DNA from: Ramlibacter sp.
Lineage (GTDB): Bacteria > Pseudomonadota > Gammaproteobacteria > Burkholderiales > Burkholderiaceae_C
Length of the DNA stretch: 64,000 nucleotides
NCBI RefSeq assembly: GCF_028291745.1
Contig: NZ_JAQGNQ010000056.1
Span: 1 to 64,000 of the forward strand
Reading direction: 5' to 3'
Below, piece by piece: positions 1 to 64,000 of this stretch (positions are counted from its first letter, which is position 1; every line of letters starts with the position of its first letter). The position numbers and the translations under genes were made by a program. The notes beneath the pieces are model-generated. The model did no database searches. It was not told the DNA's origin and saw nothing but the letters and a program-made list of their open reading frames with translations.

Positions 1-724
1 CGTCGACGAGCAGATGGTCGAAGCGCTCGCCGATCTCCTGGGCGAGCGTCGGCTCGGCCATCATCTCGGCCCAGAACAGAAGCAGGTCGTCGTAGTCGAG
101 CACGTTCTGCTGCTGCTTGGCCTCGACGTAGGCGCCGAACAGCTTCTTCAGTTCGTCCTCCCATTGCGTGCACCAGGGGTACAGCGACTGCAGCACCAGC
201 GCGAGCGGGTCGCGCGTGTTCAGCGCGCGCGAGTAGATGCCCAGGCACGTGCCCTTGAGAGGGAAGCGCTTCTTGTTGTCCGACAGGCCGATCTCGTGCC
301 GCACCAGTCCCATCAGGTCCTCCGCGTCGCCGCGGTCGTGGATGGTGAAGCTGCCTTCCAGGCCGATGCGCGGCGCGTACTCGCGCAGCAGGCGCGCGCC
401 GATGCCGTGGAAGGTGCCGCTCCACGGCAGGTTGGGCAGGGCCTGCGTGCCCGCGAGCCCCAGCGCCTTCTGCAGCACGCCGCCGACGCGCCGCTCCATC
501 TCCTGCGCCGCGCGCCGGCTGAAGGTGAGCAGCATCATGCGCTGCGGGTCCGCGCCGTGGCGAATGAGGGTGGCCACCCGATGCGCCAGCGTATTGGTCT
601 TGCCCGAGCCGGCGCCCGCGATCACCAGCAGCGGACGCGTGTCGCCCGCTGTGTCGCCCGTGCCGTGGGTGGCGGCCTCGCGCTGCTGCGGGTTCAGGGA
701 TTCCAGCGGATCGGGGGACTGCAT
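1..724 (-). CDS. UvrD/Rep-family DNA helicase, N-terminal part (cut by window edge)
   Basis: Reading leftward from ATG 724, about 241 codons are open to the window edge. The product begins MQSPDPLESLNPQQREAATH, a Q-motif-like start. It has Walker A AGAGSGKT near residue 40, the motif Ia region LLTFSRRAAQEM, and motif Ic SGTFHGIGARLL. Later come VLDYDDLLLFW and FDHLLVD, where the Walker B DExx motif is just beginning at the edge. This is the fold of superfamily 1A 3'-5' helicases, which unwind DNA using ATP during repair. It differs clearly from the complete UvrD at 15.8-18.2 kb, so it is a second paralogue rather than a duplicate. It is divergent from the DUF72 remnant, with a 35-bp gap containing the AT-rich stretch tatattaata. 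Confidence 0.88.
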   Translation of the reverse strand, partial: MQSPDPLESLNPQQREAATHGTGDTAGDTRPLLVIAGAGSGKTNTLAHRVATLIRHGADPQRMMLLTFSRRAAQEMERRVGGVLQKALGLAGTQALPNLPWSGTFHGIGARLLREYAPRIGLEGSFTIHDRGDAEDLMGLVRHEIGLSDNKKRFPLKGTCLGIYSRALNTRDPLALVLQSLYPWCTQWEDELKKLFGAYVEAKQQQNVLDYDDLLLFWAEMMAEPTLAQEIGERFDHLLVD

Positions 725-759
725 CGCCTGTATATTAATACAGTGACTGCCAACATCCC

Positions 760-975
760 GTGGGCACCGCCTCGTGGACGGATCCCTCCCTGATCGCCTG
801 CGGCCGCTTCTATCCCGCGCACTGCCAGACGACGCAGCTGTGGGTCGAGCGCACGCCCGCCGACTTCGTCTTCAACATCAAGGCCTATCGCCTCTTCACC
901 GGCCACCCGGCGTTGTCCACCATGTTGCCGCGCGAGCTGCAATGCGCGGTAAAGGCGACCGCGCGCGGCGGGGTC
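760..975 (+). pseudogene. Decayed DUF72 (YecE-like) protein
   Basis: From GTG 760 the frame reads GTASWTDPSLIACGRFYP and then jumps directly to a segment containing QLWVERTPADFVFNIKAY and LFTGHPALSTMLPREL. Full-length DUF72 proteins have the same opening and the same FxFNxKA segment, but separated by a stretch containing the conserved RYYA..F..VEVD..YY region, and they continue for about 200 more residues. Here that stretch and everything after about residue 60 are missing. The frame then runs into the next gene's leader without recognisable homology. I infer an internal deletion plus C-terminal loss. The comparison with full-length family members is from memory. Confidence 0.6.
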
Positions 976-1030
976 CTGCGGCAAGCCGCTAGACTGCCTG
1001 CTGTTCGATTGCAGTCCTGGAGTGTTCGAG

Positions 1031-1507
1031 ATGAAGCCGAGTTTCCGCCTCAACCTGCTGGCCGCGGCCCTGATTGCCACGGCCTGCGCCGGGCTGGCAC
1101 CCGCGCAAGCCGCCACGCAGCTGGCCCAGGCGCCCGCCGACACCGGCATCGTGGCCAACCCGGAGTACGAGAAGGCGGGACAGATCGCCGCCAATGCGTG
1201 GCTGCTGCTGCTCGATCGCAAGGACTGGGGCACGGCCTGGGACGCCTCGAGTAGCGTGTTCCGCGAGAACGTGCCCCTGGCCGCATGGATGGACAACGTG
1301 CCGCGCCTGCGCGACCCGTTCGGCAACTTCGTCGAACGCGATGCCGGCGAAGCCGTCTACAAGAAGACGCTGGGCACGCGCCAGGGCGACTTCGTCACCG
1401 TGTTCTTCAACAGCAAGTTCGCCAAGCAGGCGGCCGTGACGGAGACCGTGACCACCGTGCGCGAGCCCGATGGCCGCTGGCGCGTGACCGGCTACACCGC
1501 ACGCTGA
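1031..1507 (+). CDS. Secreted DUF4019-family protein
   Basis: A 158-residue protein. It has a signal peptide (MKPSFRLNLLAAALIATACA, with probable cleavage after AQA) and a mature domain of the DUF4019 type (KAGQIAANAWLLLLDRKDWG ... VYKKTLGTRQGDFVTVFFNS ... WRVTGYTAR). The family is small, periplasmic and of unknown function. ATG 1031 is preferred over an in-frame GTG at 1022 because GGAG lies nine bases upstream and the residues right after ATG form a normal signal peptide. Its last 16 bases overlap the convergent DUF4142 gene. Confidence 0.75.
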   Translation: MKPSFRLNLLAAALIATACAGLAPAQAATQLAQAPADTGIVANPEYEKAGQIAANAWLLLLDRKDWGTAWDASSSVFRENVPLAAWMDNVPRLRDPFGNFVERDAGEAVYKKTLGTRQGDFVTVFFNSKFAKQAAVTETVTTVREPDGRWRVTGYTAR

Positions 1508-2079
1508 CCGTGCAGTGACGCGTTCGGCAGTGCGCGTCCGGCCTTGGCGAACTCCTGGCGCAGCGTCGGCAGCTGCCGCTCGATCCACGCCTTGAGCACC
1601 GGGTCTTCGGCCTGCGTCGCCAGCTTCTCGTAGTTGGTGATGTCGGCCTGGGCGGACCGCAGCACCACCTCGTCGACATAGAGGCGGTCGAACTTCGCGC
1701 CATTGAGCTTGCCCAGTTGCTTGAGCACCTTGTTGTGCTCGTTGCTCGGGATGGGCATGGCCATGCCGCGCAGGTGCAGCAGGCGCAGCAGCTCGGGCTG
1801 CACCGTCTGCTGGCGCGCCAGCACGGTGTTCGCCAGCTCCTTCACCGCCGGATTATTCGAGCGCGCCGCCGCCAGCCGCGAAGCCTCCGACTGGAAGCGC
1901 AGGTTGGCGGCGGTGATCTGCAGGAAGCGGCGCTCGAGCCGCTGCGCGGGCGCCAGCGGCCTGGCCTGGGCCGCGGCCGAAGCCGCATAGGCCGAGGGGG
2001 GCGGCGCGCCCCAGGCGATCGCCGCGGGCAGCAGGGCGCCGACGCCAAGCATCATTCTCATCATCGTTGTTCTGCGCAT
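1492..2079 (-). CDS. DUF4142 domain secreted protein (copy 1)
   Basis: A 195-residue protein with an N-terminal export signal. Its helical DUF4142 core contains FLQITAANLRFQSEASRLAA, NPAVKELANTVLARQQ, FDRLYVDEVV and VLKAWIERQLPTLRQEF. DUF4142 is a ferritin-like four-helix domain of unknown function that is common in periplasmic proteins of soil bacteria and often associated with stress loci. It lies 38 bp downstream of a second DUF4142 gene on the same strand, so the two are probably cotranscribed. The metal-binding His/Glu residues of true ferritins are not evident. Confidence 0.8.
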   Translation of the reverse strand: MRRTTMMRMMLGVGALLPAAIAWGAPPPSAYAASAAAQARPLAPAQRLERRFLQITAANLRFQSEASRLAAARSNNPAVKELANTVLARQQTVQPELLRLLHLRGMAMPIPSNEHNKVLKQLGKLNGAKFDRLYVDEVVLRSAQADITNYEKLATQAEDPVLKAWIERQLPTLRQEFAKAGRALPNASLHGQRAV

Positions 2080-2117
2080 GGTGCACCTCCGCGTGCGCGC
2101 GCACCGCCGGGTGGCGG

Positions 2118-2750
2118 CTATTTCTTGTTCGCGCCCATTGCTGCCGCATTCTTGCCGGACTGCGGCAGCTTTTCGGCGGCGGCCAGGTGTTCACGCAGCG
2201 TGGGCAGGGTCTTGTCGACGAAGGCCTTGAGCTCGGGGTCCTTCACGTCCTTGCTGGCCTTCTCGAACTCCTTGATGTCCTTCTTGTGGTCCTTGATGCC
2301 CACCTCGCGCACGAAGTCGCGGTCGAACGCGTCGCCGGTCTTCTTGCCCAGTTTCTCGATCTCGCGGCGCATCGAGTGCTTGGGCGCCGCGGGCAGTTCC
2401 ACGCCCTTGGCATTGGCGATCTTCACCAGCTCGTTGTTGGCGGCCGTGTGCTGGTCGACCAGCATGCTGGCAAAGCTCTTGACGTTGGCATCGGTCGCCT
2501 TGCTGGCCGCGAGCTGCCCCACCTGCACCTCGAACATGCCGCTGCTGGCGGCCTCCTCGATGAACTTGCGGTCGCCGCGCGCGACCTTGCTCTTGGCCGG
2601 CAGGTTGCGCGTGCCGGTGCCGGGCTGCGCCACGGGTGCCGACTGGCCACCGGTGGCGGAGGTGCCTGCGCCCGGCGTCTGCGCCTGCGCGGCCCCGAAC
2701 GAGAACGCCAGCGCGATGACGGCCGGCACGGTGAGAAGAACAAATTTCAT
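2118..2750 (-). CDS. DUF4142 domain secreted protein (copy 2)
   Basis: A 210-residue protein with a signal peptide (MKFVLLTVPAVIALAFSFGA, then AQAQ). A Gly/Ser/Thr/Pro linker of about 35 residues follows, then a DUF4142 core: DRKFIEEAASSGMFEVQVGQ, SFASMLVDQHTAANNELV, FDRDFVREVGIKDHKKDI, and LKAFVDKTLPTLREHL. The VDQHTAANNEL motif is the best-conserved part of the family. The Lys-rich C-terminus differs from copy 1. The start is supported by GGGAGATCC directly upstream. The role is unknown; co-location with the Gly-rich protein gene suggests a shared envelope or stress function (inference). Confidence 0.85.
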   Translation of the reverse strand: MKFVLLTVPAVIALAFSFGAAQAQTPGAGTSATGGQSAPVAQPGTGTRNLPAKSKVARGDRKFIEEAASSGMFEVQVGQLAASKATDANVKSFASMLVDQHTAANNELVKIANAKGVELPAAPKHSMRREIEKLGKKTGDAFDRDFVREVGIKDHKKDIKEFEKASKDVKDPELKAFVDKTLPTLREHLAAAEKLPQSGKNAAAMGANKK

Positions 2751-2824
2751 GGTGGATCTCCCGGTTGTCGGTCAAGCGAAAAAAAAGGCGGCGCCGGACT
2801 CCGGCGCCGCTGGAACTGGCTGCC

Positions 2825-4285
2825 TTACTTCTTCGTGCTGCTGCCCGGACTGCTGCTGCCCTGACCACTGCTGCCGCCACCGCCGGAGCCACCGCTGCCG
2901 GCATTGCTGCCCACCGAACCCGGATTGCCGGTGCCGCCGCTCATGGACGTGCCGGCACTGCCCATGCCGCTGGAGCCGGCGAGGCTGCTGGAGCCGCTCT
3001 GCCCCGTCGAGCCATAGCCTCCAGACGCGCCGCTGGCGCCGCCCGATCCACCGCTGCCCATGCCGGAACTGCTGCCGCTGGAACCGGCCTGGCCATGGCT
3101 GCTGCCGGAGGCGCCCATGCTGCCGCCCGACGAACCGCCCTGCCCCTGGCCGGCGCCGGAGCCCCCTACGTCGTTCTGGCCCTGGCCGCCGCTGCGGCTG
3201 TTGCGCCAGGTGCTGAACTCGTCGCTGAACTTGCGAAAGCGCTCCTGGCGCCACGACTGGTAGTCGTTGTCCAGGTTGCGGATCTGTTCTTCGCGCCACT
3301 GGTGGTAGTCGGGGTCGTGGTGGCCCTGGCTGTGGGTGCCCGTGTGCGTCTGGCTGCCGGTGCCACCCTGGCCCGAGCTCGAGCCCTGGCCGCCGTAAGC
3401 GCCGCCGCCCTGGCCCCACTCATTCTGGCCATAGCCCGCGCCGCCCTGGCCGGACTGCCCGTAGCTGCCCATGCCGCCACCGCCGAAGTTGCCCTGGCTG
3501 CCGCCGTAGCCCTGGCTTGACTGGCCATAGCCACCCTGGCCCATGCTGCCGCCCTGGCTGCCCTGGTTCGGGCCGCCCTGGCCGCCGTAGCCGGGCTGGT
3601 TGTGGCCTTGTCCGCCCTGCCAGCCCTGGGTGCTGCCGTAGCCGCCCTGCGAGCCGCCGTAGCCGCCGCCACTCTGGCCATACGTGCCGCCGCCGTAATG
3701 CCCGCCACCGCCTTGGCCGGGGTTGCCGCCGCCCATCTGGCCATAGCTGCTGTTGCCGCCGGCGCCGCTGCTGCCCATCTGGCCGTAGCTGCTGCCGCCC
3801 ATGCCGCTGCCCTGGCCATAGCTGCCATGCATGCCGCCACCCTGGCCGCCGTTCCACGCGCCCTGCTGCGCTCCGTAGCGCTGCCAGTCGCTCTGGCCGG
3901 CCTGGCCACCCCAACTGCCCTGGCCACCCTGGCTGCCGCCGCCATAGCCCTGGCCGGAGGGGTTGTAGCCCTGGCCACCCTGGCCGCCCTGGCCACCGTA
4001 CTCGCGCCCGTAGCCGTGGCCCTCGCCACCGTAACCGCCATAACCCGAGGACTGCTGCGAACCGAACTCCGAACCCGAGCGGCCGTAGCCGCCTTGCGAG
4101 CCTGGGCCGCCCTGGCCTTGCGAGCCGCCGTAGTTGCCGCCCTGTCCGCTGCTGCTGCCCCAGCCCCGCGACGATTCGGTGCCACCGCTGCCCTGGCCGC
4201 TGCCTTGCCCGCGGTCCTGCTGCGGGTCGCTGCTGCTGCCCCAGCGGCTCTGCCGTTCGCGGTCGTCGTACTCACGGGAAGCCAT
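2825..4285 (-). CDS. Low-complexity Gly/Ser/Gln/Tyr-rich protein with W-R repeat segment
   Basis: A 486-residue protein from ATG 4285, preceded by AAGGAGAATCAC. It opens with MASREYDDRERQSRWGSSSD. Almost all the rest is low complexity, built from GGYG, GQGG, SGGY and QGGQG units without a signal peptide. The one non-repetitive part, about two thirds along, is a charged segment carrying three spaced copies of a Y/F-xx-WRxxR/Q pattern (YHQWREEQI, YQSWRQERF, FSTWRNSRS). The composition predicts a disordered, possibly phase-separating or surface-coating protein. No enzymatic domain is visible. The open frame extends upstream to 5323 but crosses the ZIP and secreted-protein genes, so that extension is not used. 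Confidence 0.75.
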   Translation of the reverse strand: MASREYDDRERQSRWGSSSDPQQDRGQGSGQGSGGTESSRGWGSSSGQGGNYGGSQGQGGPGSQGGYGRSGSEFGSQQSSGYGGYGGEGHGYGREYGGQGGQGGQGYNPSGQGYGGGSQGGQGSWGGQAGQSDWQRYGAQQGAWNGGQGGGMHGSYGQGSGMGGSSYGQMGSSGAGGNSSYGQMGGGNPGQGGGGHYGGGTYGQSGGGYGGSQGGYGSTQGWQGGQGHNQPGYGGQGGPNQGSQGGSMGQGGYGQSSQGYGGSQGNFGGGGMGSYGQSGQGGAGYGQNEWGQGGGAYGGQGSSSGQGGTGSQTHTGTHSQGHHDPDYHQWREEQIRNLDNDYQSWRQERFRKFSDEFSTWRNSRSGGQGQNDVGGSGAGQGQGGSSGGSMGASGSSHGQAGSSGSSSGMGSGGSGGASGASGGYGSTGQSGSSSLAGSSGMGSAGTSMSGGTGNPGSVGSNAGSGGSGGGGSSGQGSSSPGSSTKK

Positions 4286-4380
4286 GTGATTCTCCTTCTG
4301 GATGGTTGTCGCTGTCCATGACGAAGGCGCTCCCCGCGACTGCATGGAAGGGGCCTTGCCTCCATCGGCGCGATCAGCGT

Positions 4381-4454
4381 AGGACTGCATGGACAGCAGT
4401 CCTGTCGGACAACATCCGCTGGCATGTAGGACTGCTGGTCCATGCGGAAACGCG
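4381..4454. repeat. Inverted-repeat pair in divergent promoter region
   Basis: AGGACTGC (4381-4388) and GCAGTCCT (4396-4403) form an 8-bp stem with a 7-nt loop. A second copy, AGGACTGC followed by GTCCATGC (4438-4454), is an inverted match to GCATGGAC-GCAGTCCT at 4387-4403. The element sits in the 270-bp gap between the divergent Gly-rich and Tyr/Gly-rich genes and could bind a regulator of both. No function is known to me. Confidence 0.45.
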
Positions 4455-4555
4455 CTGCAGCAGGCTTCACCGGACGTTTGCACGAGGGTGGGTGAGTTTT
4501 TGACGTCCCGCCCCCACCATTCATGTATCGATCGGAAGTTATTCAAGGAGACGTC

Positions 4556-4900
4556 ATGGGAAAGAGAACATTGCTGGCCATTGCGGCCGTCGTCGCGGCC
4601 TCGGCTGCGCTGATGTCGGCGCCGGCACAGGCGCGCGGTTCCGTGGTGCTGTCGCTGGGCGTGCCCGCACCGGTGTACGGCTACGGCTACGGGCAGCCGG
4701 TGTATTCGCAACCGGTGTATCCGCAGGCCGTGTACCCGCAACCCGTCTATACCCAGCCGTACGCGTACGCGCAGCCGGGCTATGTCGTGGCCGAGCCGAA
4801 CATCTACATCGGCCCCAGCTACGGCTATGGCTATGGCTACGGTTACGGCCACCGCAACGGCTGGCGCGACGGCGACCATCGCCGCTTCGACCGTCGCTAA
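4556..4900 (+). CDS. Small secreted Tyr/Gly/Pro-rich protein
   Basis: A 114-residue protein with a signal peptide (MGKRTLLAIAAVVAASAALM, ending APAQA) and a mature part of tandem QPVY units (YSQPVYPQAVYPQPVYTQP). A GYGYGYGYG tract and a basic tail (RNGWRDGDHRRFDRR) follow. ATG 4556 is chosen over an in-frame ATG at 4523 because AAGGAG lies just upstream and the signal peptide begins here. Small secreted proteins of this kind are common in Comamonadaceae, with no known role. The last 4 bases overlap the convergent ZIP gene. Confidence 0.75.
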   Translation: MGKRTLLAIAAVVAASAALMSAPAQARGSVVLSLGVPAPVYGYGYGQPVYSQPVYPQAVYPQPVYTQPYAYAQPGYVVAEPNIYIGPSYGYGYGYGYGHRNGWRDGDHRRFDRR

Positions 4901-5787
4901 GCGGTAGCTCCCTGGGCGTGGGCCAGCGTGCTCACGCCCGCGACGAGCAGGATGCCGAGCAGCAGCCAGGCGATCTGGGCCAGCGTCTCCCGCGCGCCCA
5001 GTCGCCTTTGCAGTTGCGGGATCAGGTCGGCCAGCGCCACGTAGATGAAGCTGCTGCTGGCCACCACCAGGAAGAACGGCAGGTAGTCGACCAGCCGGTC
5101 CACGAGCCACCACCCGATCAGCCCTCCGAGCGGCGTGACCGCCCCCGCGAGCGACACCTTCAACAGCGCCGCCTTGCGGCTGCCACCGCTGGTCTGCCGC
5201 AGCACGGCGAGATCCCCGATGTGATGCGGCACCTCGTGGGCCAGCACGGCCAGCGCCGCCACCGCCCCCAGCCTCGGCCCCGCCATGAAGGCCGACGCGA
5301 TCAGGATCCCGTCCCCGAAACAATGCACGCTGTCGCCGGTCAGCACGGCCCAGCCACCGGTGCGCGCGCGCGGCTCGTTGCCGTGGGTGTGCCCGTGCGC
5401 CTCGTGCGCGCGGGAGTGGCCGCCGTGCCGGTGCAGGTCGTGCGCGTGGGGAGGCGCTGCGCCGCCCGGCGTCTCATGATGATGCTCGTGGCCGTGGTGC
5501 CAGAGCTCCGCCTTGTCGAGGAGGAAGAAGAACACGAGGCCCACCAGCAGCGTCGCGAACAACTGGTGCGCCTGGTGACCGCTTTCCAGCGCCTCGGGCA
5601 GCAGGTGCATGAAGGCGGTCGACAACAGCGCGCCGGCCGCGAGGCTCAGCAGATGCTGCTCTGCGAGGCCGCGCGATTGCGGACCATGGCCGGTGTCGTT
5701 CCAGCCCAGGCGCATGAGGGCGGCCGCCACCCAGACACTGCCGATGCCGGCGGCGAGGGTGGCGAACAGGATGGCGATGAGGGTCAC
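4897..5787 (-). CDS. ZIP-family divalent metal transporter
   Basis: A 296-residue inner-membrane protein with about eight hydrophobic segments. The TM2-like segment carries the family motif HLLPEAL. A His-rich cytoplasmic loop (HHGHEHHH and HGHTHGNEP regions) lies in the middle. TM4 has SVHCFGDGILIASAF and TM5 has HEVPHHIGDLAVL, the H-N/D...G and HE..H signature that forms the metal site in ZIP proteins. It moves Zn2+ or related divalent ions into the cytoplasm. It is a single gene between convergent and divergent neighbours; no Zur-type operator was recognised by eye. Confidence 0.88.
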   Translation of the reverse strand: MTLIAILFATLAAGIGSVWVAAALMRLGWNDTGHGPQSRGLAEQHLLSLAAGALLSTAFMHLLPEALESGHQAHQLFATLLVGLVFFFLLDKAELWHHGHEHHHETPGGAAPPHAHDLHRHGGHSRAHEAHGHTHGNEPRARTGGWAVLTGDSVHCFGDGILIASAFMAGPRLGAVAALAVLAHEVPHHIGDLAVLRQTSGGSRKAALLKVSLAGAVTPLGGLIGWWLVDRLVDYLPFFLVVASSSFIYVALADLIPQLQRRLGARETLAQIAWLLLGILLVAGVSTLAHAQGATA

Positions 5788-5927
5788 AGACGAATTGCCG
5801 CCCCTGGTGCGGCCGCTTCCAGGATTGTTGTTCTAGGGCCCGGCGACGCGGTGCGAACACAACGGGAGCCTTCGATCTTAGCAACCGCGTCGGGCAGACT
5901 ACGGGGTTTCACTTGTCAGGAGAACCC

Positions 5928-6122
5928 ATGCCCACCATCCGCGTCGAGCTGTTCGAGGGCCGCACGCCCGAGCAGAAGAAGAACTTCGTTCACGCCCTGA
6001 CGCAGGCCTGCGTCGACACCTTGGGCAGCAAGCCCGAATCGGTCGACGTGCTGCTGTTCGACGTATCGCCCTCGAACTGGGCCACCGGCGGGGAGTTGTG
6101 GTCGGAGAAGAAGAAGGGGTGA
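5928..6122 (+). CDS. 4-oxalocrotonate tautomerase-family enzyme
   Basis: A 64-residue protein. After Met removal, Pro1 (MPTIRVELFEGRTPEQKKNF) is the catalytic base of the tautomerase superfamily, which isomerises 2-hydroxymuconate-type enols. ATG 5928 is preceded by AGGAGAACCC. An upstream in-frame ATG (5913) would bury Pro1, so it is rejected. The tail SNWATGGELWSEKKK is typical of short family members that form hexamers. The substrate is not predictable here; the gene stands alone. Confidence 0.85.
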   Translation: MPTIRVELFEGRTPEQKKNFVHALTQACVDTLGSKPESVDVLLFDVSPSNWATGGELWSEKKKG

Positions 6123-6140
6123 GCGACAGGATGTGGGAAG

Positions 6141-6275
6141 GATGTCATCCCGGGACTGAAGGATGTCGTCCAGGGCTTGCCCCGGGATCCATGCGGCGCT
6201 TCATCCACCGCCGCATGGATTGCGGGTCAAGCCCGCAATGACATGGTTTCTCATTGCGAGTCCGGCCCGCAATGT
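6141..6275. repeat. Mosaic of palindromic repeats between convergent genes
   Basis: ATCCATGCGGCG (6187-6198) pairs with CGCCGCATGGAT (6209-6220). ATTGCGGG and CCCGCAAT (6219-6239) form an 8-bp hairpin with loop TCAAG. A related imperfect hairpin follows (6252-6274), and the upstream flank has CCCGGG-containing half-sites. The stretch resembles dispersed intergenic palindromes seen in many proteobacterial genomes, and may terminate both the tautomerase gene and the Mo-hydroxylase operon. Confidence 0.55.
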
Positions 6276-6278
6276 CCT

Positions 6279-8504
6279 TCACGGCAGCCCCGCCAGCACC
6301 TTGTCCAGCGTGATGGGAAACTCCCTCACGCGCACGCCGCAGGCGTTGTAGACGGCATTGGCAACGGCAGCCGCGGCGCCGCTGATGCCCAGTTCCCCCA
6401 CGCCCTTGATCTTCAGCGGATTGGCCTTGTCGTCGACTTCCGGCAGCAGGATCGCATCGATCGCCGGAATGTCGGCATGCACCGGCACGTGGTACTCCGC
6501 CAGGTCGTGGTTGGCGAAGTAGCCGTAGCGCCCATCGAGCGCGGCCTCCTCGTGCAGCGCTGTGCCCACGCCCCAGATCATTGCGCCCAGCAACTGCGAG
6601 CGCGCCGTCTTCGCATTGAGGATGCGCCCGGCCGCGAACACGCCCAGCATGCGGCGCACCCGCACCTCGCCCGTCTCGGTGTCGACGGACACCTCGCAGA
6701 AGAACGCGCCGTACGACATCTGCGTGTAGCGCTTGTCCATGGCGCCGGGCTTGATCTCGCCCTCGGCCTCGATGCCTTCCTGGCCCGCCAGCGTGGCCAG
6801 CAGCGCGCTCTTGCCGCCGCCGCGCACGTGGCCATCCGCGAACTCCGCCTGTTCGGGCGCGATGCCGGCCGCCTGCGCGAGCTTGCGGCGCAGGTTCTCG
6901 CAGGCGACGAACAGCGCGGAGCCCGCAGTCGCTGCGCCGAAGGATCCCCCCGAGCCCGCCGTCGCCGGGAAGTCGCTGTCGCCGAGTTCGATGCGCACCC
7001 GCTCGACCGGCAGGCCGAACATCTCGGCGGCGATCTGCGTGAACACCGTGTAGCTGCCGGTGCCGATGTCCGTCATCGACATGCGCGCCACCAGCATGCC
7101 GTCGCTGCCGATCTTCAGCTTGCACTTGCCCTGCTGCAACTTGTTGGAGCGCGAGGCCGAGGCCATGCCCATGCCGATCAGGAAGCGCCCTTCGCGCATC
7201 TGTCCCGGCTGCGGGTTGCGCCGCTCCCAGGCGAAGCGGCGCGCGCCCTCCTCCAGGCAGGGAATCAGCTGGCGCGTCGAATAGGGAATGTGCTTTTCCG
7301 GATCCTCCTTCGGCTCGTTGGCGATGCGCAGCGCCACCGGGTCCATGCCGAGCGCCAGCGCCAGTTCGTCCATCGCGCATTCCAGCACCGGCATGCCCAC
7401 CGCCTCGCCGGGCGAGCGGCACGAATCCGCCACCGGCAGGTCGAGCTTGACGCGACGCTGGCGCGTCATGCGATTCGCTGCGGCGTACAGGTTGCGCGTG
7501 GACGTGCACACCGGCTCCAGGTAGTCGTCCAGGCGCGCCGAGTGGCACCACGCCTCGTGGCCGATGGCCAGCAGGCGGCCGTCGCGCTCCGCCCCGAGCC
7601 GCACGCGCTGCACGGTGTCGGGCCGGTGGCTGGTGACGTGGAACATCTGCTGGCGGGTGAGGGCCGTCTTCACCGGCCGTTGCAGCACCTTGGAGGCCAG
7701 CACCGAAAGGATCACGTCGGCCCACACCGGCAGCTTGCCGCCAAAGCCGCCGCCAATGTAGCGGCTGAACACGCGCACCTTTTCCTCGGGCATGCGCAGC
7801 GTGTTGGCGATGCGCTTCTGCGCGCTTTCCAGCATCTGGGTGGAGCAGTGCACGATCACGCGCTCGCCTTCCCACCAGGCGAGCGCCGCATGCGGCTCCA
7901 TCTGCGCGTGGATGTGCACGGGCGTCGTGTACTGCACGTCGATCCGCACCGGCGCAACGGCGAAGCCGGTCTCGAAATCGCCCACCTCGCTGTCCGGCTC
8001 CTTGCCTTCGTCCTCGGAGGGCTTCTCGGCATCCGCGAGGTGGTCCTTCATCACGTAGTGCGCCGGCAGCTCCTCGTAGTGCACGCGCACCAGCAGGCTG
8101 GCGGCGCGTGCCTGCTCGAAGCTCTCGGCCACCACGAACGCGACCGGCTGCCCATAGTGCGGCACCAGCGGATCGCCCAGCATCGGATGCGGCCGGTCGA
8201 AGCGCTGGCTCTCGGTCAGGCGGTGCGAGGCCTGCCCGGGGGTGTTGCGGTGGGTCAGCACCAGCAGCACGCCGGGGGCGCGCTCGGCGGCGCTGGTGTC
8301 GATCTCGCGCGCGCGGCCCTTGCCGATCGCGGCTTCGACGATGAAGCCATAGGCGGGCTGCGAGGGTGCCTCCTGCACCTCGTAGGCGTAGGGCGCGGTG
8401 CCGGTCACCTTCTGCGGGCCATCGACCCGGTCGAGGGCACGGCCGATGTTGCCGTGGCGGTTCTCGTCCAGCGGATTGCGCGGCGCGGGCTGGTTCATTT
8501 CCAT
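6279..8504 (-). CDS. Molybdopterin-binding subunit of xanthine dehydrogenase-family enzyme (PaoC-like)
   Basis: A 741-residue large subunit starting at ATG 8504, with GAGGAA upstream. It has the aldehyde oxidase/xanthine dehydrogenase a/b hammerhead (NIGRALDRVDGPQKVTGTAP) and Mo-cofactor binding stretches including YIGGGFGGK. Near the C-terminus, the KGVGELGISG motif supplies the catalytic Glu. Length and architecture match the E. coli aldehyde oxidoreductase subunit PaoC. The subunit oxidises aldehydes or N-heterocycles by hydroxylation at a molybdenum centre. It is the third gene of a tightly packed operon (2Fe-2S, FAD, Mo subunits), 10 bp after the FAD subunit. No signal peptide is present. 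No MocA/XdhC-type maturation chaperone is in the window. Confidence 0.9.
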   Translation of the reverse strand: MEMNQPAPRNPLDENRHGNIGRALDRVDGPQKVTGTAPYAYEVQEAPSQPAYGFIVEAAIGKGRAREIDTSAAERAPGVLLVLTHRNTPGQASHRLTESQRFDRPHPMLGDPLVPHYGQPVAFVVAESFEQARAASLLVRVHYEELPAHYVMKDHLADAEKPSEDEGKEPDSEVGDFETGFAVAPVRIDVQYTTPVHIHAQMEPHAALAWWEGERVIVHCSTQMLESAQKRIANTLRMPEEKVRVFSRYIGGGFGGKLPVWADVILSVLASKVLQRPVKTALTRQQMFHVTSHRPDTVQRVRLGAERDGRLLAIGHEAWCHSARLDDYLEPVCTSTRNLYAAANRMTRQRRVKLDLPVADSCRSPGEAVGMPVLECAMDELALALGMDPVALRIANEPKEDPEKHIPYSTRQLIPCLEEGARRFAWERRNPQPGQMREGRFLIGMGMASASRSNKLQQGKCKLKIGSDGMLVARMSMTDIGTGSYTVFTQIAAEMFGLPVERVRIELGDSDFPATAGSGGSFGAATAGSALFVACENLRRKLAQAAGIAPEQAEFADGHVRGGGKSALLATLAGQEGIEAEGEIKPGAMDKRYTQMSYGAFFCEVSVDTETGEVRVRRMLGVFAAGRILNAKTARSQLLGAMIWGVGTALHEEAALDGRYGYFANHDLAEYHVPVHADIPAIDAILLPEVDDKANPLKIKGVGELGISGAAAAVANAVYNACGVRVREFPITLDKVLAGLP

Positions 8505-8514
8505 GGCGCGTTCC

Positions 8515-9492
8515 TCAGGACTGGCTCGCTTCGGCAAGCACGCCCGCGAGCACGCGGCGCGCCAGCGGGATCTTGAAATCGTTGTCGCCCTGGCCCTTCG
8601 CGCCCTGCAGGAGGCGGTCGGCGGCGGCCTGTGCCGCATCGGCAGCTGCGCCGGTCGCGGCGCGGTCGGCGTCTTCGATGCGCCAGGGCTTGTGCGCCAG
8701 TCCCCCGAAGGCAAAGCGCGCGCTGCGGACCGAGCCACCGGCGCCATCGACGATCGCCGCCACCGACACCAACGCGAAGGCATAGGAGGCGCGGTCGCGC
8801 ACCTTGCGATAGACCTGCCGCCCTGGCGGCGGCGATGGCAGCACCACGGCGGTGATGCACTCGCCATGGGCGAGCGCCGTCTCCACGTGGGGGGTGTCGC
8901 CCGGCAGCTGGTGGAAGTCGGCGATCGGGATCACGCGACGCTGGCCAGCGCCGTTGACGGTCTCCACCTGCGCGTCGAGCACGCGCATGGCCACCGCCAT
9001 GTCGGAGGGATGCGTGGCGATGCAATGCTCGCTGGCCCCGAGCACGGCGTGATTGCGCGTGAACCCGCCGATCGCGGAACAGCCCGAGCCCGGCGTGCGC
9101 TTGTTGCACGGCTTGCTCGGGTCGTAGAAGTAGTAGCAGCGCGTGCGCTGCAGCAGGTTGCCGCCCGTGGTGGCCTTGTTGCGCAACTGCGCGGAGGCAC
9201 CAGCGAGCAGAGAGCGACTGAGCACGGGGTACTTCGCACGCACCCGCGCATCCGCCGCGAGGTCGGCGTTGCGCACCAGCGTGCCGATGCGCAGGCCGCC
9301 TTCGGGCGTGTCCTCGGCGCGATCGAGCCCCAGGCGGTTCACATCGACCAGGTGCGTGGGCGCCTCGATCTGCAGCTTCATCAGGTCCAGCAGATTGGTG
9401 CCGCCGGCGATGAACTTCGCGTGCGGATGCGCGGCCACGGCTTTCGCCGCCGCTTCGACGCTGGTGGCGCGTTCGTAGCTGAAGGCTTTCAT
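8515..9492 (-). CDS. FAD-binding subunit of xanthine dehydrogenase-family enzyme (PaoB-like)
   Basis: A 325-residue CoxM/PaoB-type medium subunit. The N-terminal FAD site contains [18 protein letters not shown] and the second site [17 protein letters not shown]. An insertion with four Cys ([14 protein letters not shown] and GSGCSAIGG) matches the extra [4Fe-4S] cluster loop of PaoB/HcrB-type subunits, so an additional cluster is likely. It relays electrons from the 2Fe-2S clusters to FAD. The start ATG overlaps the stop of the upstream 2Fe-2S gene by 4 bases, which implies translational coupling. Confidence 0.9.
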
Positions 9493-10013
9493 TGCGCCTC
9501 CGCCACTTCGCGGATCGCCGCCACGATGTTGGGATAGGCACTGCAGCGGCAGAGGTTGCCGCTCATGCGCTCCCGGATCTCCGCGTCGCTCAGTGCCGGC
9601 GCCTGCTGCAGGTCTTCGGTGACGTGGCTCGGCGTGCCGTTCCTGGCCTCCTCCAGCATGCCGGCGGCCGAACAGATCTGGCCAGGCGTGCAGTAGCCGC
9701 ACTGGAAGCCGTCGTGCGTGAGGAAGGCCTGCTGCAGCGGATGCAGCTTGCCCGGCTGGCCGAGCCCTTCGATCGTGGTGACCTGCTCGCCCTCGTGCAT
9801 TGCCACCAGCGACAGGCAGCTGTTGATGCGGCGGCCTTCGACCAGCACGGTGCAGGCGCCGCACTGGCCGTGATCGCAGCCCTTCTTGCTGCCGGTGAGG
9901 TGCAGGTGCTCGCGCAAGGCATCGAGCAAGGTGGTGCGGCTGTCGACGCTGAGCTGGCGCGCCTCGCCATTGACGGTGAGCTGCACTTGCAGCAGCTGCG
10001 GTGTGTCGTTCAT
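9489..10013 (-). CDS. 2Fe-2S subunit of xanthine dehydrogenase-family enzyme (PaoA-like)
   Basis: A 174-residue protein. The first cluster is a plant-ferredoxin type ([16 protein letters not shown] with the later NSC). The second is in the helical domain ([10 protein letters not shown] and [10 protein letters not shown]). It is the electron-transfer small subunit and first gene of the operon. Unlike E. coli PaoA it has no twin-arginine leader, so this enzyme is predicted to stay in the cytoplasm, in contrast to the Tat-linked Mo enzyme at 28-30 kb. Confidence 0.9.
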
Positions 10014-10108
10014 GCGCTCTCCAATGCGAAGTGCGCAGTCTAGGAGCGGATGCGGCTCCGGATGGTCAGCGTGCTCCTACGCCGTGTTGGCGACGGCTGA
10101 CGGGCTAT

Positions 10109-10183
10109 GTAGGCTGGGCTGGCGAAGCCACCCCAGCGATGAGGCGCCGGAAGCTGGGGTGCGCTACGCGCAGCCCAGCCTAC
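10109..10183. repeat. Paired palindromic element (BIME-like), copy A
   Basis: The outer arms GTAGGCTGGGCTG (10109-10121) and CAGCCCAGCCTAC (10171-10183) are perfect inverted repeats. Inside are two hairpins, 10113-10137 (loop GAA) and 10153-10179, in opposite orientation. Copy B at 20053-20131 has the same two-hairpin plan and a related sequence. It lies between the polA stop and the start of the PaoA-like gene, where it could terminate polA transcription. Confidence 0.7.
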
Positions 10184-10208
10184 GAATGCCGCCGGCCGCA
10201 GCGCGAGA

Positions 10209-13037
10209 TCAATGCGCCTCTTCCCAGTTCGCCCCGATGCCGATCTCCGCCAACAGGGGCACGCGCAACTCTGCGATGGAAGCCATCAATCGCGGGACCT
10301 CGGTACGCACCCACTCGACCTCGTCTTCCGGCACCTCGAACACCAGTTCGTCGTGGACCTGCATGACCATCTTCGTGCGGCGCTGCTCGCGCTCCAGCAC
10401 GTTCTGCACATGGACCATCGACAGCTTGATCAGGTCGGCGGCCGTGCCCTGCATCGGCGCATTGATCGCCTGCCGCTCGGCGCTGCCGCGGCGCGGCCCG
10501 TTGGGCGAGTTGATCTCGGGCAGGTACAGGCGCCGGCCGAACACCGTCTCCACATAGCCGCGACTCTTGGCCGAGAGGCGCGTCTCGTCCATGTACTGCT
10601 TCACGCCGGGATAGCGCTGGAAATAACGCTCGATGTAGTTCTTGGCCGCGACCGTCTCGATGCCGAGGTTGCGCGCCAGGCCGAAGCTGCTCATGCCATA
10701 GATGAGGCCGAAGTTGATCACCTTGGCATAGCGACGCTGCTCGCTCGACACCTGGTCGAGCGCCACGCCGAAGACCTCGGAGGCGGTCGCGCGGTGCACG
10801 TCCATGTCATCGCGGAACGCGCGCAGCAGCGCCTCGTCCTCGCTGATGTGCGCCATGATGCGCAGCTCGATCTGGCTGTAGTCCGCGCTGGCGATGCGGT
10901 GGCCCGGCGGCGCCACGAAGGCCTCGCGGATGCGGCGGCCTTCGGTCGTGCGCACGGGGATGTTCTGCAGGTTGGGGTCGTTGCTGGAAAGCCGGCCGGT
11001 CACCGCCACCGCCTGCGCATAGTGCGTGTGCACGCGGCCGGTCCTCGGGTGCTGCATCTGCGGCAGCTTGTCGGTGTACGTGCCCTTGAGCTTGGAGAGG
11101 CCACGGTGCTCGAGGAGCTTCGCCGGCAGGGGATAGTCCTCCGCCAGCTTCTCCAGCACTTCTTCGTCCGTGCTCGGGGCGCCGCTGGCGGTCTTCTTCA
11201 CCACCGGCAGCCCCAGCTTGGTGAAGAGCACTTCGCCGATCTGCTTGGGACTGCCCAGGTTGAAGGGCTGTCCGGCCAGCTCGTGCGCCTCGCGTTCCAG
11301 CTGCATGATGCGCTGGCCCAGTTCGTGGCTTTGGTGGGAGAGCGCCTGCGCGTCGATCAGCACGCCGTTGCGCTCGATGCGGTACAGCACCTCGCTGCAC
11401 TGCATCTCCAGGTCGTAGATGAAGGCCAGCCGGGTGTCGCGTTCCAGCTTGGGCCACAGCGCCAGGTGCACGTCCAGCGTCTGGTCCGAGTCCTCGCAGG
11501 AGTATTCGGCCGCCTTGTCGATAGTCACCTGGTTGAAGGTGATCTGGTGCGCGCCCTTGCCGGCGATGGTCTCGTAGTCGATGCCGGTGCGCCCCAGGTG
11601 GCGCTCGGCCAGGCTGGCCAGGCCATGCGGCTTGTGCACTTCGAGCACGTAGCTTTGCAGCATGGTGTCGTGCGCATAGCCGCGCACCTCGATGCCGTGG
11701 TTGGCGAACACGTGGCGGTCGTACTTCACGTGCTGGCCCAGCTTCCTCTTTTCCGGGTTCTCCAGCCAGGCTTTCAGCCGGCCCAACACCTCGTCGCGCG
11801 AGAGCTGGTCGGGCGCCCCCTGGTAGTCGTGCGTCAGCGGGATGTAGCAGGCCATGCCGGGCTCGGTGCTGAAGGACAGGCCGACGATGCAGGCCAGCAT
11901 CTCGTCGAGCGAATCGGTCTCCGTGTCCAGCGCCACCAGCGAGGCCGCCTCGATGCGCGCCAGCCAGGGCTCCAGCTGCTCCCAGCTGAAGATGGTCTCG
12001 TAGTGCAGCGTGGTGGCCTGCGAGAGGCCGGAGAGATCCGGCTCCTCGTACACGCCGGCGGGCGGCTGGTGGCCGGGACCCACCTTCTTCTTGCTGCGCA
12101 GTTCCTCGATCAGCTCCGGCGGCACGTCGTGCGACTCGAGCTGCTTGACCAGGCCCTTGAAGCCATAGCGCTCGTAGAACTCCTTCAGGCGCTCGACATC
12201 CTGGCCGCCGATCACGATGTCCTGCAGTTCGGGGAAGCCGGCGATGTGGTCCTTCAGCTCGCAGTCGGTGCGGATCGTCAGCAGTTGCCGTCCCTTGGGC
12301 AGCCACTCGAGGGAACGCCGCAGGTTCTCGCCCACCGCACCCTTCACCTTGTCGGCGTTGGCGACCAGGTTGTCCAGCGAGCCGTATTCCGTCAGCAGCT
12401 TCACCGCCGTCTTGGGCCCGACCTTGTCGACGCCCGGCACGTTGTCGACCGCATCGCCCACCAGCGTCTGGTAGTCCACCATCAGGCGCGGCGGCACGCC
12501 GAATTCGGCCTCCACGCCCTGCAGGTCGCGGCGGCGGTCGTTCATGGTGTCGATCACCGTCACGTGCTCGTTCACCAGCTGCGACAGGTCCTTGTCGCCG
12601 CTGGAGATGATGGTCTGCACGCCGGCCTGCGTGGCCATGCAGGACAGTGTGCCGATCACGTCGTCGGCCTCGACGCCGGGCACGTGCAGCACCTTCCATC
12701 CGAGCAGGCGCACGACTTCGTGGATGGGGTCGATCTGCGAGCGCAGGTCCGAGGGCATCGGCGAGCGGGTCGCCTTGTACTCGGGGTAGAGCTCGTCGCG
12801 GAAGGTCGGGCCCGGGGCGTCGAACACGCAGCAGGCGTAGTCGGCGCGCACGTCGCGCCGCAGCTTCTGCATCATGTTGATCATCCCCCGGATCGCCCCG
12901 GTCGCCGGGCTCGCGGGATCGCCCGGCACGGCGCGCAGGTCCGGCATGGCATGAAAGGCGCGGTACAGGTAGCTGGATCCGTCGACCAGCAGCAGCACCT
13001 TGGGTTCAGGGGTGGGAACTTCGTCCGTCTCGCTCAT
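10209..13037 (-). CDS. polA: DNA polymerase I
   Basis: A 942-residue protein from ATG 13037. The N-terminal 5'-3' exonuclease domain contains VLLLVDGSSYLYRAFHAMPD and the EADDVIGTL site. The central 3'-5' exonuclease keeps its acidic residues (LVALDTETDSLDEM and YSCEDSDQTL), so proofreading should be active. The C-terminal polymerase domain has motif A (SADYSQIELRIMAHIS), the O-helix (RRYAKVINFGLIYGMSSFG) and motif C (VHDELVFEV). It fills gaps in repair and replaces RNA primers. Length is normal for the family. An upstream in-frame ATG at 13133 falls inside the CGCAGAAG repeat and is rejected. Confidence 0.97.
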   Translation of the reverse strand: MSETDEVPTPEPKVLLLVDGSSYLYRAFHAMPDLRAVPGDPASPATGAIRGMINMMQKLRRDVRADYACCVFDAPGPTFRDELYPEYKATRSPMPSDLRSQIDPIHEVVRLLGWKVLHVPGVEADDVIGTLSCMATQAGVQTIISSGDKDLSQLVNEHVTVIDTMNDRRRDLQGVEAEFGVPPRLMVDYQTLVGDAVDNVPGVDKVGPKTAVKLLTEYGSLDNLVANADKVKGAVGENLRRSLEWLPKGRQLLTIRTDCELKDHIAGFPELQDIVIGGQDVERLKEFYERYGFKGLVKQLESHDVPPELIEELRSKKKVGPGHQPPAGVYEEPDLSGLSQATTLHYETIFSWEQLEPWLARIEAASLVALDTETDSLDEMLACIVGLSFSTEPGMACYIPLTHDYQGAPDQLSRDEVLGRLKAWLENPEKRKLGQHVKYDRHVFANHGIEVRGYAHDTMLQSYVLEVHKPHGLASLAERHLGRTGIDYETIAGKGAHQITFNQVTIDKAAEYSCEDSDQTLDVHLALWPKLERDTRLAFIYDLEMQCSEVLYRIERNGVLIDAQALSHQSHELGQRIMQLEREAHELAGQPFNLGSPKQIGEVLFTKLGLPVVKKTASGAPSTDEEVLEKLAEDYPLPAKLLEHRGLSKLKGTYTDKLPQMQHPRTGRVHTHYAQAVAVTGRLSSNDPNLQNIPVRTTEGRRIREAFVAPPGHRIASADYSQIELRIMAHISEDEALLRAFRDDMDVHRATASEVFGVALDQVSSEQRRYAKVINFGLIYGMSSFGLARNLGIETVAAKNYIERYFQRYPGVKQYMDETRLSAKSRGYVETVFGRRLYLPEINSPNGPRRGSAERQAINAPMQGTAADLIKLSMVHVQNVLEREQRRTKMVMQVHDELVFEVPEDEVEWVRTEVPRLMASIAELRVPLLAEIGIGANWEEAH

Positions 13038-13088
13038 GGGCCGGGATTGTGCCCGGTAGGACGGCCGCGGGCGGGACGCGGACTTCTT

Positions 13089-13195
13089 GAACGCAGAAGG
13101 CGCAGAAGTACGCAGAACACGCAGAAAAGACAAGTGAAAACCTTCTGTGGTTTTCTTCTGCGTCTTCTGCGCAACTTCTGCGGCTTCTGCGTTGA
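13089..13195. repeat. CGCAGAA-word repeat arranged as a large inverted repeat
   Basis: On the left (13089-13129) the word CGCAGAA occurs four times at 9-11-bp spacing. On the right (13151-13195) the complement TTCTGCG occurs four times. The two halves can fold into a long imperfect stem around a 20-bp AT-rich centre. It occupies the divergent promoter region between polA and the DUF2782 gene. Similar short A/G-rich words in tandem occur in intergenic repeats of other bacteria; the function is unknown. Confidence 0.65.
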
Positions 13196-13257
13196 GCTTC
13201 TTCGTCCGCGGCCCGGCCTCGAATTCGACGGCCTCACCGCCAGCCTACAATCCGGCC

Positions 13258-13566
13258 ATGCGCGCGTGCTTTTTCATCATCGCCCTCCTCCCCCTGGCTT
13301 GCCTGGCCCAGGCGACCATCGAACGTGAAGGCACGCCCGATCCGCGCAAGAACCAGAAGATCGAGCGCATCCACGTCGAGGATGGCGGCAACACCATCGA
13401 TGAACTGCGCGTCGGCGGCCAGACCGAGGCGATCACCGTGCAGCCCAAGGCCAAGGTGCCGGCGTACGAGATCCAGACCGACGACCTGGCGCACAGCCGC
13501 CCCCCCGAGGGCCGCGACGGCTTCGCGGAGCGCAAGCAGCGCGTCTGGAACGTCTTCGGTTTCTAG
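13258..13566 (+). CDS. DUF2782 domain secreted protein
   Basis: A 102-residue protein with a signal peptide ([19 protein letters not shown]) and a short basic mature domain ([20 protein letters not shown] ... [17 protein letters not shown]). This is the DUF2782 family, regularly encoded just before thrB in beta/gammaproteobacteria. Function is unknown. The stop is one base before the thrB ATG, so the two are cotranscribed. A longer reading from 13147 passes through the repeat and is not used. Confidence 0.85.
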
Positions 13567-13567
13567 C

Positions 13568-14539
13568 ATGGCCGTCTTCACGGAAGTCTCGGAACGCGAG
13601 GCAGGCATGCTGCTGCGCGAGCTGAAACTGGGCGAGCTGCGCGAACTGCGCGGCATCCAGAGCGGCATCGAGAACACCAACTACTTCGTCACGGCGCAGG
13701 ACATGCTGGGCGAGCGCGAATTCGTGCTGACCCTGTTCGAGCGGCTCACCTTCGAACAGTTGCCCTTCTACCTGCACCTGATGAAGCACCTGGCGCAGCA
13801 CGGCATCCCCGTGCCCGACCCGGCGGCGGACCGCAACGGCGACATCCTGCACACCCTCGGCGGCAAGCCGGCCGCGCTGGTGAACAAGCTGGCCGGCAAG
13901 CACGAACTCGCGCCCGGGCTCGACCACTGCGCCCAGGTGGGCGCGATGCTCGCGCGCATGCACCTCGTCGGCCGCGACTACCCGCGCCAGCAGCCGAACC
14001 TGCGCGGCCTGGCCTGGTGGAACGAGACGGTGCCGGTGGTGCTGCCCTTCGTGAGCCCCGCGCAGGCGGCGCTGCTGCAGGGCGAGCTCGCTTTCCAGAA
14101 CCACGTGGCCGCCAGCTCCGCTTATGCCGCGCTGCCCCGCGGCCCGGTGCATGCCGACCTGTTTCGCGACAACGTGATGTTCGACGAGGGCCGCCTCACC
14201 GGCTTCTTCGACTTCTACTTCGCCGGCGTCGACAGCTGGCTGTTCGACATCGCCGTGTGCCTCAACGACTGGGCGATCGAGCTGGCGACCGGCAGGCACG
14301 ATGCGGAGCGCGCGGCCGCTTTCGTCGCAGCTTATGCCGCCGTGCGCCCACTCTCGGCCGCCGAGCGCCAGCTGCTGCCGGCGATGCTGCGGGCCGGGGC
14401 CCTGCGCTTCTGGATCTCGCGCCTGTGGGATTTCCACCTGCCGCGCGAGGCCTCGCTGCTCAAGCCGCACGATCCCGCGCATTTCGAACGCGTGCTGCGC
14501 CAACGGGTCGCGCACCCGATCCTGGCCGCATCGCTGTGA
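13568..14539 (+). CDS. thrB: Homoserine kinase (type II, APH-fold)
   Basis: A 323-residue kinase that phosphorylates homoserine in threonine synthesis. It belongs to the aminoglycoside-phosphotransferase-like ThrB class: N-lobe [13 protein letters not shown] and [18 protein letters not shown], catalytic loop [17 protein letters not shown], and metal-binding [18 protein letters not shown]. The HxDLFxDN and DF residues are intact. It is located between the DUF2782 and BPSS1780 genes, a conserved arrangement in Burkholderiales. Confidence 0.95.
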
Positions 14540-14552
14540 GCCAAGCCCAGGC

Positions 14553-15323
14553 GTGAAACTCAACATCGTCCCCGCCCGCACCGGCCTCACCTGGGTGAAG
14601 CTGGGCGTCATGACCTTCCTGCGGCAGCCGCTGGCGCTGACCGGCCTGTTCTTCATGTACATGGCCGCGGTGCTGGTGATCCTGCAGGTGCCGGTGCTGG
14701 GGATGGTGCTGGCCGCCATGATCGTGCCGGCGGCCACGCTGGGCCTGATGGCCGCTACCGCCGAAGCCTCGACCGGTCGCTTCCCCATGCCCACCGTCCT
14801 GCTCAGCGCGTTTCGCGCCGGCCGCCAGCGAGGGCGCGCCATGCTGGTGCTGGGCGCGATCTACACCGTCGGCTCGCTCGTTGCGACACTCCTCGGCAGC
14901 TTGGTGGCGGGCGGCGGCGGCGCCAGTGCCGGTGGCGATGCGTCGGGCCAGACCGTCGATCTCCGCGCCGTCGCCGTGCTGGTGCTGCACCTGCCGCTGG
15001 TGCTGCTGTTCTGGCATGCCCCGGCGCTGGTGCACTGGCACGGCGTGCCGCCGGTCAAGAGCCTGTTCTTCAGCGCGGTGGCCTGCCTGCGCAACATCGG
15101 CGCGCTGCTGGTCTACGGTTTTGCCTGGGTGCTCCTGTTCCTGCTGGCCGGGTTCGCCGTCAGCGCGGCAGGCATGCTGATGGGCGGCCTGGGCGTGGCG
15201 CGCAGCATCATGATGCCGACGGTGCTGGTGCTGGTCGCCATGTTCTCGACCTCGCTCTACTTCACTTTTCGCGACAGCTTCCAGGCCGAAGACCCCCAGG
15301 AACTGCCCGATGTCATCTTGTAA
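14553..15323 (+). CDS. BPSS1780-family membrane protein
   Basis: A 256-residue inner-membrane protein starting at GTG 14553 (VKLNIVPARTGLTWVKLGVM), 13 bp after thrB. The opening KLxxVPARxGxxWxxxG is the family signature. About six hydrophobic helices follow, separated by a Gly/Ala-rich loop (AGGGGASAGG). The family is defined by B. pseudomallei BPSS1780 and has no established function. Adjacency to thrB is common in this order. Confidence 0.85.
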   Translation: MKLNIVPARTGLTWVKLGVMTFLRQPLALTGLFFMYMAAVLVILQVPVLGMVLAAMIVPAATLGLMAATAEASTGRFPMPTVLLSAFRAGRQRGRAMLVLGAIYTVGSLVATLLGSLVAGGGGASAGGDASGQTVDLRAVAVLVLHLPLVLLFWHAPALVHWHGVPPVKSLFFSAVACLRNIGALLVYGFAWVLLFLLAGFAVSAAGMLMGGLGVARSIMMPTVLVLVAMFSTSLYFTFRDSFQAEDPQELPDVIL

Positions 15324-15365
15324 ATTGTCGTTACACTGCCCATCGAGCAGCCAAGGAGGAGTCGC

Positions 15366-15788
15366 ATGACAAAGTGGTTTCGCGACGGTACCAACAAGCC
15401 GGCGGATGCCGCCTACGCCGACACCGAGCCGATGCCGCTGCCCGAGGTGCCGCCCGCTCCCGCCGTGGCCAACTTCGGCGGCTTGAGCCTGGCTCCGGTG
15501 GAGACCAGCCTGTACGAGGTGATGGCCGCCATCCGCAAGGACAATCGCGTCTGCCCGCAACCGACGCGCTGGCTGGAGTTCTATCGCATCCTGCAGGAGG
15601 GGTCGGCCGGGGCGCCGCTTCCCGCCCCGCCGCTGACCGGTTCCGCCTGGGCGGCCACGCCCGCGTCGGCCAAGCGCATGTGCTTTCGCGAGCAGGTGGA
15701 GTGGGCGGCCAACCACCACTGCCTGCAGCAGGCCTCGGAATTCCTGAACGACCTGCCCGACACGGAGTGGCACTGCAGCATGGGCTGA
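15366..15788 (+). CDS. Conserved hypothetical protein (no recognised domain)
   Basis: A 140-residue cytoplasmic protein preceded by AAGGAGGAGTCGC, a strong ribosome-binding site. The first third is Pro/Ala-rich. The second half is more ordered, containing LYEVMAAIRKDNRVCPQPTR, WLEFYRILQE and a Cys/Trp/His-containing end (CFREQVEWAANHHCLQQASE, EWHCSMG). I recognise no domain, although proteins like this are encoded beside uvrD in related genomes (memory, not searched). It is convergent with uvrD. Confidence 0.7.
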   Translation: MTKWFRDGTNKPADAAYADTEPMPLPEVPPAPAVANFGGLSLAPVETSLYEVMAAIRKDNRVCPQPTRWLEFYRILQEGSAGAPLPAPPLTGSAWAATPASAKRMCFREQVEWAANHHCLQQASEFLNDLPDTEWHCSMG

Positions 15789-15825
15789 GAAGCCGTGCCG
15801 GCCGGGCGCCTTGCCCGCCCAAGCC

Positions 15826-18228
<2,403 letters not shown>

Positions 18229-18286
18229 GTGGCATTGTAGAAAGCCGGGCGGGAACGGATCCGCCGACCACGACATCTCAAACGCT

Positions 18287-18946
18287 GTGCTACGACTTCT
18301 CCTCACTTCCCTCCTGGTTGCGCTGCCCCTCGCCGGGCATGCGCTGTGCACGAGCGACGACGTGCCGCAGCCCGAGTTGCTGATGGAGCGCTTCACCAGC
18401 GCCGACTGCCTCGCCTGCTGGCGCGACCGCAACACGCCCCAGGGCGCAGCCGGCACGCTGGCGCTGGACTGGATCGTCCCCGGCCTGAAGGCCGAAGGCG
18501 CCGCCCTGGCCAGCGACGCCAGCGACGACGCCATGGACCGCCTGGATTACCTGCGCCGGCCCACGCCCAAGGGCGCCGAGGTCGTCAGCACCCGGCGCGA
18601 GGGCGATCCCCTCAGGCTGCGCCTGGCGCATGGCCAGGCCTTCAACGACTACATCGGCACGTCGATGCAACTGCGGCAGGCCGGCGACGAGGTCTGGCAT
18701 GCCTGGCTGCTGCTGGTGGAAAAAGTGCCGCCCGGCCAGGACGGCAGCCCGATCGCGCGCAACATCGTGCGCAAGGTGTTCCGGCCCGATTGGGCGCGCG
18801 TGGGCCGCGGCACCGGCGAGCTCGCCGAGACCCGGTCCATGCAGGTGCCGCCGGGGGCGCGGCCGGAGCGGCTGCGGCTGGTGGGCGTGCTGCAGGATGG
18901 GCGAGGCCGTATCAGGGCTATCTCCCAGACCGAATGTCGCGACTAG
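18287..18946 (+). CDS. Secreted hypothetical protein with thioredoxin-like CxxC
   Basis: A 219-residue protein starting at GTG 18287. It has a signal peptide (LRLLLTSLLVALPLAGHALC). The sequence ELLMERFTSADCLACWRD resembles the ElFTSxxCxxC opening of DUF1223/thioredoxin-like proteins, so a redox-active CLAC pair is plausible. No other motif is recognised. It is divergent from uvrD with 58 bp between, and followed by a rho-independent terminator. The start codon is uncertain: no strong Shine-Dalgarno is visible, and the leader fits best from this GTG. Confidence 0.65.
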   Translation: MLRLLLTSLLVALPLAGHALCTSDDVPQPELLMERFTSADCLACWRDRNTPQGAAGTLALDWIVPGLKAEGAALASDASDDAMDRLDYLRRPTPKGAEVVSTRREGDPLRLRLAHGQAFNDYIGTSMQLRQAGDEVWHAWLLLVEKVPPGQDGSPIARNIVRKVFRPDWARVGRGTGELAETRSMQVPPGARPERLRLVGVLQDGRGRIRAISQTECRD

Positions 18947-18969
18947 CGGCCGGGCCGTAGAATCAATCA

Positions 18970-18999
18970 CCGGGCCCAAGCATTTGTGGTCCGGTTTTT
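18970..18999 (+). terminator. Rho-independent terminator
   Basis: CCGGGCC (18970-18976) pairs with GGTCCGG (18988-18994) with one G-T pair around an 11-nt loop, followed by TTTTT. It lies 24 bp after the secreted CxxC protein gene and before guaC. Confidence 0.7.
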
Positions 19000-19068
19000 C
19001 CTTCTGGGAAGCCGGCCACCCACAGTCCAAGCGCTCACTGTTCTGCAACAGACTTACCGAGCCTGGAA

Positions 19069-20046
19069 ATGGAAATCTTCGACTACGACAAAGTATTGCT
19101 GCTGCCGCGCAAGTGCCGCGTGGAAAGCCGCTCCGAGTGCGACCCCTCGATCGAGTTCGGCGGCCGCCGCTTCAAGCTGCCGGTGGTGCCGGCCAACATG
19201 AAGACCGTGCTGGACGAGAGGATCTGCCTCTGGCTGGCGCAGAACGGCTACTTCTACGTGATGCACCGCTTCGACCTGGACAACGTGAAGTTCGTCCGGC
19301 GCATGAAGGAGGCCGGCGCCTTCGCCTCGATTTCGGTGGGCGTCAAGCCGACCGACTACGAGACGGTCGACAAGCTGGCCGCCGAGGGCCTGGTGCCCGA
19401 ATACGTGACCATCGACATCGCCCACGGGCATGCCGACACGGTCAAGAACATGATCTTCCACCTGAAGAACAAGCTGCCCGCGGCCTTCATCATCGCCGGC
19501 AACGTCGGCACGCCGGAAGCGGTGATCGACCTGGAAAACTGGGGCGCCGACGCGACCAAGGTGGGGATCGGCCCGGGCAAGGTGTGCATCACGCGCATGA
19601 AGACCGGCTTCGGCACGGGGGGCTGGCAGCTCTCGGCGCTGAAGTGGTGTGCGCGGGTGGCCACCAAGCCCATCATCGCGGACGGCGGCATTCGCGAGAA
19701 CGGCGACATCGCCAAGAGCATCCGCTTCGGCGCGACGATGGTGATGGTGGGCTCCATGCTTGCCGGCCACGAAGAGTCGCCGGGCGCCACGGTGGAAGTG
19801 GACGGGCGCCTGTTCAAGGAGTACTACGGGAGCGCCTCGGACTTCAACAAGGGCGAGTACAAGCACGTCGAAGGCAAGCGCATCCTCGAGCCGGTGAAGG
19901 GCAAGCTGGCCGATACCCTGCGCGAGATGGAGGAAGACCTGCAAAGCTCCATCAGCTATGCGGGCGGCACCCGGCTCACGGACATCCGGAAGGTGAACTA
20001 CGTGATCCTGGGCGGGGACAACGCGGGGGAACACCTGTTGATGTGA
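19069..20046 (+). CDS. guaC: GMP reductase
   Basis: A 325-residue IMPDH/GMPR TIM-barrel enzyme without CBS domains. It converts GMP to IMP with NADPH and ammonia release, in purine salvage. Visible motifs are [18 protein letters not shown] at the N-terminus, [10 protein letters not shown], the catalytic loop [15 protein letters not shown], where the Cys attacks C2 of the purine, and the phosphate site [14 protein letters not shown]. The length fits GMP reductase and not IMP dehydrogenase. It stands alone, flanked by a terminator upstream and a BIME-like element downstream. Confidence 0.93.
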
Positions 20047-20052
20047 CCGGAT

Positions 20053-20131
20053 GGTGGGGCGCGCTTCGCGCGTCCCACCCTACGCGGGCGACCGCGGATT
20101 CGTAGGGTGGGATGCGCGAGCGCACCCCACC
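20053..20131. repeat. Paired palindromic element (BIME-like), copy B
   Basis: Hairpin 1 is GGTGGGGCGCGC/GCGCGTCCCACC (20053-20079, loop TTC). Hairpin 2 is GGTGGGATGCGC/GCGCACCCCACC (20106-20131). The words CCCTAC and GTAGGG mark their facing inner sides. The plan matches copy A at 10109-10183. It lies between the convergent guaC and esterase genes and is a likely bidirectional terminator. Confidence 0.7.
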
Positions 20132-20154
20132 GATTCCCCCCCCCACGCCTTGCC

Positions 20155-21006
20155 TCAAGCCCGCAGCAGATCCAGCGCCAGCTGGTGCAGCCGATGGCTC
20201 GGCTCCACCAGTGCGTCCACGATGCTGAAGTGGTTCAGCCCCGGCAGCGTCTCGCAGACCGGCACCCGGCGCGGGCCCCAGGCTTCCTGGATCAGCCGGT
20301 TCTGCCGGTGGTATTCCTCGCTCTCTTCTCCACCCGCCACCGAATACAGCATGCCGTGCCGCGGCGCCGGCAGGCGCGCCGGGCTGGCCTGCGTCACCTG
20401 TTCGGGGGTGAGCTGCAGCGTCGCCTGCAGGAAAGGTGCTTGCATGATCGGATCCAGGTCATGCAGCGCGGAGATCGCCAGCGCGCTCGCCACCACGTCG
20501 CGCGGCAGGGCCGGGTCCAGTTGCTGCCACAGGCAATTGAGCATCATGGCCGCGAGTTGCCCGCCAGCGGAATGGCCGACGACGATGATCCTGCGCCGAT
20601 CGCCCCCGTAGCGGCCGACGTGATGCCAGGTCCAGGCCAGGGCATGCGCCATCTGCAGCGTGATCTGCGGCACGGTCACCGCCGGGGCGAGCGCGTAATT
20701 CGGGATCACGACGCAGGCACCGTGCCGCGTGAAGGCGGGCGCGATGAAGGAGTGGCCCCGCTTGTCCAGCGCGCGCCAGTAGCCGCCGTGCACGAACACC
20801 AGCACCGGCGCACCCGCGTGCGGCGCGGGAAAGACATCCAGGGTCTCGCCGGGCCCTGCGCCATAGGCGATGTCCAGCTCGCACGGACCTTCGGCGCGTG
20901 CCTTCGCGGAGTCCTTCTCCCACCGTTCGAAGAACTCCGGATGTTGCGGCACCAGCTCCCGGTTGTTGTACATCCGGTCGTACCAAGGCCCCTTGCGTAA
21001 CTCCAT
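20155..21006 (-). CDS. Alpha/beta hydrolase (esterase/kynurenine formamidase-like)
   Basis: A 283-residue cytoplasmic esterase. Oxyanion-hole motif: FVHGGYWRALDK. Nucleophile elbow: VGHSAGGQLAAMM (Ser). The acid is probably the Asp in ALHDLDP, and the catalytic His is in LPGLNHFSIVDAL. The HGGYW form groups it with BD-FAE/kynurenine formamidase-type enzymes rather than with lipases. The substrate is unknown. It is divergent from the Fe/2OG dioxygenase gene across 106 bp; no tryptophan-catabolism genes are nearby to support formamidase activity. Confidence 0.8.
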   Translation of the reverse strand: MELRKGPWYDRMYNNRELVPQHPEFFERWEKDSAKARAEGPCELDIAYGAGPGETLDVFPAPHAGAPVLVFVHGGYWRALDKRGHSFIAPAFTRHGACVVIPNYALAPAVTVPQITLQMAHALAWTWHHVGRYGGDRRRIIVVGHSAGGQLAAMMLNCLWQQLDPALPRDVVASALAISALHDLDPIMQAPFLQATLQLTPEQVTQASPARLPAPRHGMLYSVAGGEESEEYHRQNRLIQEAWGPRRVPVCETLPGLNHFSIVDALVEPSHRLHQLALDLLRA

Positions 21007-21112
21007 ATCCCCCCCAACTCATCTATTGGCAACATCTTGACACAATTTCATGGGGCGTCGATCGGTCGCGTAAGCTTGCTCCAAGCGTGCCCGCAACGAC
21101 CGAGGAGACACC

Positions 21113-21994
21113 GTGAGACTGACGCAAGCGCAGCGCGAGCAGTTCGACCGCGATGGCTATCTCTTCTTCCCGGGCCTGTTCACACCGGCGGAGGCCCGCA
21201 CGCTGGTCGCTGCGGTGCCCGCCCTGTATGCGCGGCGCGAGGCCTTCAACGTGCGCGAGAAGGACAGCGATACGGTGCGTACCAACTTCGCGGCGCACCT
21301 GTACAGCGCGCCCTTCGCCCGGCTCGCTCGCCATCCGCGCATGGTCCAGCCGGTGACCGAACTGCTGGATGAAGAGGTGTACATGCACCAGTTCAAGATC
21401 AACGGGAAGATGGCCTTCGAAGGGGACGTCTGGCAGTGGCACCAGGACTACGGCACCTGGCTCAATGACGACCTCATGCCCACCGAACGCGCGATGAACG
21501 TCGCCGTCTTCCTGGACGATGTCAACGAATACAACGGCCCGCTGATGTTCATCCCGGGCAGCCACCGCAAGGGCGTGGTCGAGGCCAGGCACGACCTCAC
21601 CACCACAAGTTATCCGCTGTGGACCATCGACGACGGCGTGATCGCAAAGCTGGTGGAACGCGCAGGCGGCAAGGAGGGCGGCATCGTCAGCCCGAAAGGG
21701 CCCGCCGGTTCGATGATCGTCTTCCACAGCTGCCTGGTGCATGCCTCCAGCAGCAACCTGTCGCCGTGGAACCGCGTGAGCGTCTACCTGAGCTTGTGCG
21801 CGGTCTCGAATCACATCCGGCGCTGCAAGCGGCCCGAGTACATCGCGCATCGCGACTTCACGCCCATAGCCTGCCTGCCGGATGACTGCCTCACCAAGGA
21901 CTATCCGGTGGACCTCCCGTGGCGGGACGGCATGCCGGCGAGCGCACTCGCCACCTCCTCCGATCCCCTCGCGCAGATCCGGATGGCGGCCTGA
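21113..21994 (+). CDS. Phytanoyl-CoA dioxygenase-family Fe(II)/2-oxoglutarate oxygenase
   Basis: A 293-residue protein starting at GTG 21113, after GAGGAGACACC. Iron ligands His110 and Asp112 lie in WQWHQDYGTW, and the distal His is about residue 210 in FHSCLVHAS. Arg221 (PWNRVSVYL) fits the 2-oxoglutarate carboxylate anchor. The overall pattern (HQDYGTW, FIPGSHRKG) resembles EctD ectoine hydroxylase, but no ectABC genes are present, so the substrate is open. It is the first gene of a set with two dehydrogenases; the next ATG is 1 bp after its stop. Confidence 0.85.
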   Translation: MRLTQAQREQFDRDGYLFFPGLFTPAEARTLVAAVPALYARREAFNVREKDSDTVRTNFAAHLYSAPFARLARHPRMVQPVTELLDEEVYMHQFKINGKMAFEGDVWQWHQDYGTWLNDDLMPTERAMNVAVFLDDVNEYNGPLMFIPGSHRKGVVEARHDLTTTSYPLWTIDDGVIAKLVERAGGKEGGIVSPKGPAGSMIVFHSCLVHASSSNLSPWNRVSVYLSLCAVSNHIRRCKRPEYIAHRDFTPIACLPDDCLTKDYPVDLPWRDGMPASALATSSDPLAQIRMAA

Positions 21995-21995
21995 C

Positions 21996-23354
21996 ATGTC
22001 CCTGTTCGCAAAACTGCAGCAACGCGCGGCCGAGGGCCGGCCGGTGCGCGTCGGCCTGATCGGCGCCGGCAAGTTCGGCTCCATGTACCTGGCGCAGGTG
22101 CCGCGCACGCCCGGCGTGCACCTGGCCGCGATCGCCGACCTGGCGCCGGACAACGCGCGCGCCAATCTCGCACGCGTGGGCTGGCAAGCGCAACGCACCC
22201 AGGCGACGTCCATCGACGACGCGCTGAAAACCGGCGCCACCCATGTGGACAGCGACTGGCAGGCGCTGGTGCGCCATCCAGCCATCGACGTGGTGGTGGA
22301 GTGCACCGGGCATCCGATCGCCGCCGTGGACCACTGCCTCGAAGCGTTCGCGCACCGCAAGCACGTGGTCAACGTGACGGTGGAAGCCGACGCCTTCTGC
22401 GGACCGCTGCTCGCCCGCAAGGCAGCCGAAGCAGGCGTGGTCTATTCGCTGGCCTTCGGCGACCAGCCGGCATTGATCTGCGATCTGGTGGACTGGGCGC
22501 GCACCTGCGGCTTCCCGGTGGTGGCCGCCGGCCGCGGCCACAAGTGGCTGCCGCACTTTTGCGAGTCGACTCCCGAGACGGTGTGGGGCCACTACGGGCT
22601 GACGCCGGAGCAGGCCAGGCGCGGCGGCCTCAACCCGAAGATGTTCAACAGCTTTCTGGACGGCTCCAAGCCCTCGATCGAAAGCACTGCGGTGGCCAAC
22701 GCCACCGGCCTCACCGTGCCCGGCAACGGCCTGCTCTATCCGCCGGCCAGCGTCGCCGACATCCCCTACGTCACCCGCCCGAAGAGCGAAGGCGGCGTGC
22801 TGGAACGCAAGGGCATGGTCGAAGTGGTGTCCTCGCTCGAGGCGGACGGCCGCGCCATTCCGTACGACATCCGCATGGGCGTGTGGGTGACGGTGGAAGG
22901 CGAGACCGAGTACATCCGCAACTGCTTCGAGGAATACAACGCGCACACCGACCCGGGCGGGCGCTACTTCACCCTGTACAAGCGCTGGCACCTGATCGGA
23001 CTGGAGGTGGGCATGTCGGTGGCAAGCGTGGCCTTGCGCGGCGAGGCCACCGGCGTCGCCACCTGCTGGAACGCCGACGTGGTCGCCACCGCCAAGCGCG
23101 ACCTGCAGCCGGGCGAACTGCTCGATGGCGAGGGCGGCTACACGGTCTGGGGCAAGTTGCTGCCGGCCGAAACCTCGGTGCGCCTGGGCGGCCTGCCGCT
23201 GGGCCTGGCACACGACGTGAAGGTGCTGCGCCCGGTGAGGAAGGGGGAGACCCTGGGCTGGAGCGATGTCGCCATCGACCCGTCGACCCGTGCGTACCGC
23301 ATCCGGCGGGAACTCGAGGCGCAGTTCGCGCCGGCCTTCCTGCAAGCAGCGTGA
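21996..23354 (+). CDS. NAD(P)-dependent oxidoreductase with C-terminal SAF-like domain
   Basis: A 452-residue protein. The N-terminal Rossmann fold (VRVGLIGAGKFGSMYLAQVP) is homoserine dehydrogenase/Gfo-Idh-MocA-like, with VVECTGHPIAAVDHCLEAF. The central catalytic-like region includes GRGHKWLPHF and GLNPKMFNSFLDG. The C-terminal SAF-like part (KRDLQPGELLDGEGGYTVWG ... VRKGETLGWSDV) is the module also found in antifreeze/AFP-like and altronate-dehydratase proteins. Relatives act in sugar-acid or branched-sugar catabolism, but I cannot name the reaction. It is cotranscribed with the upstream dioxygenase and probably the downstream dehydrogenase. Confidence 0.75.
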   Translation: MSLFAKLQQRAAEGRPVRVGLIGAGKFGSMYLAQVPRTPGVHLAAIADLAPDNARANLARVGWQAQRTQATSIDDALKTGATHVDSDWQALVRHPAIDVVVECTGHPIAAVDHCLEAFAHRKHVVNVTVEADAFCGPLLARKAAEAGVVYSLAFGDQPALICDLVDWARTCGFPVVAAGRGHKWLPHFCESTPETVWGHYGLTPEQARRGGLNPKMFNSFLDGSKPSIESTAVANATGLTVPGNGLLYPPASVADIPYVTRPKSEGGVLERKGMVEVVSSLEADGRAIPYDIRMGVWVTVEGETEYIRNCFEEYNAHTDPGGRYFTLYKRWHLIGLEVGMSVASVALRGEATGVATCWNADVVATAKRDLQPGELLDGEGGYTVWGKLLPAETSVRLGGLPLGLAHDVKVLRPVRKGETLGWSDVAIDPSTRAYRIRRELEAQFAPAFLQAA

Positions 23355-23413
23355 CAGGGAGCCGGGCGCGCGCCCGCCATCATGGGGGCCTGACAAAGCC
23401 AAAGGAGACGAGC

Positions 23414-24283
23414 ATGCAGCTGGCGGTGCTGGGAACGGGTGCCATGGGATTTCCGATGGCGCGCCGGCTGTGCGAAGCGGGACACACCGTCCATGCGTGG
23501 AACCGCAGCCGCGACAAGGCGCAGCGGCTCGCGCCCTTCGGTGCGATCGTGCACGATACGGCCGCTGCGGCCCTGCGCGAGGCCGAGATCGTGGTCTGCA
23601 TGCTGGAGAGCGGTCCGGTGATCGAGGACGTGCTGTTCCGGCAAGCCGCGGCCGAGGCGCTGCGCCCGGGCACGCTCTTCATCGACATGGCCTCCATCCA
23701 GCCGCGCGAGGCGCGCGACCACGCCGCGCGGCTGGCGGCGCGGCAAGTGCAACAGCTCGATGCGCCGGTCTCCGGTGGCACTGGCGGCGCCGAGAACGGC
23801 ACGCTTGCCATCATGGTCGGCGGCAAGGCGGCGGACTTCGAACGCGCGGCACCGGTGTTCCAGGTGCTGGGTCGGGCCACGCATGTCGGCCCCACGGGCG
23901 CGGGCGAACTGGCGAAGCTCGCCAACCAGATGATCGTGGGCATCACCATCGGCGCGGTCGCCGAAGCGCTGCTGCTTTGCCAGAAGGGCGGCGCCGACAT
24001 GGCCAAGGTGCGCGAGGCCATCGGCGGCGGCTTCGCGGAAAGCCGCGTCCTGCAGGTCCACGGCCAGCGCATGGTGGAGCGCGACTTCGCCCCGCGCGCC
24101 AAGATCTCCATCCAGCTGAAGGACATGCGCAACGCGCTGGCCACCGCGCAGGAAATCGGCTTCGAAGCGCCCGTGACCGCCCTGTTCGAGCAGCTGTATG
24201 CGCAAGCCGGTGAGCACGGACTCTCCGACCTGGACCACGCGGGCCTGTTCGTGGAACTCGCTTCGCGCAACGGACTGCGCTGA
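23414..24283 (+). CDS. 3-hydroxyisobutyrate dehydrogenase-family NAD(P) oxidoreductase
   Basis: A 289-residue beta-hydroxyacid dehydrogenase. N-terminal Rossmann: MQLAVLGTGAMGFPMARRL. Substrate loop: LDAPVSGGTGGAENGTLAIM (the DAPVSGG signature). Catalytic Lys: in ELAKLANQMIVG. It oxidises 3-hydroxy acids such as 3-hydroxyisobutyrate, or reduces tartronate semialdehyde. Preceded by AAAGGAGACGAGC. Context with a Fe/2OG hydroxylase and a sugar-acid-type dehydrogenase suggests a small hydroxy-acid pathway (inference). Confidence 0.88.
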   Translation: MQLAVLGTGAMGFPMARRLCEAGHTVHAWNRSRDKAQRLAPFGAIVHDTAAAALREAEIVVCMLESGPVIEDVLFRQAAAEALRPGTLFIDMASIQPREARDHAARLAARQVQQLDAPVSGGTGGAENGTLAIMVGGKAADFERAAPVFQVLGRATHVGPTGAGELAKLANQMIVGITIGAVAEALLLCQKGGADMAKVREAIGGGFAESRVLQVHGQRMVERDFAPRAKISIQLKDMRNALATAQEIGFEAPVTALFEQLYAQAGEHGLSDLDHAGLFVELASRNGLR

Positions 24284-24339
24284 TGGAGGCACGCGCGCCG
24301 GAAACGGCTGCGCGGCTTTGCTACAATGCAATTCGTTGT

Positions 24340-24415
<76 letters not shown>

Positions 24416-24423
24416 CATCTTTC

Positions 24424-24457
24424 AGAAGGCCTTGTCGTACAAGGCCTTCTTCTTTTT
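24424..24457 (+). terminator. Rho-independent terminator of the tRNA-Ala gene
   Basis: A perfect 12-bp stem AGAAGGCCTTGT/ACAAGGCCTTCT (24424-24450) with loop CGT is followed by TCTTTTT. The stretch from here to 24704 (about 250 bp) holds no gene I can support. Confidence 0.92.
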
Positions 24458-24704
24458 CCGGCGGTCACTTCGATGTGGCGTCCAGGTTCTCGTCCAGGAA
24501 CCGCCGAAAATGTATCCCCATCGATCCCGAAGTTGGACACCCTCGTCCAACTGTCAGTCTGGCGGGCAGCCAGCAGCGTTCCCCAGCGGTCGCCCGCGTG
24601 GCGGCCTCGCGCCTGTCCGCATCCCACCTGTCTCGAGCAGCGAATGGGGCGTTCTACGTGCGACTGGCAATTCCAGCTACGGCGCGCCGGTTGCAGTCCG
24701 CTCG

Positions 24705-25628
24705 CTAGTGGCCCAGGCGTGAGGCTGCCCGCTTCAACGCCGCCGCGAATTCTTGCGCCGCGGGCTTGGGCTGTGTACCGCGGCGCTGCACGAGGAACAG
24801 GTCGAGGCTCACCGCCGGCTCCACGAGCATCGCGACGCCGAGGCCCTGCCGCACGCACTCCTCCAGCGCGAAGGAGGGAATGACCGCATGGCCCAGGCCC
24901 GCCTGGACCATGGCGATCAGCGTCCCGAGCAGGTTCATCACCGGACGCTCCTCGTGCGCGCCGCCCGCACGCGCAAGATGCGTCTCGATCAGCGCCTGGA
25001 TCGGATTGTCCGGGGGCAGGCTCACCAGCGGCAGGTCGGCGAGGCTGCTCCAGGGTCGGCTGGACCCCAGGCCCGGAGGCTCGGACCCGGGCGGGCTGAT
25101 CCGCATGAGCCGGAACTTGCAGAGCGGCTGGCGCACCAGGCCGACCGCGGGCTTGACAAAGAAGCCCAGCCCGATGTCTGCTTCGGCCTCCAGCATCCGC
25201 GCGCGCACCGTGGCCACGTCCACGTCGGCCAGATGCACGCGCACCTGCGGATGGCTGGCCGCGAACTCGCGCACGACACGCGGCAGAAGGCTGGCCGAGA
25301 CCATCGGCGTGGCGGCCACATCGAGCCGGGAACGCACCGCCGCTTCGGTGCCGCCGATCACGCTGGCCAAGGCACGCAGTTCGTCGACGATGCGCTGGGC
25401 TACCGGCTGCAGTCGCCGGCCGGCATCGGTCAGGGTCACGGAGCGCGTCGTGCGGTCGAACAGCCGCGCGCCGACCTGGTCCTCCAATTCCTTCACAAGC
25501 ATGCTCATGCCGGAAGGCGACAACGCGATCCGGTCGGCCGCCCTCGCAAAGCTTTGCAGGCGGCTGATCTCGAGGAAGGCGAGCAGCTGCCGGCTGCTCA
25601 CATTGATCAGGGTTCTTGACGAGTTCAT
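24705..25628 (-). CDS. LysR-family transcriptional regulator
   Basis: A 307-residue protein. The N-terminal winged helix (SSRQLLAFLEISRLQSFARA ... LSPSGMSMLVKELEDQVGAR, LFDRTTRSVTLTDAG) is canonical LTTR. The effector domain follows (VAATPMVSASLLPRVVREF ... ADIGLGFFV ... MVQAGLGHAVIPSFALEE). It is divergent from the flavin monooxygenase across 140 bp, the usual LTTR arrangement, so it probably activates that gene in response to its substrate. The intergenic region also contains the Bug-tail remnant. Confidence 0.9.
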   Translation of the reverse strand: MNSSRTLINVSSRQLLAFLEISRLQSFARAADRIALSPSGMSMLVKELEDQVGARLFDRTTRSVTLTDAGRRLQPVAQRIVDELRALASVIGGTEAAVRSRLDVAATPMVSASLLPRVVREFAASHPQVRVHLADVDVATVRARMLEAEADIGLGFFVKPAVGLVRQPLCKFRLMRISPPGSEPPGLGSSRPWSSLADLPLVSLPPDNPIQALIETHLARAGGAHEERPVMNLLGTLIAMVQAGLGHAVIPSFALEECVRQGLGVAMLVEPAVSLDLFLVQRRGTQPKPAAQEFAAALKRAASRLGH

Positions 25629-25688
25629 CAGAATGTTCCGTTTGCTTCAAGTCAAGGAACGGGCTCCAATTGTCGATCATCCCGAATT

Positions 25689-25771
25689 CCGGAGTTGATG
25701 GCGGGCGACGCCAGGCGCTGGGCCGACCTGCTCAACGCGCAGGGCATCACCGCGGAACAAGGAAAGAAATG
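25689..25771 (+). pseudogene. Possible remnant of a Bug/TTT receptor C-terminus
   Basis: The frame ending at TGA 25769-25771 reads ELMAGDARRWADLLNAQGIT and then AEQGKK before the stop. Its stop overlaps the monooxygenase ATG as ATGA. The tail of the complete Bug receptor at 42-43 kb ends in AAVVKRDAARWTQVIRAINL, with the same D-x-x-RW-x-x-hydrophobic pattern. I infer that a Bug gene once preceded and was translationally coupled to the monooxygenase, and that everything except its tail is gone. The similarity is short, so this is tentative. Confidence 0.35.
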
Positions 25772-27385
25772 AGCAGTGAACAGCAAGCAGGCGCCGCGCA
25801 ACGCGACGCCGAGGTGGTGATCGTCGGCGGCGGCCCCGTAGGCATGGGCCTGGCCATCGAACTCGGCCAGCGCGGCATCCGCACGATCGTGGTGGAACGC
25901 TATCCGCAGCCGCAACCCATCCCCAAGGGCCAGAACCTGACCCAGCGGACCATGGAGCACTTCCACTTCTGGGGCGCGGAAAAGCAGCTGCGCGCCGCCC
26001 GCACCATCCCGCCCGAGTACGGCATCGGCGGGCTGACGGCGTACGGCACGCTGTTGGGCCCGCATACCTACGACTGGCTGCAGCGCGACCTGGTCAAGCC
26101 CTATTACTACACCTCCAACGAGCGGCTTCCGCAGTACGCAACCGAGGCGGTGCTGCGCAACCGGGTGGCCGAACTGCCTTGCGTGCAGACGCTGTACGGA
26201 TGGGAGGCGCAAGCCGTGGCGCAGGACCCCGACGGTGTCTCGATCTCCATCGCCGAGCGTGGTTCCGAGGGCCGCCGCGTGCTGCGCTGCGCCTACGCCG
26301 TGGGTTCGGACGGTGCCCGCTCCCTGGTGCGAGAACAGGCCGGCATCACCCAGACGCGTACCGACCACGATCGCATGATGGTGTTGCTGGTGTTCCGCTC
26401 GCACGAGTTGCACAAGCTGCTGGAGCGCTACCCCGGCAAGTCCTACTACAACGTGCTGCAGCCAGAGCTCAAAGGCTACTGGAAGTTCTTCGGCCGGGTC
26501 GACCTGGGCAGCACCTGGTTCTTCCACGCCCCCGTTCCGCCTGGCACGACCAGGGACAACTTCGATTTCCGTGCGTACCTGCAGGAAGCTGTTGGTGCGC
26601 CCTTCGATGTGGACTTCGAGCACATCGGGTTCTGGGACCTGCGGTTCATGCTCGCCGACTCCTATCGCAAGGGTCGCGTCTTTGTCGCCGGCGACGCCGC
26701 GCACAGCCATCCGCCCTATGGCGGGTACGGGGTGAACTCCGGGCTGGAAGATTCGCGCAATCTCGGTTGGAAGCTGGGCGCTGTGCTCCAGGGCTGGGGC
26801 GGCGAGCGCCTGCTCGACTCGTACGACGGCGAACGGCGGCCGGTGTTCGAGTCGACGATGCGCGATTTCATTGCAAAGTCGATCGAGACCGACCACCAGT
26901 TCCTGGAAGCGTACGACCCTGAGCGCAATCGCGCGGCGTTCGAACAGGCCTGGCAGGCGCGAGCCCAAGGGGCGGTGGGTGAGGTGCATGCCTTCGAGCC
27001 GAACTACGAGGGCTCCCCGGTCGTCTCCGGAGGCCAAGGACGGGTGAGCAGCGCCAAGGGATCGCACCGCTTCGACGCCCGGGCCGGCCACCATCTTGCC
27101 CCCGCCACCCTGTCATCCGGCCGCGACGTGTTCGAGGATCTGGGCCCGGGCTTCACGCTGCTGGCGCTCGGGGCGCCCCCGCACGCCGTACAGGCCTTCC
27201 GCGATGCGGCCGCGGCCCGGGGGCTGCCGCTGACCGTCGTGGACGACCCGGCCGGGGGAGACACGGGACGCTACGAGGTGAAGATGATCCTGGTGCGCCC
27301 CGACCAGTTCGTCGCCTGGAGCAGCCAACGAGGCGACGTGACGCCGGAACAAGCGCGTACTGTGATCAGCCTGATCACGGGCTGA
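25769..27385 (+). CDS. FAD-dependent aromatic monooxygenase (MhpA-like)
   Basis: A 538-residue class A flavoprotein hydroxylase. FAD-binding GxGxxG: EVVIVGGGPVGMGLAIELGQ. DG motif: AYAVGSDGARSLVRE. GD motif: VFVAGDAAHSHPPYGGYGVN. It is extended by a C-terminal thioredoxin-like domain (ARAGHHLAPATL ... YEVKMILVRPDQFVAWSSQ). It uses NAD(P)H and O2 to hydroxylate a phenolic acid, like MhpA or pentachlorophenol-type enzymes. It is probably controlled by the divergent LysR. The catechol product could feed the ring-cleavage operon at 41-44 kb (inference). Confidence 0.85.
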   Translation: MSSEQQAGAAQRDAEVVIVGGGPVGMGLAIELGQRGIRTIVVERYPQPQPIPKGQNLTQRTMEHFHFWGAEKQLRAARTIPPEYGIGGLTAYGTLLGPHTYDWLQRDLVKPYYYTSNERLPQYATEAVLRNRVAELPCVQTLYGWEAQAVAQDPDGVSISIAERGSEGRRVLRCAYAVGSDGARSLVREQAGITQTRTDHDRMMVLLVFRSHELHKLLERYPGKSYYNVLQPELKGYWKFFGRVDLGSTWFFHAPVPPGTTRDNFDFRAYLQEAVGAPFDVDFEHIGFWDLRFMLADSYRKGRVFVAGDAAHSHPPYGGYGVNSGLEDSRNLGWKLGAVLQGWGGERLLDSYDGERRPVFESTMRDFIAKSIETDHQFLEAYDPERNRAAFEQAWQARAQGAVGEVHAFEPNYEGSPVVSGGQGRVSSAKGSHRFDARAGHHLAPATLSSGRDVFEDLGPGFTLLALGAPPHAVQAFRDAAAARGLPLTVVDDPAGGDTGRYEVKMILVRPDQFVAWSSQRGDVTPEQARTVISLITG

Positions 27386-27596
27386 TGCTCACGCGAGCGG
27401 CAGGGCGCCATCGGTTATGTGACGTCGGCCCAGCGCCACACAGGAACCGATCGCCAGGTCCTGCAGGCGCGCCACGACTGTACGAGTGGCCTGGCAGCAC
27501 CCGCGCCGGGCCCGCCCGGGGAACGGCTGCCGGCGGGACGTACTGCGTCTCGGGTTCGGCGCGGAAGATGGATCGGGCCGGCCGCGCCCCGGATCC

Positions 27597-28166
27597 TCAC
27601 TCGGCGGAGGCCATGCGCCGGACCGCGAGGATCCAGCGGTGGAAGGACGCCATCTGCTCGGCGACGAACTTGCGGGTTGTGTCATCGGTGCAGCGACCCT
27701 CCCGGTCGAACTTGGCCGCGGCACTGCCGATGAAGACTTCGGGCTTGGCGAGCACCTGCCCGTTCAGGAACAGCATGACACGCCGCAGTTCGTACTGGAC
27801 CCGCACTCCGCCGAGCAGGCCGGGCGAGGCCGTCAGGATGGCGACCGGCTTGAGCGCGAACGGCTGGTCGTCGCCCCGGCTGACCCAGTCCAGGGCATTT
27901 TTCAGCACGCCGGGGATGCTGAAGTTGTATTCGGGCGTGGCGATCACCACGCCGTCGGCCTTGCGTATGCGCTCGCGCAGCGCGGTCACCGCGGGCGGGA
28001 AGCCGTTGGCCATGAGGTCGGCGTTGAAGAAAGGAACGTCGCGGTATTCGGCGATCTCTAGCTCCAGTCCGGCCGGCATCGATTCCGCGGCGAGGCCAAG
28101 CACCATGCGATGCAGCGAGCCTGCGCGCAGGCTGCCGCACAGGCCGACGATGTCGAGCTTCGTCAT
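27597..28166 (-). CDS. NADPH-dependent FMN reductase
   Basis: A 189-residue flavodoxin-fold protein. FMN phosphate loop: GLCGSLRAGSLHRMVL. Isoalloxazine loop: VVIATPEYNFSIPGVLKNAL. Then PVAILTASPGLLGGVRVQYE. It reduces FMN or quinones with NAD(P)H. ATG 28166 is preceded by AGGAGAATCG, and the gene follows the Mo-subunit gene by 28 bp, the last member of the twelve-gene minus-strand block. About 210 bp downstream to the monooxygenase stop contain no feature I can support. Confidence 0.88.
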   Translation of the reverse strand: MTKLDIVGLCGSLRAGSLHRMVLGLAAESMPAGLELEIAEYRDVPFFNADLMANGFPPAVTALRERIRKADGVVIATPEYNFSIPGVLKNALDWVSRGDDQPFALKPVAILTASPGLLGGVRVQYELRRVMLFLNGQVLAKPEVFIGSAAAKFDREGRCTDDTTRKFVAEQMASFHRWILAVRRMASAE

Positions 28167-28194
28167 CTCGATTCTCCTGAATGAACGGTCAAGG

Positions 28195-30393
28195 TCAGGT
28201 CGCCAGCGCGGACTTGACCCGCGCCGGGTCGAACGGCATCTGGCGCAGCCGAACGCCGGTGAGCGCGTGGAACGCGTTGGCGACGGCGGCGCCCGTCATC
28301 GGCACGCCGAGTTCGCCGGCGCCGCTGGGCGGGCCGTCCGATGCCAGCATCGCCACCTGGATGTCGGGCACTTCGCTGGCGCGCAGCAGCGGGTAGTCGT
28401 GAAAATTGTTCTGCTGCACTTCGCCCTGCCGGATCGTGATGCGCTCCTTCAGCAGCCCCGACAGGCCGAAGACGATGCCGCCTTCGACCTGCGCGGCCAG
28501 GTTGCGCGGCTGGATCACCGGGCCGACGTCGACCGCGGCCCAGAAGCGATGCACGCGGATCACGCCGCTGGCGCGGTCGACCGAGATTTCGGCGACACCC
28601 GCAGCCATCGAGTTCTTCAGGGGCGCGAGCGCCAGGCCATGGGCGCGGCCGGCCGGCGCGGCGCCGAAGTTCGACATCGCCAGCACCTTGTCGAGCACCG
28701 CGCCGGCACGGGGATGGCCGGCCAGCATGCGCCGCCTGAAGCTCACCGGGTCCAGCTTCGCCGCGGCCGCGAGCTCGTCGACGAAACATTCGCTGGCGAA
28801 GCTGTTGTGGCCGCGGCCGATGCCGCGCCACGCGGCCACGCGCGCGCGCCGCGGTGTGAGCAGGTGCTCGGCGAGGAAATGTGGAACGGTGTACGGCGAA
28901 CCGTCGGCACCGGCCATCACCAGGGGATCGCGGTTGCCCATCTTCGCCAGCATCTGCGGCGTGTCGTAGCCGACGATCGACGGGCTCGCCACCCGGTGGT
29001 GCCAGGCGATCACGCGGCCGTCGACGTCGAGCGCGGCCCGCAGGCGATGCGCCGTGGCCGGACGGAACCAGCCGTTCTTGATGTCGTCTTCGCGCGTCCA
29101 GATCAACTTGACTGGCCGGCCCAGCTGGCGCGACAGGAGCAGCGCGTCACGCAGTAGTTCGCGCGCGAAGGTGGTGCGGCGGCCGAAGCCGCCGCCCATC
29201 TGCAAGGCATGGAAGCGGATGCGCTCGGGCGTGGTCTCGAGCAGCTCGGTGGCAATCGCCAGCGACGAAGTCTGGGCCTGCGTGCCGAGCCAGATCTCCG
29301 CGCCCTTGCCGTCGGCGTCCACCGCCGCGACGGCCGCCAGCGGTTCCATCTGCGCGTGATAAACGTGTTCGGTGGCGTAGCTGGCCTCCACCACCGTGGC
29401 CGCGCGCGCCAGCTCGCCGGGTGCGTCACCGCGCGGGAACCAGGGCACGCCGCGCTGCGCCGGATCGGCCGCGACGGCCACGTCGTGCGCCAGGTCGACG
29501 GTGCTGTCGGCGCTGCGGAAGGGCGAGCTGGTCGTCCATTCGACCGCCAGCACGGCGCGCGCCGCCAGCGCCGTGTCCCAGCGTTCGGCGACGACGGCCA
29601 CGGCGCCGGGCAGGCGCACCACCGCCAGCACGCCGGGCAAGGCCCTGGCGCGCGCATCGTCCACCGACACCACGGTCTCGCCTTCCACCGGCGCCCGCGC
29701 GACGCAGGCGTAGACCATGCCCGGCACGCGCACGTCGATGCCATACAGCGTCGCGCCCCGGGTCTTGGCCGGCAGTTCCAGCCGCGGCACATCGCGGCCG
29801 ATCAGGCGATACGCGCTGGCGGGCTTGAGGTCGGCCTCGGTGACGGCAGGCACCGCGGTCAGCGGCAACCCCAGTGCGACGACCTGGCCGAAGCGCAGGC
29901 GCCGGCCGTTGGCGCGGTCGACGATCGCGCCGGGCTCGGAGACCAGCGTCGCCGGCGGCACCGACCAGTGCCGCGCCGCCGTGTAGATCAACGCGCGCCG
30001 CATCGTCGCGCCGGCTTTGCGCAGGATGTCGTAATAGGCCTCGACCGAGGTGCTGCCGGCGGTGTAGAGCGCGCCGCCGAGCTTGCTGTTGCCGTAGGTG
30101 GCGGGGTCGTGGGTCACGGCCTCGACCCGCACCTTGGACCAGTCGGCATCGAGTTCCTCGGCCAGGATCAGCGGCAGCGCCGTCATGACGCCCTGGCCCA
30201 TTTCCATCGCCGCCAGGCGGATCGTGACGCTGTCGTCGCCATTGATGCTGACCCAGACGTTGGCCGGTGCGGCGCCCGATTGCGCGGATGCGCCGGACTC
30301 GAACACCAGCGCGCCGCCCGCCAGCACCGCGAGGCTCAGTGCGCCGCTGCCGCCGAGAAAGCCGCGGCGCGTCACGATGGGAAGCAGATTCAT
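28195..30393 (-). CDS. Tat-exported molybdopterin subunit, isoquinoline 1-oxidoreductase beta type
   Basis: A 732-residue protein with a twin-arginine leader (TRRGFLGGSGALSLAVLAGG). It has a single-chain IorB/CoxL-type Mo domain: VWVSINGDDSVTIRLAAMEM and GQGVMTALPLILAEELD, HALQMGGGFGRRT, CVARAPVEGETVVSVDD, and the catalytic Glu in GAGELGVPMTGAAVANAF. Relatives hydroxylate N-heterocycles or oxidise aldehydes and pass electrons through a 2Fe-2S subunit to cytochromes. Both needed partners, the 2Fe-2S protein at 31.3-31.8 kb and c-type cytochromes, are encoded in the same block. Folded co-export with the leaderless 2Fe-2S subunit via Tat is expected. Confidence 0.9.
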   Translation of the reverse strand: MNLLPIVTRRGFLGGSGALSLAVLAGGALVFESGASAQSGAAPANVWVSINGDDSVTIRLAAMEMGQGVMTALPLILAEELDADWSKVRVEAVTHDPATYGNSKLGGALYTAGSTSVEAYYDILRKAGATMRRALIYTAARHWSVPPATLVSEPGAIVDRANGRRLRFGQVVALGLPLTAVPAVTEADLKPASAYRLIGRDVPRLELPAKTRGATLYGIDVRVPGMVYACVARAPVEGETVVSVDDARARALPGVLAVVRLPGAVAVVAERWDTALAARAVLAVEWTTSSPFRSADSTVDLAHDVAVAADPAQRGVPWFPRGDAPGELARAATVVEASYATEHVYHAQMEPLAAVAAVDADGKGAEIWLGTQAQTSSLAIATELLETTPERIRFHALQMGGGFGRRTTFARELLRDALLLSRQLGRPVKLIWTREDDIKNGWFRPATAHRLRAALDVDGRVIAWHHRVASPSIVGYDTPQMLAKMGNRDPLVMAGADGSPYTVPHFLAEHLLTPRRARVAAWRGIGRGHNSFASECFVDELAAAAKLDPVSFRRRMLAGHPRAGAVLDKVLAMSNFGAAPAGRAHGLALAPLKNSMAAGVAEISVDRASGVIRVHRFWAAVDVGPVIQPRNLAAQVEGGIVFGLSGLLKERITIRQGEVQQNNFHDYPLLRASEVPDIQVAMLASDGPPSGAGELGVPMTGAAVANAFHALTGVRLRQMPFDPARVKSALAT

Positions 30394-30402
30394 GGATGTT
30401 CT

Positions 30403-30768
30403 CTAGTGGAGCGTCAACAGGAAGGCGACCAGGTCGGCCCGTTGCTGCGCGTCCGGCACCCCGGCAAACGGCATCAGGGTTCCGGCCAGCGCCTTCTGGG
30501 GCTCGGCGATGAAGGCGTCCAGCGAGCGGGCGTCCCAGACATACCCGGCGTTCTTCAGTGCGCGGCTGTAGCGAAAACCTTCGACGCTGCCGGCCTTGCG
30601 GCCGGCGATGCCCCGCAGGCTGGGGCCGGTGCCGAGGCTGCCATCGACCGAATGGCAGGCGGCGCATTGGGCGAAGGCGGCTTGGCCGGCCGTCGGGTCC
30701 TGCGCCAGGGCGGCGCCGGCGGCAGCGGCAAGCAGCACGGCAACGTTGTGCCGGAAGATTTTCAGCAT
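30403..30768 (-). CDS. Periplasmic mono-haem cytochrome c
   Basis: A 121-residue protein with a Sec signal peptide (MLKIFRHNVAVLLAAAAGAA). It has the haem motif CAACH, and axial Met in LAGTLMPFAGVPD, typical class I cytochrome c. It ends nine bases before the Mo-subunit ATG, which supports a role as electron acceptor of that enzyme. A second, three-haem cytochrome is encoded further upstream in the block. Confidence 0.9.
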   Translation of the reverse strand: MLKIFRHNVAVLLAAAAGAALAQDPTAGQAAFAQCAACHSVDGSLGTGPSLRGIAGRKAGSVEGFRYSRALKNAGYVWDARSLDAFIAEPQKALAGTLMPFAGVPDAQQRADLVAFLLTLH

Positions 30769-30790
30769 GGGTTGGCTCCGCGACCCATCG

Positions 30791-31288
30791 TCAGAGGACG
30801 CGCGGGCGCTCGACGTACGACGCGATGTCGTCGCCGACCCGCAGCGCCATCGCCGCCAGCGGACCGGTCGGGTTGTAGCCGGCGTTGTGCGGGAAGACCG
30901 AGGCGCCGACCACGAACAGGGTTGCCGTGCTGCGGCTTGCCGGCCAGCCAGGGCCTTGCATATAGCGCTTGGCGCCGCGGCCGAAGGCCCCGGCCAGCTG
31001 GCGGTCCATGAACACGGCCAGGCCGCAGTCGACGCCGTTCGGTGTGTACGCATCCGCCGGGCACATCACGTTGACCAGGGCCTCGACGAAGGCGGCCTCG
31101 TCCTGGCCGAAGCACAGGTAGCCGACCTGCGGTGTCGCCGCGGGCGCGGAGGGCGTGGCCGCCACCGCCTGCGCGGAGCCCGTCGCCGTGCCGGCAATCG
31201 CGAGCGCTTGCACGAGCGGCAGCGATCCGGTGGCGCCCACCACCTGCTTGAGGAATCCCCGGCGCTGGCCGGCGTGTCTTTCGGTCAT
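30791..31288 (-). pseudogene. Chimera: gluconate 2-dehydrogenase subunit 3 fused to GMC oxidoreductase tail
   Basis: A 165-residue open frame. Residues 1-110 are gluconate 2-dehydrogenase subunit 3-like: a Tat-type leader, then FVEALVNVMCPADAYTPNGV, AVFMDRQLAGAFGRGAKRYM. Around residues 112-122 the sequence switches to the C-terminal end of a GMC-family dehydrogenase: TLFVVGASVFPHNAGYNPTG and PLAAMALRVGDDIASYVERP. Normally these are two adjacent genes, small subunit then a flavoprotein of over 500 residues. An in-frame deletion of the subunit-3 tail and nearly all of the GMC gene explains this. The leftover protein cannot carry FAD, so I call it a broken gene, though it may still be translated. 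Confidence 0.72.
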
Positions 31289-31311
31289 CGTGATGTCTTC
31301 CCGGCTCTGCG

Positions 31312-31773
31312 TCAGGCGCCGTCGCCGTCTTTCGCCGCCCGCTCCACGGCGCGCACGATGCGGCTGTAGGTGCCGCAGCGGCACAGGTTGCGGTCCATGT
31401 GCTCGACGATCTGCTCGCGCGTGGGCGCCTTGACCTGCCGCAGCAGGGCCGCGGCCTGCATGATCTGGCCCGACTGGCAGTAGCCGCATTGCGGCACCTG
31501 CTCGGCGATCCACGCCTTCTGCAGCGGATGGTCGCCGCGCGGCGCCAGCCCTTCGATCGTGGTGATCGCCTTGCCGCGCACCTCGCCCACCGGCGTCACG
31601 CAGGCGCGCGCCGGCTGGCCGTCGACATGCACGGTGCAGGCGCCGCACACCCCGATGCCGCAGCCGAACTTGGTGCCGGTGAGGCCGATCTGCTCGCGCA
31701 GCACCCACAGCAGCGCGGTGCTGTCGGGCCCCTCACTGCGGACGGACTTGCCGTTGACTTTCAAAGTGGCCAT
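31312..31773 (-). CDS. 2Fe-2S subunit of isoquinoline 1-oxidoreductase-type enzyme
   Basis: A 153-residue ferredoxin-type small subunit. Cluster I: FGCGIGVCGACTVHVDGQ with the later Cys in ARACVTP. Cluster II: QCGYCQSGQIMQ and NLCRCGTYSRI. It has no leader, which suits Tat hitch-hiking with the IorB-like partner encoded three genes downstream. The separation of the two subunit genes by the chimeric gene and the cytochrome gene is unusual, and suggests insertion of a gluconate-dehydrogenase module into an iorAB pair, followed by its decay (inference). Confidence 0.9.
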   Translation of the reverse strand: MATLKVNGKSVRSEGPDSTALLWVLREQIGLTGTKFGCGIGVCGACTVHVDGQPARACVTPVGEVRGKAITTIEGLAPRGDHPLQKAWIAEQVPQCGYCQSGQIMQAAALLRQVKAPTREQIVEHMDRNLCRCGTYSRIVRAVERAAKDGDGA

Positions 31774-31780
31774 GGGGTTC

Positions 31781-32977
31781 TCATTCCTTGGCCGGCAGCC
31801 GGCGCAGCCAGGCCATCAGCGCGTCGACGTCACGGCCCTGGAGGGTGGCGAGGAAGGGCCACGGCATCGGGTACTGCAGCGGGCGGCCATCGCGCGAGAT
31901 GCCCTTGGTGAGCGCCCGCCTGATCTCGGCGTCGGTCCAGCCGCCCAGGCCGGCGGTCGGGTGCGAGGTGATGTTCGGCACCAGCAGTTTCTGCAGCCCG
32001 ACCCGCTTGCCGCCGCGGCCGCCGTCGGCCGCGATGTCGGTCTTGCCGCCGACCACCGGCGTGTGGCAGTCGAGGCAGTGGCCCAGGGTCGCGAGGTAGC
32101 GGCCGCGGGTGGCCTCGTCGGCCAGGACCTCTTGCGCCGTGAACGGACGCCGCGCATCGGGCACCTCCTCGGCGTGGAAGGGCTGGCGGTACACCGGCGC
32201 GGGGATCGGGTTGCGCTGCGGTGGCAGCGACAGCACGTAGGCCGCCACGGCGTCGAGGTCCTCCTCGGTCATGGCCTTGAAGAAGGCCACCGGCATCATC
32301 GGCGCCAGGGGCAGGCCGTTGGGCCGGACGCCTTGCGTCAGCGCGCGCTTGAGGTCCTCGGCCGACCAGCCGCCCAGCCCGGTCTCCGGGTCCGACGTCA
32401 GGTTGCCGGGCGTGACGCGGAACATCGGCGTGTCGTAGGTCCGGCCGCCTGAAAGTTCGCGGCCGGCGATGACCTTGTTGTCGTCGTCGCGCGGCGAGTG
32501 GCAGTTGCCGCAGGACAGCACGGAGTTGACCAGGTAGCGGCCGCGTTCGAGGACCCGCGGGTCGGCGGGGCGCTCCGATTTCTTCAGCGAGGCGGTGGAC
32601 GCCGCCGCGGTGGTCCAGGCCGGTGCAGCCGCCTGCGACGGCTGCGCGAGCGGCGCTGCCTGGGCGCTGCCGGGCGCCAGGCTCAGCACCCACAGCACCA
32701 GCTGGCGGGCCTCCGCCGGCGTCACCCGATTGGGCGGCATGGGCATCGTGCCCCATGCACCCGCGCTGCCCTGCAGAACCTTGGCGGTGAGCTTGTCGAC
32801 CGCCTCGGGCTGCCCGCGGTAGCGCGCCGCCACGTCCTGGTACGAGGGGCCCAGCAGCCGCTGGTCCACTGCGTGGCAAGCCAGGCAGTTCTTCTGCCGC
32901 GCGAGGTCCAGGTTGGCCTGCGCCGGCGCGGCCTGCGCCAGGGCCAGCGCGGCCCCCACAAGAAGGATCAACCGCAT
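31781..32977 (-). CDS. Tri-haem cytochrome c (dehydrogenase-associated)
   Basis: A 398-residue exported protein with a signal peptide (MRLILLVGAALALAQAAPAQ) and three CxxCH haem motifs: CLACH, CGNCH and CLDCH. Each sits in its own cytochrome c domain, with axial-Met candidates such as AWGTMPMPPNRV, APMMPVAFFKAM and QYPMPWPFL. Multi-haem subunits of this sort take electrons from periplasmic alcohol/aldehyde dehydrogenases and Mo hydroxylases to the respiratory chain. The gene lies 8 bp after DoxX and 7 bp before the 2Fe-2S subunit gene. Confidence 0.88.
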   Translation of the reverse strand: MRLILLVGAALALAQAAPAQANLDLARQKNCLACHAVDQRLLGPSYQDVAARYRGQPEAVDKLTAKVLQGSAGAWGTMPMPPNRVTPAEARQLVLWVLSLAPGSAQAAPLAQPSQAAAPAWTTAAASTASLKKSERPADPRVLERGRYLVNSVLSCGNCHSPRDDDNKVIAGRELSGGRTYDTPMFRVTPGNLTSDPETGLGGWSAEDLKRALTQGVRPNGLPLAPMMPVAFFKAMTEEDLDAVAAYVLSLPPQRNPIPAPVYRQPFHAEEVPDARRPFTAQEVLADEATRGRYLATLGHCLDCHTPVVGGKTDIAADGGRGGKRVGLQKLLVPNITSHPTAGLGGWTDAEIRRALTKGISRDGRPLQYPMPWPFLATLQGRDVDALMAWLRRLPAKE

Positions 32978-32985
32978 GGCCGGAC

Positions 32986-33471
32986 TCAGGCGAACAGCTG
33001 CCGCAGCCGCCGGTGACGCTGCACGAAGCTGCCGCGCCCGGCGAGCGCATCGAGGCCGGCCAGATGGCCGGCGCGCGCCGCGGCCAGGTACAGCAGGACG
33101 CCCGCATAGACCAGGTGCTGGTCGACGATGAAGTCGGTCCGGTTCTCGATGTAGGGCCAGTCCATGTGCGCCAGCCAGTACAGGAGCATCAGCACCGCGC
33201 CGCAGGGCGCGCTGACCCGCACCATGAGGCCGGCCAGCAGCGACAGGCCGATCAGCAGATGGCCATAGGCCACCAGTGTGCTGACCAGCGGCGCCGCCGC
33301 CGGCGCCGCCAAGACGGCAAAGAAGTCGTGGAAGGTCCTGGTGTGGCCCAGGAACCCGGCCACGCTGAAGCCGGGGGCGAAGACCTGGCTCCATCCCGCG
33401 TAGAGGAAGGTCCAGGCCATCGCCAGGCGCAGGTAGAGGAGCAGCGCCTTGCTGGCGGGAATGGCCGGCAT
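32986..33471 (-). CDS. DoxX-family membrane protein
   Basis: A 161-residue inner-membrane protein with four hydrophobic segments (LYLRLAMAWTFLYAGWSQVF, LLIGLSLLAGLMVRVSAPCG, AVLMLLYWLAHM, QHLVYAGVLLYLAAARAGH). It matches the DoxX/SURF4-like family, which often accompanies quinone-reducing or thiosulfate-oxidising systems. It is preceded by GGAGCTGAG; its ATG falls one base after the stop of the upstream binding-protein gene. A function in passing electrons from the cytochromes or in quinone interaction is possible but not shown. Confidence 0.82.
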   Translation of the reverse strand: MPAIPASKALLLYLRLAMAWTFLYAGWSQVFAPGFSVAGFLGHTRTFHDFFAVLAAPAAAPLVSTLVAYGHLLIGLSLLAGLMVRVSAPCGAVLMLLYWLAHMDWPYIENRTDFIVDQHLVYAGVLLYLAAARAGHLAGLDALAGRGSFVQRHRRLRQLFA

Positions 33472-33472
33472 C

Positions 33473-34579
33473 TCAGCTCCCCGGCTCCGGCGTCGGGCCC
33501 AGCACCGGCTCGCCCTTGATCGGGCCGATGTACGACTCGAAGCGCTTGCGCAGATCGGCGACCAGCGCCTCGTCCTCGACGAACTCGCGGAAATTGTTGG
33601 CCAGGCGGTAGCTGGTGATCGGCTGCAGCCCGCCGGTCGCCGGCACATCCGCGCGCGTCGGCCACATGCCGGCGCTCGCCTGGTAGTCCTTGGACAGCAG
33701 CCAGGCCTCGAACAGGCGCGCCGCGTTCGGATGCGGGCAGTCCTTGAAGATGCCGCAGCGCAGGGTGAAGATCGGCACCAGGTCGTCGACCGGGAAGGAC
33801 ACCTTGGTGCGGCCCTTGTTGGTCGGCATGTTGGCGGTGGCGACGGTGGCGTCGAAGGACGCGATGGCACGGCCGCGGGCGATCTCCTCCGCCACCCCGA
33901 CGTGGCCGCGAATGAACCGCGGCTGGTTGGCCATCAGGCCGTCCATCCACTTCCAGCCGTACTTCTGCACGATCGTGTGGTAGTTGAAGAGCGAGACGTC
34001 GTCGTCGTGCGGATAGTTCGAGATGATCTTGCCGCCGCGAAAGCGCGGATGCAGGAAGTCCAGCGCCGACTTCGGCACGTCCGCAGGCGCCAGCAGGCTG
34101 CCGTTGTACGCATAGACGATGGCCGAGACGCGCACGCCGATGCTGCCGCCGTCCGCATCCTTGAAAGCTTCGTGCACGCCGCCGTAGGTGGGGCCGCGAT
34201 AGAGCGCCATCGCGCCGGCCCGCTTCCAGCGGTCGAAGTCCTGCACGGTCTGCAGCAGCGTGACGTCCACCTCCAGCTTGCGGGCGGCGAGCTGCTGGTC
34301 GATGCGCGGCGCCAGCTCGTTGCTGTTGCCGGACGCGATGTTCACCTGGATGCCGGGAAACATCTTCGAAAAACCGTCGGCAGCCTGCCGGTGGGCGGCG
34401 ATCGGGCCGCCGCCGTAGTAGGTGATGCTGCCTTCGCGCCTGGCCGCGGCGTACAGGCTTTCGAGCGTGTCGGCGGGTGCGAGTGTCGCGCAGCCGGGCA
34501 GGTAGGCGGCGCCGCCCGCGGCCAGCACGGAAGTGAGAAAGCGGCGGCGCGGGCCGCCCTGGAATTCATGTGAGGACAA
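33473..34579 (-). CDS. Extracellular solute-binding protein (copy 1, Tat-type lipoprotein)
   Basis: A 368-residue periplasmic binding protein of the PotD/iron-binding AfuA class. The leader PRRRFLTSVLAAGGAAYLPG-C has both a twin-arginine-like RRRF and a lipobox Cys. The mature core is SITYYGGGPIAAHRQAADGF, FPGIQVNIASGNSNELAPRI and SALDFLHPRFRGGKIISNYP. TTG 34579 is taken as the start because AGGAGACCC lies at proper distance and this frame yields the leader. It is paralogous to the next gene. No ABC permease or ATPase gene is in the window, so it could serve an unlinked transporter or sense substrate. Confidence 0.82.
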   Translation of the reverse strand: MSSHEFQGGPRRRFLTSVLAAGGAAYLPGCATLAPADTLESLYAAARREGSITYYGGGPIAAHRQAADGFSKMFPGIQVNIASGNSNELAPRIDQQLAARKLEVDVTLLQTVQDFDRWKRAGAMALYRGPTYGGVHEAFKDADGGSIGVRVSAIVYAYNGSLLAPADVPKSALDFLHPRFRGGKIISNYPHDDDVSLFNYHTIVQKYGWKWMDGLMANQPRFIRGHVGVAEEIARGRAIASFDATVATANMPTNKGRTKVSFPVDDLVPIFTLRCGIFKDCPHPNAARLFEAWLLSKDYQASAGMWPTRADVPATGGLQPITSYRLANNFREFVEDEALVADLRKRFESYIGPIKGEPVLGPTPEPGS

Positions 34580-34618
34580 GCTGGGTCTCCTGGATGTTGT
34601 TGTCGTTGTGTGGCCTGG

Positions 34619-35698
34619 CTACAGCACGATGTCGCCAGCCACTGGGCCGATGGCGGCCTCGAAGCGCTTGCGCAGGTCGGCGACCAGCGGCTCGTTCATG
34701 ATGAAGTCCTTGAACTGCGAGGCCACGTTGTACGAGGCGATGGGCTTCAGGCCGCCGGCCGGCGTGGCGTCGGTGCGGGTCGACCACACGCCCTGGCGCG
34801 CCTGGTAGTCGCTCGAAAGCAAAAAGGCCTGGAACAGCTTGGCGGCATTCGGGTGCTTCGCCTGCTTGAAGATGCCGCAGCGGGTTTCCCAGATCGGCAC
34901 CTGGTCCTCGGCCGGGAACGCCACCAGGATCCGGCCGCCGCCGGCAGCGGTCATCGCGGCGGTGCTCCCCGCGGAGATGTCGAACGACACCGCCGCGCGG
35001 CCGCGCGCGACTTCCTGCGCGGTGCCGAGGTGGCCGCGGATGAAGCGCGGCTGGTTGGCCAGCAGTCGGTCCAGCCAGCCCCAGCCGTACTTCTGCACGA
35101 TCGTGTAATAGAGGTACAGCGTGATCTCGTCGTCGTGCGGGTAGGTCGAGATGACCTTGCCGCTGAACCTCGGGTGCAGGAAGTCCAGCGCCGACTTCGG
35201 CACGTCCTGCGGCGCCACGAGATCGGGGTTGTAGCCGTAGGCGAGCGCGAACACGCGCACCGCGACGCTGGCGCCGTCGGGGTCCTTGAAGGTGTCGGCC
35301 ACGCGGCCGAACTCCGGCCCGCGGTAGGGCAGCAGCGCGCCGGCGCGCCGCCAGCGCACATAGTCCTGGATCGTCTGCAGCGTGGCCAGGTCGGTCTCGA
35401 CCCGGTTGCCGGCCAGCTGCTGGTCGATGCCGGTGACCAGGTCGCGGCTGTAGCCGCTCACCAGCTTGACCTCGATGCCCGGGTAGGCCTTGGTGAACTG
35501 CTCGATCGAATTGCGGTGCGCGGCCGCGGGGCCGCCGCCGCAATAGACCACCGATGCTTCCTGCCTGGCCCTGGCGTACAACTGGGCCAGCGTGTCGGGC
35601 GCCGTCGTGGCGCAGCCGGGCAGGCCGGCGGCCGCGCCGCCGGCGACCAGCGCGGTCTTCAGGAACTGCCGCCGCCCGGCCTCTTGATGCATGGACAT
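34619..35698 (-). CDS. Extracellular solute-binding protein (copy 2, Tat-type lipoprotein)
   Basis: A 359-residue paralogue of copy 1. Leader GRRQFLKTALVAGGAAAGLP-GC, then ASVVYCGGGPAAAHRNSIEQ, YPGIEVKLVSGYSRDLVTGI, PKSALDFLHPRFSGKVISTY and NQPRFIRGHLGTAQEVARGR. The last segment matches NQPRFIRGHVGVAEEIARGR of copy 1 at most positions. ATG 35698 is preceded by AAGGAGACCCC. The tandem arrangement indicates local duplication followed by divergence, probably giving two ligand specificities. Confidence 0.85.
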   Translation of the reverse strand: MSMHQEAGRRQFLKTALVAGGAAAGLPGCATTAPDTLAQLYARARQEASVVYCGGGPAAAHRNSIEQFTKAYPGIEVKLVSGYSRDLVTGIDQQLAGNRVETDLATLQTIQDYVRWRRAGALLPYRGPEFGRVADTFKDPDGASVAVRVFALAYGYNPDLVAPQDVPKSALDFLHPRFSGKVISTYPHDDEITLYLYYTIVQKYGWGWLDRLLANQPRFIRGHLGTAQEVARGRAAVSFDISAGSTAAMTAAGGGRILVAFPAEDQVPIWETRCGIFKQAKHPNAAKLFQAFLLSSDYQARQGVWSTRTDATPAGGLKPIASYNVASQFKDFIMNEPLVADLRKRFEAAIGPVAGDIVL

Positions 35699-35723
35699 GT
35701 GGGGTCTCCTTGGGCGCGACGCG

Positions 35724-36815
35724 TCAGAAGGTCGTGCGCAGGCCGATTTCCGTGCCCGACGAGGTCGCGTTGGGCGAGCCCGGCAGGCCCGAACCGTTGC
35801 CGACGGTGAGCCCCATGCCGCTCTTGTTGGCGATGCGGGCGTACGACGCGTAGATCGCGGTCTTGATCGAGAAGTTGTAGACGTAGCCGATCGCGTACTG
35901 GTTGGCCTTCGAGTCCGCGGCGTTGTTCTGCGACACGGTCTGCAGCGCCACCGGGATGTAGCCGGAGCCCAGCGGGATCTTGGCGCCGATCATGTAGCTG
36001 CTGTAGCGGGTGCCCGGCATGCCGCTGTTGGCGATGCCGTATTCGCCGTACAGCTTGACGACGCCGAGGTCCCAGGCGCCGCCGGCGTTGGTCTGGGTGT
36101 AGTCCCGCACCGAGGCCAGCTTGGTCTTCGAATAGGCGATCGAGCCGTTGAAGGCGCCGTAGCGATAGCCGACCAGCGCCGCGACCACATCGCCGTCCGA
36201 GGCCGTGGCCGTTCCGGAGGTGCCTTCGCCCATGGCGTATTGCGCCTGCCCGTACAGCCCCACCCGGTTGTCGACATAGACGGAGGAGTTGTAGACGTAG
36301 CCGATGCTGTTGGAGTTGCGCATCGCGTTGACGCCCGCACCGGAGGTGCCGGCAAAAGCCAGGTTGGTCGCGCTCGCGACGCCGCTGGCCAGGAACGGGT
36401 CCCACCACACGTTCTGCCAGACCGTGGGGTTGTAGTCGCGGCCCAAGCGCAGTTCGCCGGCCGGAGTGAACAGGCTGACGGTGGAACGCCGGTTGAACGA
36501 GAACCCCGATTGCCCGGTGCCGTTGCCGGAGGCCGTGTTGTTGGTGTTGCTCCCGCTGCCGGCGCCGGTGTCGGTGGCGAACTGCCCCTCGATCCAGAAG
36601 CCCGCGGCCAGGCCGCCGCCCAGGTCTTCGGTGCCGCGGAAGCCCAGCCGGCTGGCCTGGTTGCCGCCGCTGACCATCTTGGTGACCGACTGGACGCCGG
36701 CTACGTTGTAGTGGCCGACCGTCGCGTCGACGAAGCCGAAAATGGTCACGTTCGATTGCGCGAGCGCCAGGGTCGAAGCGCCGCAAGCGAGCGCACATAC
36801 GATAAGTTTCTTCAA
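35724..36815 (-). CDS. Gram-negative porin (Burkholderiales type)
   Basis: A 363-residue outer-membrane beta barrel. Signal peptide: MKKLIVCALACGASTLALAQ. First strand: SNVTIFGFVDATVGHYNVAG. Typical porin segments are SRLGFRGTEDLGGGLAAGFW, and the C-terminal strand ends EIGLRTTF with the terminal Phe needed for Bam insertion. The start is TTG 36815 with GGAGACAAA just upstream. Inside a catabolic block such porins commonly admit the substrate (inference). Confidence 0.92.
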   Translation of the reverse strand: MKKLIVCALACGASTLALAQSNVTIFGFVDATVGHYNVAGVQSVTKMVSGGNQASRLGFRGTEDLGGGLAAGFWIEGQFATDTGAGSGSNTNNTASGNGTGQSGFSFNRRSTVSLFTPAGELRLGRDYNPTVWQNVWWDPFLASGVASATNLAFAGTSGAGVNAMRNSNSIGYVYNSSVYVDNRVGLYGQAQYAMGEGTSGTATASDGDVVAALVGYRYGAFNGSIAYSKTKLASVRDYTQTNAGGAWDLGVVKLYGEYGIANSGMPGTRYSSYMIGAKIPLGSGYIPVALQTVSQNNAADSKANQYAIGYVYNFSIKTAIYASYARIANKSGMGLTVGNGSGLPGSPNATSSGTEIGLRTTF

Positions 36816-36898
36816 TTTGTCTCCGAGTCGTTTTTGGGGAACGGCGCCACATCCCTGGTCTTCGCTGCGTGGGGCGCCCGCCTCCGCAGCTGCGTTTT

Positions 36899-36929
36899 CG
36901 GGCGAGCCCTCCTAGCCCAGGCTCGCCCG
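36899..36929. other. 10-bp intercistronic hairpin (CGGGCGAGCC stem)
   Basis: CGGGCGAGCC (36899-36908) and GGCTCGCCCG (36920-36929) form a perfect stem with an 11-nt loop between the TPP-enzyme stop and the porin start. No U-run follows on either strand, so it is not a classical terminator. It may set differential mRNA stability for the porin and later genes. Confidence 0.65.
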
Positions 36930-36940
36930 TGCGATTGCGT

Positions 36941-38722
36941 TCACTGCAAGCCGACCTGCACGTTGAGCACGGCCGCCTGGCCGCTGTCGACGGCCGCGAG
37001 CGCGCGGGCCAGCGCCGCTTCGAGCTCCATCGGGTCGTCGACGCGTTCGCCATAGGCGCCGAAGGCCTGGCCGATCTTTTCGAAATGGCGTTGCGGGCCT
37101 TGCAGCCGGGCTTGGTAGTCGTCGGTCTGCGCCGCCGAGCCGTCGGGATAGACGCGCAGCACCGCGTCCTTGACCGCCTGCCAGCCGCCGTTGTCGAGAA
37201 CGATCGTGAGGATCGCCAGCCGATAGCGCTGCGCCACCGCGTAAACGGAGTCCGGCGTCGAGAAATGGAAGCCGCCGTCGCCGACGATCTGGACCACCCG
37301 CACATTCGGCTTCGCGAGCTTGGCGCCCAGGGCCATGCCGCCGCTGTAGCCGAGGCCGCCGCCGGCCGAGCCGATCAGCGTCGACGGCTGGCTGCGCGGA
37401 ATCTGGTTCCACACCGCGGGCATGTTGCGGACCGCCTCGTTGACGACGATGTCCTGCGGGTCGAGCAAGCGGCCGACGGCGGCGCACACGAAGGCCGGCG
37501 AGATGGCGCCGCGTTCGCCCGGGTGGTCGGCCAGCCGCGCGGCCTGATCCCGGCGCGCCTGGCCGGCGGCCGCCCAGCTCGCGATGCGGGCCTTGACCCT
37601 GGCATGGAAGCCGGCATCGGCCTGGGCGCGGACGAGGCGCGCGACCTGCCGCAGCACGCTCGCGCAATCGGCCTGCACGCGCAGGTCGGTGGCGAAGCCC
37701 CACATCGGGAAGTCCTTCTTGATCGGGTCGACGTCGACGTGCACCCAGCGCAGCGCCGTGTTCTCCCGCACGAACTGCGGCAGCCATGGCACGTCGACAT
37801 CGAGCAGCAGGCCGACGTCGGCGCCGCGCTGCGCTTCGGCCGGGTCGAAGCCGCCGAAGCACGGCGAGTTGCGCGGGAAGTTCATCTGCGTCGGGATGAA
37901 GTCGAACACCCGCACGCCGGCCAGTTCCGCCAGCTCCACCAGGGCCTCGACCGCCTCGGGCCTGCGCCCGAGATAAGAGGTCACCGCGATCGGGTTGTCG
38001 GCCTCGAGCAGGCGCGTGGCGATGGCCTGCGCGCGCGCTTCATCGATCCCTCCCAGCTGCACGGAGCCGAAGCGTTCGGCCGGAAAGCTCTGCACCTGCG
38101 AGGCCTGCCAGGACTCGGCGAGCACTTCGCGCGGCAGGGTCAGGTAGACCGGGCCCGGCGGGTCGCTCTGCATCACGGAGTGGCCGCGCCGCAGCACCTC
38201 CTTGGTCACCACGCCGCTCATCAGCGAGTACTCCCACTTGACGTAAGGCCGCACCAGGCTGGCGATGTCGAAGGGGTCCTGCACGAAGTGCACGTAGTTG
38301 TCGCGCGAGGCCTCGAGTTCGCCCCGTATCGTGAACGGCGCACGGCCCGCGATCAGCATGCAGGGCAAACGGCTGCGGAACAGGTTATGCATGCCCATCG
38401 CCGCGTTGGCAGTGCCGGCGTCGACGTGCACCATCACGGCCTGGCCGCGGCCGGTGACCGCCGCATAGCCGGCGGCCATGTGGATGGCCACGTTCTCGTG
38501 CGGGCACAGCACCACGTCGGTGTGGGCCCGCCCTTCCTTGCGCCAGCGCGCCAGTTCCTCGATCAGCGAAACGTGGTCGGTACCGAAGTTGGCGAACACG
38601 AAATCGAGGCCGAGTTCCGCCAGCCCTTCGAGGAAGTAGTGGGCGCTGCTGTGATGCGCAGCGGCCGCCGTTTCGGCCGCAGCCGCGTGGGTGTCCGAGT
38701 AGGTCATTTCTTTCGTGCTCAT
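36941..38722 (-). CDS. Thiamine-diphosphate enzyme, acetolactate synthase/benzoylformate decarboxylase-like
   Basis: A 593-residue protein with the three-domain POX/ALS fold. The PYR domain has catalytic Glu76 (VVLCPHENVAIHMAAGYAAV). The central domain contains NPIAVTSYLGRRPEAVEALV. The PP domain has the ThDP motif VGDGGFHFSTP, with Asp482, ending in LTIVLDNGGW. Oxo-acid decarboxylation giving an aldehyde would match the aldehyde dehydrogenase encoded next to it. True acetolactate synthase is less likely because no small subunit is nearby. Its own ATG follows the ALDH stop by 11 bp. Substrate identity is inference. Confidence 0.82.
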   Translation of the reverse strand: MSTKEMTYSDTHAAAAETAAAAHHSSAHYFLEGLAELGLDFVFANFGTDHVSLIEELARWRKEGRAHTDVVLCPHENVAIHMAAGYAAVTGRGQAVMVHVDAGTANAAMGMHNLFRSRLPCMLIAGRAPFTIRGELEASRDNYVHFVQDPFDIASLVRPYVKWEYSLMSGVVTKEVLRRGHSVMQSDPPGPVYLTLPREVLAESWQASQVQSFPAERFGSVQLGGIDEARAQAIATRLLEADNPIAVTSYLGRRPEAVEALVELAELAGVRVFDFIPTQMNFPRNSPCFGGFDPAEAQRGADVGLLLDVDVPWLPQFVRENTALRWVHVDVDPIKKDFPMWGFATDLRVQADCASVLRQVARLVRAQADAGFHARVKARIASWAAAGQARRDQAARLADHPGERGAISPAFVCAAVGRLLDPQDIVVNEAVRNMPAVWNQIPRSQPSTLIGSAGGGLGYSGGMALGAKLAKPNVRVVQIVGDGGFHFSTPDSVYAVAQRYRLAILTIVLDNGGWQAVKDAVLRVYPDGSAAQTDDYQARLQGPQRHFEKIGQAFGAYGERVDDPMELEAALARALAAVDSGQAAVLNVQVGLQ

Positions 38723-38733
38723 GGGCCGTTGGT

Positions 38734-40182
38734 TCAGGCCAGGGTCTCGTGGTAGTAATGCTTGGTGGCGAGGAAGTCGTTCAGACCTTCGGCGCCGTGC
38801 AGCCGGCCGTACCCGCTGTCACGCTGGCCGCCGGTCTCGGCTTCGGCGAACAGGCGGTTGTGCGTGTTGCTCCAGACCGTGCCGCTGCGCAGCCGGCCGG
38901 CGACGCGCCGGGCCTTGCGCGCGTCCTCGGTCCACACGCTCGCCGCCAGGCCGTAGCGCGTCGCATTGGCGCGCCGCACCGCCTCGTCTTCGTCGCGGAA
39001 GCGTTCGATCACCAGCAGCGGCCCGAACAGTTCCTGCTGCACCAGCGGACTGGCGAGGTCTTCGACCTCCACCAGGCTGGGCTCGATGAACGCGCCGGCC
39101 AGCGGCAAGCCACCGGGCGCACGGCCGCGCAACAGGACGCGGTGATTGCGCCCGGCCTCCGTCACGAGGGCGTCGATGCGGTCGCGGTTGCCGCGGTCGA
39201 TCAGGCAGCCCATGTCGGAGCCGGGGTCGCGGCCGCGGCCGACCTTGACCGCCTTCAGGGCATCGGCGAGTCGCCTGGAGAAATCGGGATAAATCGCGTC
39301 GTCGACGAGCACGCGGGCGATCGCGGTGCATTGCTGGCCCGCGAGGACCAGCGCGCCGGACACGATGCCGGCGATGGTGCGGTCGATCGCGCAATCGCGG
39401 AACACCAGCGCCGGCGCCTTGCCCCCGAGCTCCAGCGACAGCCGCGCCAGCGTGTGGGACGCGCTCATCGCGATCGCCTTGCCGACCGCGGTCGAACCGG
39501 TAAAGCTGATCACGTCGACATCGGGCGAGGCGCACAGCGTGCGCGACACCTCGGAGCCCGACTCGATCACCGAGTTGACGACGCCGGGCGGCAGCAACGG
39601 GTCGGAGACCAGCGCTTCCAGCACCAGGTTGTGCGCCAGCGCAGTCTGGGGCGCCGGCTTGATGACCACCGTGCACCCGGCGGCCAGCGCCGGCGCCAGC
39701 GAGCGCACCAGCAGCGTGATCGGCGCGTTCCAGGGCAGGATGATCACGGCGAGGCCGGCGGCCTCGCGCTCCAGCGAGGCATGGCAGCCGGGCGCCACCT
39801 CGATGACGCGGCCGAACAGGTTGCGCGCCAGGCCGGCGTAGTAACGCAGCTCCGAGATGGCGGCCACGACTTCACCCATGGCTTCGCGCCACAGCTTGCC
39901 ATTGAGGGTCACGAGCCAATCGGCCACCCGGTCCTTGGACGCATCGAGCCGGTCGGCGAAGCCCAGCAACACGTCGGCGCGCAGGCGCGGGCTGTGCGCC
40001 CACAGGCCGGCTTCAAAAGCCTGGAGGGCGGCGCCGACGGCGGCCTCGGCCTCCGGCGCTCCGCCTTCGCTGAAGTGGCAAGCGGGCTCGCCGCTGGCGG
40101 GATCGACGGCGATGCCCACGCGTTCCTGGCCGTCGATGGAGGGCAGCCAGTGGCCGTCGATGTAGTGAAGGGCGGTTTGCAT
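38734..40182 (-). CDS. NAD(P)-dependent aldehyde dehydrogenase
   Basis: A 482-residue protein of the ALDH superfamily. Oxyanion Asn152 is in ILPWNAPITLL. The NAD loop is VISFTGSTAVGKAIA, general base Glu251 is in LELGGKAPALV, and nucleophile Cys285 is in LAGQQCTAIARV. It converts an aldehyde to the acid. It is the first gene of the twelve-gene minus-strand block and divergent from a LysR gene. ATG 40182 fits the standard N-terminus (MQTALHYIDGHWLPSIDG). A TTG at 40221 would add 13 non-conserved residues and overlap the promoter module, so it is not used. The visible Shine-Dalgarno is weak. Confidence 0.92.
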   Translation of the reverse strand: MQTALHYIDGHWLPSIDGQERVGIAVDPASGEPACHFSEGGAPEAEAAVGAALQAFEAGLWAHSPRLRADVLLGFADRLDASKDRVADWLVTLNGKLWREAMGEVVAAISELRYYAGLARNLFGRVIEVAPGCHASLEREAAGLAVIILPWNAPITLLVRSLAPALAAGCTVVIKPAPQTALAHNLVLEALVSDPLLPPGVVNSVIESGSEVSRTLCASPDVDVISFTGSTAVGKAIAMSASHTLARLSLELGGKAPALVFRDCAIDRTIAGIVSGALVLAGQQCTAIARVLVDDAIYPDFSRRLADALKAVKVGRGRDPGSDMGCLIDRGNRDRIDALVTEAGRNHRVLLRGRAPGGLPLAGAFIEPSLVEVEDLASPLVQQELFGPLLVIERFRDEDEAVRRANATRYGLAASVWTEDARKARRVAGRLRSGTVWSNTHNRLFAEAETGGQRDSGYGRLHGAEGLNDFLATKHYYHETLA

Positions 40183-40205
40183 TGCGGCGCGAGTATGGAG
40201 ATCGA

Positions 40206-40259
40206 GGTATGCACCGACCAATGATTTTTTGATCTAATCCATGTCTCACAGAACATACC
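40206..40259. promoter_or_regulatory. Shared promoter module, copy 1 (candidate LysR target)
   Basis: Words in order: GGTATG (40206), CCAATGATTTTTT (40218), TCCATG (40238), CATACC (40254). The outer GGTATG/CATACC are an inverted pair. The same four words occur at identical spacing at 44415-44467 before the VOC dioxygenase operon. It lies in the 86-bp gap between the divergent ALDH and LysR starts. Confidence 0.75.
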
Positions 40260-40268
40260 GAGAGAACG

Positions 40269-41186
40269 ATGGACTGGACCCACCGGCTGCGCTTGCGCAA
40301 CCTGCAGATGCTGATCAGCCTCGCCGAGACGCGTAACGTCAGCCGCTCCGCCGAACTGCTTCACACGACCCAGCCGGGTCTGTCGAAATGGCTGAAGGAG
40401 ATCGAGACCGACATCGGACTGCCGCTGTTCGAGCGCCACGCGCGCGGCCTGCGGCCCACTGCGTACGGCGAAGCGCTGCTGCGCCATGCGCGCCGCGTCG
40501 AAGCCGAACTCGATCGCGGCCGCGACGAGATGACGGCGCTGCGGCAAGGCGCCAGCGGGCTGGTGATGATCGGTGCCTCCGGCGCCGCCGCGCCCGACGC
40601 GGCGCCGATGGCGGTGCTGGCCTTGCTGCAGGCGATGCCGCAAGTTCGCGTGCGCCTGGTGGAGAACACGATGGACGAATTGATCCGGCAACTGCAACGC
40701 GGCGAGCTCGACCTGGTGGTGGGCCGTTCGGCGCCGGAGCACAACCAGGCAATGCTGGAGTCCGAGGACCTGCACGACGAGCAAGTCCACTTCGTCGCGC
40801 GCGCCGGACATCCGCTGCACCGGCGGCGCCAGCTCGGTTGGGCCGACCTGCGCCGCTACCGCTGGATCCTGTGGCCCAACGGCACGCCGATCCGCGCCAT
40901 CTTCGACGCGGCGCTGGCGCATGCCGGTGAGATTGCGCCCGACGATCACCTGCAGCTGAACTCGATGACCGCCAACCTGGCGTTGCTGGCCGGCAGCGAC
41001 ATGCTCAGCATCGTGTCGGACCGCGCCGCGGCTCGTTACGAGCAGCTGAAGATCCTGCGCCGCCTGCCCTTGCGGCTGCACGCGCACGGCACCGTCGCGA
41101 TGTATTGGCGCAGCGACGTGTTGCGCTCCGCCGCGGTCGATGAGGCCATCGCCTGCCTGCGATCCGTCGCCGGCGCGCGGGCCTGA
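40269..41186 (+). CDS. LysR-family transcriptional regulator (candidate regulon master)
   Basis: A 305-residue LTTR. HTH: LRNLQMLISLAETRNVSRSA and TQPGLSKWLKEIETDIGLPL, LFERHARGLRPTAYGE. Effector domain: GLVMIGASGAAAPDAAPMAV ... ELDLVVGRSAPEHNQAM ... WPNGTPIRAIFDAALA. It belongs to the GbpR/CbpR-like LTTR subgroup (long opening MDWTHRLRLRNLQ). It is divergent from the ALDH operon and convergent with the FAH operon. Presence of its adjoining promoter module in front of both operons makes it the likely regulator of both. Confidence 0.9.
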   Translation: MDWTHRLRLRNLQMLISLAETRNVSRSAELLHTTQPGLSKWLKEIETDIGLPLFERHARGLRPTAYGEALLRHARRVEAELDRGRDEMTALRQGASGLVMIGASGAAAPDAAPMAVLALLQAMPQVRVRLVENTMDELIRQLQRGELDLVVGRSAPEHNQAMLESEDLHDEQVHFVARAGHPLHRRRQLGWADLRRYRWILWPNGTPIRAIFDAALAHAGEIAPDDHLQLNSMTANLALLAGSDMLSIVSDRAAARYEQLKILRRLPLRLHAHGTVAMYWRSDVLRSAAVDEAIACLRSVAGARA

Positions 41187-41214
41187 AGCCCGCTGCCGGC
41201 TGCGAGGTCCATCG

Positions 41215-42147
41215 TCAACTGATCAGGGTCCTGAGCCGGCCCAGGCTCTCGATCTCGACGATCACCTCGTCCCCCGGCTGCAGGAACTGCTGGTGCGCGC
41301 TGCCGACGCCCGAAGGCGTGCCGGTCAGCACCACGTCGCCCGGGTAGAGCGTGCGCAGCTGCGACAGGTGGGCAATCTGTTCGGCGGCGCTGTAGATCAT
41401 CTCGGCGGTGCTCGAGTCCTGCTTCAGCGCATCGTTGACCCAGAGCCGGATCGCGAGCCGCTGCGGGTCGGCGACGGCGTGGGCCGGCGTGAGCCACGGG
41501 CCCAGCGGGCACGAGCCCTCGAAGCCCTTGTGCGCCAGCCAGTCGAAACGGAACGCCGACTCGGCACCGACCTGCGGCCGGCGACTCAGGTCGCGCGCCG
41601 ACAGGTCGTTGGCGACCATGTAGCCGGCGACATGGGCCAGCGCGTCTTCGGGCGCGACACGGCGCGCCTCCGTGCCGATCAGCACCGCCAGTTCGGCCTC
41701 CCAGTCGAGACGCTCGCAGCCGGCCGGCCGCTCCACACTGGCGCCCGGATCGGCGACGCAGCTGCGCGCGGGCTTGATGAAGTGCCAGGGCGCAAAGCCC
41801 GACACCTTGGGGTCGGGTTCGGGCGTGCGGTTCTGGATGCGCGCCATCTCCTGCACATGGTCGCGGTAGTTGACGCCGGCGCAGTACAGCGCACCGAAGC
41901 GCGCCAGCGGTGCGAGCAGCGTGGTGCCGGCGAGCGGCTGCGACGGCAACTTGGCGCTGTCGCTGGCCGCAAGCGCGGCGCGCAAGCGCCGGTCGAAAGC
42001 CGGCCAGTCGGCCAGCGGGTCGGCCGCATCGGCGTCCTCGAAGCCCGCCAGGTCGCGCAAGGCGAGGACCCGGGCGCCTTGCAACACCCCGGCGCGGGCG
42101 GCGCCGTGTTCGTCACGGAAGCGCAGGATCCTGTAGTTGCTGGTCAT
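41215..42147 (-). CDS. Fumarylacetoacetate hydrolase-family protein
   Basis: A 310-residue protein with the FAH fold. Substrate-binding YCAGVNYRDHVQEM lies near residue 90, metal-binding segments contain ERLDWEAELAVLIG and MVANDLSARDLSRRPQ, and the end has YPGDVVLTGTPSGVGSAHQQ. These are the E/E/D residues for Mg2+ of FAH, fumarylpyruvate hydrolase and homoprotocatechuate isomerase. Such enzymes hydrolyse or decarboxylate ring-cleavage products, matching the dioxygenase at the head of the same operon. The start is 7 bp after the Bug receptor stop. Confidence 0.9.
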   Translation of the reverse strand: MTSNYRILRFRDEHGAARAGVLQGARVLALRDLAGFEDADAADPLADWPAFDRRLRAALAASDSAKLPSQPLAGTTLLAPLARFGALYCAGVNYRDHVQEMARIQNRTPEPDPKVSGFAPWHFIKPARSCVADPGASVERPAGCERLDWEAELAVLIGTEARRVAPEDALAHVAGYMVANDLSARDLSRRPQVGAESAFRFDWLAHKGFEGSCPLGPWLTPAHAVADPQRLAIRLWVNDALKQDSSTAEMIYSAAEQIAHLSQLRTLYPGDVVLTGTPSGVGSAHQQFLQPGDEVIVEIESLGRLRTLIS

Positions 42148-42154
42148 GGGCGGC

Positions 42155-43111
42155 TCACTCGGGCTGGAGGTTGATGGCGCGGATCACCTGCGTCCAGCGC
42201 GCCGCGTCGCGCTTGACGACAGCGGCCATCTGCGCCGGCGTGTTGCCCACGGGTTGGGCCTGCCAGCTGCGAATGCGCTGGTTGTTGGCCGGGTTGGCCA
42301 GCGCGTGGACGAACGCCGCGTTGAGCCGGTTGACGATGGCGGCCGGCGTGCCGGGCGGCGCGACGACGCTCATCCAGGTTTCCGACTCGTAGCCAGGCAG
42401 CACCTCGCCGATCGCGGGCGTGTCCGGATAGGCGGGGTTGCGCTTGGCGCTGCCGACGCCCAGCAGCTTGACCTTGCCCGACTGGATGAAGGGCGTGGCC
42501 GAGATCAGGTTGTCGAACATGACGTCGACCGTGCCGCCGATCAGGTCGCTGGCTGCGCCAGCCACGCCCCGATACGGCACGTGCGTCATGTCGATGTGGG
42601 CGGCGCTCTTCATCATCTCGGCGCTGAGGTGCTGGTTGGTGCCGGCGCCCGGGCTGGCATAGGTCAGCCTGGCGCCCTTGTCGCGGACCAGGGACAACAA
42701 CTCGCGCACGTCCTTCGCCGGTAGCTTGGGGCTTCCGAGCAGCACGCTCGGATACGAGGCCAGGATGGTGATGCCCATGAAGCGCATCGGATCGAAGCTG
42801 ACCTTGTACAGCAGCTCGGTGAAGAAGAAGCCGACCGGGACCACCATCAAGGTGTACCCGTCGGGCTCGGCATGCGCGACCACGTTGGCGGCGAGGACGC
42901 CACCGGCGCCAGCCCGGTTGTCCACCACCACCGGCACGCCCAGGTCGGCCGAGAGCTCGGGCACCAGCAGGCGCGGCAGCAGGTCGGCCGTGCCGCCGGG
43001 CGGGAACGGCACGACGATGTGGATGGGCTTGTCCGGGAATTTCTGCGCCGATGCGGCGGCACAGAAGCACAGCGCAAGAGCCGCAAGGAAGCGGCGGGTC
43101 ATTGTCTTCAT
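42155..43111 (-). CDS. Bug-type tripartite tricarboxylate transporter receptor
   Basis: A 318-residue periplasmic protein with a Sec leader (MKTMTRRFLAALALCFCAAA). The Bug fold signature is FPDKPIHIVVPFPPGGTADL, then GVPVVVDNRAGAGGVLAANV, TYASPGAGTNQHLSAEMMKS, and the closing ARWTQVIRAINLQPE. It binds carboxylated ligands for TctAB-type permeases, which are not in the window; many Bug proteins in Burkholderiales are orphan. In this operon it probably captures the aromatic or oxo-acid substrate. Confidence 0.93.
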   Translation of the reverse strand: MKTMTRRFLAALALCFCAAASAQKFPDKPIHIVVPFPPGGTADLLPRLLVPELSADLGVPVVVDNRAGAGGVLAANVVAHAEPDGYTLMVVPVGFFFTELLYKVSFDPMRFMGITILASYPSVLLGSPKLPAKDVRELLSLVRDKGARLTYASPGAGTNQHLSAEMMKSAAHIDMTHVPYRGVAGAASDLIGGTVDVMFDNLISATPFIQSGKVKLLGVGSAKRNPAYPDTPAIGEVLPGYESETWMSVVAPPGTPAAIVNRLNAAFVHALANPANNQRIRSWQAQPVGNTPAQMAAVVKRDAARWTQVIRAINLQPE

Positions 43112-43127
43112 CGGGAGTCCTGATAAG

Positions 43128-44342
43128 TCAGTTCAAGGGGCCCAGGTACGCTTCGCCCTCGTACACGTCGCTGGTGGCGGCAGCGATGGCGGGCCACGCC
43201 GCGGGGTCCTGTTCAATGGCTTGCGTAGGCCGCGGGCGGCCGTCCCAGCCGATCTGGTCCATGCGGTAGTACAGCTGGATGGCGTTGCCGTCCGGATCGA
43301 TGGCGAAAAACTGGTAGTCGATGCCGGGGAAAAGCGCCGCGGGCAAGGTCCGGATCGTCACGCCCTCCGCCTTCAGGAAGGTCAGTGCCTGCCGCAGTTG
43401 GGCATAGCTGCCAAGCTGGAAGCCGAACGACATCAGCGTGGTCGATGCACTCAGTTGCAGGGACTCGCGCAGGGCCAGCGGGTAGAGCGCGACCGAGTGG
43501 TGCTCGGTGTTGGCGCGCAGGAAGGCGCAGCGATGGCCTTCATGCACGACCTCCTCGGTGACGCGCAGGCCGAGCGCGTCGCGATAGAACGCCTGGGCCT
43601 GCGCGACATCGTCGACGAACAGCCGCACCGGCCCGACGCGCGCGACCTTGAAGGGCCGTGCCAGCAGCACGCCCTCGACGTCGTGCACTTCCGGCGCGGT
43701 CTCCATGCCGCGCAGTCCGGCGTCCGGCCGCAAACCCGCCTGCAACGCCTCGGAGACCTCCGCATATTCGGAGCGCTGCGGCAGCGCCGGAGTCGTCTCA
43801 TGGCGCAGCTTGTGCGCCTCGCGCGGCTTGGCGTGGCCGCTCCAGCCGATCTGCTCGATGCCGTAGTACAGCTCGTTGATGTGGCCGTTCGGGTCGGGCG
43901 GATAGAAGTGCCAGTTGGAACCGGGAACGTCGCGGCCGGCGCGCAGGACCTTGCGGCCGCTGGCCGCGAACCATTCGAAGCCGCGCACCACTTCCTGCAG
44001 GCTGCCGACCTGCCAGGTGATCTGGTTGACGGTGCTTTGCGGATGCTCGCGGAAGTGCGGGCTGACGACCTCCATCACGCGCCGCGGGAACAGCACGAAC
44101 GAGTGGTGATCGGTGCCATGGCGCAGGAAATAGCCGCGCGTCGGGCCCAGCTGGTCGCGCTGTTCGGGCGGCAGGCGCGCGCCGAAGTCGATCGGGTCGG
44201 ACACGCGCAGGCCCAGCAGCCGTTGGTAGAAATCCAGCGAGCGCTCGGGGTTCTGCACATTGATGCCGAAATGGCCGAGACGCCGGATCTTGAAGGGCTG
44301 GGGCAGCCAGACCCCCCCGACGTCGAAGGTGCTTGCTTGCAT
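43128..44342 (-). CDS. Two-domain VOC-family (extradiol-type) dioxygenase
   Basis: A 404-residue protein with two vicinal-oxygen-chelate modules. Module 1: RRLGHFGINVQNPERSLDFY (His24), RHGTDHHSFVLFP, and GHINELYYGIEQIGW, whose Glu completes a 2-His-1-Glu iron site. Module 2: GPVRLFVDDVAQAQAFYRDA, ANTEHHSVALYP and GNAIQLYYRMDQIGW. In module 2 the first His and the Glu are replaced (RLFVDD, NAIQL), so only one module is likely to bind iron. It is predicted to cleave a catechol meta to the hydroxyls. The operon continues with Bug and FAH genes. Confidence 0.82.
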   Translation of the reverse strand: MQASTFDVGGVWLPQPFKIRRLGHFGINVQNPERSLDFYQRLLGLRVSDPIDFGARLPPEQRDQLGPTRGYFLRHGTDHHSFVLFPRRVMEVVSPHFREHPQSTVNQITWQVGSLQEVVRGFEWFAASGRKVLRAGRDVPGSNWHFYPPDPNGHINELYYGIEQIGWSGHAKPREAHKLRHETTPALPQRSEYAEVSEALQAGLRPDAGLRGMETAPEVHDVEGVLLARPFKVARVGPVRLFVDDVAQAQAFYRDALGLRVTEEVVHEGHRCAFLRANTEHHSVALYPLALRESLQLSASTTLMSFGFQLGSYAQLRQALTFLKAEGVTIRTLPAALFPGIDYQFFAIDPDGNAIQLYYRMDQIGWDGRPRPTQAIEQDPAAWPAIAAATSDVYEGEAYLGPLN

Positions 44343-44414
44343 GGTTGGACTTGTCTCCTGCGTCGTCGGTGAGCGGACGCGTCGATGAATCTGCGCGCCA
44401 GTGTCCGGGACGCA

Positions 44415-44467
44415 GGTATGACCGGTCCAATGACTTTTTCGTCTGGTCCATGCATTGCACGGCATAC
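44415..44467. promoter_or_regulatory. Shared promoter module, copy 2 (candidate LysR target)
   Basis: GGTATG (44415), CCAATGACTTTTT (44427), TCCATG (44447) and CATAC (44463) have start-to-start spacing of 12, 20 and 16 bp, identical to the copy at 40206-40259. It lies 73 bp before the VOC dioxygenase ATG, outside any coding region. Confidence 0.75.
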
Positions 44468-44762
44468 GTCCGGCGACGCCGCAGCCGCCGTCCCGTCGGC
44501 CGCTTTACAGCGTCAGGCCGATCGCGCGCTCGACGTCGCGCCGCGAAGCGCCAGCGACCCGAGCCGTGGCGGACGAAGGTGTCGAACATGTCGTTGACAC
44601 GCAGCTGCGTGGACGTGGACTCCGCGCCGGCGACCTGCAGCTTCGCTGCGCGCGCTTCGCGCAGCGCGGCTTCGACGATGGGTGCCGCGGTCGCCAGCGG
44701 CAGCGCTGCGGCAGGCGGCGGCAGGCGGCGGCATGTCAGAGAATGCTGTTGTCTTTGTGGTC

Positions 44763-44795
44763 GTGTCACTAAGTCACCTGGTGACTTAGTGACAC
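44763..44795. promoter_or_regulatory. Perfect 33-bp palindrome, candidate GntR operator
   Basis: GTGTCACTAAGTCACC and GGTGACTTAGTGACAC are perfect 16-bp inverted arms around a central T. Each arm holds two GTCAC words (GTCAC-TAA-GTCAC), so the site is a direct repeat within a palindrome, suited to binding two dimers. It is 26 bp upstream of the truncated GntR gene. The rest of 44343-44820 holds no gene I can support: a minus-strand frame from GTG 44769 has no recognisable domain and dissolves into Arg-rich sequence. Confidence 0.8.
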
Positions 44796-44820
44796 TGTAG
44801 CAGCCTTTTCCGCCAACGCA

Positions 44821-44997
44821 ATGGGCACCTCCAGCAAGCTATCCTGGGCCCCATCGCGCCCGCTCGACCGGGGCAACGCCGCCCAACGCAGCCTGGAAGA
44901 CCTCCGGCTCGACATCCTCGGCGGGCGCTTTCCGCGCGGGGCCAAGCTGCTGACCGAGCGCGAGCTGGCGGCGGGCTACGGCGTCAACCGCAACGCC
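44821..44997 (+). pseudogene. Truncated GntR-family regulator (HTH only, broken)
   Basis: The frame gives an N-terminal extension, then SLEDLRLDILGGRFPRGAKL and LTERELAAGYGVNRNA, the first two thirds of a GntR winged helix. Where family members continue with VREALRxLexxGLV, this sequence changes abruptly to YYRLRDERSHSRQKNGQ and runs into DNA antisense to mntH. The second half of the wing and the whole effector domain are gone. The adjacent palindrome was probably its operator. Confidence 0.75.
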
Positions 44998-45098
44998 TAC
45001 TACCGATTGCGCGATGAGAGGTCCCACTCTCGTCAGAAAAACGGCCAAAAAAATGCATCCGGACACCGCTCCCGGTTGGCACGCGCCCTGCGGGCCGG

Positions 45099-46382
45099 TC
45101 AGAGCCCGATGTGCAACAGCTGTTCCACCATGACGGCGTTCAGCACGACGATCAGCACCGTCGCGGCGATGGCTGCAATGGCCGTCGCCCTGCCCGTGGC
45201 GAAGTCGCCCATGACGGACCGGCGCGACGACAGCAGGACGAGCGCCACGAGCGGCAGCGGCAGGACCAGGCTCAGCACCATCTGGCTGACGACCATTGCC
45301 CGGGTCGTGTCGAACATGAGAGCGACGGTGAACGCGGGCAGCAGGGTGATCAGGCGCCGCAGCCACAGCGGGACGCTGAAACCCACGAAGCCCTGCATGA
45401 TGATCTGGCCGGCCATCGTGCCGACCACCGAGCTGGAGATCCCGGAGGCGATCAGGGACAGCAGGAACACGCCAGCCGCGCCGGCACCGAGGGCCGGGAT
45501 CAGCGTCCGGTACGCGACGCCCAGATCCGCCAATCCCGGCGCCGACTTGCTGAAGACCGATGCCGACATGATCACCATCGCCAGGTTGACCACGCCGGCG
45601 AGGCCGAGTGCGACCACGACCTCCTGGTTCGAGAACCGCAGCAGGCGCCGGCGTTCGCCGTCGTTGCGCGCGACGGTCCTGTGCTGCGTGAGTCCCGAAT
45701 GCAGGTAGAGCGTGTGCGGCATGATGGTGGCGCCGACGATGCCGGCGGCCAGGCTGAGGCCGGACCCGCCGGGCAGGTGCGGCACCAGCGTGTGGAACAC
45801 GGCGGCGTGCCAGTCCGGCGCCGCGAACACCAGTTCGACCAGATAGGCCAGGCCGATGCAACCGACCAGGGCTGCGATGGTCAGTTCGAGCGGCCGGAAG
45901 CCTCCGCGGTCAAGCTGCAGGATCCCGAGGGTCAGCACGCCGGTGATGCCCAGGCTCCACAGCAGCGACAGATGCAACAGCAGGGAGATGCCCAGCGCGC
46001 CGCCGAGGAGCTCCGCCACATCGGTGGCCACGGCGGCGATCTCGGATGCGACCCACATGCCGATCGCGACCGGTCGCGAGAACTCATCCCGGCAGACCTC
46101 CGCCAGGTTGCGCCCGGTGACGATGCCGACCTTCGCCGACATCGCCTGGAACAGCATCGCCACCAGGTTGGCGAGCAGCACCACCCACAACAACTCGTAG
46201 CCGTGGGTGGAGCCGGCCTCGAGGTTGGTTGCGAAGTTGCCGGGGTCCATGTAGGCCACCGACGCCATGACCGCCGGTCCGGCGAGGGGCAGGAGTGCGC
46301 GCAGCCCCTTGCGGCGGCCGGCCAGCGCGTCGCGCGCAGCGAGCTGCGTCTGGGGCGTGGTTGCGGAAGTCACGGCGGTCAT
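45099..46382 (-). CDS. mntH: Nramp-family Mn2+/divalent metal transporter
   Basis: A 427-residue membrane protein with about eleven TM segments. The TM1 metal motif is SVAYMDPGNFATNLEAG (DPGN). The TM6 motif is IVGATIMPHTLYLHSGL (MPH). Both are signature metal-coordinating helices of proton-coupled Nramp importers. It starts 14 bp after the stop of the oxalate decarboxylase gene, so the two form an operon that pairs a Mn enzyme with Mn uptake. No MntR box or Mn riboswitch was recognised. Confidence 0.92.
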   Translation of the reverse strand: MTAVTSATTPQTQLAARDALAGRRKGLRALLPLAGPAVMASVAYMDPGNFATNLEAGSTHGYELLWVVLLANLVAMLFQAMSAKVGIVTGRNLAEVCRDEFSRPVAIGMWVASEIAAVATDVAELLGGALGISLLLHLSLLWSLGITGVLTLGILQLDRGGFRPLELTIAALVGCIGLAYLVELVFAAPDWHAAVFHTLVPHLPGGSGLSLAAGIVGATIMPHTLYLHSGLTQHRTVARNDGERRRLLRFSNQEVVVALGLAGVVNLAMVIMSASVFSKSAPGLADLGVAYRTLIPALGAGAAGVFLLSLIASGISSSVVGTMAGQIIMQGFVGFSVPLWLRRLITLLPAFTVALMFDTTRAMVVSQMVLSLVLPLPLVALVLLSSRRSVMGDFATGRATAIAAIAATVLIVVLNAVMVEQLLHIGL

Positions 46383-46396
46383 GCTGGCCGCGCGGG

Positions 46397-47707
46397 CTAG
46401 ACCGGCACGATGTCAGGGCGCGTCCGCGAGAACCGCGCCAGCGTTTCCCGGTCGATGTTCAGGTGCTCCATCACGAGCTGCGGCGGCACGTGCGTCAGCC
46501 AGTCCGACAGCGACACTTCCGCGTAGCGGGCGGACTTGAACAGCTCCAGGAACACGAGATCCGTGCTTCCCGTGTTCTCCACGTAGTGGCCGAGGCTCTT
46601 TTTCACGTAGCCGACGTCGCCCGGGCGGAAGTCCGCGGTCTGCGCCCTGGGGCCGGTGTCGAACACGGTCATCCGGGCGGCGCCCTTGATGTAGTACTGC
46701 CATTCATCCGCGTGCGGATGCCAGTGCAGCTCGCGCATGCCCCCCGGCCTGACCGTCACCAGGGCGGCCGCGATGGTCGTCGACGCGTTGAAGTTGCTGC
46801 TGTCGGCAATCTGCACGAAGCCGCCGCGGGTCTGGCGATCCGGTGCCTTGCGGCTGAGCGAGAACACGAAGGGGTGGGGGGGCGCCCCTCGCCCGGCCTT
46901 CACCGCCTGTTGATCGGCGGCGAGAGGACCCGGGTCCTCTCCCTGGAAGATCCACCTTTGCTCCAGCGGGATGTTCGCGAAGGCCTCGGCCGGCACGCCG
47001 AAGTTCAATGCGAGCACATCCGGCGGGGTATGGGCAATCCAGTCGGTGAGCATCAGGGTGTTGAATTCCGTGGCCCTGCCGTTGTCGAAGGCGAGCACGA
47101 ATTCCGCGCCGGTGGCTCCCAGTCCCTGCAGCGAATGCGGCAGGCCCGCAGGGATGTACCAGAGGTCCCCGGTCTGCACGTCGGCCACCTGCGGGCGGCC
47201 CTGTTCGTCCAGCGCCGTGACGCGGCATCGGCCGTCCACCATGATCGCCCACTCCGCCTGCTGGTGCCAGTGCAGCTCGCGGATGCCGTTCCGGGACAGA
47301 CGCATGTTCACGCCGGCGATGTCCGACGAGATCGCAAAGTCGGCCTGCGTGACCTCGCGCGCCCAGCCGCCGTCCTGGATGCGCTTGTGCGCGTTGTTGA
47401 ACGAGGCCCAGAAGATCGGCATCCCGTTGACGTCGGTTGCCGGAGGGTCCTGGAAGGACGGGAACTGGCCGGCCAGCGCCGGATTCTGCGGGCCCGGATT
47501 GTCCACGCTGGTGGGGCTGCGCCCGTTGATCCTGCCTTCCGGCGGGCTGTCCGGGTTGCCGAACGAGGCCGCCTTCGCGGACGCGGCCACGCTGACCGCC
47601 GCCGCTGAAAGCGCCACGCCGGCCAGCATACGGCGGCGCGGCAGGCTCACCTCCATGTTCGCGCCGACGCCAGCGCGCTTGTCCGATGAAATCAGCTTCA
47701 TGTCCAT
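46397..47707 (-). CDS. oxdC: Bicupin oxalate decarboxylase, exported
   Basis: A 436-residue protein. The leader contains LPRRRMLAGVALSAAAVSVA, a Tat-like signal. Two cupin domains each hold the Mn site. Domain 1 has ELHWHQQAEWAIM plus the His of PAGLPHSLQG. Domain 2 has ELHWHPHADEWQYY plus the His of KKSLGHYVEN. Oxalate is cleaved to formate and CO2. The flexible lid before LTDW reads ATEFNT where B. subtilis OxdC (from memory) has SENST; the catalytic Glu is kept. ATG 47707 has GGAAGGAAA upstream. The 295 bp to the next gene contain nothing I can assign. Confidence 0.88.
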   Translation of the reverse strand: MDMKLISSDKRAGVGANMEVSLPRRRMLAGVALSAAAVSVAASAKAASFGNPDSPPEGRINGRSPTSVDNPGPQNPALAGQFPSFQDPPATDVNGMPIFWASFNNAHKRIQDGGWAREVTQADFAISSDIAGVNMRLSRNGIRELHWHQQAEWAIMVDGRCRVTALDEQGRPQVADVQTGDLWYIPAGLPHSLQGLGATGAEFVLAFDNGRATEFNTLMLTDWIAHTPPDVLALNFGVPAEAFANIPLEQRWIFQGEDPGPLAADQQAVKAGRGAPPHPFVFSLSRKAPDRQTRGGFVQIADSSNFNASTTIAAALVTVRPGGMRELHWHPHADEWQYYIKGAARMTVFDTGPRAQTADFRPGDVGYVKKSLGHYVENTGSTDLVFLELFKSARYAEVSLSDWLTHVPPQLVMEHLNIDRETLARFSRTRPDIVPV

Positions 47708-48002
47708 TTTCCTTCCGATGGTTGGCGGATCCACGCGCCGGGGGCGCTGTGTGGCCATCATCCAGTCGGTGCATGTCGAAGCCGTTTCCGCGGCAACTCG
47801 ACCCGACGACACGTGTAGTTGCGCCTGCAGCGCGCATCGGGCCGCCGCTAGACGAACTCCCCGCTCAGAAGCTGCCAGATCGTCCCCTCCCGGAGCTGTG
47901 GCAACAGGTGACCGGCCAGGCGTTTCATGGCGCGGCTGGCACATCACATCCGAAACAGGCGGCGCAATCACGCGACGACAGTGGCTGGCTAGGCTCACGC
48001 TC

Positions 48003-48533
48003 ATGCAACTGACGCGTGCCGCCTACCTCGCCGATTTCTATGTCTACCCGGGCCTTGCGCTCACGCTTGCCGCGCTCGCGCTGGCACCAGGGCCGCGCCC
48101 CTGGCTCGCCTTGGGCGTCGCCGCCGGCGCCGGGCTGGCAAGCTGGACTCTCCTGGAATACGTGCTGCATCGCTGGGTCTTCCACCACGTTCCGTGGATC
48201 TGCGAGCAGCACGACGCGCACCACCGCGATCCCAAGGCCTTCGTCGGAACGCCGACCTGGCTGAGCCTGCTGGCGTTTTCAGCGCTGGTCATGGCCCCTT
48301 CGCTGGTCGAATGGGGCGTCCCGGTCGGCTGCAGTTTCACCGCGGGCCTGGTGCTGGGCTACCTGTGGTATGTGGCCGTGCACTACCTGGTGCACCACTG
48401 GCATGCGGCGCCCGGCACCGCCTTGTCGCGCCTCAAGCGGCTGCACGCGATCCACCACCACCGAGACGCCACCGCGAACTTCGGGGTGACGACCCCGGTG
48501 TGGGACCACGTGTTCCGGACCCGTTCACGCTGA
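48003..48533 (+). CDS. Fatty acid hydroxylase/sterol desaturase-family membrane protein
   Basis: A 176-residue integral membrane protein with four hydrophobic stretches and the di-iron His boxes: EYVLHRWVFHH, CEQHDAHHRDP, VHYLVHHWHA and LHAIHHHRDATANFGV, closing with VTTPVWDHVF. This is the short bacterial form related to carotenoid/fatty-acid hydroxylases. It hydroxylates a lipid using O2. It is divergent from oxdC. The end overlaps the convergent 70-residue gene by 9 bp. Confidence 0.88.
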   Translation: MQLTRAAYLADFYVYPGLALTLAALALAPGPRPWLALGVAAGAGLASWTLLEYVLHRWVFHHVPWICEQHDAHHRDPKAFVGTPTWLSLLAFSALVMAPSLVEWGVPVGCSFTAGLVLGYLWYVAVHYLVHHWHAAPGTALSRLKRLHAIHHHRDATANFGVTTPVWDHVFRTRSR

Positions 48534-48737
48534 GCGATCGATCTCGCGAACGAACTCGCGGTGCGGGCCCTCGGCCAGCGCCTTGGCCAGGCAAGCGAAG
48601 ACCTGCGCTTCGCGGCTGTTCGGCCTCGAGGCCCCGGGATCGCCATGCAGCGGCGCCAGCTGGCCGGGCATGTGCTCCAGCGTCCGTTCCATGCAGCTTT
48701 CGAAGCCGAACACTTCGGCGAGCGATTCGCGGTTCAT
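48525..48737 (-). CDS. Small hypothetical protein
   Basis: A 70-residue protein from ATG 48737. MNRESLAEVFGFESCMERTL and EHMPGQLAPLHGDPGA look ordered; then REAQVFACLAKALAEGP. I do not recognise it. The start is 4 bp after the stop of the 169-residue gene, and an AGGAG lies about 10 bp upstream, so it is the last gene of a short minus-strand set. Confidence 0.5.
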   Translation of the reverse strand: MNRESLAEVFGFESCMERTLEHMPGQLAPLHGDPGASRPNSREAQVFACLAKALAEGPHREFVREIDRSA

Positions 48738-48741
48738 CTCT

Positions 48742-49251
48742 CTAGCTCCTGACAAGGTAGCGGTCCGCGCGCGCTGCCTGCAGCACCGCGGGCTGGTTCG
48801 TCTCGATCACGACTACGGGCGCGACGTTGTCCAGCCAGCAGTTCGGGCTGGCGAACCAGGCCGCGAGATCCAGGTCGTCGAAGGCGCCTGCCAGTTCCGC
48901 CATCACCTCCCTTGCACCGCCCCGCAGCGTCATGTCGGCAATCCTGAACTGGAACAGCGGCACCAGCGTCTCCGTCTGCCACACGAAGCTCAACACGTCG
49001 CGCGCGACGATCCAGCGGGCCAGCACGGAGATCGGCTGGTCGCGGTGCCTGCCCAGGAGCATCGCTGCCTCGTCCCAACTGACCAGCCCGCCCTGCCTTT
49101 GATAGGTCTGGATCATCGCGAGATGCTGGTGGATTCCGCGCGGGTGCACCGCGCGGCCCCGCGAGGACGATGCCCCAGGCCGCATCGCGCGGTCCGCTGC
49201 AAGTTTTTCGAGGACGAGGTGCCTGTCCCCATACGATCGGCTGATGTTCAT
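48742..49251 (-). CDS. Hypothetical protein with MbcA/ParS-like C-terminal pattern
   Basis: A 169-residue cytoplasmic protein. The middle reads GGLVSWDEAAMLLGRHRDQP with a helix-turn-helix-like spacing, then LVPLFQFRIADMTLRGGARE and DDLDLAAWFASPNCWLDNVA. The pattern PxFQF ... WLxxPNxxLxxxxP recalls the C-terminal domain of MbcA/ParS/Xre-type antitoxins. The partner RES toxin is not adjacent; neighbours are two very small proteins. I assign the resemblance by eye only, and the true function is open. Confidence 0.5.
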   Translation of the reverse strand: MNISRSYGDRHLVLEKLAADRAMRPGASSSRGRAVHPRGIHQHLAMIQTYQRQGGLVSWDEAAMLLGRHRDQPISVLARWIVARDVLSFVWQTETLVPLFQFRIADMTLRGGAREVMAELAGAFDDLDLAAWFASPNCWLDNVAPVVVIETNQPAVLQAARADRYLVRS

Positions 49252-49287
49252 GTGAACTCCTCGGAGAAAAGCGATCGCGCGCAGGCG

Positions 49288-49494
49288 TCAGGTGGCGGAC
49301 AAGGTCCGATCGATGCCGAGGCTGCGCGAGCCGGCGAGGCTCGCGAGGTCGGCGACCTGCTCACGCTGGCAGTGAGTCATGATCGGCATCAGGGGGTAGT
49401 CGGCCATCGCCACGGCCATGCGCGGGCCCGCGATCAACGCGTTGTCGCAACCGCAACGCCGGCAGCGGTCGCCATGGATCGGGGGCTTGGTCAT
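49288..49494 (-). CDS. Small hypothetical protein with CxxC zinc-ribbon-like motif
   Basis: A 68-residue protein from ATG 49494 (MTKPPIHGDRCRRCGCDNAL). The close CRRCGC cysteines could bind a metal, but the second Cys pair of a zinc ribbon is missing: only one later Cys, in MTHCQREQV. An upstream in-frame ATG at 49503 exists. It is upstream of, and in the same direction as, the 169-residue gene. Function unknown. Confidence 0.45.
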   Translation of the reverse strand: MTKPPIHGDRCRRCGCDNALIAGPRMAVAMADYPLMPIMTHCQREQVADLASLAGSRSLGIDRTLSAT

Positions 49495-49598
49495 GGGGAG
49501 CAAATTTGCGCGCCCCCCGTGACGGGTCGGCTACCTTGACCGGGTGTTCGGTGACATCGGTAGCCTGGCTCAGCCGCGCGGCCGCGCGGGCCCGGAGC

Positions 49599-50345
49599 TC
49601 AGTAGACGATTTCGACCGGGACGCCGAACAGGTAACCCGCGCCGCGCTCGGTGCGGATGTAGCTCGGTTGCGCCGGGTCCGATGTCAGCTTGCGCCGCAG
49701 CCGCAGGATCTGCGTGTTGACAGACCGGTTGTAGACGTCATCGCCGTGCAGGCGCGACAGGTCGAGCAGCTGATCCCGCGTGAGGATGCGGTGCGGCGCG
49801 CCGAGGAACACCACCAGCAGGCTGAACTCGCCGTTGCTGAGCGGCACCGCGTCACCCTGCCGGCTCTTGAGGCGCCGGGTGTTGAGGTTCAGCTCCCAGC
49901 CATCGAAGCGGTACGCACGAATGCCCTCGGGGCGGCCTTGCTGGACTTCCGGCCGGCGCCGCCGCAGCACGGCGCGAATCCGCGCGAGCAATTCGCGCGG
50001 GCTGAAGGGCTTGGTCAGGTAGTCGTCCGCGCCGAGCTCCAGCCCCATCACCCGGTCCGCCTCCTCCAGCCGGCCCGTGAGCATGATGATCGGGATCGCC
50101 GAGTCGTTGCGCAGCCGCCGGGCGATGGCCATCCCGTCCTCCGCCTGCAGCTTCAGGTCCAGGACCACGAGGTCGACGACCTCGCGATCCAGCACCGCCT
50201 GCATGGCCCGGCCGTCGGCCACGACCGTGACGCGGAGGTCGTTGCGGCCGAGATAGTCGCCGATGGCCTCACGGATGATCGGATCGTCGTCGACGGCGAG
50301 GACATGTGCCGACACCGTCGGTGGCGTGGGGGCAGGCGCCTTCAT
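49599..50345 (-). CDS. OmpR/PhoB-family response regulator
   Basis: A 248-residue protein. The receiver has acidic pocket VLAVDDDPIIREAIGDYL, phosphoacceptor Asp63 (VVLDLKL), and Lys in ADDYLTKPF. The C-terminal winged helix recognises DNA (LSNGEFSLLVVFLG, SVNTQILRLRRKL, YIRTERGAGYLF). No histidine kinase gene is adjacent; the nearest is the large kinase at 59.4 kb onward. It is divergent from a stand-alone receiver gene across 189 bp. Confidence 0.92.
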   Translation of the reverse strand: MKAPAPTPPTVSAHVLAVDDDPIIREAIGDYLGRNDLRVTVVADGRAMQAVLDREVVDLVVLDLKLQAEDGMAIARRLRNDSAIPIIMLTGRLEEADRVMGLELGADDYLTKPFSPRELLARIRAVLRRRRPEVQQGRPEGIRAYRFDGWELNLNTRRLKSRQGDAVPLSNGEFSLLVVFLGAPHRILTRDQLLDLSRLHGDDVYNRSVNTQILRLRRKLTSDPAQPSYIRTERGAGYLFGVPVEIVY

Positions 50346-50534
50346 GATGGTGGGGTGCTGACGAGACCAGTATAGCCAGCGGCATCGCTCCCGGTCACAG
50401 ATGTGACCTGCCTGCCGCTGGGCCGCACATGTTGGCAATGCCGCTCGGGTTCAATCATGGGCATCATGCGCAGTGAGTTCGCGTTGCGCGTGGCCCGGCG
50501 GTTTCCGGGCGCTCGTTCCACCTCAGGCATCAAC

Positions 50535-50909
50535 ATGTCCACGCCCACCATCGTTGTCATCGACGACGATGCAATCATGCGGGAAGCCCTGTCCGACTGG
50601 CTGCAAGCGGCGGGCTACGGCGTGTGCCAGGCGGTCGACGGCAGTACCGGCCTGGCGGCGGTCGGTTCCGTCGAACCCGGGCTGGTTGTGACGGACATGC
50701 ACATGCCGGGAATGAACGGCTGGGGGGTGCTCACCGAAATGCGGCGGCTGCACCCCGCAGTCCCCGTGATCGCCATATCCGGCCATTTCGGTTGCGCGCA
50801 CGGCATCGATGTGACCGACGCCCTGGCGCTCGGCGCTTCGCGGGTGCTGGCCAAACCCTTCAGGCGCGGGGAATTGCTGCAGGCCGTCGCCGAGCTCCTG
50901 GACGGCTGA
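50535..50909 (+). CDS. Stand-alone response regulator receiver protein
   Basis: A 124-residue single-domain receiver. TIVVIDDDAIMREALSDWLQ gives the acidic pocket, Asp54 lies in VVTDMHMPGMNGWG, and Lys in VLAKPFRRGELLQ. All phosphorylation residues are present. Without an output domain it may act as a phosphorelay intermediate or bind a partner. ATG 50535 gives the canonical start; upstream codons in frame read across the promoter region. Confidence 0.85.
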   Translation: MSTPTIVVIDDDAIMREALSDWLQAAGYGVCQAVDGSTGLAAVGSVEPGLVVTDMHMPGMNGWGVLTEMRRLHPAVPVIAISGHFGCAHGIDVTDALALGASRVLAKPFRRGELLQAVAELLDG

Positions 50910-50944
50910 CGCCGGCGGCGGCGTTTCAGCCGTGACGGATCGAG

Positions 50945-51185
50945 GCCTGCTCGCGAACCGACCAGACCGAGGACCTCAAGCAGTTCGACGTTCCCACACT
51001 CGTCCTGCACGGCGGCGACGACCCGGCGCTGTCGCCGGACGGCTCCGGAGTGCTGCCGCCAAGGCGGATGGAAGCCGCGGCGCCGAACGTCGACCAAGGC
51101 GGCTCCCATGCCCTGTGCACGACGGACAGGGACCAGGTGAACGAGGACCTGCTCGCGTCGGTCAAGGCGTGTGGGCACCCGTCAC
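50945..51185 (+). pseudogene. C-terminal remnant of a chloroperoxidase-type alpha/beta hydrolase
   Basis: The frame reads IEACSRTDQTEDLKQFDVPT, then LVLHGGDDPALSPDGSG ... GGSHALCTTDRDQVNEDLLA. Non-haem haloperoxidase/arylesterases end with TEDLxxxDVPTLxxHGDDDxxVP and PHGLxxTHxxxxNxDLLxF. The acid Asp survives, but the usual catalytic His region now reads SHALCTT. The N-terminal two thirds, with the Ser nucleophile, are absent, and a stop lies just upstream. It overlaps the 3' end of the convergent OprM-like gene. Confidence 0.55.
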
Positions 51186-52685
51186 GACGTCGGCGGGCCG
51201 CGGCGCGTCGCCGGTCCGCTCGATCCAGCCGCCACCAAGGTACTGGTAGAGGTCGACCAATGCCGTCAGCCGTGCCAGCCGCGTCGCCACCAATTGCATC
51301 TGCGCGTCGTACAGCAGGGTCTGGGCGGTGAGGACGGAGAGGTAGTCCGCCACGCCGGTCTTGAACATCGCGACGGAAAGGTCGAGGGAGCGTTGTTCGG
51401 CTGCCGTGTAGCGTTCCATCGATGCGAGCTGGTCGGTGTAGGTGCCGCGCGCCGCCAGGCCGTTCGCCACTTCGCTGAATGCCACCTGGATGGACTTCTC
51501 GTACTGGGCGACGAAGATGTCCTTCTGCAAGGTCGCCACATCCAGTTCGGCCCGCAGCAGGCCCGCGGTGAAGATCGGGGCGGTGATCGAGGGCAGGAAG
51601 CTCCAGGCGAGCGAGCCGGCGCCGAACAGGCCACCGAGCGCGGCGCTGGCCGTGCCCAGGTTGCCGGTCAGGCTGATGGCCGGGAAGAAGGCCGCGCGGG
51701 CGGCGCCGATGTTGGCGTTCGCGCCCCGCAGCAACGCTTCCGCCTGCATGACGTCCGGACGCCGCGTCAGCAGGTCGGAGGGCAGGCCTTCGGGAATGTC
51801 GGCGACGATCGCCTGCGCGTTCAGCGGCACGGCGGGCGGGAGGTCGGCCGGCAAGGGCTGGCCGATCAGCAGCACCAGCAGGTTCTCGGCCTGGGCGCGG
51901 CCGCGGACCTGCGCCGTGTAGTTGGCCCTGGCGAGCTCCACGATGGTCTGGGCCTGGGCCACGGCCAGCTCGGTCCCGGCGCCGGCCTGGAACATCGCCT
52001 GCGTGAGCCGCAAGGACTCCTGCGCCGCGGTGAGCGTCCGCTGCGTGACCGCGATGAACTCGTCGAACGCGAGCATGCTCAGGTACTGGTCGGCGACCTG
52101 CGACACGAGCAGGATCTCGAAGGCCTTGCGCGCCTGCGCCGAGGCGAGGTACTGCTGCAGGGCCTGGTCCTTCAGGCTCTCGAGGCGGCCGAAGAAATCG
52201 ATCTGCCAGGATGCGGACAGACCCACGTTGTAGTCATGGACGACCTGCGCGCGACCGGTGCTGCCGACGCTGCCGGCGCTGCCGACGCTGCCGGGCGTGC
52301 GCGATGCCGCTTCGCTCGCCCCTGCGGAGAGTTGCGGGAACATCGTGGACCGCTGGATCCGGTACTGCGCCTGCACCTGCCGGACGGTGAGCGCCGCCAC
52401 CCGCAGGTCGCGGTTGTTCGCCAGCGCGATCTCGACCATCCGTTGCAGCCGCGCATCCGTGAGGAAGTCGCGCCAGCCGATCTCGGTGGCAGGCAGGGTG
52501 CCGGTCCCCGGCGGCCCGTACGCCGCGCCCGCGGGGTAGGTGCCTGTCACCGGAGCATCGGGCCGGTGATAGATCGGCTGCAGGGAACAGGCGCCGAGCA
52601 GGCTTGCGACGGCCATCGCGGCCGCCCCTCGGCGCAGCTTCACCGCGGCGTGACGGGCACGGTTGGACAAGTGGCTGCGGGTCAT
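51162..52685 (-). CDS. RND efflux outer-membrane lipoprotein (NodT/OprM family)
   Basis: A 507-residue TolC-fold protein. Lipobox LLGACS with acylated Cys near residue 33. The family start [17 protein letters not shown] follows, and two repeats of the OEP domain ([20 protein letters not shown] and [19 protein letters not shown]). It forms the outer-membrane channel of the tripartite pump. A short Gly/Ser-Val tract ([11 protein letters not shown]) sits in an extracellular loop region. It is the last gene of the operon, overlapping the pump gene by 4 bp (ATGA). Confidence 0.93.
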
Positions 52686-55600
52686 GCGGCGCTCCCGTCA
52701 GCCGACTCGGGCTGGCCCGGCTCCTGCGCCGGCGCGGGCGTTGCGGGCCTGGCCTTGGGCTTGAAGATCTTCTCGATCACCAGGAAATAGAACATGGGGA
52801 TCAGGAAGGGGGCCAGGAACGTGGCGCTCAGCATCCCGCCGATCACGCCGCGGCCGACCGCGTTCTGGCTGCCCGAGCCCGCGCCACTGGCGATGGCCAG
52901 CGGCAACACGCCGAGGACGAACGCCAGCGATGTCATCAGGATCGGCCGCAGACGCATATGCGCCGCCTCGAGCGCGCTCTCCAGCGCGGACTTGCCGTGG
53001 GCCTGGAGTTCGCGCGCGAACTCGACGATCAGGATCGCGTTCTTCGAGGACAGGCCGATGGTCGTCAGCAGGCCGACCTGGAAATAGACGTCGTTCTCCA
53101 GGTGCATCAGCGTGGCGGCGGTCAGCGCGCCGAAGATGCCCAGCGGAACCACCATGATCACCGACACCGGTATGGACCAGCTCTCGTACAGGGCGGCCAA
53201 CGCGAGCAGGACGACCAGCAGCGACAGCGCGTAGAACAGGGGCGCCTGCGAACCCGACTGCTGCTCCTGCAGCGAGATGCCGGTCCACTCGTGGCCGATC
53301 CCGGCCGGCAGCTGCTTCATGAGGTTTTCCATCACGGTCATCGCCTGCCCCGTGCTCTGGCCCGGCGCCGCCTGCCCCTGGATCTCGACCGATGGCACGC
53401 CGTTGTAGCGCTCGAGCTTCGGCGATCCGAAGGTCCACTTCCCGGTGGCGAAGGAGTTGAAGGGCACCATGCTGCCGATCGTGTTGCGCACGAACAGCGT
53501 GTCCAGGTCGGACGGGTTCATCCGGAACGGCGCCTCCGCCTGGACATAGACCTTCTTGACACGGCCGTCGGTGTCCAGGAAGTTGTTGATGTAGCGGGAC
53601 CCCCAGGCGATCGAAAACGTCTGGTCCACGTCGGTCAGGAGGATTCCCTGCGCGCTGGCCTTCTCGCGGTCGATGTCGATCTTGTATTGCGGGTTGTCGC
53701 TCAGGCCGTTCGGGCGCACGAGCGACAGGTTGGGGTCCTTCCTGGCCAGCGCGACCAGTTGGTCGCGCGCCTGCATCAGCCTGGCGTGTCCCACCCCCGC
53801 CCGGTCCTCGATCTCCAGGTCGAAGCCGGACGCGGTCCCCAGGGCGGGAATGGAAGGCGGATTGATCGGCACCACGGTCGCATGCTGGTAGGTCGCGAAA
53901 TGCGCGGCGGTGCGCGCCAGCACCGCGGGCACGCTCAGCTCCTTCTTCGTCCGGGCCGACCAGTCCTTGAACCGGACGAAGACCATGCCCTGGCTCTGTC
54001 CGCGGCCTGCGAAATTGAGGCCGTTGATCGCGAATGCGACATCGACGGCGGACGACTCCTCTTTCAGCAGGTAGTTGGAAACGTCGTTGAGCGCGAGCTG
54101 CGTCTGTCCCTGCGAGGCACCGATCGGCGTCTGCACCTGGACGTAGGCGACCCCTTGGTCCTCGACCGGGAGAAAGCCGGCCGGCAGGTGCAGGAACAGC
54201 CAGGCGACAGCGGCGACCAGGGCGCCGTAGATCAGCATCCAGCGCCCGAGCCGCCGGATCACGTGGCGCACGCCGCCCACGTACAGATCCCGCCCCTGAT
54301 CGAACCTGCGGTTGAACCAGCCGAAGAAGCCCTTCTTCGGACCCGCATGCCCCTGGCTCACCGGCTTGAGGATCGTGGAGCAGAGGGCCGGCGTCAGCGA
54401 CAGGGCGACGAACACCGAGAGCAGCATCGCCGAGACGATCGTCAGCGAAAACTGCCGGTAGATCGCCCCGACGGAGCCGCTGGAAAAGGCCACCGGCACG
54501 AACACCGCACTGAGCACCACCGCGACCCCGACCAGGGCGCCGGTGATCTGCCCCATCGCCTTGCGGGTCGCCTCGCGCGGGGACAGCCCTTCCTCGGACA
54601 TCACGCGCTCGACGTTCTCGACCACCACGATCGCATCGTCGACCAGCAGCCCGATCGCCAGCACCAGGCCGAACATCGACAGCGTGTTGATCGTGAAGCC
54701 GAAGGCCGAGAGGATGCCGAAGGTTCCCAGCAGCACCACCGGCACCGCGATGGTGGGGATCAACGTGGCGCGGAAGTTCTGCAGGAACAGGTACATCACC
54801 AGGAACACCAGGACGATGCCCTCGAGCAGCGTCTTGACGACCTCGGTGATCGAGATGGTCACGAAGGGCGTGGTGTCGTAGGGGTACACCACCTGCAGCC
54901 CGTGGGGGAAGTACGGCTGCAGGTCGGCGATCTTGGCCCGCACCGCCTTCGCGGTGTCGAGGGCATTGGCGCCCGGGGCCAGCTGGATCCCGATGCCGGA
55001 AGCCGGCTGCCCGTTGTAGCGCGAATCGATGAAGTAGGTTTCGGCGCCCAGTTCAACGCGCGCGATGTCGCGGATGCGCACCTGCGAGCCGTCCTGCAAG
55101 ACCTTCAGGAGGATGTTGCCGAACTCCTCGGGGGTGCGCAGCAGCGTGGCTTCGGTGATCGTGGCGGTGAGCCGCTGGGTCGCAGGCGCGGGAGTCCCCC
55201 CGATCTGGCCGCCGGCGACCTGCACGTTCTGCGCGAGGATCGCGTTGCTGACGTCGACCGGCGTCAACTGGAAGCTGTTGAGCTTGTCCGAATCGAGCCA
55301 GATGCGCATCGCATACTGGGTGCCGAAGACGTTGAAGTTGCCGACGCCGTTGACCCGGCTCAGCGGGTCCTGCAGGTGCGAGACCAGGTAGTTGGCGATG
55401 TCGTAGCGCGACATGCTGCCGTCGGTCGATACCAGGCCGGCGATCAGCAGGAAACCGTTGCTCGACTGCGTGACGCGGATGCCGGCCTGCTGCACCTGCA
55501 GGGGCAGCAGGGGGACGGCGAGCTGCAGCTTGTTCTGCACCTGGACCTGGGCGATGTCCGGGTTGGTTCCGGCCGCGAAGGTCAGGTTGATCGTGGCCGT

Positions 55601-55858
55601 GCCGGTGTCGTCGGCATTCGAGGACAGGTAGATCAGGTTGTTGATCCCGCTCATCTGCTGCTCGATGACCTGGACGACCGTGTTGGTCGTGGTGTCGGCG
55701 GAGGCGCCCACGTAGCTGGCCATGACCTGGATCGTGGGCGGTGCGATCGTGGGGTATTGCTCGATCGGCATCCGGAGGATGGACAGCCCGCCGGCCAGCA
55801 TCATGAGCACGGCGACGACGATCGCGAAGATCGGCCGCTCGATGAAGAACTTTGCCAT
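52682..55858 (-). CDS. RND multidrug efflux permease (HAE1, AcrB/MexB-like)
   Basis: A 1058-residue inner-membrane pump with twelve TM helices and two large periplasmic loops. [20 protein letters not shown] is the classic start. TM4 has the proton-relay pair [34 protein letters not shown] and GPVGAI-type segments are conserved, and the second half repeats with [20 protein letters not shown]. It exports hydrophobic compounds using proton motive force, as the centre of the operon adaptor-pump-channel. Length and motifs are complete. Confidence 0.97.
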
Positions 55859-55872
55859 GGTGTGCGCCGTCC

Positions 55873-57159
55873 TTATCGTGGCTGGCCGGCGGTGCCGGCC
55901 GGTTCTGCCTGCGAGACGACCCCGGCGCTGGACGCTGCCGCTGCCGCGGGGGCCGCGGGGCCAGGCGCTGGTGCCGTTGTCGGCGGCGCGGCGGAGGCCG
56001 CCGAGCGCATCGCGGCGAGGGCCACCGGCTGGATCTCGGTGGCCTGCACCACCGCTCCGGGTTGCGCCTTCTGCACCCCGGCCACGATCACGCGGTCACC
56101 CTCGTTCAGGCCGCCCTGGACGATCCAGTCGTTGTCCCGGGTGCCGCCGAGCGTCAGCGTCCGCGCGGCGACCTTGCTGTCGGCGCCGACCACCAGCGCG
56201 GTCGCCTTGCCTTGAGGATCGTGCGTAACCCCGGTCTGCGGCACGAGCATGGCGTCGTCCGCGATACCCTGCTCGATGCGGGCGCGCACGAACATGCCGG
56301 GCAGCAGGATGAACTTGGGGTTCGGAAAGATTGCGCGAACGGTGACCATGCCCGTGCCCATGTTCACGCTGATGTCGGTGAACTGCAGGCGGCCCGGCAA
56401 GCGATATTCCGTGCCGTCTTCCAGGAACAGCGTGACCTTCGCCTGGTCGGGTCCGTCCACCTTCAGCTTGCCGCTGGCGATGTCGCGGCGCAGCTGCAGG
56501 CCCGCAACGCTCGACTCCGTCAGATCGACGTACATCGGATCGATCTGCTGCACGGTCGTCATGAGCGTCGCCGCCAGCGCCTGCACGTAGGCTCCTTCGG
56601 TGACCATCGACAGGCCGGACCGGCCGGTGATCGGCGACAGCACGTTGGTGTAGCCCAGGTTGATCTGGGCCGTCGCCACGGTCGCCTTGCCGGTGGCGAC
56701 GTCGGCGGCGGCCATGTCCCGTGCCGCCACCGCGTTGTCGTAGACCAGCTTGCTGATCGCGTTCGTGGGGAGCAGCAGTTTGTAGCGCTCGACCGTCGCC
56801 GCCGCCGCGAGCAGTTCCGCTTGTGCCTTCTGCAAGGTCGCCGTCGCCAGGTTCAGCGCGGCTATGTAGGGCGCGGGGTCGATCAGGTAGAGCGGCTGCC
56901 CCACCTTCACGTCGCTGCCTTCCTGGAACTTTCGCTTGAGAACGATGCCGTCCACCCGCGCGCGCACCTGCGCCGTCATGAAGGCGGTGGTCCGGCCGGG
57001 AATCTCCATCGTGATCGCGACGCTTTCGCGATGGACCTTGACCACGGAAACCTGCGGCGGCGGTGGGGCGGGCGGGGGCTTTGCCGGCCCGCAGCCCTGC
57101 AGGGCCAGGGCGGCCGAGAGCGCGGCGAGTGCCGTGCGTGTTGAAGTGGTCCTGTCCAT
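55873..57159 (-). CDS. RND efflux periplasmic adaptor (MexA/AcrA-like)
   Basis: A 428-residue membrane-fusion lipoprotein. Leader with lipobox ALQGCG, a Pro-rich spacer, then the biotinyl-lipoyl half-motif [20 protein letters not shown], the hairpin domain, and beta-barrel GATxxVP-like [19 protein letters not shown]. The C-terminus carries an Ala/Pro-rich tail of about 50 residues. ATG 57159 gives the signal peptide. It precedes the pump gene by 14 bp. A specific TetR/MarR regulator is not adjacent. Confidence 0.95.
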
Positions 57160-57313
57160 GTGCGTTCCCTTACCCCATCGATGGGCTTGACATGGGACGT
57201 GAGGATCGCAACACCTTGCAGCGCGCAAGTTGCACTTCGCCCCGCCTGCATCGCATCTGTAACCGGGACCCGTGCGGGGCGGCCGGGGCGCGGCAACCCC
57301 GCGCGGCACGCGC

Positions 57314-57790
57314 TCAACAGCGCGGCACGGCGCCCGCAGCGCTTGCGGCTGCGGAACCCACCAGTGCACGCACCTGCGCCATGAACGGCTCGCAGGAGAA
57401 AGGCTTGGCCAGGACCGCATCGACGCCCAGCGTGGCGGCGGCGGCAGTGGCGCCGTGCATGCGCGGCGTGAACTGGCTCGAGATCGCGAGCACCCTTGCG
57501 CCCGGGAAGCGGCGCCGCAGCATCGCGATTCGTCCGGCCCCCTCGCACTGCGGCATGGGAAAGTCGGCGATCACGAGCACCACGCGCGCGGCGCACGCCA
57601 CGCATCCGCAACGCAAGGGCGTGTATCCGCCTCGCTGCAGCCACTCTTCAAAGAGTGTGCGCAGCGGGCCGTCGGGCTCGCACAGGGCGACCGCCGGCAA
57701 CGTGGAGTGGAGTTCGGCCGGCGCGTCGGGCGCTCCGGGTTCGGCAGGGAAGGACATCGCAAGGCGCTCGCTTGACTGTGACACGGTCAA
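57314..57790 (-). CDS. Degenerate receiver-domain protein
   Basis: A 158-residue protein whose core resembles a receiver: VALCEPDGPLRTLFEEWLQ in place of the DD pocket, VVLVIADFPMPQCEGAGRI with an Asp, and VDAVLAKPFSCEPFMAQV with the Lys. The N-terminal acidic pair is reduced to E-x-D, and many Cys residues are present. ATG 57757 is an alternative start that removes 11 residues. It is related in sequence pattern to the stand-alone receiver at 50.5 kb. Function uncertain. The 390 bp to the next gene on its left flank (57791-58180) show nothing I can assign. Confidence 0.65.
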   Translation of the reverse strand: MTVSQSSERLAMSFPAEPGAPDAPAELHSTLPAVALCEPDGPLRTLFEEWLQRGGYTPLRCGCVACAARVVLVIADFPMPQCEGAGRIAMLRRRFPGARVLAISSQFTPRMHGATAAAATLGVDAVLAKPFSCEPFMAQVRALVGSAAASAAGAVPRC

Positions 57791-58180
57791 AGCGTAGCGG
57801 CCCGCATGCCTGGCCGCATTGCAGCGCGCGTAATTGCCGCTACATCTCCAACGCGCCGGGTGCGCCCGTCGCCGCCGGCGGGTTCGCGGCCGGTACCGGC
57901 AAGCAGGCAGGCTGCACCGGGCAGGTTCAGGCCAGTGCTGCGAAGCGGCATCAGCCGGTCACCAGCGAAGCCGCTCCGGTGAACGGCTGGTCCGGCATCA
58001 CCAGGTTGGCCGGTGGCGGGCTTCGTTTCCGCTCACGAAACGGACGCCAGCGGCCACGATGCGGACCCCGCCGCCCGCAGCGGCGGCAATCATCGTGACG
58101 CGTGCTCGCGGTGCGGGTGGCGGTGGAGTGGCGTGTGCGGTGTCCGGTCCGCGCGCCTTCTTTCCAGGAGGCTCCGCCGT

Positions 58181-58597
58181 TCAGCGGCCGTGACCGCCGC
58201 CATGGCCACCACCTTCGTGGCCGCCACCCTCGTGCAATTCATTGCCACCGAATTGCGCCATCCGGCCGGCATGCATCTGGGGATCGTGCCGCTCGCCCAT
58301 GGCAGGCAGTCCACCGCGATAGCCGTGCCGAGCGTCGAAGTGGTTATCGACGCGGCCGCGGAAGCGGTCGGGACCGTGGAACCACGGCCCGGCGCCGATG
58401 AAGCCGCCATTCAGGAACCATTCCGGCCCGTAATAGCCGGAGGGCGCACAGGCGTAGGGAGCGTAGTCGTAGAAGCCGTAGGGGCAATTCGGCTCCGGGC
58501 CGATGTTCAGGTTGATCTGGGCCTGTGCGTTGCACGCCAGCCCAGCCAACAGGATCCCGGCGAGAGTCGCCGGGGCGAGGTGTCTGATTGCGTTCAT
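58181..58597 (-). CDS. Small secreted Gly/His/Tyr-rich protein
   Basis: A 138-residue protein with signal peptide (MNAIRHLAPATLAGILLAGL, ending NAQAQ). The mature part begins INLNIGPEPNCPYGFYDYAP, with a CPYGFYDYAPYAC disulfide candidate. The end is His/Gly-rich (HEGGGHEGGGHGGGHGR), possibly metal-binding. Proteins opening with INLNIG are common secreted hypotheticals in Comamonadaceae. Function unknown. Confidence 0.75.
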   Translation of the reverse strand: MNAIRHLAPATLAGILLAGLACNAQAQINLNIGPEPNCPYGFYDYAPYACAPSGYYGPEWFLNGGFIGAGPWFHGPDRFRGRVDNHFDARHGYRGGLPAMGERHDPQMHAGRMAQFGGNELHEGGGHEGGGHGGGHGR

Positions 58598-58723
58598 CGA
58601 TCCTCCTTGCGTGCGAGGGATTGGGCGGCGGGCGGGTCACCGCCCTGCTTCAGCCCTCGCCCGGATTGGTTGCAGCTGTCATCCGGGCGGTGGGCCGGTC
58701 GATCCACCGCCCGAGCGCGTGCC

Positions 58724-59290
58724 TTACTGCGCCACGCCCGGCTCCGGCGCCGCCCCGAGTTGGGCTGTGTCGGGGCCCTGCACCGGCTGCTGCTGCGCCT
58801 GCATGGTCTCCGCATCGATGGCGCGTTGCGCGGCGTACTGGCGCGGATCCTCCTGTGCGAAGGTCAGGCCAGCGTCGCCCGGGGCGATGATGTCCCCATC
58901 CCGGATGGCCATTGCGGTTTCGGCCCTGACCTGCGCGCGCGTCTTGCCGACGACGACCGGCGGCGCCGGGTACTCGGCGGGATCCTCCTGTGCGAGGGTC
59001 AGGCCGGAGTCCCCGGGAGCGAGCATGTCGCCGTTCCTGATGGCGGTCTGCAGTTCGGCTTGCACCTCGGCGCGCGTCTTGCCGGGGGCTGCGGCCGCCT
59101 GCGGAGGGTACTCGCTGGGATAGAGCTGCCGTTCTGTCAGGCCGGCGTCGCCCGGAGCCAGCATGTCGCCGTTCTGGATGGCTTCCTGGAGTTGGGCCTT
59201 GACCTGTGCGCGGGTCAGCCCCTGCGCCGACGACACGCCCGCAACCGCGGCAAACACAAGGGCCGCTGCCAGTTTGTACTGGTATTTCAT
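58724..59290 (-). CDS. Secreted protein with three tandem DUF4148-like repeats
   Basis: A 188-residue protein. Signal peptide MKYQYKLAAALVFAAVAGVS. Then three repeats of about 45 residues, each carrying (K/L)TRAQVxAxLxxAIxNGDM-LAPGDxGLT and a closing xYPxEYP or DPxxY: AIQNGDMLAPGDAGLTERQL, AIRNGDMLAPGDSGLTLAQE and AIRDGDIIAPGDAGLTFAQE. DUF4148 proteins, frequent in Burkholderiales, normally carry one such unit. A Gln/Ala-rich tail closes it. ATG 59290 is the signal-peptide start. Function unknown. Confidence 0.85.
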   Translation of the reverse strand: MKYQYKLAAALVFAAVAGVSSAQGLTRAQVKAQLQEAIQNGDMLAPGDAGLTERQLYPSEYPPQAAAAPGKTRAEVQAELQTAIRNGDMLAPGDSGLTLAQEDPAEYPAPPVVVGKTRAQVRAETAMAIRDGDIIAPGDAGLTFAQEDPRQYAAQRAIDAETMQAQQQPVQGPDTAQLGAAPEPGVAQ

Positions 59291-59408
59291 CTGGATTCCT
59301 TTCACATTCACAATGGCATCCGGTTCAACGCAGGCCTGAGAAATCAGCGCCTGCGACCGGATGCACGTAGGATATGAATGCGACGGCGACGACCGCATTA
59401 CGTGCGGA

Positions 59409-62400
59409 CTACATCGGCAACAGGTAGATTGCGAAAGTGCTGCCCTGCCCCAGCTCGCTCTTGACGTCGATCGCGCCGCCCGCGTCGGCGACGATCGCGT
59501 AGACGATCGAGAGGCCCAGACCGGTACCCCGGCCGACTTCCTTCGTGGTGAAGAACGGCTCGAAGATGCGCGCGAGCGTGGCCTCGTCCATGCCGCTCCC
59601 GTGGTCGCTGACGGTCAGGCACACATGGCGGCCGGCAGCCAGCGTTCCGTGCGAGAGCGATCGCCGGGCGGCGACGTCTTCGACGGCGAGCACCACCTGG
59701 AAGATACCGCCCGCGGCCATCGCGTGGATCGCATTGCTGCACAGGTTCATCGTCACCTGGTGGAGCTGGGTGGCATCCCCTGAGACGACCAGCGGCGACG
59801 CGGGCAGCGTCGCCTCGACCCGGAGGTTGGCCGGCAGCGAGGCCTTCACCAGTTCCAGCGTCTCCTGCACCACGCCGGCGATGTCGACCGCTGCACGCTT
59901 GCCGCGCTGGCTGCGGCTGTAAAGGAGGATCTGCTCGACCAGCGACCGGCCGCGGTTCGCGGCCGTGACCACGTTCTGCGCATAGCGCCGCAGGGGCGAA
60001 GCCGGCGCCGTGTCCTCGACCAGCGTCTCGCCGTACGCGAGGATCCCGCTCAGCACGTTGTTGAAGTCGTGCGCAATCCCGCCCGCGACCCGGCCCACGG
60101 CTTCCATCTTGGCCGCCTGCTGCAGCCGCCGCTGCATCTCCTCGCGCTCGTGCGCGCGCAGCCGCTGCTCGGTCAGGTCGTTGTTGGTTTCCAGGACCGC
60201 AATCGGGGTGCCGCTCTCGTCCCGCTGCAAGGCCCATCGGCTGGCCACCACCACTTCTGCACCGTCCCGCTTCGCGTGAACCAGCTCGCCTTCCCAGCGG
60301 CCGGTGCGGAGCAACTGCGCGTCGATCTCGGCAAGCGGCACGGGAAAACGCGTTTCGAGGAGCTGGTGCGTGATCCTGCCGACCACCTCGTCCCGGCGCC
60401 ACCCATACAGCTCCTCGGCACCGTGGTTCCAGAACGTGATGACATCGTGCATGTCGCGAACGATGACCGTGTCGTGCGTGAGATCGAGCAGGCTGGCCTG
60501 CTCGCGCAGGACTTCCTCGCTGTGCGCGAGCTCGGCTTCCGCCTTCCGGCGCCGGGTCACGTCCAGGATGAACGACACCCCTTGATCGGTGGCCCCCTCG
60601 AAACAAGCGCCGGCGATGAGAACCGCGACGCGTCCGCCATCCTTGCGGATGTATTCCTTCTCGTAGGGTTGGAAAACCCCGGTGTGCGCCAGTTCTTCGA
60701 TCGCGCGCGCGTCCGCGGCGCGATGTTCGGGCGGCGTCATGCCGGCCCAACTGACGTTCCCCGACAGCAGATCTTCCCGGGAGTAGCCGACCGTCTGCAG
60801 GAACGCGTCGTTCGCCTCGCTGAGGCCCCCGGCCAGGTCCCAGAAGTGCACGCCGATGATGTTGGACTCGACGAGCCGCCGGATGCGCGCTTCGCGCTCA
60901 CGCAGCGCCTCCTCGGCTTGCTTGCGCTCGCGGTTTTCCTGCCGCAGGTCGTCGTAGAGCAGCGCGTTCTCGAGCGAGATCGCCGCCTGGGAGGCGAGCA
61001 ACTCCAGTACCGCCAGCCGCTCCGCCGTGAAGGCGTACGTCGCCAGCTGGTTCTCCAGGTACAGCAGGCCCACCAGCGCGGATCGCCGCATGATCGGAAG
61101 GCACAGCACCGACTTCGGTTGCCCGCGGGCGAAGTGGGGGTCGGCCGAAAAAAGGTGCGGCTGCGTGGCGTCGGCCAGCAGCACGCGCTGCTGGCTGCGC
61201 CGGACATAGTTGATGAGCGATGCCGGCACCGCCGATTCGGGCGGCGCCTCGCCGGGCGGCACGCTCACATGGATCGTCTGTTGCTCGACGCCCGCTTCGG
61301 CCGTGAGAACCAGTCGCCCATCGCGGGCAAGCAGCAGGTGGCCGGTCTGGGCGCCGGCGTTTTCGAGCACGATGCGCATCAGCTTGTCGATCAGGTCCCC
61401 GAGCACGATCTCGCCGGAGATGGCGTGCGACGCCTTGACGACGCTGGCGACGTCAAGATGCTGGAGCGGGAGACCGTTGCCGGCTGCGGTACGGTGCCGC
61501 TCCGGAGCGGCCAGATGCGGATAGAGCCGATCGAGCTGCTTCGTCTTGCCGTCGGCGCCCCACAGGGCATAGCCGGCGCGGGCGTCGTGCAGGTGGGCCA
61601 GCCCGTTCTTCTCGAGACCGCGAGCCAGATAGAAGCGGCCCGCCAGCTCGTTGGCGAGGGCCTCGTTGTGGACGAACCCGTTCTCGCGTGCCGAACGGAT
61701 CGCCTGCTCGTAAAGGTCCATGGCGTCGAGGGCGCGACCTTCGATCCGGGCAATCTCCGCCCCGACGAGTGCGGCGCGGTTGCCGAAATTCTCCGGGCAA
61801 TTGGCCGCCCAGATCTCGAGCTGGCGATGGTGCGCGGCCAGGGCATCGACATGCCGCCGTCGCTGGTCGGCCATCGCCCCGTCGCAGGATGCCGCCCGGG
61901 CGAGTGCCCCGTAGAAGTGATACTCCGCCGTATCGAACAGTGACGGCGATGTCCACAGCAGCGGTTGCGCCCGCTCCGCGAACTCGATGGCGGCCGCATG
62001 GTCGCCGGCGAAGAAGCGCGCCTGCAACTTGCGGATCCAGTACCAGCACTCGGCAATCGCCAGGTTCGGATTCTCCGAGAAGTGCCGCTCGATTCGGCGC
62101 TCGTCGAACTCCTCGTCGTCAAAGCAGCCGAAGCTCGAGGTCGAGCCGCGCAACGTCCGGATCAGCGCGAGCTGCGGCAGCACCAGGTCGATGCCAAGAC
62201 CGAAGCGCATCTTCTGCGCGAAAGTCAGGCCGCGCTCGGCCTCGGCCTGGGTCTCATCGAGAGGGTCTCCCGCCGCGAGCCGGTTGGTGTTCACGTGATG
62301 GCAGCAGAACGCCGCAAACACGAGGTCACCAACCTGGTTCGCGACCTCGAACGCGCGCCGCACCAGGTCGCGGCCGGTGCGGACATGCTTGGTCCACGGC

Positions 62401-64000
62401 AAGACGACGTTGCCGAAATTCATGTAGGTCCTGGCCTGGAAGCGCTTCAGCCCGCGCTGCTCGACCAGGTCGTAGCCCAGCCGGCCGAATCGATATCCGG
62501 CCTGGTAGTCGTCGAAGTGCGGTCCGGCGAGCAAGCCAAGCGTCGCATAGGCAAAGCATGAGGCGTCGCAGTTGCCGCCCTCGACGCTGAGATTGACGGC
62601 CCGGCAGATGACGAGCGAAAGCAGGTTCGCATCCGTGTACCAGGCAGGGGCCGTGAGCTTGGTCAGCACATCCAGGGTGGCGAGGGACGTCCGATCGCTC
62701 ATGAAGGGCAGGTCGACCAGCGCCTCGATGGTGCGGTCTCCGAGCGCAGACCAGATCCGCTGGTATTCCCGGCGCGCGTCCTCCGCCGTCGGATGCGGCG
62801 ACCAGTCGAAGCCCAAGTGCCGGAGGTAGGCCAGGCCGACCGCCACCGCGCGGCCGCTCTGGTCGAGGGTCAGGTCCACATCGATGCGCAGGCACGCGAC
62901 CGACGCGCGTTCGACCGTCGTTGCCGCGCGCTGCGCCAGCGCCGTCAGGCGCTGCTCCGCTTGCGCCAGCGCGCCGGTCAGGAACTCGCATTCGGCCCGG
63001 TCCAGCGCCAGTGCAAATGTGAGCTCGTGGCGCCGCTCCCACGAGTCTTCGGCCAGAAGCGCCGCGCCGGCGACCAGATAGGTGAGCGCCGAGACATAGG
63101 CGGCGGACGCCTTCGCGCGCCGGCCGGCGAGCAGGTTGAGCTCAGCCAGCCGCTCACGCTCGTCCCGCGACGTGATCAGCGCGGTGCCGCGATTGAGCTG
63201 GTTGACGATCTCGAACACGTGCTCGGCGAGCCCGTCCGCCGCCTGGCCGGCCAGCAGCGCGCGGCCGATGCGCAGGTGGACTTCGGCCCGCTGCCCTTCG
63301 GGAATGAGCGAATAGGCCGCCTGCTGAATCCGGTCGTGCAGGAACTTGTAGGAACTCTCCTGGCGGAAGATGAGCCCCGCGTGCACGGCTTCCCGGAATC
63401 CGGCATGCATCTGCGCCGCCGATCCCCCTGCGAGCAGGGTCAGCGTGGCGACTTCGGCGAGGTTGCCCAGGCAGGCGAGCCGCTGCACGGCCTCCTGGGT
63501 GGACGCGGACAAGAGCCGCAGCTTGCCGGCCATCAGCTCCACGACGTTGTCGGTGTAGCTTCTGGCGCGGATGCGATCCACATCCCATTGCCACCCGGGC
63601 GCGGCGGCGTCGAACGCGAGAAGGCCCTCATCGGCGAGGGCCGCGAAGAACTGGATCGCGAAGAACGGATTGCCGCCGGTCTTCTCATGGACCAGGTGCG
63701 CGAGCGCCTGCGCGCGCCGGGGCTCGCAGCGGAGCGCGTCTGAAATGAGCCTGCCCACATCCTCCGCCACCAGAGGCGACAGCACGATCTCGTGCACCGG
63801 CGCGCCGGCGCCGCGAACCACTGCCAGCGTGCGCCTGAGCGGGTGCGCGGCATCGACTTCGTTGTCCCGGTAGGCGCCGACCAGCAGCAGGTGCCGCGCC
63901 TCGGAATGCGTCAGCAGGTGCTCGAGGAGGTCCAGCGTTGCGGCGTCCACCCATTGCAGATCGTCGAGGAACAAGGCGAGCGGGTGCTCCGGTCGCGCGA
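59409..64000 (-). CDS. Very large AAA/TPR/GAF/PAS sensor histidine kinase (5' end beyond window)
   Basis: More than 1,525 residues are visible. From the right edge: Walker B of an AAA/STAND ATPase (LALFLDDLQWVD), a long helical TPR-like part, a GAF domain, two PAS/PAC domains, then the kinase. The H-box has the HDFNN form (GGIAHDFNNVLSGILAYGET). N-box QVTMNLCSNAIHAM, G1 SDHGSGMD, and G2 GTGLGLSIVYAI are intact; the C-terminus is AIYLLPM. Full-length relatives often begin with a Ser/Thr kinase domain, which would lie beyond the window. There is no receiver at the C-terminus, so a separate regulator is needed. Confidence 0.93.
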   Translation of the reverse strand, partial: ARPEHPLALFLDDLQWVDAATLDLLEHLLTHSEARHLLLVGAYRDNEVDAAHPLRRTLAVVRGAGAPVHEIVLSPLVAEDVGRLISDALRCEPRRAQALAHLVHEKTGGNPFFAIQFFAALADEGLLAFDAAAPGWQWDVDRIRARSYTDNVVELMAGKLRLLSASTQEAVQRLACLGNLAEVATLTLLAGGSAAQMHAGFREAVHAGLIFRQESSYKFLHDRIQQAAYSLIPEGQRAEVHLRIGRALLAGQAADGLAEHVFEIVNQLNRGTALITSRDERERLAELNLLAGRRAKASAAYVSALTYLVAGAALLAEDSWERRHELTFALALDRAECEFLTGALAQAEQRLTALAQRAATTVERASVACLRIDVDLTLDQSGRAVAVGLAYLRHLGFDWSPHPTAEDARREYQRIWSALGDRTIEALVDLPFMSDRTSLATLDVLTKLTAPAWYTDANLLSLVICRAVNLSVEGGNCDASCFAYATLGLLAGPHFDDYQAGYRFGRLGYDLVEQRGLKRFQARTYMNFGNVVLPWTKHVRTGRDLVRRAFEVANQVGDLVFAAFCCHHVNTNRLAAGDPLDETQAEAERGLTFAQKMRFGLGIDLVLPQLALIRTLRGSTSSFGCFDDEEFDERRIERHFSENPNLAIAECWYWIRKLQARFFAGDHAAAIEFAERAQPLLWTSPSLFDTAEYHFYGALARAASCDGAMADQRRRHVDALAAHHRQLEIWAANCPENFGNRAALVGAEIARIEGRALDAMDLYEQAIRSARENGFVHNEALANELAGRFYLARGLEKNGLAHLHDARAGYALWGADGKTKQLDRLYPHLAAPERHRTAAGNGLPLQHLDVASVVKASHAISGEIVLGDLIDKLMRIVLENAGAQTGHLLLARDGRLVLTAEAGVEQQTIHVSVPPGEAPPESAVPASLINYVRRSQQRVLLADATQPHLFSADPHFARGQPKSVLCLPIMRRSALVGLLYLENQLATYAFTAERLAVLELLASQAAISLENALLYDDLRQENRERKQAEEALREREARIRRLVESNIIGVHFWDLAGGLSEANDAFLQTVGYSREDLLSGNVSWAGMTPPEHRAADARAIEELAHTGVFQPYEKEYIRKDGGRVAVLIAGACFEGATDQGVSFILDVTRRRKAEAELAHSEEVLREQASLLDLTHDTVIVRDMHDVITFWNHGAEELYGWRRDEVVGRITHQLLETRFPVPLAEIDAQLLRTGRWEGELVHAKRDGAEVVVASRWALQRDESGTPIAVLETNNDLTEQRLRAHEREEMQRRLQQAAKMEAVGRVAGGIAHDFNNVLSGILAYGETLVEDTAPASPLRRYAQNVVTAANRGRSLVEQILLYSRSQRGKRAAVDIAGVVQETLELVKASLPANLRVEATLPASPLVVSGDATQLHQVTMNLCSNAIHAMAAGGIFQVVLAVEDVAARRSLSHGTLAAGRHVCLTVSDHGSGMDEATLARIFEPFFTTKEVGRGTGLGLSIVYAIVADAGGAIDVKSELGQGSTFAIYLLPM

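Follow-up and report, generated by a model that had tools for sequence, protein, structure and literature searches.

Among the LysR-type regulators described for aromatic catabolism, GtdR of Cupriavidus necator H16 activates the PgtdA promoter with 3-maleylpyruvate as primary inducer, according to the part of the source available to us (PMC11603403), and MhbR of Klebsiella pneumoniae M5a1 is a LysR activator of a gentisate cluster (PMC3572157, likewise in part). Sites reported in the accessible text of two sources are ATAAC-N5-GTTAT for PcaQ (PMC3572157) and the consensus AkACC-N5-GGTAT, T-N11-A, for the CatR/ClcR/TfdR group (PMC6449761). A limited literature search met with no description of an operator for the gentisate-type LysR group. 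The window analyzed here is a stretch of 64,000 nucleotides of a Ramlibacter sp. genome, in which a LysR-type gene and two copies of a 54-bp module, P1 and P2, lie among the following genes.

40269-41186, plus strand: LysR-type regulator, grouping with LysR proteins of gentisate clusters (GtdR/MhbR group)
40206-40259, minus strand: P1 module, predicted operator/promoter of 54 bp separating the LysR gene from the aldehyde dehydrogenase run, its targets on the minus strand
38734-40182, minus strand: aldehyde dehydrogenase, first gene behind P1
36941-38722, minus strand: thiamine-diphosphate-requiring (TPP) enzyme, decarboxylase-like (NF006203 above cut-off)
35724-36815, minus strand: porin
34619-35698 and 33473-34579 (33473-35698), minus strand: two solute-binding proteins, 57-59% alike
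31781-33394 and 30403-31053, minus strand: cytochrome c proteins, in a block (28195-33394) on the same strand as the P1 genes, predicted members of the P1 operon
31312-31773, minus strand: [2Fe-2S] subunit, same block, predicted member of the P1 operon
28195-30393, minus strand: molybdopterin subunit, same block, predicted member of the P1 operon
44415-44468, minus strand: P2 module, the second copy, upstream of the VOC-TctC-FAA hydrolase run
43128-44342, minus strand: VOC (glyoxalase/extradiol dioxygenase superfamily) protein, first gene behind P2
42155-43111, minus strand: TctC-type solute receptor
41215-42147, minus strand: fumarylacetoacetate-hydrolase-family (FAA hydrolase) enzyme, convergent with the LysR gene

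P1 sits between the ATG of the aldehyde dehydrogenase gene (40182, minus strand) and that of the LysR gene (40269, plus strand); the LysR gene diverges from the P1 target operon and has the module next to its own start, an arrangement of the LysR type. Strand and spacing (gaps of 7-258 bp) suggest that the genes from the aldehyde dehydrogenase through the Mo-oxidase form one operon. For the VOC gene a start at 44342 (minus strand) is assumed, which puts P2 72 bases upstream of it. That choice fits the alignments with VOC relatives, which begin at residues 1-6 of the protein; an ATG at 44465 opens a longer in-frame ORF, and with that start P2 would fall inside the frame. Both copies are read as intergenic, with P1 adjoining the LysR gene, as had been claimed when the modules were first noticed. 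The genes predicted to be served by P1 and P2, namely the aldehyde dehydrogenase/TPP-enzyme run and the VOC/FAA-hydrolase run, are not gentisate genes, and the earlier label of ring-cleavage genes holds only as a suggestion for the VOC protein, whose NCBIfam matches lie far below cut-off. A plasmid DNA search returned 240 records with some match, none covering 80% of the cluster.

The original prediction rested on a shared pattern of words, GGTATG-N6-CCAATGA-N13-TCCATG-N10-CATAC, and held that many random genomic matches would count against it. The pattern occurs without mismatch at 40206-40258 and 44415-44467, has no further place in the window when up to three mismatches are allowed, and gave no match in 100 dinucleotide shuffles. 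The genome-wide search that had been proposed (5,490,137 bases in 148 contigs, up to three mismatches) returned the same two places only, and a reversed control pattern, searched at the same tolerance, returned none; neither the word pattern nor the profile R1 described below finds a site beyond P1 and P2.

The LysR protein carries an N-terminal HTH_1 domain (E 1.8e-17) and a C-terminal LysR_substrate domain (E 1.2e-35), the domain composition of the LysR type. It is 51-59% identical to 14 of 16 relatives and 49% and 40% identical to the other two, and a tree sets it and these relatives apart from two paralogues of its own genome (98/95). Compared with 15 relatives, the DNA-binding domain is 72-82% identical in 14 cases and 54% in G126, and the effector domain 35-53%. 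Gentisate-cleavage-like genes were found in 13 of the 15 fetched loci of these relatives, where gene content was assessed by tblastn with probes, ORF lists being unreliable at this G+C. By homology the regulator belongs with the gentisate-type regulators. Within the window, gentisate dioxygenase and isomerase probes gave no match at E ≤ 1e-15 and a fumarylpyruvate hydrolase probe found only a 36% paralogue; a 60-residue dioxygenase fragment with a 42% match lies on a different contig, where no module occurs up to 1.5 kb from it. Since gentisate dioxygenase, fumarylpyruvate hydrolase and maleylpyruvate isomerase were not found as targets in the window, we do not file the protein as a regulator of gentisate cleavage. 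The LysR of congener G728, which pairs with it in the tree (91/84), lies beside a TctC-aldehyde dehydrogenase-TPP-enzyme operon.

A matrix built from 13 LysR-upstream sites of other genomes (L051 and L052 omitted, no site adjoining lysR there) ranked P1 (42.1) and P2 (26.6) first and second among 127,894 positions of the window, the next position scoring -4.9. Alignment A1, ungapped over 54 columns, comprises 17 sites from 16 other genomes, including the L051 and L052 sites, found elsewhere in their loci, and that of G065, which contributes its site only (contig of 3.9 kb); all 17 sites entered profile R1. Over the whole Ramlibacter genome R1 gave exactly two matches at E ≤ 10, P1 (E 0.009) and P2 (E 0.14), of which only P1 is called at E ≤ 0.01, and the alignment at both spans columns 2-37 only, because the right half of the window sites departs from the relatives. 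P2 is the weaker of the two predicted sites.

In 14 of the 16 other genomes a site is found no more than 150 bp upstream of where lysR starts. The G500 site precedes a gentisate-dioxygenase-like gene instead, and the G640 site a phenol-2-monooxygenase-type gene, so the site tracks targets and not lysR alone. Second sites occur in G126 (before two MFS genes) and G080 (a permease gene, 12.5 kb away). Outside the training set, sites beside related LysR genes score high in G728 (57.2) and Burkholderia cenocepacia (59.1), and weaker sites stand beside gentisate genes in the more distant named relatives Klebsiella aerogenes (23.1) and a Pseudomonas aeruginosa plasmid (14.7). For Pseudomonas sp. XWY-1, with gentisate genes beside a LysR relative, the site scores -1.6 and is only second best in its locus, and the locus of a distant LysR (L006, 24% identical) reaches -2.3 at best. 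R1 matched at E ≤ 0.01 in five of 117 family genomes, all five carrying this LysR and four having helped to train R1. No clear module was found at relatives of the VOC gene (13 of 14 loci scanned, partial L036 left out) or of the TPP-enzyme gene (11 loci with flanks up to 1.5 kb, from which distant promoters would escape; ten score -3.9 or less, and L086 scores 15.9 with no dyad by eye), so neither target gains support from orthologous genes in a similar setting.

The outer GGTATG/CATACC ends had been taken for a conserved inverted repeat, a view that the comparison overturns: the invariant dyad of the 17 relatives' sites is the right half, CATA-N10-TAT. Columns 36-38 and 49-51 of A1 are invariant and C35 is present in 16 of 17 sites; columns 16-17 and 4-5 each form a further AT box, the latter near-invariant. 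On this basis the modules can be divided into the following predicted elements.

40240-40257, no strand: P1 dyad CATG-N10-CATA, proposed LysR recognition site, on the side far from the target gene and adjoining LysR's own start
44449-44466, no strand: P2 dyad CATG-N10-CATA, proposed recognition site
40206-40224, no strand: P1 target-side boxes GGTATG and CCAATGA, proposed activation site (conserved A1 columns 4-5 and 15-17)
44415-44433, no strand: P2 target-side boxes GGTATG and CCAATGA, proposed activation site on the same basis
40192-40221, minus strand: possible P1 -35 TTGGTC (40216-40221) and -10 CATACT (40192-40197), read by eye and from the ATTAT block of relatives

Both window sites carry G38 and C49 against A38 and T49 in 17 of 17 relatives, a symmetric change to CATG-N10-CAT that is expected if one regulator reads both. 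Save for this half-site change, an operator of the GtdR/MhbR homology group, as defined by comparison, appears to stand upstream of the target genes. When the first 72 residues of the LysR protein are set against those of its relatives (a comparison excluding L045, Klebsiella and the two paralogues), the window protein has residues at positions 16, 24, 45 and 72 that no relative shares, and none of the four offers a supportable explanation of the half-site change. A T-N11-A dyad in the recognition site is typical of LysR-type regulators, though not strictly defining; the candidate dyad has T-N12-A spacing in relatives and window, against the textbook T-N11-A. With the presumed P1 -10 the aldehyde dehydrogenase transcript would have hardly any leader ahead of its ATG. 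At the matching place P2 reads GGACAC; it has GTGTC where most relatives show an ATTAT block at their presumed -10, and a promoter scan found no consensus promoter at P1 or P2.

The module is very probably the operator of the LysR protein 40269-41186 at two promoters; it corresponds to a site conserved alongside relatives of the adjacent LysR, and the earlier reading of a regulator-bound element is in this respect upheld by sequence comparison. We further consider it likely that P1 and P2 are operators of a GtdR/MhbR-type LysR that would act as a tetramer, activate both gene sets when triggered by a metabolite and probably repress itself. One dimer would occupy the far dyad CATG-N10-CAT (recognition site) and a second the target-side boxes running into the promoter (activation site). 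With a pathway metabolite bound, LysR would activate P1, which serves the aldehyde dehydrogenase/TPP-enzyme genes, and P2, which serves the VOC/TctC/FAA-hydrolase genes; by analogy with the characterized GtdR system, the ligand may be the ring-cleavage product 3-maleylpyruvate. Because the P1 site abuts the lysR start, LysR probably represses itself there.

The lower matrix score and poorer E value of P2, its poor -10 block and a second, weak site (16.7) before apparent gene remnants in congener G728 would all suit a situation in which P1 alone is a working operator, for self-control and the divergent genes, and P2, a weak copy or one in decay, regulates nothing. We regard this as unlikely, given that P2 agrees with the consensus of the relatives in 19 of the 25 columns that are well conserved, has the symmetric half-site change in common with P1 and keeps the exact spacing, the modules being alike and their flanks unlike. 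Recent duplication of a DNA segment, with the likeness kept by descent and not by selection, could explain why P1 and P2 agree with each other at 37 of 54 positions, when their best agreement with any site of the 17 relatives is 35 and 31. Yet identity in seven flanking 20-base blocks is only 3-9/20, which confines the likeness to the module, no homology extends into 80 bases to the left or 60 to the right, and within the module identity is 23/25 at well-conserved columns against 14/29 elsewhere; we therefore give such a duplication very little weight. That a different regulator, for example another LysR-type protein of the genome, binds the module and its nearness to lysR is coincidental is scarcely credible: the genome holds 59 LysR matches at E ≤ 0.001, this protein included, and LysR operators look alike, but the site is present in the loci of all 16 relatives, is absent from seven scanned genomes in which no such LysR appears at the thresholds of the protein searches, and is missing from the loci of the two paralogues that come nearest to this LysR in its own genome (35% identical; scores of -24.5 and -11.6).

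With P1 and P2 read as operators of the adjacent LysR, the regulator seems rewired from gentisate breakdown to other genes. We tentatively raise the possibility that a gentisate-type LysR was captured in one lineage by two non-gentisate gene sets, with a complete 54-bp operator before each and four half-sites shifted together (CATA..TAT to CATG..CAT), regulator and operators co-evolving during assembly of a new aromatic or keto-acid pathway; if so, congener G728 would be a second, independently assembled case. The 54-bp operator definition for the gentisate-type LysR group should be useful for predicting gentisate-type regulons from sequence, the two uncharacterized gene sets are joined into one pathway hypothesis, and the locus would be an example, open to experiment, of a regulator whose targets and half-site preference changed in step.

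The locus resembles GtdR/PgtdA of C. necator H16, as far as the available text describes it (PMC11603403), in the LysR-type gene beside a catabolic operon and the predicted activation with a pathway intermediate as inducer, and relatives G576, G604 and B. cenocepacia show the C. necator gene order of that account, dioxygenase-hydrolase-isomerase-monooxygenase-transporter (names by probe). It differs in that its LysR stands beside aldehyde dehydrogenase/TPP-enzyme and VOC genes, with no gentisate dioxygenase match in the window, and in its two promoters and altered half-site, GtdR being likened by description and not by its sequence. The nearest counterpart of MhbR is the K. aerogenes plasmid relative (40.3% identical), which lies beside mhbM/gentisate dioxygenase genes with its moderate site just upstream of lysR; the lower identity of this relative and the different neighbors set the window apart, and MhbR of M5a1 is again likened by description, not sequence. 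The protocatechuate regulator PcaQ was rejected as an assignment: TIGR02424 is the best NCBIfam match of the window LysR, yet at 172.3 bits against a cut-off of 303.8, and the PcaQ site, as given in the accessible part of PMC3572157, is unlike the window dyad. The CatR/ClcR/TfdR regulators are similar as LysR proteins of aromatic operons with a gene divergent from the target, and their AkACC-N5-GGTAT consensus, in the available portion of PMC6449761, contrasts with CATR-N10-YAT for the window and its relatives.

The original prediction that two modules with identical word spacing lie upstream of minus-strand genes was borne out, as positions 40206-40258 and 44415-44467 both match GGTATG-N6-CCAATGA-N13-TCCATG-N10-CATAC. 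With up to three mismatches allowed, the only matches in the window are these two sites, here called P1 and P2, and 100 shuffles gave none. The genome search proposed with the prediction was run over 5,490,137 bases on 148 contigs and returned matches only at P1 and P2; the reversed pattern, a control in the same search, matched nowhere in the genome. Over 54 columns P1 and P2 are identical at 37 positions, and P2 is the weaker site. The features concerned are:

40206-40259, for minus-strand genes: module P1
40269-41186, plus strand: LysR gene, with HTH_1 and LysR_substrate domains
P1 run, minus strand, in order: aldehyde dehydrogenase, thiamine-diphosphate (TPP) enzyme, porin, two solute-binding proteins, cytochromes c, [2Fe-2S] subunit, molybdopterin subunit
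44415-44468, for minus-strand genes: module P2
P2 run, with P2 upstream: VOC protein, TctC receptor, FAA-hydrolase-family enzyme

P1 lies between the LysR gene and the run headed by the aldehyde dehydrogenase, and the P2 run points towards the 3' end of lysR. Intergenic gaps are 7 to 258 bp behind P1 and 7 to 16 bp behind P2, and we infer that each run is a single operon. The adjacent solute-binding protein genes (33473-35698, 57-59% identical) form an apparent tandem duplication; among the neighbors, those identified encode a porin and a cytochrome c rather than subunits of a transporter. A second TPP enzyme in the same genome (contig C88, 67082-68794), 65% identical to that of the P1 run, has no module inside its 1.5 kb flanks. 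An odd palindrome at 44763-44795, GTGTCACTAAGTCACC-T-GGTGACTTAGTGACAC, with perfect 16-bp arms, occurs once in the window, 25 bases upstream of an ORF (44821-45708) whose match to a GntR-type regulator is weak and under the cut-off, and could be the operator of that ORF itself.

Relatives of the LysR were sought in samples of two larger groups, namely 299 family genomes (E ≤ 1e-70, 10 genomes including its own) and 399 order genomes (E ≤ 1e-85, 9 including its own and one repeat), giving 16 relatives of 40 to 59% identity besides the own genome. Among NCBIfam models PcaQ is nearest, with a score far under the PcaQ cut-off. The neighborhoods of 15 of the 16 relatives (14-16 kb each) were surveyed with gene probes taken from these loci and named by eye: genes resembling gentisate 1,2-dioxygenase, fumarylpyruvate hydrolase and maleylpyruvate isomerase occur together in 13 of the 15, and in 10 the first match divergent from lysR is the dioxygenase-like gene, 159 to 231 bp away. 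On a Pseudomonas sp. XWY-1 plasmid the probes match genes annotated as gtdA, FAA hydrolase family and maiA; annotated gtdA and maiA adjoin LysR on a P. aeruginosa plasmid, as do annotated gentisate 1,2-dioxygenase and mhbM on a Klebsiella aerogenes plasmid.

An ungapped counterpart of the 80-bp P1 stretch lies upstream of lysR in 13 of the 15 relative loci; in genome G150 the left box is shifted two bases out of step. A matrix trained on these 13 sites, with the window sites left out, scored P1 at 42.1, P2 at 26.6 and the next of 127,894 places at -4.9. Two relatives carry the site elsewhere than upstream of lysR: in G500 it precedes the dioxygenase-like gene by about 120 bp, in a run that, like the P2 run, converges on lysR, and in G640 it precedes a phenol-2-monooxygenase-type gene. 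These two, a second G126 site and one from G065 (a short contig) were added to the 13, giving an alignment of 17 sites from 16 genomes. The derived profile found two places in the own genome at E ≤ 10, P1 (E 0.009) and P2 (E 0.14), both over columns 2-37. At E ≤ 0.01 it matched, among 23 chosen genomes, all 16 LysR carriers (by construction) and none of the other 7; among 117 family genomes it matched five, all LysR carriers and four of them training-set genomes, and in the own genome P1 alone passed.

Outside the training set, strong sites occur in G728, a genome of the same genus (57.2), and Burkholderia cenocepacia (59.1), and weaker ones in more distant relatives (K. aerogenes 23.1, P. aeruginosa 14.7, Pseudomonas sp. 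XWY-1 -1.6); the operator definition therefore holds among close relatives and weakens with distance. The module matches the operator of this LysR group, and P1 and P2 are very probably operators of the adjacent LysR, with binding, ligand and transcription inferred from sequence. Two-site arrangements are present elsewhere in the group: in G080 another site stands ahead of a branched-chain-type permease gene at a distance of 12.5 kb (locus L078, 7077-7127), and the second, operator-like site of G126 lies between two MFS transporter genes (L045, 6302-6355). A literature search, including passages of PMC6449761, PMC3572157 and PMC11603403 and with the original MhbR paper outside its reach, found no description of this operator.

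All 17 aligned sites share AT (columns 16-17), ATA (36-38) and TAT (49-51), with T5, A15 and C35 near-invariant; the dyad CATA-N10-TAT spans columns 35-51 and has T-N12-A spacing. The target gene, in the cases examined, is found opposite the dyad. On that side, 10 to 14 bases past the module, the majority of relatives carry ATTAT or a close variant (TTAT in register in 10 of 13 matrix sites), which can be taken for a -10 element of the target strand. In the standard LysR plan the recognition dyad is distal to the promoter, and the activation boxes are close to -35. The equivalent block is AGTAT at P1 and GTGTC at P2, and a promoter scan found no consensus promoter at either, a lack that is common at activator-dependent promoters. 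With a -10 at AGTAT, the aldehyde dehydrogenase ATG would follow with hardly any leader, so this placing of the P1 transcription start is tentative. The P1 dyad ends 11 bases short of the start codon of lysR, so bound LysR would be expected to hinder its own expression.

At P1 and P2 the dyad is CATG-N10-CAT, compared with CATA-N10-TAT in the relatives: columns 38 and 49, complementary across the dyad, read A and T at every one of the relatives' 17 sites and G and C at both window sites. Such a shared change would be expected of two promoters read by a single protein of slightly altered preference, and it would explain why the profile aligned to columns 2-37 only. One site may instead descend from the other, since P1 and P2 resemble one another more than they resemble any of the relatives' 17 sites, but their flanks are unlike, with 3 to 9 of 20 bases identical in each of seven 20-base blocks.

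The gentisate dioxygenase probe has no match in the window; a fragment match (42%) lies on another contig of the genome, with no module near. Beside relatives of the VOC gene, no module was found in any of the 13 loci examined out of 14 (best score 1.4), and beside those of the TPP enzyme (11 loci, short flanks) no clear one, the best (15.9) being without the dyad. Within the genus, the LysR occurs in 2 of 60 genomes (E ≤ 1e-70), the own genome and G728, and the two proteins pair in the tree, with values (91/84) under the starred level. The strong G728 site lies between its LysR gene and a divergent TctC-aldehyde dehydrogenase-TPP-enzyme operon, whose aldehyde dehydrogenase and TPP enzyme are 34% and 26% identical to those of the window. 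A second, weak site in G728 (16.7; L083, 6520-6573) has the same place as P2, and what follows it looks, by eye, like the remains of two genes, for a class II aldolase and an amidase. Passages of PMC11603403 describe GtdR of Cupriavidus necator as the LysR of a gentisate cluster, activating the gtdA promoter with 3-maleylpyruvate as its primary inducer. Judged from the gene neighborhoods in G728 and the window, the regulators of the window/G728 branch seem to control an aldehyde dehydrogenase/TPP-enzyme pathway rather than gentisate cleavage.
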